A program made the translations under genes and the position numbers. This document shows, one piece after another, positions 1 to 24,392 of a DNA stretch of 24,392 nucleotides. Source of the stretch: a virus; the IMG/VR virus record IMGVR_UViG_3300046820_000043, positions 1-24,392 of that record. The stretch is one strand, 5' to 3'. The notes under the pieces are model-generated. The model was not told where the DNA came from. It worked only from the letters and a program-made list of their open reading frames with translations, and searched no databases. Position 1 is the first letter of the stretch, and each line of letters opens with the position of its first letter.

Positions 1-282
1 ATCACCATTAAACTGATATTCAGCATAAGCAGTGCCCGTCTGAAAGACAAAACCCTCAATTTCAAGTAATTGTGTTAAAGAGAATGTGCGAGCGGGGCTT
101 GGACCCTTTAAATAAAAGTCGTTAAACGAAATTGTGCCTGACGAAAACGTGCCAGAGCCTCCAGCAGCTGTGTACCACGTTGTGCCACGATATGCATTTA
201 AGTTATTGCCGCGACTGTCAAAGACAGAATTAATCTGCGACATTGAAAGAGAGTTGCCAGACGCTGGAAGATATCCTGCCAT
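1..282 (-). CDS. Fibre-locus structural protein, N-terminal 94 residues (3' end outside window)
   Basis: An open frame starts at an ATG (280-282) and runs off the left edge without a stop. AAGGAG, six bases upstream, lies in the last codons of the collagen-like fibre gene, three bases away, so the two are probably co-translated. The protein begins MAGYLPASGNSLSMSQINSV and continues with NLNAYRGTTWY and GTISFNDFYLKGPSPARTF. Small phage proteins with this LPASG..LSMSQIN opening and an ISFNDFY segment are, from memory, recurrent beside tail fibres in uncultured phages, but I know no assigned function. The visible part has no signal peptide or membrane segment. Placement after two fibres suggests a minor tail or adsorption component; this is inference. 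Confidence 0.7.
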   Translation of the reverse strand, partial: MAGYLPASGNSLSMSQINSVFDSRGNNLNAYRGTTWYTAAGGSGTFSSGTISFNDFYLKGPSPARTFSLTQLLEIEGFVFQTGTAYAEYQFNGD

Positions 283-285
283 AAC

Positions 286-561
286 TTACTCCTTATCCTT
301 CAACTGCTTTTCCAAAGACACAACACGCTTCGCAAGCTCGATCACAGCAGCCATAGCAGCGTTGCCGTACGATACAGATTTAAGCCCATTTTCATGTGTT
401 TGAACCGCATCAGGCATAACCTTTTCAAGCGAGCCAGCGCCTACACCGACTTGGGTGACACCTGAATCAATACGATCGTAGATACCACTCTGCACTTGCG
501 CCAACATCTCAATGAAGTCAAACGGGAATGCTTGCCAATTTGTCTTCAACGTCTCATCAGA
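286..561 (-). other. Peptidase S74 chaperone domain, copy 2
   Basis: Last 91 residues of the collagen-like fibre. The predicted catalytic Ser is residue 635 (bases 559-561) in [11 protein letters not shown]. It shares QVGVGA.SL, YGNAA and VELAK-type segments with the C-terminus of the 1783-residue fibre. The 28 bases at 553-580 match those at 5081-5108 in 27 positions. Confidence 0.8.
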
Positions 562-2463
562 ATACGCAGTGATGTTGCCGCCGCAAGTTAAGTTTGTACC
601 ATCAAATGTCAGATTAGCAGAGCCTGCTGCTGAGCCGCCACTGTTGTAGATAACCTGTGTGTTAGAACCCGCAATAGGTCCGGCAGGGCCAGTAGGTCCG
701 GTGGGGCCAGTAGGTCCAGTAGGTCCAGTACCACCGGGAGTTCCGGGAGAGCCAGTCGGTCCAGTTGGGCCGGGACCGCCTGTGGGTCCAGTGGGGCCAG
801 TGGGTCCTGTATTTCCAGCAGAGCCGGGCGCGCCCGTAGGTCCAGTCGGGCCAGTAGAGCCTTGTGGGACAGTAAAGTTAAATACTGCCGCAGAAGGTGA
901 GCCGCTGTTAGTAACCGCAGCTGGACCTGTTGAGGTAGTACCAATAGCTACAGTTGCCGCAGCACCGGGACTTCCTGTAGAGCCAGTAGGCCCTGCGGGG
1001 CCTGTGCTACCTGTGGGTCCAGTTGGGCCAGTAGGTCCTGTTGCGCCTTGCGGCACAACAAAGTTAAACGTGGCAGCCGAGGGAGAGCCTACGTTTGTCA
1101 CAGCCGCTGGGCCAGTTGTAGTTGTACCTACTGTGATTGTTGCAGCGCTTCCAGTTGGGCCTGTGGGTCCAGTTGGGCCGGGACCACCTGTGGGACCTGT
1201 GGGACCTGTGGGTCCAGTTGCACCTGCTGAACCTGTAGGACCAGCGGGGCCTTGAGGCACAGTAAAGTTAAATACAGCGGCAGAAGATGAGCCACTGTTA
1301 GTAACTGCGGCTGGGCCGGTAGACGTTGTGCCGATGGACACAGTTGCAGCTGTGCCGGGAGAGCCAGTCGGTCCGGGGCTTCCTGTGGGGCCAGAAGGAC
1401 CTGTGGGTCCGGTTGGGCCGGGGGTTGTCGAGGCGGGGCCTGTGGGTCCAGTCGGTCCAGTTGGGCCTGTGGGTCCGGTTGTGCCTTGTGGCACTACAAA
1501 GTTAAACACCGCAGCCGATGAAGTGCCTACGTTTGTAACAGCAGCAGGGCCAGTAGAAGTTGTACCAACGGCAATAGTTGCCGCAGCACCGGGTGATCCA
1601 GTGCCAGTCGGCCCAGTTGGGCCAGTCGGTCCGGTAGGTCCAGTTGCACCTTGTGGCACAGTGAAGTTGAAGATCGCGTTGGAAGATGTGCCAACGTTAG
1701 TAACCGCTGCAGGTCCAGTTGAGGTTGTACCTACGGAGATAGTCGCAGCTGTTCCTGTGGGGCCGGTAGGTCCAGTGGGGCCTGTAGGTCCGGGGGCTCC
1801 AGTTGGGCCGAGACCGCCAGTAGGTCCGGTGGGTCCAGTTGGGCCAGTAGGTCCGGGAGCACCTTGCCCGCCGGGAGACCATGTACCGTCACCACGCCAG
1901 TATGTAGCAGATGAAGCGCCAGTGCCGCCACCCAGATTAGTTACAGGTAGGTTGCCGGTAACGTTGGTAGCAAGGTTTACAAAGGTTGTAGATGTTGTGC
2001 CTGTACCACCAGAAGCAATAGGCAGTGCAGTGCCGAGAGTAAGAGTAGACAGATAGTCAATTTGATTGCCAACATCTGTGCCGTTGTTGTACACCACAGT
2101 ACGCTTGCCAGCAGGGACCAGCACGCCTGTCAATCCAGAAACTTTGACAGTAACTGCAAACGAGTCATTGTTAATGATGAGATACGGCTTTTGAATAGCT
2201 GGAACGTTGATCGTACCGGCGGCAGCCAAAGAGCTTGCCGAAACTACCAAGCACAAAGCACGAGCGTTCTGAGCAGAGGTCGTGTTGGACAGTGTGAGAG
2301 TAGCTACGTTAGATGTGAAATTAGCAGAGGTCAGAGTCGCCATACCAACGATGGCTTGCTCAATTGCAGTGCCAATATTACTGTTGGTCGTTGTGCCCCA
2401 TGTGCCCGACTGCTCGCCCGTCGTAATTAGCTCAAACTTCAGATTGGAAAAGGTGCTTGGCAT
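286..2463 (-). CDS. Collagen-like tail fibre with C-terminal S74 intramolecular chaperone
   Basis: 725 residues. Residues 1-190 form a virion-attachment-like N-terminus ([20 protein letters not shown], later [10 protein letters not shown] and [11 protein letters not shown]). The middle alternates Gly-X-Y runs, mostly Gly-Pro-Thr, with five copies of a ~35-residue beta module of the type [25 protein letters not shown]. The C-terminus from Ser635 (SDETLKTNW, then [10 protein letters not shown], ending in a coiled-coil helix) is a peptidase S74 / endosialidase-type chaperone. This family trimerises, folds the fibre and cuts itself off before the Ser-Asp. The protein is therefore predicted to be a trimeric fibre with collagen triple-helix segments, used for host adsorption. 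AAGGA lies seven bases before the ATG. A 2-oxoglutarate oxygenase lies two genes upstream. The architecture is clear; the receptor is unknown. Confidence 0.9.
660..1870 (-). repeat. Collagen-like Gly-Pro-Thr tracts with five interspersed ~105-bp beta modules
   Basis: On the plus strand the tract reads as repeated ggtccagt(t/c/g)gg(g/t)cc units, which code for Gly-Pro-Thr on the minus strand. Five conserved modules interrupt it, starting near 860, 1046, 1250, 1484 and 1649; each has a ccttg.gg(c/g)ac(a) core followed by aaagttaaa. Spacing is irregular because the collagen runs differ in length, which fits expansion and contraction by recombination. Confidence 0.85.
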
Positions 2464-2483
2464 GATTCATTCCTTTGGAATAT

Positions 2484-3689
2484 CTAACTGTTGTTTATGT
2501 CGTCCCATGACGGATTTTGAGGTGTTTCTATTAAAGTCCACCCAGAGGATTGTGTAGTTTGAACACCTGTCCATGAAGCACTCTGAGACGTACTGATCGC
2601 ATTCCAATTGGCTGCTTGTGTATCGGTAATCGACGCCCAATACGCATCCATATTGTTAACGATTTTGAACCATCCAACAACGACCGTATTTTGCGCCATT
2701 ACAACGTTTTCGGCAATACTTGTTCTAAAGTCTGCGCGAATCTGTGGGAGGTCATTTACCCACACGTTCTCGGTCATGTTGAAATAGAAACCTTGGCTTG
2801 CCGTATTGCTGTCCGCCGAGTTCAGGTTTTCAATAATGGTCAAGAAGAACAGCGAGATAATCGTCGCGGATTCGGCAGAGTTCAGGTTCTCAATGATGCT
2901 CTCATTGAAATTAAAGGTCTGGGCCGAGAAGTCGTCGGACCGCAGCGCTTCGGTCAAGGCGGTTACAAACTGGGCGGTAATGACCCTCACGTCATCCATC
3001 GTGACGTTTTCAGTAATGGACTGGTAAAACTCAGACTGCTGGCTCGACAAGTCAACAAACACAGCGTCCTCGCTGATACTCACCACAAATTGCGCAAGGA
3101 TACTGATGTCGTCGGCAAGATCAGAGTTCTCGGTCACGCTCTGGGCAAACTGCGCTGTGATGGACTCTTGGTCGGCAAGATCGGAGTTCTCGGTGACGCT
3201 CTGGGCAAACTGGGCGGTTATTGACTCTTGGTCGGCAAGGTCAGAGTTCTCGGTGATTGTCTGGCCGAAGTTAGACGCTTGAGTTGAGAAGTCGTCGACG
3301 TTGTCAATTGGCTCCAGAATGGAGAACAGGAATTCAGAGTAAACCTCTTGAGTGTCGGCAAGGTTCGAGTTCTCAGAGATAGACGAGGCAAACCCAGCTT
3401 GAATGCTGGCGCTGTCGGCAAGAGCAGAGTCCTCAAATATGCTAAACGGAAAGGAATACTGCTGGGTGCTGGAGTCGGCAACGCCTGAGTTTTCGTAAAC
3501 AAGCGCAAAGTAATCGCCCGCTGTAGAGTCAATGTCATCAATAACGCTGTCTTCTGAGATGCTCTGCAAAAACGCAAAGACCTGTGAGCTAGCATCTGCG
3601 GCAAAAAAACTCTCGGTAATGGACAGTGTAAACGCTGTCCCAGCTAAGGAAGAGTACGAAGTCTGGGCAAAACTTGCTATGCCAAACAC
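2484..3689 (-). CDS. Repeat-built fibre-like structural protein (16 x ~20-residue repeat plus 5 x Trp repeat)
   Basis: 401 residues with a GTG start (3687-3689) preceded by AGGAG at six bases; that AGGAG overlaps the stop of the oxygenase gene. After an 18-residue lead, residues 19-341 are sixteen copies of a repeat of the form ..SITEN.DLAD..SI.AQF, nearly all exactly 20 residues and each closing with Phe. Copies 7-9 are almost identical, which suggests recent duplication. Residues 351-395 carry Trp at 351, 362, 373, 384 and 395, exactly every 11 residues, in the pattern W..I.T.Q. Such regular repeats suggest an elongated rod or solenoid. I recall similar E...AD repeats and W..I.T.Q tails in uncultured phage structural proteins, with no function assigned. 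The position between two fibres suggests a tail or adsorption component. Confidence 0.8.
   Translation of the reverse strand: MFGIASFAQTSYSSLAGTAFTLSITESFFAADASSQVFAFLQSISEDSVIDDIDSTAGDYFALVYENSGVADSSTQQYSFPFSIFEDSALADSASIQAGFASSISENSNLADTQEVYSEFLFSILEPIDNVDDFSTQASNFGQTITENSDLADQESITAQFAQSVTENSDLADQESITAQFAQSVTENSDLADDISILAQFVVSISEDAVFVDLSSQQSEFYQSITENVTMDDVRVITAQFVTALTEALRSDDFSAQTFNFNESIIENLNSAESATIISLFFLTIIENLNSADSNTASQGFYFNMTENVWVNDLPQIRADFRTSIAENVVMAQNTVVVGWFKIVNNMDAYWASITDTQAANWNAISTSQSASWTGVQTTQSSGWTLIETPQNPSWDDINNS
2505..2639 (-). repeat. Five 33-bp repeats coding an 11-residue Trp unit
   Basis: Trp351, 362, 373, 384 and 395 of the encoded protein are spaced exactly 11 residues apart in the pattern W..I.T.Q.... 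The last unit is partial and ends at the C-terminus. Confidence 0.8.
2667..3635 (-). repeat. Sixteen tandem ~60-bp repeats coding a 20-residue unit
   Basis: Units end in Phe and contain a T/S-E-N/D plus AD/DD core. The three central units, near 3090-3260, are nearly identical at DNA level, each carrying gtcggcaag.tc.gagttctcgg at 60-base spacing. Unit 2 is 23 residues, unit 3 is 19 and unit 6 is 21; the others are 20. Confidence 0.85.
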
Positions 3690-3698
3690 GGCAAGCTC

Positions 3699-4238
3699 CT
3701 ATCGGAACCTTGGTCCGTTAAACCAAACAGTGGCTGAGTAGCGAATGCCAGAAGTTACAGGGATAACCCTATGCTCAAGAATGGATGGGAACGCAATGAT
3801 CGTCCCTTTTTGCAGCGGTGCGGTGTAGTCGCTATACAAACGCACTTGGAACTCGCCGCCTTCAAACTCATCGTTCAGTAGGCAAACCACGGTCAACTTG
3901 CGGTCGTCGGGTTTACCGGAAAGGGTGAATGTGTCAGTGTGCCAAGCATAGTGTTGCTCGGGTCCATACTCAGCAAACTGCACATTCTCTCGGCTCGTGA
4001 TGTGGTAATTCCACCCACAGTGTTTATTGGCTTCTAGGGCAAACCTTTCAAAGTGTTCCCCCAACCAATAGTTTGAGTCACCAAAACGCACGTTAGTGTT
4101 GCGTGTGCTGGTGTCTTTCTCAGTGCCATCTACCCCCATCGTTGCGTCGCGCACTTCGATGCCAGACAGCTCGGCAATCACTTGGTTGCAAGTATCGCTG
4201 TCTAGTTGGCCTAAATACCAAAGGGGGAGATGCGCCAT
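3699..4238 (-). CDS. 2-oxoglutarate/Fe(II)-dependent dioxygenase, prolyl-4-hydroxylase-like
   Basis: 179 residues, the usual size of a single-domain phage 2OG oxygenase. The double-stranded beta-helix signature is complete: Fe(II) ligands His100 and Asp102 in YAWHTDTFTL, distal His156 in PSILEHRVIP, and Arg166 in GIRYSATVWF to bind the 2-oxoglutarate carboxylate. The GGEFQVRL and KGTIIAFPS strands match the prolyl-4-hydroxylase/PKHD type. The family couples 2-oxoglutarate decarboxylation to hydroxylation of a protein or small molecule. Here it lies between the S74 fibre and two repeat proteins, one of them collagen-like, so a virion protein is a reasonable substrate; that is inference. TTAAGG lies six bases before the ATG. 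An alternative is host-directed hydroxylation, as suggested for similar genes in cyanophages. Confidence 0.9.
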   Translation of the reverse strand: MAHLPLWYLGQLDSDTCNQVIAELSGIEVRDATMGVDGTEKDTSTRNTNVRFGDSNYWLGEHFERFALEANKHCGWNYHITSRENVQFAEYGPEQHYAWHTDTFTLSGKPDDRKLTVVCLLNDEFEGGEFQVRLYSDYTAPLQKGTIIAFPSILEHRVIPVTSGIRYSATVWFNGPRFR

Positions 4239-4246
4239 TCTTAGCC

Positions 4247-4438
4247 TTAATTTAAGTCAGCTGCAGCTGGAGGGCCGGGACGGATGCCGTTTTGCTGAGC
4301 CATCTGAAAATCTTGGCCGAGCTTGCTTAACTTCATAAACAAGTCAAGGCACTCACCCAGTTGGCCTTGGGCCAGCTGTTTCATGATGACGTTGAACTCT
4401 GCAACGGTAACTTCTCCAATATTGATCTTATCGTTCAT
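4247..4438 (-). CDS. Small helical protein of the fibre locus, unknown function
   Basis: 63 residues starting MNDKINIGEVTVAEF. It is predicted helical (EFNVIMKQLAQGQLGECLDLFMKLSKL) with a flexible GIRPGPPAAADLN tail. AAGGA lies seven bases before the ATG. The stop lies eight bases before the oxygenase start, and that gene's ribosome site overlaps this one's end, so the pair is probably coupled. There are no membrane segments or known motifs. I do not recognise the family; a small chaperone or fibre-assembly helper is possible but not shown. Confidence 0.7.
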   Translation of the reverse strand: MNDKINIGEVTVAEFNVIMKQLAQGQLGECLDLFMKLSKLGQDFQMAQQNGIRPGPPAAADLN

Positions 4439-4450
4439 TCAAGTTTCCTT

Positions 4451-4807
4451 TTAGGGAGTTGGTGGGGTTGGGGGTGTAGGCGGGGCCCAAGGTAATGCGG
4501 GCTCCGTTACGGGGTCAATCTTAGCCGCAATTTGGGCCGCGATAGCGTCATTGACGTGGGTTTCGTAACCGCCAACAACGACAGGTTGAATCCAACCGAG
4601 CACAATTTCTTGTGTTAGTTGATCGTAAGGAATGAAATCAGTCTGGTCTGGGTTGGGGTCCAGAGGTGTAGCGCCACTGAACACGCCAGTGTTGCCGTTC
4701 TCATCAGTACCGGTTTTGGTCCAGTATGTCTGAATAACGTAGTCGGCTTCGGAGCCAACGGTTGTGACTTTCATGCCTGTGACGGCCCATGTGTAAGTAA
4801 TTGCCAT
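4451..4807 (-). CDS. Conserved fibre-locus protein with proline-rich tail (cyanophage-type family)
   Basis: 118 residues. The N-terminal part (MAITYTWAVTGMKVTTVGSE, then VIQTYWTKTGTDENGNTGVF) and the middle (FIPYDQLTQEIVLGWIQ) match a family I recall from cyanophage tail-fibre loci, possibly the one catalogued as DUF7936; the accession is from memory. The C-terminus carries an uncommon PPTPPTPPTP tail after ALPWA. The gene starts immediately after the S74 fibre stop (one base lower), with GAGG before the ATG inside the fibre gene's end. Its role could be fibre attachment or assembly, but no biochemical function is established to my knowledge. Confidence 0.75.
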   Translation of the reverse strand: MAITYTWAVTGMKVTTVGSEADYVIQTYWTKTGTDENGNTGVFSGATPLDPNPDQTDFIPYDQLTQEIVLGWIQPVVVGGYETHVNDAIAAQIAAKIDPVTEPALPWAPPTPPTPPTP

Positions 4808-5089
4808 TTAAAGCCTCGCTTCCAGTTGAGATATGCGCTGCTCGAGCGCGGTTACATATTTTGCCAATTCTACAGCTGAAGCCAAAGCAGCGTTACCGTA
4901 ATTGACACCTAAATACTCTTGGTCCTCTGACACAGCTTCTTTCAAAATTACTTGAAGGCTCTGTGCGCCAACACCGACTTGGCGCTCTCCAGAATCAATG
5001 CGAGTGTAAGTACCACTTTTAACCTTGGCAAGTTTTTCCACAAAGTCAAACGGCAGTACTTCCCAATCAGTTTTTAAACGCTCATCAGA
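4808..5089 (-). other. Peptidase S74 chaperone domain, copy 1
   Basis: Last 93 residues of the giant fibre; the predicted catalytic Ser1691 is at 5087-5089. It has the same layout as the S74 domain at 286-561, including IDSG..QVGVGA.SL and a YGNAA helix, and ends in a short coiled coil (ALEQRISQLEARL). Confidence 0.8.
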
Positions 5090-8000
5090 ATACGCAGTGA
5101 CGTTGCCGTATGAGTACAACGAATCAGCGTTGATTCCCCCTGTTCGACTACCGCCAGCTGGATCTACATAGTACGCGGTGTTGTCAGAGTCGTAAAAAAT
5201 AGTCCCGTATATAGAACTACCGTAGTTGTTGCCGTACATGACAAGGCGTGACCAGCCAGTCGAACCATTGCCGTTAGTCGATCTGTAGAACAAACCTTGG
5301 TCAAAGAACGTCGCAGCAAGCTGCATTGAATAGTAGTTGGCGTCATTACTGTGCGTACACGCCAACAAGTGCTGCCAACTGCCAGAGTTAACAGGCCAAC
5401 CAAGCGCAGTTGTCGCAGCGCTATACTGCCAGAAACCAGACGTTACACGGTTTGTAATGTTGGCTTGTGTTTCGCTATCGTTATTAAAGGACGCTCCGTT
5501 TACATATCCAGTAATGCTGTTATTAACAGTTAAACCATCAAAGTTTGATACTGAAGTTGGGTCGCAAAAATAGGCAGTGTTGTTGGTGTCGTAGAAGATT
5601 GGCGCACGTAAACTATTATTAGTTTGAACATAACTTCCATAAACATACGTCACCCCACGGGTGTTTTCAATTATCGTGTCGCCAAGGCTGTGTCGAATGT
5701 TGAATTGCGCAGCGTTGCTTGCTGACTGATTAAACGACTGAAGAATATATCCTGTATCGCCTTTATAACTATAGATTGGGCCGTAAATGTCTATATGCGA
5801 ACGGAAATTTGTAAACGCAGCATTTAGTGTATTTATATACGAATTGCCGTTTGGGTCAACGTAGTATCCGGTGTCGTTGCTATCGTAGAAAATTGGAGCG
5901 CGAAAAGATTGTTGGGCTTGAACATAAGTCGTACCCCACCCAATGTCACGCCCCATCAAGATATAGTTATTACTTGGGCCGCCCTGAAAAAATAACGCAG
6001 AAACAACACGCTCACCCGAGTCGTGAATCGCCATTTCCCACTGGTCTGCGCAGTTTGCAAGGTACCCCGCAGTAATACTGCTAGTCCAAGAACCGTTTAA
6101 AAAATTGTAGTTGTAGCTTGGATTGCCCGTTATTAGGACCCCGGGATATGCTTGGGTTTGAATGTAATTACCAACTGTTAAGTTAGACAGGTTTGACACG
6201 CCGTTTGGATTTACGTAGTAGGTTGTGTCGTTGCTGTCGTAGAAGATTGGCGACCTCATTGATGCGGTGGTAGATGCATTACCGCTACTATCAACCCAAA
6301 ATAATTTATAAGCAGGGTTTGCGGCTGCTTCATCATTAGCAGCAGCAATTCGGCTAATAACATACTGACCACTAAAATCGGTATATGGGGTTCCAGCAAA
6401 CCAACTGCTGCCAGTACCGAACATAAATACTCCGGCACCTCTATAGTTGTCGTGAGACCTTAAGTAGAGGCGAGACGCAACGTAACCGGTGGAGCCATCA
6501 GCAGCAATATCAAAAGTGGAAAACTGTCTACTTGTGCCGGCAGGGTCAAAGTAATAAGCAGTGTTGTTGCTGTCGTAGTAAATTGGAGCGCGAGCATCCG
6601 TATTAAACGTGACTATGCCGTTAAAAGTTTGATTGCCAGAATCATCAATTTGCCACTTAAACCCTGCGCCGGTTCCATATCCTTTGTAAACATAGTACGT
6701 ACCATTACGCCCAACGTTTTCCCAACGGAATGTGCCGTCAGTATCACAGAACTGAATAATATTCCCAGAGCCGCGAATGTACATTGCACGGCTTGAGCCG
6801 TCACTATAAAAAGTTGCACCCGAATTAAAGATGGCAGTATATAAATTAGATGTGCTGTTAAGATTTAAATAGTAGCCTGTGTCAGCGCTATCGTAAAAAA
6901 TTGGCGCACGGACGTCTGAATTGGAATAAATGATTCCATTTACTCCAAGTGGAAACCCCATGCTAGAGTTTTGATTAATTGTTACATTACTGCCGTTTGG
7001 GTTTAAGAACAACGGAAACGTTGCGGCGTCGCTTGTACGCATTGACTGGATAGCAGAGGCGTAACTTGCTGACTCGTTCAACGAGTTCATCACCAAGTAA
7101 ACGTCGTTTGCACCAATACGCGCAGCCCAGTTAGAGCCGTTTAATGAAGCAGGTCTACCAACACCAAAACCAGCAGTTAGTTTGCCATACACATCTACTA
7201 CGTTCAGGTTTGAAGTGCCAGCGGGGTCTACGTAGTAAGCAGTGTTGTCCAAATCATAAAAAATAGGCGAGCGCATTGACCCAGATGCTTCTGTGTACAC
7301 ACTGTGGTAAACACGCAAAAGATTGTCGTTACCGTAAAAACCAAGTGATACAAAATTACCGCCGTTTGCCGAGCTTACATATCTATAGCCTAGATAACCA
7401 CTATTGCCCGTATTCAACGCATTTCCAAGAATATGCAGCATTGTTTGCCCGCCACCAAGCGAAGCTGATATAGCAGTAGATGCCCACTGGAACGAGCCAG
7501 AACTTGAAACGGGAGTAATCCGTAAAGGTGCAGTACCGTCCCCAATAACCCCATTTATTGTTAAGTTGTAAATATTGGACGTGCTTGCAAAGTCACCGTA
7601 ATACGCAGTGTTGTTGTAGTCGTAAAAAATTGGCGATCTTGCACTTGCGCTTGTACCAAGGTTGACAATGTCGTCATCACCAATGTTAAAAGTGCCGGGG
7701 CCAGTCGTAATTCTAAAATTTACAGTGGACGGGGCAAAATCAAAATACGTAGCGTTTAGGTACGAGTTTCCGCCCGGATCTAAATAGAACGCAGTGTTGT
7801 CAATGTCGTAAAAGATTGGCGCGTATAGGCCGCCATTTAAGTATGTGTTGGCGTTTGCGTTTGACCAATAAATTGAAGGGGCGGAAGCATTATAAGCAGT
7901 CATGACGCCAAACTGCCCCGTCAACAGGTTGTACTGCAAATTAAAATTAGTTGTACCAACCGCGCCTTGCGCGCCACCATTATTTATGTTGAATAGTATT

Positions 8001-10159
8001 CCATTTCTAGGAGTCGCTAATGCCCAACCATCATTATTATTATCTATACGACCTGTAACAATAATTTGCGCTCTGCCATAAATATAAGCGTTGTTTGTTA
8101 CGTTTAAAGATGTTGAGGCGTCAAACACTCCGCTACCCAAAACTTGTAAGTAATATAGTTTTGAGTTTGAATTGGGGTCTACGTAGTAGTTAGTGTCGTT
8201 GCTGTCGTAAAAAATGGGCGCACGGTAGTCACCGCTTGTTATGTACGAGCCTGTACCGCCGCCTTTGTTTGTTAGGGCGTTGTAGTCAACTGCGCCTGCG
8301 CTGTCGGCAACCCTTGCGGAATCTACTCGAACACCATAAGTGTTTGCGCCGTTCCAGCCCATTAATGTTGGGAATGTTCCAGTCCAATTGTTTTGAGGGT
8401 TAGTGTTACTTATTGAAGTACCGCTTGGTGAAGTACCTGCTGAAGCATCAAAAATAACGTGGCCGTTACCGTAGTTTTTCCACGCAAGCATGCCAATAAC
8501 ATTATTGATAACGCCTGTGCCCCAGCTTGATTGTGTGCTTGTCAGTGTTACAGCAGATGTGGCCAGCGTAGCCGTAGCAGCGTTCCCGCTAATATTAATT
8601 GCCCAAGTGCCAGTAGCGCCACCGCCTGACAATGTTGGGGCGTAGGAGTTATAAGTAGAAGAATCAAGAATTGTGCGCCAAGTGGTTCCAGCATAGGTAG
8701 CTCCTATGGACTTGCGCCAATACGCATCACCGTTATAAGAAAACCAAAACTGCGTGGATATGTCACCATTCCAGTATGTTTGTAGTGTTCCATAAAGACT
8801 GGTGTTGCCGGGGCCATTTGTGTACCCCGCACCAATGTTATACACGCCCGATGTAGCATTAGAAACACCAAGAGTGTTCAGGTCCCCAGCAAAACGAGAG
8901 AAATTAACTGCGTCGGGTGTGTAACCTAAAGCAGTTGTAACTTGCCCAGAAGTAATGCTGCTTACTGTAGTTGCGTTTCCAGCGTTTGTAGCGTAGGTAG
9001 CCGTAGCCGCATTCCCACTAATTGAAATACCCCAAGTACCAGTAGCGTTTGTACCGGATACGCTTGGTGCGCCAATCGTGTTGTAGCTAACAGTCAGAGC
9101 ACCAGAACCATTAAAAGTAGAACCTGACGCACCGCCAGCGCCGCCGCTATTGAACGTGGCTGAAGAAGCAGTACTAGCGGCTTGACCTGTAGTGTTGCCC
9201 GTACCACCAGCCGAAGTTGGCAAAGTGCCAGATGTCAGTGTTGTAGAGCTGTTAGCGTAAACTGCGCCGCCGCTTGTGTAGCTTGTAAGACCTGTGCCGC
9301 CATAGCCTGTGGCAATCGTGCCGCCATTCCATGTGCCGCCTGTGATAACTGTAGAGCCAAGGGCGAGTGCGTTCGTTCCCCAAGTTACGTTCTCAGGGAT
9401 GTATGCGTGGACGTCCCAAGTACCGCCAACCGTGGCGTTAGAGAGCAGAGCAATACCAGCAGCGCCGCCCGGAGCAATAGTGCCAACCGATGTACCCGCG
9501 TTATTCTGAATCGTCAACGTACCAGTGGAATTATTGTTGAACTGGAACGCGGTTGTGTCCGACAATGTTGTTGCGTCAGGAAGTCGATATGTATGGCCGC
9601 CTGTGCCTACCAAAGCTTGGTTAAATGCAGAAGCCGCAGTCAGTACTGTTGTGCCACCAGACGCCGTGGTGGTCAGCAAACCTTGGTTAATTCGATTGAT
9701 GGTAATGTTTTGGCTAGCATCACGCAGCACTACGGAGTTCGCGCCAGTAGATGCGGTTACACCTGTGCCACCATAAGCTACGCCAACAGTTGTGCCTTGC
9801 CATACACCAGAGGACACTGTGCCCAAAGGACTGACGTTGCCGCTCTCGTTTAAGTTGACTGACTTGCTTGCTGGGTATGTCAGGAATACGCTCTTGGTTC
9901 CAGCCGCCAACGTAATGGCCGAAGTGTTGCCATTAGAGTTAGAGAGAATCGTTGTACGCGCAAGCGTAGGGCCAGACGTAGAGTACGTACCAACACCCAC
10001 TTCCCACGCAGAGCCGTCTACGATGGTGTAGTAGCAAGTGTTCCCGTTACCAACGACAGCAAACGACTGAAAGCCGGGTACAGCACCGCCCAGAGTTACC
10101 GAGCCGGTGCCTGTTGTTGTCGTGGTCTCCTGTACCCGATCAAAGAGTGCCAGAGCCAT
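4808..10159 (-). CDS. Giant tail fibre with ten FYD repeats, two pyocin-knob-like domains and S74 chaperone
   Basis: 1783 residues, the largest gene here. Residues 1-100 (MALALFDRVQETTTTTGTGS, then GNGNTCYYTIVDGSAWEVG) form a virion-attachment domain widespread in phage fibres. There are YGGTG and GNAATAT beta-helix-type segments to about residue 640. Two pyocin-knob-like regions are visible, near residues 425-500 (LQTYWNGD..TQFWFSYNGDAYWRKS) and 1563-1648 (GWPVNSGSWQHLLACTHSND). Ten copies of (R)(A/S)PIFYDS(N/D)(N/D)T.YYVDP..(T/N)SNL are spread over about residues 645-1670, spaced 60-130 residues apart, separating variable segments. From Ser1691 (SDERLKTDW, QVGVGAQSLQ, ending in a coiled coil) the S74 chaperone trimerises and self-cleaves. 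This is predicted to be the main receptor-binding fibre. AAGGGG lies eight bases before the ATG. Confidence 0.9.
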   Translation of the reverse strand: MALALFDRVQETTTTTGTGSVTLGGAVPGFQSFAVVGNGNTCYYTIVDGSAWEVGVGTYSTSGPTLARTTILSNSNGNTSAITLAAGTKSVFLTYPASKSVNLNESGNVSPLGTVSSGVWQGTTVGVAYGGTGVTASTGANSVVLRDASQNITINRINQGLLTTTASGGTTVLTAASAFNQALVGTGGHTYRLPDATTLSDTTAFQFNNNSTGTLTIQNNAGTSVGTIAPGGAAGIALLSNATVGGTWDVHAYIPENVTWGTNALALGSTVITGGTWNGGTIATGYGGTGLTSYTSGGAVYANSSTTLTSGTLPTSAGGTGNTTGQAASTASSATFNSGGAGGASGSTFNGSGALTVSYNTIGAPSVSGTNATGTWGISISGNAATATYATNAGNATTVSSITSGQVTTALGYTPDAVNFSRFAGDLNTLGVSNATSGVYNIGAGYTNGPGNTSLYGTLQTYWNGDISTQFWFSYNGDAYWRKSIGATYAGTTWRTILDSSTYNSYAPTLSGGGATGTWAINISGNAATATLATSAVTLTSTQSSWGTGVINNVIGMLAWKNYGNGHVIFDASAGTSPSGTSISNTNPQNNWTGTFPTLMGWNGANTYGVRVDSARVADSAGAVDYNALTNKGGGTGSYITSGDYRAPIFYDSNDTNYYVDPNSNSKLYYLQVLGSGVFDASTSLNVTNNAYIYGRAQIIVTGRIDNNNDGWALATPRNGILFNINNGGAQGAVGTTNFNLQYNLLTGQFGVMTAYNASAPSIYWSNANANTYLNGGLYAPIFYDIDNTAFYLDPGGNSYLNATYFDFAPSTVNFRITTGPGTFNIGDDDIVNLGTSASARSPIFYDYNNTAYYGDFASTSNIYNLTINGVIGDGTAPLRITPVSSSGSFQWASTAISASLGGGQTMLHILGNALNTGNSGYLGYRYVSSANGGNFVSLGFYGNDNLLRVYHSVYTEASGSMRSPIFYDLDNTAYYVDPAGTSNLNVVDVYGKLTAGFGVGRPASLNGSNWAARIGANDVYLVMNSLNESASYASAIQSMRTSDAATFPLFLNPNGSNVTINQNSSMGFPLGVNGIIYSNSDVRAPIFYDSADTGYYLNLNSTSNLYTAIFNSGATFYSDGSSRAMYIRGSGNIIQFCDTDGTFRWENVGRNGTYYVYKGYGTGAGFKWQIDDSGNQTFNGIVTFNTDARAPIYYDSNNTAYYFDPAGTSRQFSTFDIAADGSTGYVASRLYLRSHDNYRGAGVFMFGTGSSWFAGTPYTDFSGQYVISRIAAANDEAAANPAYKLFWVDSSGNASTTASMRSPIFYDSNDTTYYVNPNGVSNLSNLTVGNYIQTQAYPGVLITGNPSYNYNFLNGSWTSSITAGYLANCADQWEMAIHDSGERVVSALFFQGGPSNNYILMGRDIGWGTTYVQAQQSFRAPIFYDSNDTGYYVDPNGNSYINTLNAAFTNFRSHIDIYGPIYSYKGDTGYILQSFNQSASNAAQFNIRHSLGDTIIENTRGVTYVYGSYVQTNNSLRAPIFYDTNNTAYFCDPTSVSNFDGLTVNNSITGYVNGASFNNDSETQANITNRVTSGFWQYSAATTALGWPVNSGSWQHLLACTHSNDANYYSMQLAATFFDQGLFYRSTNGNGSTGWSRLVMYGNNYGSSIYGTIFYDSDNTAYYVDPAGGSRTGGINADSLYSYGNVTAYSDERLKTDWEVLPFDFVEKLAKVKSGTYTRIDSGERQVGVGAQSLQVILKEAVSEDQEYLGVNYGNAALASAVELAKYVTALEQRISQLEARL
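5158..8225 (-). repeat. Ten dispersed ~60-bp repeats coding PIFYD..NT.YY.DP
   Basis: Repeat copies lie near 5160-5210, 5560-5612, 5847-5902, 6199-6260, 6535-6595, 6862-6915, 7219-7277, 7595-7640, 7775-7825 and 8170-8225. On the plus strand each has a gta(g/a)(t/g)a...gt(g/t)tcg...tcgta(g/a)aa.att gg core. They punctuate unrelated segments of 150-400 bases, so the fibre shaft looks modular. Confidence 0.85.
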
Positions 10160-10174
10160 TTAAACGACCCCTTA

Positions 10175-10780
10175 TTAAGATGTTGCAGTGGTGCTGTATG
10201 TAACTGAAACAGTATCGCCAGCGGTTGTAACTTTAGCAGTGGCAAATGCGCCAGCGCTATACAACGTACCAGAAGTATTACCTTGAGTAGAAGAAGCGCC
10301 AGAGCCGGTCACCAAGAAGCAACCGCCAACTGTACCACCAGCGCCTGTGATGGTGTACGTAATAGCCGTAGCAGTCTTAGTTGTCACGTTGGTTGGGGTT
10401 GTGCCAGTAGAAGTAGCAGAAGCAAATGACGCCGTGCCACGAACTGCTGAACCACCAACTGTGTAGTTAGTGAACTCAGTCCAACCGCCATGCGAGCCCA
10501 TAGTGTCAGATGCAGCGAATGTGGGGCTAGCGCCAGAGATCAAACCGAGGTATGGGCCAACGGTTGTGTAAGAAGTGCCAGACAACAATGTGTCGAGCAT
10601 CAACTGTTTGCCAACAGCGTTAACCAAGTTGGGGAACTGATCTTCCCACTTCACATTGCCTTCAGCATCACGGCACACCACATGGTAGACGCCTTCAATA
10701 CCGATAGTCTCGGAGCCAACAACATTAGATTGCATGGTGATCTGTGCGTTGTCGCCAAAGTTAGAAAATTCTTGAGTCAT
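10175..10780 (-). CDS. Conserved phage structural protein, unknown function (201 aa)
   Basis: The protein is 201 residues. An N-terminal region (EGVYHVVCRDAEGNVKWEDQ, FPNLVNAVGKQLMLDTLLSG) is followed by YLGLISG and GSHGGWTEFTNYTVGG segments, and then by a Thr/Ser/Gly-rich beta region. I recall this NLV..VGK..LLD / GWTEF.NY pattern from virion proteins just upstream of tail fibres in many uncultured phages, where no function is assigned. It follows a related-looking 148-residue gene and precedes the giant fibre. AAGGA lies six bases before the ATG. It may decorate the tail tip or link connector and fibre; this is inference. Confidence 0.75.
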   Translation of the reverse strand: MTQEFSNFGDNAQITMQSNVVGSETIGIEGVYHVVCRDAEGNVKWEDQFPNLVNAVGKQLMLDTLLSGTSYTTVGPYLGLISGASPTFAASDTMGSHGGWTEFTNYTVGGSAVRGTASFASATSTGTTPTNVTTKTATAITYTITGAGGTVGGCFLVTGSGASSTQGNTSGTLYSAGAFATAKVTTAGDTVSVTYSTTATS

Positions 10781-10789
10781 GATGAGTCC

Positions 10790-11236
10790 TTAAGAGATGC
10801 GCACGATCGCGCTGTTAGCATCCGAAGCGGGGAAGATGATTTGAAACGTGTCATTAGCTACAGTTTTATCTGCACCAAAGTCTAACACCGCAACCGATTT
10901 ATTACCCTGTGTTGCGTTGTAAATTAAGGCTCCACGACATGTAAACGATGCGCTTGTCCAGCTTGTGTTGCTAAACGAAATAAACGCAGTGGGTACTTGG
11001 CTAGCATTGTTGGTAGCCGTCGGAGGAGTTGAGATCACCAACGTATTACCACCAGCGACGTAGCCTGTACCAGTTACCTCGTTAGCTGTCGTATACACAG
11101 TTGTGCCGGGTCCAATGTTAGACGCGCCTGTGTACAGAGCAATCTTGAAAGTGTTAGGTGACGTAGGGCCAAAGTTGTGAATCGCTTGGAGCAGCTCAAC
11201 TCTAAAGCTAGTGGTCGTGGTTTGTTGGATTGCCAT
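10790..11236 (-). CDS. Conserved phage structural protein, beta-rich (148 aa)
   Basis: 148 residues. After a helix (FRVELLQAIHNF) come NTFKIALYTGASNIGPGTT, NEVTGTGYVAGGNTL, FTCRGALIYNATQGNKSVAV and LDFGADKTV segments, a combination I recognise from many uncharacterised phage structural proteins near the connector. The start overlaps the stop of the adaptor-like gene by one base (TGATG), a sign of translational coupling; only a weak GGTGA precedes it. It probably forms part of the tail or connector, since it is flanked on both sides by such genes. No enzyme motif or membrane segment is visible. Confidence 0.75.
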   Translation of the reverse strand: MAIQQTTTTSFRVELLQAIHNFGPTSPNTFKIALYTGASNIGPGTTVYTTANEVTGTGYVAGGNTLVISTPPTATNNASQVPTAFISFSNTSWTSASFTCRGALIYNATQGNKSVAVLDFGADKTVANDTFQIIFPASDANSAIVRIS

Positions 11237-11907
11237 CAGGTCACCGCCTGTCTAAACTGACCAGAACGATACGCATCCTGACGCTCCATACCATCGCCCA
11301 GACGTTTAGCCAACGCTAGTGCTTCTTGGTACTTGGTGTTGTAAAACGCCATAATATCCTGCTCACCCTTCATATAGGTGTAAGCCTCAACCAACGAGCC
11401 GTACAAAAGCACTGAGTCAAAGTTATCACCCAACCATGTCTGGCCGCTGGCTGCGACTGTGATCGACACTGGATAGTAGTAATAGTGCAACTCAACTTGG
11501 TAGTTTGCATCTGGCTTGGGACCAAGAATGAACGACAGCTCGTTTGAAATCGCAGCGCCTGAGACTGTTGGGCCAAACAAAGCGTAGTACTTTGGCAGTC
11601 CTGTGTCGGTTGCTTTTGGGTACGCTTGGCGAATGAAGTTTACATCCTTGTTCAGCAGGTACTCGTAGTTGCCAGTAGCATCAATCACAGCCAAGGAATA
11701 TGTGGCTAAGTAATCATCTGGTGCAGACAAATACGGTGTCGTCAATGACACATCGCCCACTACATTCTTGCGAAGTGATGGGAACTGAACGGTGTTGTAA
11801 ATACGCTGCTCAGCTTGCTGAACGAACACGGGTATCTGAGCAATAAAATTTGCTTCAGTGTTTTCCGTATACGCCTGAATAGCGTTGCTGAGTGCGGTGT
11901 AGTTCAT
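11236..11907 (-). CDS. Head-tail adaptor-like protein (tail tubular A-like)
   Basis: 223 residues. The helical N-terminus (MNYTALSNAIQAYTENTEAN, FVQQAEQRIYNTVQFPSLRK) is followed by a beta region with LSAPDDYLATYSLAV, GLPKYYALFG, ELSFILGPKPDANY and VELHYYYYP. The end is helical (LLYGSLVEAYTYMKGEQDIM, YNTKYQEALALAKRL). This helix-beta-helix layout fits the phage adaptor / T7 gp11-like group that sits below the portal. The start overlaps the previous stop in ATGA, with GAGG nine bases upstream. The neighbours are the connector-like 310-residue protein and two structural proteins. The assignment rests on layout and memory of similar genes, not on a diagnostic motif. Confidence 0.7.
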   Translation of the reverse strand: MNYTALSNAIQAYTENTEANFIAQIPVFVQQAEQRIYNTVQFPSLRKNVVGDVSLTTPYLSAPDDYLATYSLAVIDATGNYEYLLNKDVNFIRQAYPKATDTGLPKYYALFGPTVSGAAISNELSFILGPKPDANYQVELHYYYYPVSITVAASGQTWLGDNFDSVLLYGSLVEAYTYMKGEQDIMAFYNTKYQEALALAKRLGDGMERQDAYRSGQFRQAVT

Positions 11908-12113
11908 GCCATTGGGCCTCGGGCCATCACGCCTTTAGTCGCAGCACCTGTGCCACGAATCTTGATGCCAGAAGTTTTTGTTGGTGGATAGTCATTGCTA
12001 CGTGTATTAGCTACAGACGTGTTCGCCTTGCGCATAGTTTCCTTAGCGGATTCTTCACCTACAACAACGTTAGGGACAATCTTGGGTTGACGGTAAACTT
12101 TAGTTGTTGCCAT
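11904..12113 (-). CDS. Small basic protein with shared C-terminal tail motif (69 aa)
   Basis: 69 residues beginning MATTKVYRQPKIVPNVVVGE. I chose the ATG at 12111-12113 because GGAGG lies five to six bases upstream, inside the end of the 58-residue gene, whose stop is one base away. A longer frame to 12152 lacks a ribosome site and would overlap that gene. The C-terminus (SGIKIRGTGAATKGVMARGP) belongs to the RG.GA.TKG / DG.ATRGK family of tails found in several genes here. The protein is mostly disordered and basic. Function unknown; the tail suggests it shares a destination or partner with the other tail-bearing proteins. Confidence 0.65.
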   Translation of the reverse strand: MATTKVYRQPKIVPNVVVGEESAKETMRKANTSVANTRSNDYPPTKTSGIKIRGTGAATKGVMARGPMA

Positions 12114-12114
12114 A

Positions 12115-12291
12115 TTAGCCTCCACGACGACCGGGGGATTTTTGGTTGGCAACTTTAGCCAAGTTGCGACCCATCTTCAGCATGTCGCTGTTAGTCTTGC
12201 CACCAGCTCGCATGTTCTTAACCGCTGCATCGGGATGAGCGGCCTTCATGCCTTTAGCCATGTGTGCTTTTAGTGCTTTCTTTGCGTCCAT
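12115..12291 (-). CDS. Small basic protein (58 aa), unknown function
   Basis: A short reading frame, 58 residues, starts MDAKKALKAHMAKGMKAAHP and continues AAVKNMRAGGKTNSDMLKMG, then GRNLAKVANQKSPGRRGG. AGGAG lies seven bases before the ATG. The gene fills the space between the zinc-ribbon gene (stop at 12294) and the 69-residue gene with almost no gap, which argues strongly that it is real. It is Lys/Arg/Gly-rich with a helical first half, and may bind nucleic acid or act as a minor virion protein. I do not recognise the family. Confidence 0.75.
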   Translation of the reverse strand: MDAKKALKAHMAKGMKAAHPDAAVKNMRAGGKTNSDMLKMGRNLAKVANQKSPGRRGG

Positions 12292-12293
12292 TT

Positions 12294-12725
12294 TCAGGCT
12301 CCTATCTGTATCGTTACTGTACCAACTTCTGACAATAAAACCAAGTCATTTGGTGTTAAAGCAGTATCAAAAAATCTGGCCCCACCAACTGGGTTCCAGC
12401 CCCATTGAAACACTCGGCTACCGCCTTCTGGATAGCCATCAGCATTTACTGCTGGGCTATTGATGTTTTCAATTTGCAACCCACTCAAACCAGACTGATA
12501 ATAGCTGCGGTCAGGGCGTGGATTCCTTAAACCTTGTGGGTCGTCAACAGGGTACATACCCAATTGCAGTTGTGGATGATCGGGGTCCCAGCACTCAGGG
12601 CAAACCAACAAGTCGTAGTTCTTCGTCTTGATGATTTCTTTACGCAGTACTTTTAATTTGAACCGCTGGTCGCAACGGTCGCACTGTGCAATTGCCCATT
12701 TGCCAGAAGCAAACCGATTACCCAT
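12294..12725 (-). CDS. Zinc-ribbon protein of the connector cluster (143 aa)
   Basis: 143 residues. The N-terminal half has CDRC (Cys15, Cys18) and CPEC (Cys42, Cys45), a four-Cys zinc ribbon, between MGNRFASGKWAIAQCDRC and the QLQLGMYPVDDPQGLRNPRP segment. The second half (GGSRVFQWGWNPVGG, then NDLVLLSEVGTVTIQIGA) looks beta-structured. The MGNRFASGK.AIA.CDRC...QLQLGMYPVDDPQ arrangement is one I recall from uncultured phages next to connector genes. The start overlaps the previous stop by one base (TAATG), with GGAGG six bases upstream. A structural zinc-stabilised virion protein is more likely than a regulator, given its place; no function is established. Confidence 0.8.
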   Translation of the reverse strand: MGNRFASGKWAIAQCDRCDQRFKLKVLRKEIIKTKNYDLLVCPECWDPDHPQLQLGMYPVDDPQGLRNPRPDRSYYQSGLSGLQIENINSPAVNADGYPEGGSRVFQWGWNPVGGARFFDTALTPNDLVLLSEVGTVTIQIGA

Positions 12726-13657
12726 TAAGTGCCTCCACCAATAAACTGTTGGCGCGGCACAAAACGGATAGCTGCTTTTTCTCGATCTTCATCAGCCGCT
12801 AACTGCCAAGCTTCATCGTACTGCTGTTTAAGCATCGGTAAGCGGGCAGCGCCTTCAGGCACTTTCATCGCAATGTAGTAGGACAGGCCAGCAGCCATGC
12901 AAGGAATAAAGCGGAACGGTACATCCATCACGTTCACGCCACCACCTGCGTCTTGTGTACGGCGCAGTCTCCAGTAAACAAACGTGTACTGTTGCGCAGA
13001 GTCTGGAGTGGGCCAGACAGTAATAGCAGGAACTTGAGCCAGATAGACCGTAGCGCCACTTGTGTGGGAGGCCGCAGTTGTGTCTTGTTGCCCACGGAAA
13101 CAGTTATATAGGGTATTCCCTGATATGTATCCGTAGTTGATGATCTCGTTGTCAATCTTGACAAACCCAGCAGCTGGTAGGCCGATGACTGAATTAAGCG
13201 TAATCTGCGTGACTGTAGACGAGATAGAGCCACTCAAAGTCAAGCTAGTTGGGGAATTCTGACCATCTAAACGCTGAACCCAAACCTGAATAGGTCTGGC
13301 TTGCTGAATCTTGTTAGGGATCGTAGCGTACGTAGAAACACTAATACGCGTGATTGTCAGGTCAGCTTGGTTGTTCTGGATATTAGCTTGTGTACGGATC
13401 ACATGCTCAAGAAGATCAACAGTGTCGTACGGTAAAGCGTACGTGTTTTGACCTTGAACCAGAGGGATTGTCCCTTGCTCAATAGTCCACATATTGATGC
13501 CGCGGTTGGCCCAATCTGCAAACATGATGTTGAGACTACGACGTGCGGTACGCAAGTCATATCCAGTGCGTAGCTCACCCCCGGCACGTTCAAACGCCTC
13601 CTCGACCAACTCACTAAGGTCAAGGTTAAATGAGGAGGTGCCGGATGTAATAGCCAT
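12725..13657 (-). CDS. Head-tail connector-like protein with beta-domain insertion (310 aa)
   Basis: 310 residues. The N-terminus is helical (LDLSELVEEAFERAGGELRT, TARRSLNIMFADWANRGINM) with a beta strand pair (GTIPLVQGQNTYALP). At about residues 140-205 there is an inserted beta domain (ITLNSVIGLPAAGFVKIDNE, GNTLYNCFRGQQDTTAASHT). A return to the core follows (ITVWPTPDSAQQYTFVYWRL) and a helical C-terminus (AAGLSYYIAMKVP, MLKQQYDEAWQLAADEDREK). The core resembles the P22 gp4 / T7 gp11-type connector proteins that close the portal and join the tail. The start overlaps the previous stop by one base (TAATG). The call fits the position, but I cannot run a structure comparison. Confidence 0.7.
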   Translation of the reverse strand: MAITSGTSSFNLDLSELVEEAFERAGGELRTGYDLRTARRSLNIMFADWANRGINMWTIEQGTIPLVQGQNTYALPYDTVDLLEHVIRTQANIQNNQADLTITRISVSTYATIPNKIQQARPIQVWVQRLDGQNSPTSLTLSGSISSTVTQITLNSVIGLPAAGFVKIDNEIINYGYISGNTLYNCFRGQQDTTAASHTSGATVYLAQVPAITVWPTPDSAQQYTFVYWRLRRTQDAGGGVNVMDVPFRFIPCMAAGLSYYIAMKVPEGAARLPMLKQQYDEAWQLAADEDREKAAIRFVPRQQFIGGGT

Positions 13658-13908
13658 TATTTTCTCGCAGTCTTTGCCGAGTTTATGAACGCTTGATTAG
13701 TTGGCGCACCTTCGCTACCAGGTTTACGCATCTTTTCGCCAGACCCTGCAGCGATTCTTTTACGTTTTGCATTGATATTTGCATAGAGTCCGACCTTTCC
13801 GCCGTCAGCGTACATGTCAACATTGTTCGGGTCATCCGTACGTTGAATGACCTTCTTCTTAGGCATTTTGGAGGGAGCAATAGCTCCCATCCCTCTGCAC
13901 GCCATCAT
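13657..13908 (-). CDS. Small basic Gly/Lys-rich protein (83 aa)
   Basis: Of 83 residues, the first part (MMACRGMGAIAPSKMPKKKV) has the CRGMGA opening I associate with small proteins of uncultured aquatic phages. It is followed by RTDDPNNVDMYADGGKVGLY and KRIAAGSGEKMRKPGSEGAP. The start at 13908 overlaps the previous stop as ATGA, which favours coupling; the Met at 13866 (MPKKK) is an alternative. A GGGAGC-TATT-GCTCCC hairpin lies just before that second Met and could influence which start is used. The protein is highly basic and mostly disordered, a possible DNA-associated or internal virion protein. Function unknown. Confidence 0.7.
   Translation of the reverse strand: MMACRGMGAIAPSKMPKKKVIQRTDDPNNVDMYADGGKVGLYANINAKRKRIAAGSGEKMRKPGSEGAPTNQAFINSAKTARK
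13873..13888 (-). other. Small inverted repeat (GGGAGC-TATT-GCTCCC) near the start of the 83-aa gene
   Basis: A six-base perfect stem with a four-base loop lies inside the first codons, seven bases before the internal ATG at 13866. It masks a GGGAG sequence that could otherwise act as a distant ribosome site. There is no T-tract, so it is not a terminator. Confidence 0.4.
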
Positions 13909-14159
13909 GTGATGATCGTCCCACGAGTTTTGCCTCTGGTGGCAATACCATCAGCACGTTTAGACGCAGAAGAAACTGATCCGCCGTTAGCGTAACCTTT
14001 AACATCTTTACGAGCTTGCATCTTGGCCTTATCGTCCATGCTCGTCATGTTATTGATGTTAAAGAACTCACCAACACCGCGTACCTTATCGCCCACAGCG
14101 TCGCCAAATTTACGCATCTTGTACCCGATAGGATTCTTATCAGGCGGGTCTAAAGCCAA
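13905..14159 (-). CDS. C-terminal part of a frameshifted tail-motif protein
   Basis: 84 residues if read from a TTG at 14159, but no ribosome site precedes that TTG. The frame is open further upstream and reads sensible sequence (ISKAQYDKSVKDYERD) back to an A6 run at 14207-14212. It is therefore best taken as the second half of the gene at 14150-14377, reached by a -1 shift; the joined product would be 157 residues. Visible content: PPDKNPIGYKMRKFGDAVGD, EFFNINNMTSMDDKAKMQ and the tail KGYANGGSVSSASKRADGIA followed by TRGKTRG. The tail nearly matches the end of the 313-residue protein upstream. Function unknown; probably a minor virion protein. Confidence 0.65.
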   Translation of the reverse strand: MALDPPDKNPIGYKMRKFGDAVGDKVRGVGEFFNINNMTSMDDKAKMQARKDVKGYANGGSVSSASKRADGIATRGKTRGTIIT

Positions 14160-14377
14160 ATCCCGTTCGTAATCTTTAACTGACTTATCGTATTGCGCTT
14201 TAGATATTTTTTCGCTTTTCGTTCAGCAATTTCGCCCTGCTTTTGTTTACGATAACCTTCAAAGTTACCAGTTGTAGTATCTGGCTCGGGCATTGCTTTG
14301 TCATAAGCAGCGCCAGCTTTTTTACGAGCCTTTTCATCAGCTACGTCTTGGGGGGTTTTGTATTCAATATCAGCCAT
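14150..14377 (-). CDS. N-terminal part of a frameshifted tail-motif protein
   Basis: 75 residues without a shift. It opens MADIEYKTPQDVADEKARKK and is Lys/Glu-rich and helical to AERKAKK. After Lys57 the zero frame gives RNTISQLKITNGIWL, whose composition is unlike the rest. Codons 56-57 are AAA AAA. A -1 slip there reads on into the downstream frame and gives a continuous 157-residue protein with the shared C-terminal tail. GAGGTGA precedes the ATG and overlaps the end of the 313-residue gene. Either programmed frameshifting or a one-base deletion (real or from sequencing) explains it. The short zero-frame form could still be made. Confidence 0.65.
   Translation of the reverse strand: MADIEYKTPQDVADEKARKKAGAAYDKAMPEPDTTTGNFEGYRKQKQGEIAERKAKKYLKRNTISQLKITNGIWL
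14207..14212 (-). other. Candidate -1 frameshift site (A6 run)
   Basis: Codons 56 and 57 of the 75-residue frame are AAA AAA, preceded by GCG and followed by TATC. Slipping back one base gives ATA TCT AAA GCG CAA TAC as the next codons, in the frame of the downstream tail-bearing sequence. I see no strong downstream stem-loop and no obvious upstream stimulatory Shine-Dalgarno. Confidence 0.5.
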
Positions 14378-14385
14378 GATTCACC

Positions 14386-14478
14386 TCAATACATTTTGCA
14401 TTTAGTCTTGCCGCGAGAGGCAATACCGTCACCGCGCTTGGACGCAGAGCCGACAGAACCACCATTAGCGTAGCCTTT
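14386..14478 (-). repeat. Duplicated C-terminal tail module (copy 1; copy 2 at 13905-14000)
   Basis: The 30 residues from KGYANGGSV to the stop match the 31-residue end of the frameshifted gene in about 22 positions, and the underlying DNA is similar as well (for example the gcgtagccttt / gcgtaaccttt segment). This suggests duplication of a terminal module between neighbouring genes. Confidence 0.65.
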
Positions 14479-15327
14479 GACTTTGCCGCCCTTCTTCATA
14501 GGCAAGCTAAAGTCACTGCCGCCTAAGCCTTCACGTACCCGCTTAGCAACTTCTGGGTTGATGTTGTCGGGGTCAAGACCAGAGCGACGAGCGTTCTCAC
14601 GCAACATCTCTTCGTTACGACCAGAAGCACGAGCGGCGCGATCACGAGCCATCAAGTCAGCTTTGGAAGGACCAGTAAGCTGTTTTGTAGGAGCGGGAAG
14701 TTCTTTAAGGTATGGAGAAGCAGCTGCTGGAGCTTCTTTAGCAGCTGTACGACCAGCCAAACCTTTAGCAATACTGTGCATGGTCTTTAAACCGGGACCG
14801 CCTATCATCTGTTCAGGATACACGCCTTCAACAGCTTGTGAACCCTCACGGATGTTTTTACGCATGTTAGCTCGTTCACTATCAGCGGCGGAGCCACGGA
14901 TGTCAGGATACTTGCTAGAGACTGGGGGCTTATATGCAGCCAACTCTTCTGCTGTAGGGCCACGACCGCCACCAGAACCTGTACCGACAGGTGGAGTCCT
15001 GTCTATCAGTCTTGGCACGTTATCAGTCGCAGATTTAGCTGCGGGTTTAGCCGCGGGGCGATTACCACTACCGGGTTTACTGGACGGAAACACAGCCTCA
15101 GATGTACCAGCAGCGCCACGCTCATTAGGAATCAAGGTACGTTCTGTACGCTTGTTCGCAGCTTCCATCGGGTCTTCTTCAGACTCGCTAGGTGCTTCTT
15201 TTGTTTCTTTTGCTTCGCTTGCAGACGAAGCTTTAACAGGCTCAGCACTACCAGCTTTCTTGCGAGCCATCAACATGCCAAGCCCTGCGAGGGCGGCTAA
15301 TCCAGCTAAATCTTTTCTACGTGCCAT
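14386..15327 (-). CDS. Low-complexity protein with N-terminal hydrophobic segment and shared C-terminal tail (313 aa)
   Basis: 313 residues. Residues 7-21 are hydrophobic (LAGLAALAGLGMLMA) after a basic MARRKD start and before RKK; this may be a short membrane or interface helix. The middle is disordered, rich in Ala, Ser, Lys, Pro and Glu (SSASEAKETKEAPSESEEDP, KPAAKPAAKSATD). A more ordered stretch follows (EEMLRENARRSGLDPDNINP, EVAKRVREGLGGSDFSLPMK). The end is KGYANGGSVGSASKRGDGIA then SRGKTK, almost the same as the tail at 13905. AAGGAG lies eight bases before the ATG. The composition and setting suggest an internal or minor virion protein; the family is not recognised beyond the tail. 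Confidence 0.7.
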   Translation of the reverse strand: MARRKDLAGLAALAGLGMLMARKKAGSAEPVKASSASEAKETKEAPSESEEDPMEAANKRTERTLIPNERGAAGTSEAVFPSSKPGSGNRPAAKPAAKSATDNVPRLIDRTPPVGTGSGGGRGPTAEELAAYKPPVSSKYPDIRGSAADSERANMRKNIREGSQAVEGVYPEQMIGGPGLKTMHSIAKGLAGRTAAKEAPAAASPYLKELPAPTKQLTGPSKADLMARDRAARASGRNEEMLRENARRSGLDPDNINPEVAKRVREGLGGSDFSLPMKKGGKVKGYANGGSVGSASKRGDGIASRGKTKCKMY

Positions 15328-15342
15328 GGTTGGCTCCTTAAA

Positions 15343-15843
15343 TCAGCACTTGCCGCCTTTTTTCATGCCCAGAGGCTTAGACCCAGCCATCTTGACCATA
15401 GTACCTTTAGAGATACCTTTGGACTGCACAGCGTGTTCGCCTTTGCCTTTAAAGCCGCCAGATTTGACAGCGCCCATTTTTGCGGAAGTGATACCGCCGT
15501 TAGCCATTTTCTTCATGCCCTTCATTTCTGACTCCTCATGTTTAATCATTGATTTGGGTGCGCCAGCTTTTTTCATAAAGCCAACTTCTTTTTTCATCAT
15601 CGCCTTAGACTCTGCCATACCGCCGCCTTTCATTACGGACATTTTGCCGTGATTAGTTTGAGATTTATTTATGCTTTGAGCATCTGCGCGGGTTTTTGGT
15701 CCACCAGAACCAAATTTCTTACCTTTGCTAGCTTCGCTGTATTCTTTGGCAACAGAAACAGGAATACCCGCAGCTTTTGCAAACTGTGGGTTGTGTGCGG
15801 CGGCGTCCATGAACCGCTTTTGTTTTTCACTCGTCGCTGGCAT
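15343..15843 (-). CDS. Basic Gly/Lys/Met-rich protein with MPATS-x-KQ-RFM opening (166 aa)
   Basis: 166 residues. The N-terminus (MPATSEKQKRFMDAAAHNPQ, FAKAAGIPVSVAKEYSEASK) is a widespread phage motif related, as I recall, to the DUF3008 type. The remainder is Lys/Met/Gly-rich and repetitive (MSVMKGGGMAESKAMMKKEV, GMKKMANGGITSAKMGAVKS, GISKGTMVKMAGSKPLGMKK), ending in GGKC. The gene overlaps the membrane-protein gene by 17 bases; AGGA lies six bases before the ATG. The strong positive charge suggests contact with DNA or with an acidic virion surface. Function is unknown; the last segment (SKG.SKGTMV) is a variant of the tail motif seen in the neighbours. Confidence 0.75.
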   Translation of the reverse strand: MPATSEKQKRFMDAAAHNPQFAKAAGIPVSVAKEYSEASKGKKFGSGGPKTRADAQSINKSQTNHGKMSVMKGGGMAESKAMMKKEVGFMKKAGAPKSMIKHEESEMKGMKKMANGGITSAKMGAVKSGGFKGKGEHAVQSKGISKGTMVKMAGSKPLGMKKGGKC

Positions 15844-16030
15844 CTTTTTTCCTGCGAATTAACTCAGCAAAAGGTTTGCCTGCAATCATCTCAGTGATCC
15901 GCATGCCTGTCCACACAATCGTAAACAGTGCGGCAACCGCAGGAAGTAGTTGCATTACCGTACCAACAGCCGTAACAACGGCTACGCCGTCTGCTACAGT
16001 TTTTATGGTTTCAACGTTTTCTTGTTTCAT
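15827..16030 (-). CDS. Small membrane protein, holin candidate (67 aa)
   Basis: 67 residues. A hydrophobic stretch at about residues 13-45 (ADGVAVVTAVGTVMQLLPAV, AALFTIVWTGMRI) can form one long or two short membrane helices. It is followed by a charged tail (ELIRRKKDASDE). Size, single hydrophobic region and charged C-terminus fit a phage holin or a small virion membrane protein. There is no endolysin beside it, which weakens the holin call. The start overlaps the DUF6321-type stop as ATGA, and its end overlaps the 166-residue gene by 17 bases, so it is embedded in the operon. Confidence 0.7.
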   Translation of the reverse strand: MKQENVETIKTVADGVAVVTAVGTVMQLLPAVAALFTIVWTGMRITEMIAGKPFAELIRRKKDASDE

Positions 16031-16341
16031 ACCATCCGCCCTTTTGTCTTGCCTTTTGTAGCGCAGCCATCAGCCGCAGTTACATAGCCACCATCTGCGC
16101 AGTTCCATGCTCTCAAAGATTTATTAATCCGCGAGTTCGGATCGTTGGCAGTCTTGGCAGAGGTCAACTTCTTTTTCATGCCACTCATCCTCGCACAAAA
16201 AGAGTCGCGCCGGGAGCCGCCTTCGGGCTGGGGCCGTTTCAAATTCATGCCTTGCGCTTTCGCAGAGGCTCGCCCTTTGGCGTTCAAACCGCCATTGGGG
16301 TTCTTCCCTTCTGCTCTCTGCCATGCTGGACTCTTAGCCAT
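16027..16341 (-). CDS. DUF6321-type protein with shared C-terminal tail (104 aa)
   Basis: 104 residues. MAKSPAWQRAEGKNPNGGLN, AKGRASAKAQGMNLKRPQPE, RRDSFCARMSGMKKKLTSAK and TANDPNSRINKSLRAWNC form a conserved pattern that I recognise as the DUF6321 family (name from memory), found in phages and some bacteria with no known function. The extra C-terminus (ADGGYVTAADGCATKGKTKG) carries the DG.ATKGK tail shared by neighbouring genes, an addition to the basic family domain. The start overlaps the previous stop by eight bases (ATGGCTAA). The protein is strongly basic. A nucleic-acid or virion-packaged role is plausible but unproven. Confidence 0.85.
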   Translation of the reverse strand: MAKSPAWQRAEGKNPNGGLNAKGRASAKAQGMNLKRPQPEGGSRRDSFCARMSGMKKKLTSAKTANDPNSRINKSLRAWNCADGGYVTAADGCATKGKTKGRMV

Positions 16342-16615
16342 AAAACACCGTTACTTTTGCCGATGTCGGCAAAGTTACATGAATGTCTGTGTTAAACAAA
16401 ATGCCTTGTCCGGGAATAGGCAGTCCAATTGGTTGAGTGCCCGTACCAATATTAAAACGCAAACGGATAGTGCCTGAAGCGCCACCGTCACGGAAAATAA
16501 TATCTCCCGCTGTACCCCCAGAAATACACTGATAACCTTTGAGGCGAGTACGCGCCGACACTATAGTGCCTGTAGCTTCTGTGTGCGTCGATAGGACGTC
16601 TGTTTGCATCGTCAT
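16334..16615 (-). CDS. Small beta-rich structural protein (93 aa)
   Basis: 93 residues: MTMQTDVLSTHTEATGTIVS, TRLKGYQCISGGTAGDIIFR, DGGASGTIRLRFNIGTGTQP, then LPIPGQGILFNTDIHVTLPT. The alternating polar and hydrophobic pattern suggests a compact beta-sandwich. AGGAG lies six bases before the first ATG, so I keep that rather than Met3. It follows another beta-rich gene after the capsid operon, and such pairs often code for head decoration or minor head proteins. I know no specific family, so the function is inferred from position only. Confidence 0.7.
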   Translation of the reverse strand: MTMQTDVLSTHTEATGTIVSARTRLKGYQCISGGTAGDIIFRDGGASGTIRLRFNIGTGTQPIGLPIPGQGILFNTDIHVTLPTSAKVTVFYG

Positions 16616-16628
16616 AGGATGCTCCTAA

Positions 16629-17048
16629 TTAAGCAGTGCGTGTAAACACGTATGCTGTGGGGCTAGAGAACATGATGGTGTAACGAGCAAGACCGGTTGC
16701 ACCAGCAGCGATAGTCAAGTCACCAAAAGAACCAGCAGTGTCAGCAGCAGCGCTTGACAAAATGGCGTTTGTGTTAACAGCCATAGTAACTACACTTGCG
16801 CCAGCAGTGTTGTCAACATACAGGTCAAAAGATGTACCTCTAGTAGCACCAATAGCAGAACCTAAAGCAGTGCCAGTAGGCAAAGTGATGGTGGTTGTTG
16901 AAGCAGAGGTAGAAGTGATATAGCCATCAGCAACTTGTGCTGCAGTAGCTGTAGCTGTCGCGTTAATCGCGTTTAAAGAAGTGGGTTGGTGGCCAGTGAT
17001 AAAACCGTTTTGAGATGCGACTGGGCCGTTAAACGTGGTGCGTGCCAT
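16629..17048 (-). CDS. Beta-rich structural protein, first gene after the capsid terminator (139 aa)
   Basis: 139 residues: MARTTFNGPVASQNGFITGH, then a Thr/Ala/Ser-rich beta region (VADGYITSTSASTTTITLPT, GTSFDLYVDNTAGASVVTMA, AGATGLARYTIMFSSPTAYV). The opening ARTTFNGPV.S.NGF is common in small phage structural proteins. AAGGA lies six bases before the ATG. It is the first gene after the terminator at 17171-17198 and is probably expressed from the promoter at 17137-17165, which would allow control separate from the capsid gene. A head decoration or fibre role is likely; not proven. Confidence 0.75.
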   Translation of the reverse strand: MARTTFNGPVASQNGFITGHQPTSLNAINATATATAAQVADGYITSTSASTTTITLPTGTALGSAIGATRGTSFDLYVDNTAGASVVTMAVNTNAILSSAAADTAGSFGDLTIAAGATGLARYTIMFSSPTAYVFTRTA

Positions 17049-17072
17049 GATTTTTCCTTACATGCAAGTGGG

Positions 17073-17115
17073 GGTGTTCTGTCTGCATGTCGTCAGCCGG
17101 GACTGTCAGAACACC
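17073..17115 (-). promoter_or_regulatory. 9-bp inverted repeat in the leader of the post-capsid operon
   Basis: ggtgttctg (17073-17081) pairs perfectly with cagaacacc (17107-17115) around a 25-base loop. It lies between the candidate promoter and the start of the 139-residue gene. It may act as a transcript-stabilising 5' hairpin or a protein-binding site. No T-tract follows on either side, so it is not a typical terminator. Confidence 0.5.
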
Positions 17116-17136
17116 GGATAACCCCGGGTTGATTGC

Positions 17137-17165
17137 AATATACAACAAAAGAAAAATGAATGCAA
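17137..17165 (-). promoter_or_regulatory. Candidate sigma70-type promoter for the post-capsid genes
   Basis: Read on the minus strand, TTGCAT (17160-17165) is followed after 17 bases by TATATT (17137-17142). The -10 box matches consensus at five of six positions, the -35 box only at three. It sits just past the terminator and about 90 bases before the next start, where a promoter would be useful. A phage-specific promoter elsewhere is possible. Confidence 0.4.
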
Positions 17166-17170
17166 CAAAT

Positions 17171-17198
17171 AAAAAAGGGCCCTTTTTAGGGGCCCTTT
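17171..17198 (-). terminator. Rho-independent terminator after the capsid gene
   Basis: Minus-strand transcript: AAAGGGCCC, loop CTAAAAA, GGGCCCTTT, then further T residues. The nine-base perfect stem with a G+C-rich core, followed by TTT, is a textbook intrinsic terminator. It lies directly after the tRNA-like element and ends the head operon, at least in part. Confidence 0.85.
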
Positions 17199-17200
17199 AG

Positions 17201-17273
17201 TGGCATTGTCTGGGATTCAAACCCAGCATCCTAGTCTTGTCGATCTGCGTGTACTCACCACACCGCCAATGCC
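17201..17273 (-). ncRNA. tRNA-like element (73 nt) between capsid stop and terminator
   Basis: The minus strand reads GGCATTG at the 5' end and CAATGCC plus A at the 3' end, a perfect seven-base acceptor-type stem with a discriminator A. A T-arm follows the tRNA pattern: CTGGG, loop TTTGAAT, CCCAG (the usual loop is TTCRANY, so C56 is U here), with one extra A before the acceptor strand. A D-like hairpin (GTGT...ACAC) is also present. The total length of 73 is exactly that of a tRNA. The anticodon arm is poor: only three of five pairs form, and the position of the invariant U33 holds G. It could be a degenerate tRNA, a tRNA mimic, or a processing signal for capsid mRNA. It is not safely a functional tRNA. 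Confidence 0.5.
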
Positions 17274-17280
17274 TTACTCA

Positions 17281-18192
17281 TCAGGCAGAACCTGAAGAAC
17301 CCCACATACCGAGGGGATCAGACCAGCCGAAGCTATAACGCTCACGAGCTTTATAGCGAACGTTGCCGGTGTCGAAGTCGCCGTCCATGCTGTTTTGCAG
17401 CGGTGTACGAACGAAGTGCTTCAGACCGTTAGGCACGTCAGTGGTCAAGAACCAGCCGTTGCTGTCTGTCAAGAAGTGGTTGACAGTGTAGCCTTCAGGG
17501 ATAGCGCCCATCTGCTTGATAGCATTGATGTCGTTATCGGCTGTAGCAACACGCAACTCAGTGTCCAACAGGCGCTTGGCCGTGAACATCAAAGCTGGGG
17601 GAACAATCAACTTCTTGGGTTTAGCAGCGATCAGCAAGCCACGCTCGTCTGTCCAAGCGGCGATTTGAATAACGGCGGCTTCCAAAGAAGTCTCGTTCAA
17701 ATCTACTTGGGTAGAAGGTGTGTTGCTGTTGTAGCCACCAGAGATCAAGGGGTGCTGAGTGTTGAACAAAGAAACGCCATCACCACCGGGATAGGTAGCG
17801 GAGAAGCCGTTATTCAAGACTGCGGCAGCCTTAACTTGCTTGGTGTATGCCATAGCACGAGCCAAGGACTTTGTGTAACGAGCAGACAAGCTGTCGTACA
17901 GGTTATCTTCAACCGCTTCTTCAGTGATTGAGAAACCCAAAGCAATGGTTTCGTGTGTATAGCGAGTAGACCATGCCTCTTGTGCATTGTCATAAGCGAT
18001 GGCAGAACCCTCGTTTTTGACAGGTGCAGCTGAGAAGCCAGAAAGCTTGGTCTCTTCTTCGAATGAACGCTCAGAGGTCTCTGTTTCGTAGATCTCTTTG
18101 TGCTCTTCGCCGTAACGAGCATACTCCATACCGAACAAGGCGTTCAGGCCGGGGAGCAACTCTTTCAGCAGTTGTGCGCGTGAAATAGCCAT
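17281..18192 (-). CDS. Major capsid protein, HK97 fold, Mu gpT-like
   Basis: 303 residues. MAISRAQLLKELLPGLNALF and MEYARYGEEHKEIYETETSE open the protein. SFEEETKLSGFSAAPVKNEG leads to the E-loop-type region, then YTHETIALGFSITEEAVEDN and LYDSLSARYTKSLARAMAYT. A conserved FNTQHPLISGG motif follows, then the P-domain (PKKLIVPPALMFTAKRLLDT) and the aromatic C-terminus (RYSFGWSDPLGMWGSS). This order, especially the F.T.HPL.SGG motif, matches the Mu-like major head subunit (gpT) group as I recall it. It assembles the icosahedral shell with the scaffold encoded three genes upstream. AAGGAG lies seven bases before the ATG. A tRNA-like element and terminator follow the stop, consistent with high expression. 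Confidence 0.85.
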   Translation of the reverse strand: MAISRAQLLKELLPGLNALFGMEYARYGEEHKEIYETETSERSFEEETKLSGFSAAPVKNEGSAIAYDNAQEAWSTRYTHETIALGFSITEEAVEDNLYDSLSARYTKSLARAMAYTKQVKAAAVLNNGFSATYPGGDGVSLFNTQHPLISGGYNSNTPSTQVDLNETSLEAAVIQIAAWTDERGLLIAAKPKKLIVPPALMFTAKRLLDTELRVATADNDINAIKQMGAIPEGYTVNHFLTDSNGWFLTTDVPNGLKHFVRTPLQNSMDGDFDTGNVRYKARERYSFGWSDPLGMWGSSGSA

Positions 18193-18207
18193 TTAAATGC
18201 TCCTTAA

Positions 18208-18879
18208 TTAAACGCCAAGCGGATTGAGATACTGATGACCGCCAGCCCACGTAATTGTGTTCGGTGTGCCTTCAGCAAGGGTGAAGTAAGCTGCGTTCCA
18301 TTTGACGATCAGTTCGCAGAAGTTGCCAGATGAATTGGCAGTATCAGGAACAACGTCAATAATACGGATAGGCAACGAAGGCGTAACTGTAGCGCCGTCT
18401 GTGTAGACGCCGATAGCAGAGTCACCAGTGAAGGTGCTACCAGTATTTTGGACCAACTGAGCGTTACCGCCAATGACGGTGCGACCCAAGAACGCGGGTG
18501 TCAAGCCGTTACCATCTTCAGTAGCGCCAGCAACCAACACAACTTTGAACAGCTGGTCAGGATCATCTGCTACGTAAGCAGTAATCTGAGTGCCAGTTGG
18601 CGCAGTAGTGCCAGAGGGGAAGTACTGAGAGAAGATCACTTGACCTTGAGCGTTAACATAGGAACAACCCATGAACACACCGCAAGGCGTGGCAGTAGAT
18701 TCACCTACATCTTTAGCAACAGTGCCACCGGCAATAATCTTCACCACATCACCGTAGAAGATAGCGGGGGTTGTACCGCTAGCAATTACGTATTGGCGAG
18801 TTTGACCGGCGTACACCTGACCACCGATCAAATTGATCGGCTTAAGACCGTATGGACGGTCAATGGTGGGATAAGCCAT
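18208..18879 (-). CDS. Beta-rich structural protein before the capsid gene (223 aa), decoration-like
   Basis: 223 residues: MAYPTIDRPYGLKPINLIGG, QVYAGQTRQYVIASGTTPAI, YGDVVKIIAGGTVAKDVGES, PCGVFMGCSYVNAQGQVIFS, YVADDPDQLFKVVLVAG, and a C-terminal ELIVKWNAAYFT. The RPYGLKPIN opening and CGVF.GC.Y segment recur, as I recall, in proteins beside phage capsid genes. A beta-barrel decoration or stabilising protein is the best guess from composition and its position between scaffold and capsid genes. AGGAG lies seven bases before the ATG. No protease motif is visible. Confidence 0.7.
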   Translation of the reverse strand: MAYPTIDRPYGLKPINLIGGQVYAGQTRQYVIASGTTPAIFYGDVVKIIAGGTVAKDVGESTATPCGVFMGCSYVNAQGQVIFSQYFPSGTTAPTGTQITAYVADDPDQLFKVVLVAGATEDGNGLTPAFLGRTVIGGNAQLVQNTGSTFTGDSAIGVYTDGATVTPSLPIRIIDVVPDTANSSGNFCELIVKWNAAYFTLAEGTPNTITWAGGHQYLNPLGV

Positions 18880-18897
18880 TTAAAACTCCTAAAAAAT

Positions 18898-19353
18898 TTA
18901 AGAACCAGAACCAAAGGAGACCTTCGTTTTTTTCTCTGAAAACAGAGGCATACGAGGATCTTCCTCTCTCATGAAATTATTGTCTACCGAGTCCATTTGG
19001 GCCTTGTTCTGCTTAGCGTAATACTCAGCTCGCTGACGCAAGAACTCCTCTGGAATCCGGCATAACAACAATCCTCCCACTTCAATGCCGCCTTTAAAGC
19101 GACCTTCAGTGGATGCGTGCATCATTAACTCGGGATAATCTTCTGCTTTGCAGGGTTCATATCCTTCGCGCATCTTAGAAGAGATATTGCCGGGATCTGC
19201 AACACCCATTGTGCTCAATCGAACATACCGATGTTTCCAACCGGGACGATCGTCCGGCATAGGAAGTGTTTCAGGCGGACGCCATGATTCGGGGCGGTAA
19301 GCAGCCTTACGGGTTTCTAGTTCGCGGCTCAGACGGTTTTGTGTTTCAGCCAT
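18898..19353 (-). CDS. Conserved head-module protein, unknown function (151 aa)
   Basis: The protein starts MAETQNRLSRELETRKAAYR and is 151 residues. I prefer the ATG at 19353, with GGAG seven bases upstream, over an in-frame TTG at 19359. Conserved-looking segments: SWRPPETLPMPDDRPGWKHR, YVRLSTMGVADPGNISSKMR, EGYEPCKAEDYPELMMH, GGIEVGGLLLCRIPEEFLRQ, and a basic C-terminus (KKTKVSFGSGS). I remember WRPPE.LP / WV..S..G..D..N.S...REGWEP-type proteins between scaffold and capsid in uncultured phages, with no assigned role. The R-E-helix (RAEYYAKQNKAQMDSVDNNF) suggests a helical arm. A role in capsid assembly is inferred from position. Confidence 0.75.
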   Translation of the reverse strand: MAETQNRLSRELETRKAAYRPESWRPPETLPMPDDRPGWKHRYVRLSTMGVADPGNISSKMREGYEPCKAEDYPELMMHASTEGRFKGGIEVGGLLLCRIPEEFLRQRAEYYAKQNKAQMDSVDNNFMREEDPRMPLFSEKKTKVSFGSGS

Positions 19354-19355
19354 AA

Positions 19356-20351
19356 TCAATCTCCATTTCTAAGTAAAGCAACCTGTCTTGCGTATTCCTC
19401 AATCGGCACTCCGAGACGACGCGCGGTCGCAACTTCAGACTGCTTTAGACGGACACGTCCAGGCGGTGTGCTACGAGCAGCCGGAGCTACAACGTTAGCG
19501 GGTTTTGTTGCACGGCGGGGAGTCTCCTCCACGTCCGGTTTTGAAACTGATTTAGAAGTCGTTTCCACTTCGTAGCTCCCGTCATCAAAATGCTCGGGGA
19601 ATCGTTTACGCATGGTAGCGTCAATTGTTCGGAAATACTCCTCCGTACCAATATAGTCCGCACCATACTCGCGTTGTAATTTCCTGTCAAGCCCCATCGC
19701 CATGCTTGTCATATCTTCTTCCACGCCAAACCAGCTATTGTTTTTTTCTAGCCACTGTTTAGTGCGGGGGTTGATATTGTTAGCAGGTTGCTCTTGCCTC
19801 TGGGGAGGGGGAGTAAACGCGGGTTCTTTGGCCTTGATAGGCTTCATACTAGCGGTTTTATCTACCCGTACTGCCGCTTTAGCGATAGCTTCTTGAGCTT
19901 GAACAATAGCATCTGGGTCTCCAGCTTCAAAAGCTTTCTTATATTGCTCTTTAGCTATTTGCAGGTCTCTAGTAGCAGCGCTCTTAGTCTGCTCAACTAG
20001 AACCTTGCTTCCGTTCTCCAGTCTAGCTTGGAGTTTTTTATTCTCCTCATAGACTTGGCGAGCAAAGGCTTCTGCTGCTTCGCGTTCACGTACGGCTTCT
20101 TCTTTAGCCCTACGCTCGTCGTGATAGCCTCTTGTGAATTTCTTGATCCGTTTCTGGACCTTCTCATCATAAGAAGCTAACTCTTCATCTGTAACTTCAT
20201 CTACTGGAGCAGGGGCTGGTTTACGGCCACGGTCCTGTTCTGGAGTATCGTCTTCAATCTCAATCTCAAATGCGGGTTCTTCGGGTTTACCCTTAGCTTC
20301 CTTTTCATCAGGAAACTCAAACTCTTCGCCTTTAAATTCAGGTACTGGCAT
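19356..20351 (-). CDS. Scaffold-like head assembly protein (331 aa)
   Basis: 331 residues. The acidic N-terminus (EEFEFPDEKEAKGKPEEPAF, EIEIEDDTPEQD) is followed by a long charged coiled coil at about residues 60-160 (VQKRIKKFTRGYHDERRAKE, VYEENKKLQARLENGSKVL). A Pro-rich hinge (FTPPPQRQEQPANN) leads to WLEKNNSWFG with a GADYIGTEEYFRTIDATMRK helix. The basic C-terminal helix-turn-helix-like end (VRLKQSEVATARRLGVPIEE, YARQVALL) resembles coat-binding ends of phage scaffolds. Position between portal and capsid fits. AAGGA lies six bases before the ATG. Scaffolds diverge strongly, so the call rests on layout and location. Confidence 0.75.
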   Translation of the reverse strand: MPVPEFKGEEFEFPDEKEAKGKPEEPAFEIEIEDDTPEQDRGRKPAPAPVDEVTDEELASYDEKVQKRIKKFTRGYHDERRAKEEAVREREAAEAFARQVYEENKKLQARLENGSKVLVEQTKSAATRDLQIAKEQYKKAFEAGDPDAIVQAQEAIAKAAVRVDKTASMKPIKAKEPAFTPPPQRQEQPANNINPRTKQWLEKNNSWFGVEEDMTSMAMGLDRKLQREYGADYIGTEEYFRTIDATMRKRFPEHFDDGSYEVETTSKSVSKPDVEETPRRATKPANVVAPAARSTPPGRVRLKQSEVATARRLGVPIEEYARQVALLRNGD

Positions 20352-20361
20352 GGTTCATCCT

Positions 20362-20772
20362 TTATGCAGCACGGGTAATTCCGCGCGGATCTTCAACAAC
20401 AGCCTCGATCGAATCATCATTGATGATGCGGAACTCTCGGCCATGAATCTTCAGGCGTGTGCCTGAATTTGGTCGGACGATGACAAAGTCACCTTCCTTG
20501 CAACTCGCACCGCTAGGGAAACGAGCGGTATCTTTGTAGCAGTCAGGCCCAAGCTTGACGACAAACAACACAGGGGTTAGCACTTCTTCGTAGTGCATAG
20601 ATTGACTAGACTTAATCAAACCGACATCACTGTCAGCATATTCCTCCATGGCTTCAGGAACCACGCATAGGATATGAAAAGTCTTAGGGTCAGGTAATTG
20701 TTTAGCTTTTTGTTCAGCACTTGTATTAAGGATGCCAGACAAATCAACTGCCTTTACGTCAAATTCAGTCAT
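20362..20772 (-). CDS. GroES-like co-chaperonin (Cpn10 fold), 136 aa
   Basis: 136 residues from the ATG at 20770-20772, which overlaps the end of the 65-residue gene by eight bases (ATGACTGA); a longer frame to 20802 has no ribosome site. The second half reads like the core of a GroES subunit: a strand with VLFVVKLGPDCYKD, then SGASCKEGDFVIVRPNSGT, then LKIHGREFRIINDDSIEAVV. The KEGD.V and G.E..I...DI.A(I/V)V positions correspond to those of GroES. A mobile-loop-like segment (SDVGLIKSSQSMHYEEVL) lies before it. Phage co-chaperonins such as T4 gp31 work with host GroEL to fold coat protein, and here the gene sits between portal and scaffold. I judge the fold likely, function inferred. Confidence 0.65.
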   Translation of the reverse strand: MTEFDVKAVDLSGILNTSAEQKAKQLPDPKTFHILCVVPEAMEEYADSDVGLIKSSQSMHYEEVLTPVLFVVKLGPDCYKDTARFPSGASCKEGDFVIVRPNSGTRLKIHGREFRIINDDSIEAVVEDPRGITRAA

Positions 20773-20962
20773 CAGAGTTTTCCATTTTTTGCACGAGCTC
20801 ATTAATGATGTTTTCTGCTAGGTTGAGACCTCGGATTACCCCGCAGACACTGCGATAGTCTTCTATGTTGTCGGCTCTACCCGCTGCAACATAGGCTTCT
20901 CGCTCCTGTCGATATTTTTCAATCTCTCTGGCGACATGCGCCAGTACTTTGTACTCTTTCAA
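20765..20962 (-). CDS. Small helical head-module protein with TTG start (65 aa)
   Basis: The protein has 65 residues. The start codon is TTG (20960-20962), directly after the portal stop, with AAAGGGG five bases upstream inside the portal's last codons. No internal ATG occurs until the last few residues, so TTG is the only credible start. Mostly helical: KEYKVLAHVAREIEKYRQER, EAYVAAGRADNIEDYRSVCG, VIRGLNLAENIINELVQKME. Its end overlaps the co-chaperonin-like gene by eight bases. The tight coupling suggests it works in head assembly, but the family is unknown to me. Confidence 0.7.
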   Translation of the reverse strand: MKEYKVLAHVAREIEKYRQEREAYVAAGRADNIEDYRSVCGVIRGLNLAENIINELVQKMENSDD

Positions 20963-23467
20963 TTAATCCCCTTTCTTAGGTGGTTGTGGTGCTTGTTTGC
21001 TCTGTGTCCTATTGACAACAGCCTGCGCTCTCTGATGCGACATCTGCGATTTGTGTTTCGCAATATCCGCACCCAGTCTTGCTCCTTCGATCTCCGATTG
21101 CCGGGCTAACTTATCGCGTGCCGCTGCAGATGTGGCTGCAACCTGCATAGCTGCGATCTCTTTCTGCGCTGCAATGCGAGACTCTTCAATACGAATCTGG
21201 TCAGCTTTAGCGGCTGCTTCGATCTGTTGCTTTTGCTGCTTGAGCTGCAACTCACCTTGCTTCAACTGCAACTCTTGCATCTGCATCTGGACGATGGGGT
21301 CCTGCATCTTCTGCTGAGCTTCTTGCTGTTGGACTTCTGCAACGTTTGCTTGCGTGATGTTTGTAGACGCTTGCGCTATCATTACAGCTATCTGGTCTGC
21401 GATTTCTGGAGGCACTGCTTTGTTCTGCTCTTCTGTAGGCAGAGATACGCCGATCTGCATCTCGACCTGCTTGCGATACTCAAAGCCTAAGTGCTCATTG
21501 ACGTGAGCCATGACAGCGGCTTGAATCTGCTGAGCCATCGGGTTGTTAGCCATCAACGCCAACACCTTGGGGTCCTGCGCCATCGACATGTGTGCAGTAA
21601 TGTGAGCTTGATGGTTCTGCTCCATGAATGCCTTGACAGGCTTCTTACCTGTAAGCAAATTCTGATTCTCAGTGACTGGATCAGTTGGCACTTGGTCTTC
21701 CTCGATGGGGATCAACTTCGCAGCGTTCTTGATGCCAAGCACCTCAATCATCTGGCGATGCAACAGCGGCATGTCATATAACTGTGGAGCAGTTTGTGCC
21801 AGCTGCAACGCAGCTTGATACTGAACAATCTTCTGCGCCATTGTTGCCGCGTTGGGGTCAGACACAGGAATCACATCAGTAGAGTCGTAGTCAGACTTCT
21901 TGGCCTTGCGTGAACCCTCGATCGGGTCGTAGCTGTAGTCTTCTGGTGTGTAGTCAGCGATGATGTTCTTGAGCAACTTAAACTCTTGCTTCATCGAGTA
22001 GTGCATGCGAGCTTGCACCGCACCCATCACTTTAAGTTGCCTCTCAAGCAGAGCAAGTGTAGTACCCACGGGTGCTTGCGCACTCATGTCACTGACGTTC
22101 ATGTCTCCTGAAGATGCGAACTGCCTACCCTCTTGCACAATGTTCTGGAACAGCGCGAAGAGAACCTGACTGGGTTCTTTGTAAGGCAGAGGCAGGATAT
22201 TGTCTCTAATGGAACCGCTTGGTACGTCGACATCACGAAACTCTCCCGGAGCGATCGGCGTGTCGTCACCTTTAACTCTGAGCCCTCTTGACTTGAGTCC
22301 GCCCGGTAAATTAGAGAGCGTACCTGCATCAACGAGTTGCCTGATGAGCATGGTCGCGCTCTTCGCATATCCGCCGATAAGGTGAATAAGACCATATCCA
22401 TAGAAGCCAAACCCCGGAATGTATTGATAGTGAACCAAGTGCTCACGCTTTAAGTGAAGCGGATCATCCTCGTACCAATTACGACGGATAGCAAGAATAG
22501 TAGATGTGCCCTTCTCGATTGTCACGATGTATGGCAGAGCAATACCTGTGGGGTTGCCATCTTTATCTATGTCTTCATAACCGGGCAGATCAAGATCAAC
22601 CTGCATCTCAAGTATGCGATAGCGGTCGTCTTGTATCGCAGTGAAGCCTTGCTCTTGGGCTTTTTGCTTCTCAATATCATCGAGCTGATGGACGGGATCA
22701 CCTAAGTCCACATCACTGTAAAAGCCCGCTGCCATGAGCTTTGCTAACTCATTTTCTGTCTTACGCATGACGTGAGTCACGCGAGGAGCTGTAGATAGAT
22801 CTGCTGCACCGTATGGCACGACGATGTCTTCTGCTGGGATGAACACAGCAACTTGACGACCACGACTTGGGTCGTAGTACACCTTCTTGAACGCGCTACC
22901 TGCAAGTGGTAATGACCACAACATCTTCTCATGCTCAGGGCGATACTCCTGCATCACATCAGTAAGCTGGTAGTTCATGTCCTCACGCACGCGTGTGGAG
23001 GCTTCTTCTTTCTCGGGTGTGTCCTTACCAATGATCTGTGTTTTCACGGGACCTGCGGCAGGGAAGGTCTCCATAATGCCTTCGCTCTGAAAGCGAACAA
23101 CAGACTCAGTGAGCATCGGGTGGAACACGCCACATGCGCCTTGCCATGGCTCTGTCCTGTCCTCGTACTTTAAGCCAAGAAGTTTGAGACCATCTACGTA
23201 TGTCTGTATCCAGTCTTTGCGGTCACCAATGTCTTTGTCAAAATCTGCAACGAGCTCGCTGCCTAAACTAGCTAACTCACTGTCGTTCATGTACTCAGCG
23301 AGGTTGTCATCAAACCCTTCACTGCTTTGTTTCTGAGGAACAAGATCAATCTCGATGTCGCCCATACCAATCTTCACACTTTCTGGATCCTCAATCTCGA
23401 TCTCGATCGGTTCGGCCTCCATACTGTCAATACCCATAGGTGCTTGATATAGTGCTTTATCTAACAT
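20963..23467 (-). CDS. Portal protein, P22-like (834 aa)
   Basis: 834 residues. An acidic N-terminal lead (EAEPIEIEIEDPESV) is followed by DRKDWIQTYVDGLKLLGLKY and EPWQGACGVFHPMLTESVVR. A wing/crown region carries YRPEHEKMLWSLPLAGSAFK, IPAEDIVVPYGAADLSTAPR and ILEMQVDLDLPGYEDIDKDG. The stem region follows (PGFGFYGYGLIHLIGGYAKS, LPGGLKSRGLRVKGDDTPIA), then a clip-like ALFQNIVQEGRQFASSGDMN. After about residue 690 there is a long Gln/Lys/Ala-rich coiled coil (MQMQELQLKQGELQLKQQKQ, AAATSAARDKLARQSEIEG in broken form). This is the dodecameric vertex channel for DNA entry. Length and order fit the P22-type portals, and a long C-terminal coiled coil recalls the P22 barrel. AAGGA precedes the ATG. 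Upstream is terminase; downstream are co-chaperonin and scaffold. Confidence 0.9.
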   Translation of the reverse strand: MLDKALYQAPMGIDSMEAEPIEIEIEDPESVKIGMGDIEIDLVPQKQSSEGFDDNLAEYMNDSELASLGSELVADFDKDIGDRKDWIQTYVDGLKLLGLKYEDRTEPWQGACGVFHPMLTESVVRFQSEGIMETFPAAGPVKTQIIGKDTPEKEEASTRVREDMNYQLTDVMQEYRPEHEKMLWSLPLAGSAFKKVYYDPSRGRQVAVFIPAEDIVVPYGAADLSTAPRVTHVMRKTENELAKLMAAGFYSDVDLGDPVHQLDDIEKQKAQEQGFTAIQDDRYRILEMQVDLDLPGYEDIDKDGNPTGIALPYIVTIEKGTSTILAIRRNWYEDDPLHLKREHLVHYQYIPGFGFYGYGLIHLIGGYAKSATMLIRQLVDAGTLSNLPGGLKSRGLRVKGDDTPIAPGEFRDVDVPSGSIRDNILPLPYKEPSQVLFALFQNIVQEGRQFASSGDMNVSDMSAQAPVGTTLALLERQLKVMGAVQARMHYSMKQEFKLLKNIIADYTPEDYSYDPIEGSRKAKKSDYDSTDVIPVSDPNAATMAQKIVQYQAALQLAQTAPQLYDMPLLHRQMIEVLGIKNAAKLIPIEEDQVPTDPVTENQNLLTGKKPVKAFMEQNHQAHITAHMSMAQDPKVLALMANNPMAQQIQAAVMAHVNEHLGFEYRKQVEMQIGVSLPTEEQNKAVPPEIADQIAVMIAQASTNITQANVAEVQQQEAQQKMQDPIVQMQMQELQLKQGELQLKQQKQQIEAAAKADQIRIEESRIAAQKEIAAMQVAATSAAARDKLARQSEIEGARLGADIAKHKSQMSHQRAQAVVNRTQSKQAPQPPKKGD

Positions 23468-23476
23468 GATTCGTCC

Positions 23477-24392
23477 TTAAACTGTATAGTAGCCTTGGCC
23501 ACGCTTGCTTTTAAAAAGTGGTATTGGGTCCGGCTCGTCACTTGCAAGCCTGATAAACCCACCTTGTCTAAACCGCATGAGCGCTAGTGTTGTTGAGTCA
23601 ACTAAGTCGTCATTAGTGCCCGACGGGAAGTCGTTGCACTCCTCAATAACTTCTCTTGCCCATCTGCGATCAGGTGCAAACACCACTCCACCTTGGAACA
23701 GCGCAGACACCGCATTCACGCGTGCAATCTTATCTTGTCCTTTACCCGGAGTAAACTCTCCAACAGGTATGCCCATGCGTCTAAATTCTTGATAGAGCGG
23801 CGAGCCGTTAGACTTCTTCTCTACGATAAACGCATCAGGTTCCCATTCCTTATACTCTTCTAATATTAGCTGCTTTAATTCCGGATACTCCATACGTTTC
23901 TTAATGGAATTAAGTAGAATAACGGCGTAGTTTTTAGTGTCTTCGTTAAAGAACACACCCCAAGTAGTTAGGGCGTTATAGTCAGCACGGGTATTAGCTT
24001 CCTGCGCAGCATCAAGGGACATGATGGTGAACTCGCACATGGGCGGGTCATCCTTATCCCATATCTGCCACCACTCCCTCTTAATAAGAGCGCCTTCTTC
24101 AGAGACGGGGTTCTGCATGTACTGGGCTTGCCAGTACCGGGGGTCCATACCTGCTTTTTTAGACAGTAATTCCTCAAGAGACCAGAAAGCCCCCCAAAGT
24201 GGCTTGTCATCAAGGATGGCAGGAAACTCGACCACTTCCCAAGGGTCTACCCCCTCTTCTCGACCCATTTGGGCAATAATTTGCCCAGTTAAGTCAAGTT
24301 TTGACCACCTTGTCATTACAATAATGATAGCGCCGCCCGGCATAAGACGCTGGAGAGGGCCAGACTGAAACCACTCCCAAGCAGGAATGAAT
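23477..24392 (-). CDS. terL: Terminase large subunit, C-terminal part (5' end outside window)
   Basis: The frame runs in from the right edge (FIPAWEWFQSGPLQRLMPGG before the first in-window Met), so the ATPase Walker A and B are outside. About 304 residues are present. The ATPase coupling motif is visible (GGAIIIVMTRWSKLDLTG). The RNase H-like nuclease follows: first acidic residue in IMSLDAAQEANTRADYNA, second in AFIVEKKSNGSPLYQEFRR, third pair in GTNDDLVDSTTLALMRFR. The protein cuts and packages DNA into the prohead through the portal encoded next. Its stop lies nine bases before the portal ATG, with AAGGA between. The motif set is complete for the nuclease half. Confidence 0.92.
   Translation of the reverse strand, partial: FIPAWEWFQSGPLQRLMPGGAIIIVMTRWSKLDLTGQIIAQMGREEGVDPWEVVEFPAILDDKPLWGAFWSLEELLSKKAGMDPRYWQAQYMQNPVSEEGALIKREWWQIWDKDDPPMCEFTIMSLDAAQEANTRADYNALTTWGVFFNEDTKNYAVILLNSIKKRMEYPELKQLILEEYKEWEPDAFIVEKKSNGSPLYQEFRRMGIPVGEFTPGKGQDKIARVNAVSALFQGGVVFAPDRRWAREVIEECNDFPSGTNDDLVDSTTLALMRFRQGGFIRLASDEPDPIPLFKSKRGQGYYTV

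Follow-up and report, generated by a model that had tools for sequence, protein, structure and literature searches.

Why should several small basic proteins with different bodies end in the same short peptide, and what might that peptide do? The question is raised by a 24.4-kb virus fragment from IMG/VR (IMGVR_UViG_3300046820_000043; the whole stretch analysed is called the window), the main genes of which lie on the minus strand. A sequence-only reading of the window had proposed that four such proteins share one C-terminal tail, that a fifth carries a variant, and that the tail marks a common destination or partner, such as packaging inside the head. Most small genes of environmental phages have neither homologs nor an assigned function; a peptide of this kind, if the proposal made below is true, would single out phage proteins of unassigned function that travel in the virion.

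The window encodes the end of a terminase, a portal, a GroES-like protein, a scaffold-like protein, two conserved proteins, the major capsid protein (MCP), a cement-like protein, a run of small basic proteins, a conserved 310-aa protein (p310), an adaptor and tail fibres. By portal and MCP, its nearest cultured relatives are Planktothrix phage Pag-Yong1 and Pelagibacter phages HTVC023P and HTVC027P, and metagenome-assembled DSL-LC04 is also near. The portal is about 41–45% and the MCP 63–73% identical to those of the HTVC023P/Pag-Yong1-type head module, which establishes homology. The match of the adaptor to a solved phage adaptor (Table 1) fits a short-tailed phage; a sequence search of the PDB returned no match for the MCP or the cement protein. 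The GroES-like protein (20362–20802; phrog_3188, E 4e-7) adjoins the scaffold gene and is present in all 12 related genomes. GenBank records OQ594354 (MinM2), OL906435 (Pag-Yong1) and PP438419 (Pra-JY27) share the same length (65,014) and match scores and name different hosts; they may be one genome.

Shared protein ends also occur among the fibres. Two long fibre-like proteins of the window (4808–10159 and 286–2463, the shorter being a collagen-like repeat protein) have a common C-terminal region, YSDExLKTxW...ELAKxVxxLE, which we take to be reminiscent of an intramolecular chaperone domain. Several fibre-like proteins of phages 023Pt_psg01 and HTVC023P (L084, L090) share the C terminus GGSGIVIIRYKFQ, probably an ordinary fibre end domain rather than a tag.

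Tagged proteins of the window

Three window proteins, 16027, 14386 and 13905 (named by their first coordinate; Table 1), end in a tag that we call class A, with the consensus GGSVSSASKRADG[I/C]Ax[R/K]GKT[R/K]Gx[M/I][V/C]. A profile search with the tails alone, as the first reading had suggested, recovered all three (domain E-values in Table 1), so that its claim of one tail on four proteins holds for these three; the fourth, 11904, has a separate, related tail. Its remark that the N-terminal parts differ was borne out, as 16027 is a DUF6321 protein and neither Pfam nor PHROGs has a family match for the body of 14386 or that of 13905. Protein 16027 scores 65.2 bits against a DUF6321 gathering cut-off of 28.5, the domain spans residues 12–79, and in the alignment the tag starts right after the usual final residue of DUF6321 (RAWNC). 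In an AlphaFold2 model, residues 84–104 have pLDDT below 50 and are predicted to be disordered, and the DUF6321 part is helical with modest confidence.

The reading frame of 13905 continues that of ORF 14150–14377, and both form a single 173-aa ORF in related loci L003 and L004; thus, the window gene is split by a frameshift. The frameshift sits near a run of A (GCGAAAAAATATC), and a real mutation, a programmed frameshift and an assembly error cannot be told apart. In protein 15343 the tag has decayed to EHAVQSKGISKGTMVKM, and this copy has no tail-HMM match; because relatives with the same N-terminal domain bear a class A tag (NGVAVKGKTKGTMITM in L003, for example), the earlier description of this 166-residue protein as a variant was fair. 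The N-terminal domain of 15343 (residues 1–43) is also present in other phages. In phiKZ-like jumbo phages it makes up a small protein by itself (PhiPA3 gp316 and KTN4_204, with a noted similarity to 201phi2-1 gp383 and phiEL gp094), and in Salmonella phage PHA46 it forms the N terminus of a 'virion structural protein' of 878 aa.

Protein 11904, or p69, the true start of which is the ATG at 12113, does not match the class A tail profile even at E 10. Its tail is nearer to a second class, class B (described below; hhalign P 5.8e-5), and this RGxGAAx[RK]G tail, carried by one gene family, lies exactly 8 residues before the stop codon in 133 of the 135 matches listed from related loci. The untagged protein 12115 resembles, in its C-terminal half, a protein of about 62 aa that bears an N-terminal version of the tag (MAYTRSADGIAKKGKTEGKN) in about 45 related loci (L003, L007, L044 and others); the tag is thus found at the N terminus in some small proteins. 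The C-terminal motif of p83, KRKRIAAGSGEKMRKPGSEGAPTNQAFINSAKTARK, also occurs in T7-like cyanophage S-CBP4 and pelagiphage HTVC142P, where its carrier is a small protein near scaffold/head-assembly and capsid genes.

Table 1 Coordinates of the tagged proteins, their tags and neighbouring head genes in the window
Feature	Position	Strand	Evidence
Major capsid protein (MCP), marker of lineage for tag class	17281..18192	-	phrog_371, E 4.3e-23
DUF6321 (PF19846) protein, 104 aa, class A tag	16027..16341	-	Pfam, E 8.5e-18
Class A tag of 16027, ADGGYVTAADGCATKGKTKGRMV	16030..16098	-	tail HMM, E 2.2e-11
166-aa basic protein, phrog_16759 N-terminal domain, decayed tag	15343..15843	-	PHROGs, E 8.7e-16
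Decayed tag of 15343, EHAVQSKGISKGTMVKM (relatives: SRDGVASKGKTKGTMIKM)	15388..15438	-	comparison with L003, L006, L008
313-aa body with C-terminal class A tag	14386..15327	-	strong Shine-Dalgarno, AAGGAG
Class A tag of 14386, NGGSVGSASKRGDGIASRGKTKCKMY	14389..14466	-	tail HMM, E 3e-11
5' part of split tagged gene	14150..14377	-	homologous to first half of 173-aa protein of L003/L004
3' part of split tagged gene, class A tag	13905..14159	-	tail HMM, E 2.3e-13
Class A tag of 13905, NGGSVSSASKRADGIATRGKTRGTIIT	13908..13988	-	tail HMM
83-aa basic protein (p83), last of cassette	13657..13908	-	phrog_16028, E 2.9e-23; position conserved in 12 genomes
58-aa protein without tag	12115..12291	-	C-terminal half GKTNsxMxxMGRNlAKvA; body clusters, side-by-side reading
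69-aa protein (p69) adjoining adaptor gene, class B-like tail	11904..12113	-	RGxGAAx[RK]G tail pattern; hhalign
Class B-like tail of 11904, TSGIKIRGTGAATKGVMARGPMA (RGTGAATKG..RGPMA)	11907..11975	-	tail pattern; hhalign with class B
Head-tail adaptor	11236..11907	-	phrog_2941, E 4.3e-21; PDB 7z47 'Adaptor protein', E 9e-5

The tag as a selected protein end

The tail profile, built from 258 distinct tails (its seeds include those of 16027 and 14386, not that of 13905), matched at least 570 ORFs in at least 207 loci; most loci are fragments, and ORFs were called mechanically in the computed analyses. The DNA pattern KRADGxAxx[RK]GKT, written without a stop codon, was scanned across IMG/VR, from which tag frequencies are lower bounds, and across 84,980 bacterial and archaeal genomes. 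Among the viral matches listed, 123 of 181 lie exactly 5 residues before the stop codon and the remainder mostly 2 or 11–17 residues before it. Among the bacterial and archaeal matches, 67 of 114 are more than 20 residues from a stop and the others are scattered. A fixed distance to the stop in viruses and scatter in cellular genomes identify the tag as a selected, viral protein end. A cellular origin was tested and rejected, because the cellular matches scatter as chance would predict; a few exceptions (L231, L283) are probably phage contigs that were placed in MAG bins. Searches by tblastn with a 31-aa tail and with 11904 against phage records returned nothing, such short low-complexity queries being probably masked, and a literature search limited to open-licence papers found no description of the tag.

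Compositional bias, which the first reading had named as what might undo its proposal, is excluded. The surroundings of the tag are low in complexity and rich in Gly, Lys and Ser, as an origin by composition or chance would have it, but residue-shuffled ORFs gave no profile match in five rounds and the distances to the stop codon are sharply fixed; we give this explanation next to no weight. An effect at the level of DNA (recent duplication, gene conversion, or shuffling of cassette genes at a recombination site) is very improbable. Codon agreement at same-residue sites is 0.48 within genomes, above the 0.36 expected from codon usage, so some copying does occur. Between genomes, however, it is only 0.41, indicating that it is the peptide, and not the underlying DNA, that has been conserved, and the existence of two tag classes, each at an exact distance from the stop, requires selection on the protein end.

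Could the tail act simply through its charge? The tag and its neighbours are rich in Lys and Arg and the window proteins have net charges of +7 to +23, as would suit a basic nucleic-acid-binding tail on core proteins, DNA-condensing or similar to a scaffold, that enter the head along with the genome and have bodies without a specific role. Yet besides Lys/Arg the near-invariant positions of class A are Asp, Gly, Ala and Thr, the last residues are hydrophobic or Cys, and charge alone requires neither a fixed distance to the stop nor the restriction of each genome to one class (see below). We therefore regard this reading as improbable.

Cassette, tag classes and capsid lineage

In each of the 12 long contigs that were read end to end (53–87 kb), the class A tags are confined to a single block of the head module. 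Nearly all of them fall between the MCP/cement/DUF6321 genes and p83/p310; in one contig of this set (G007), an N-terminal version of the tag lies beside the adaptor. The window MCP is 81–96% identical to that of 20 of 23 tagged long contigs. The tagged bodies listed fall into 128 clusters under single linkage, by which some large clusters join via linkers and short bodies inflate the singletons. With tags masked, the other 11 genomes contain no homolog of 28 of 38 bodies (22 of 38 by phmmer). All 11 have the portal, GroES-like, scaffold, DUF6321, p143 and adaptor genes. The remaining larger head genes occur in almost every one, and p93, a small gene, is variable too.

The tag is modular, being added to or exchanged on conserved bodies. 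DUF6321 proteins usually end in ...RAWNC or ...RAWKC: 83 of 100 copies stop there and 17, including that of the window, continue into a tag after that Cys. Eight changes were counted on the DUF6321 tree, which has 81 columns and is poorly resolved, and two are forced by well-supported branches, so that we claim only more than one change. In the family of 15343 (p166), members from class A genomes bear a class A tag and the member from locus L385 a class B tag. A DSL-LC04 body that resembles one of L010 ends in AKGGLVTSKGQGRVIRSKKTRIC and not in AKGGSVGSASKRADGCAQRGKTKGRII.

The class B tag, RGxGAA[I/L]RGTKFxGVF, is found in related marine phages, including cultured HTVC023P, the host of which is HTCC1062 and in which two unrelated proteins, encoded at record positions 21655–22392 and 32480–32863, end in RPDGIRGVGAAIRGHKFIGVK and SRGGGAAVRGMGFKGVF. 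The class B tag is borne by dozens of bodies, and in 125 of the 126 matches listed exactly 2 residues separate it from the stop; 106 of the 108 loci listed have head genes homologous to those of the window. In the loci read, class B genes adjoin the portal gene or sit between cement and p310. The class A and class B profiles match weakly and in the same register (P 0.003), which is no more than suggestive. The ends of two adjoining proteins of DSL-LC04 (L083, 22234–22839), ..KKKTKIY and ..SKKTRIC, may represent a third dialect, belonging to that lineage.

Each genome uses one class, and the class follows capsid lineage, with few switches. In all of the 184 listed loci that have at least two tags of one class, the cassette genes (the p69/11904 family excluded) bear either A alone or B alone. 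Class A loci have MCPs 73–100% identical to that of the window (83 loci listed), and class B loci have MCPs 56–67% identical to it in 30 of 33 loci listed (exceptions L445, L490 and L385). On the MCP tree, the class changes 4 times, compared with 24.7 times with shuffled labels. One class per genome and its link to capsid lineage are the expected outcome of a common, lineage-specific receptor. Locus L385 has class B tags, yet its MCP is 85% identical and class A-like; thus, tag class depends on more than the capsid protein, and the receptor may be a head protein other than the MCP.

The same correlation bears on whether the tag addresses a site outside the particle, such as a host membrane or complex or a site of lysis or assembly. 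The cassette includes a small possible membrane protein (15827–16030), and location in the head module alone shows only late expression. A host target, however, would be expected to track the host, whereas tag class tracks capsid lineage even though related phages infect different hosts, and we judge such a destination to be unlikely.

A putative docking tag and its known counterparts

The same end peptide on unrelated proteins, the genes of which lie in the head module, is probably a docking label into the virus particle. A common destination or partner, as first proposed, remains the best reading because more than 100 body clusters share a selected end, which lies in one head-module block in the 12 long contigs, is of one class per genome and is added to or exchanged on conserved bodies; 11904 bears a second class of tail. 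We consider it somewhat probable, judging from sequence patterns, that head assembly in these phages uses the peptide as a portable docking tag, placed at the C terminus, by which accessory proteins are loaded into the head or onto it. From the same patterns we infer binding to a head component, incorporation into the virion, a location inside the head and a role as effectors.

We propose that, in a group of short-tailed phages with capsids related to those of HTVC023P, Pag-Yong1 and DSL-LC04, the gap between the capsid/cement and head-completion/adaptor genes would serve as a cassette of fast-changing accessory genes. A new protein would become a client through a disordered end tag of about 20 residues. 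A conserved head component present in every genome (candidates are the scaffold, the inner face of the capsid and the portal) would bind the tag during prohead assembly and so bring the body, basic and probably disordered, to the inside or the surface of the particle. Any body that ends up inside would leave the head together with the DNA and work at the start of infection, as T4 internal proteins do.

The tagged bodies have a median length of 99 aa, a mean pI of 9.3, 22% hydrophobic residues and almost no Cys, unlike the tag, in which Cys is frequent; they match no anti-defence, nuclease or other effector family in Pfam, PHROGs or PADLOC. These properties also bear on whether the tag instead anchors variable decoration proteins outside the capsid, aiding adhesion to surfaces or cells. 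Modularity and location in the head module fit that arrangement equally, and exposed fast-changing proteins are frequent in phages, but bodies so basic and poor in hydrophobic residues, with no Ig-like or lectin domains, are unlike known head fibres, and we think an outside anchor unlikely. We looked for virion proteomics of tagged phages and found none; the docking-tag idea can be tested now with cultured phages.

Phages of the kind that carries the tag are very common in fresh water and in the sea. A wider formulation, in which a C-terminal head-loading code with two capsid-lineage dialects loads hypervariable virion proteins in abundant freshwater and ocean short-tailed phages, and in which the dialects identify injected effectors, is offered tentatively, as a possibility that we doubt slightly more than we believe. 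If a docking tag is confirmed, it would also offer a way of loading such capsids with proteins by means of a short peptide.

Among relatives, the HTVC023P-type pelagiphages (PMC9599517, PMC12753301) have homologous portal and MCP and a similar order of head genes; HTVC023P differs in having class B rather than class A and an MCP 63% identical to that of the window. The passages of these papers that were consulted make no mention of tags. In Pag-Yong1/Pra-JY27/MinM2, the MCP is 73% identical and a 308-aa protein, encoded directly after MCP and cement, ends ...GRDGCAKRGRTKGRFI (class A); unlike the window, there is one tagged gene in the stretch read, and the DUF6321 gene is untagged and lies elsewhere. 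DUF6321 (PF19846) itself accounts for residues 12–79 of 16027, whereas the tag lies outside the Pfam model.

Two head-targeting systems invite comparison. In phage P1, DarB has an N-terminal packaging signal (PMC9024508), and there, as is proposed here, a terminal segment sends a protein into the head; it is, however, N-terminal, on a single 250-kDa protein and involves no common short peptide. The T4 internal proteins are closer. Ip1–3 (IpI–III) have no homology to each other except for an N-terminal packaging leader, are encoded in variable loci and block restriction enzymes once injected (PMC12373910); 10 residues of the capsid targeting leader are enough (PMC9026906). As in T4, small basic unrelated proteins here have only a short terminal peptide in common, and their genes form a hypervariable cassette, with different sets in related phages. 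The T4 signal differs in being N-terminal, of 10–19 residues and cut by gp21; the present tag, found in short-tailed phages, is C-terminal and unrelated in sequence. Comparison of window genes with PHROGs turned up no prohead protease; if the signal is cleaved, this would have to happen in some other way. Packaging is proven for T4 and is proposed here. Since the tag is not N-terminal and no protease was found, we regard it as similar to the T4 system in its way of working but do not count it as a member: the best reading is a docking-tag system that may be analogous, not homologous, to the T4 N-terminal capsid-targeting sequence. If this is true, short-tailed phages evolved T4-like terminal codes for head targeting independently, at the opposite end of the protein.
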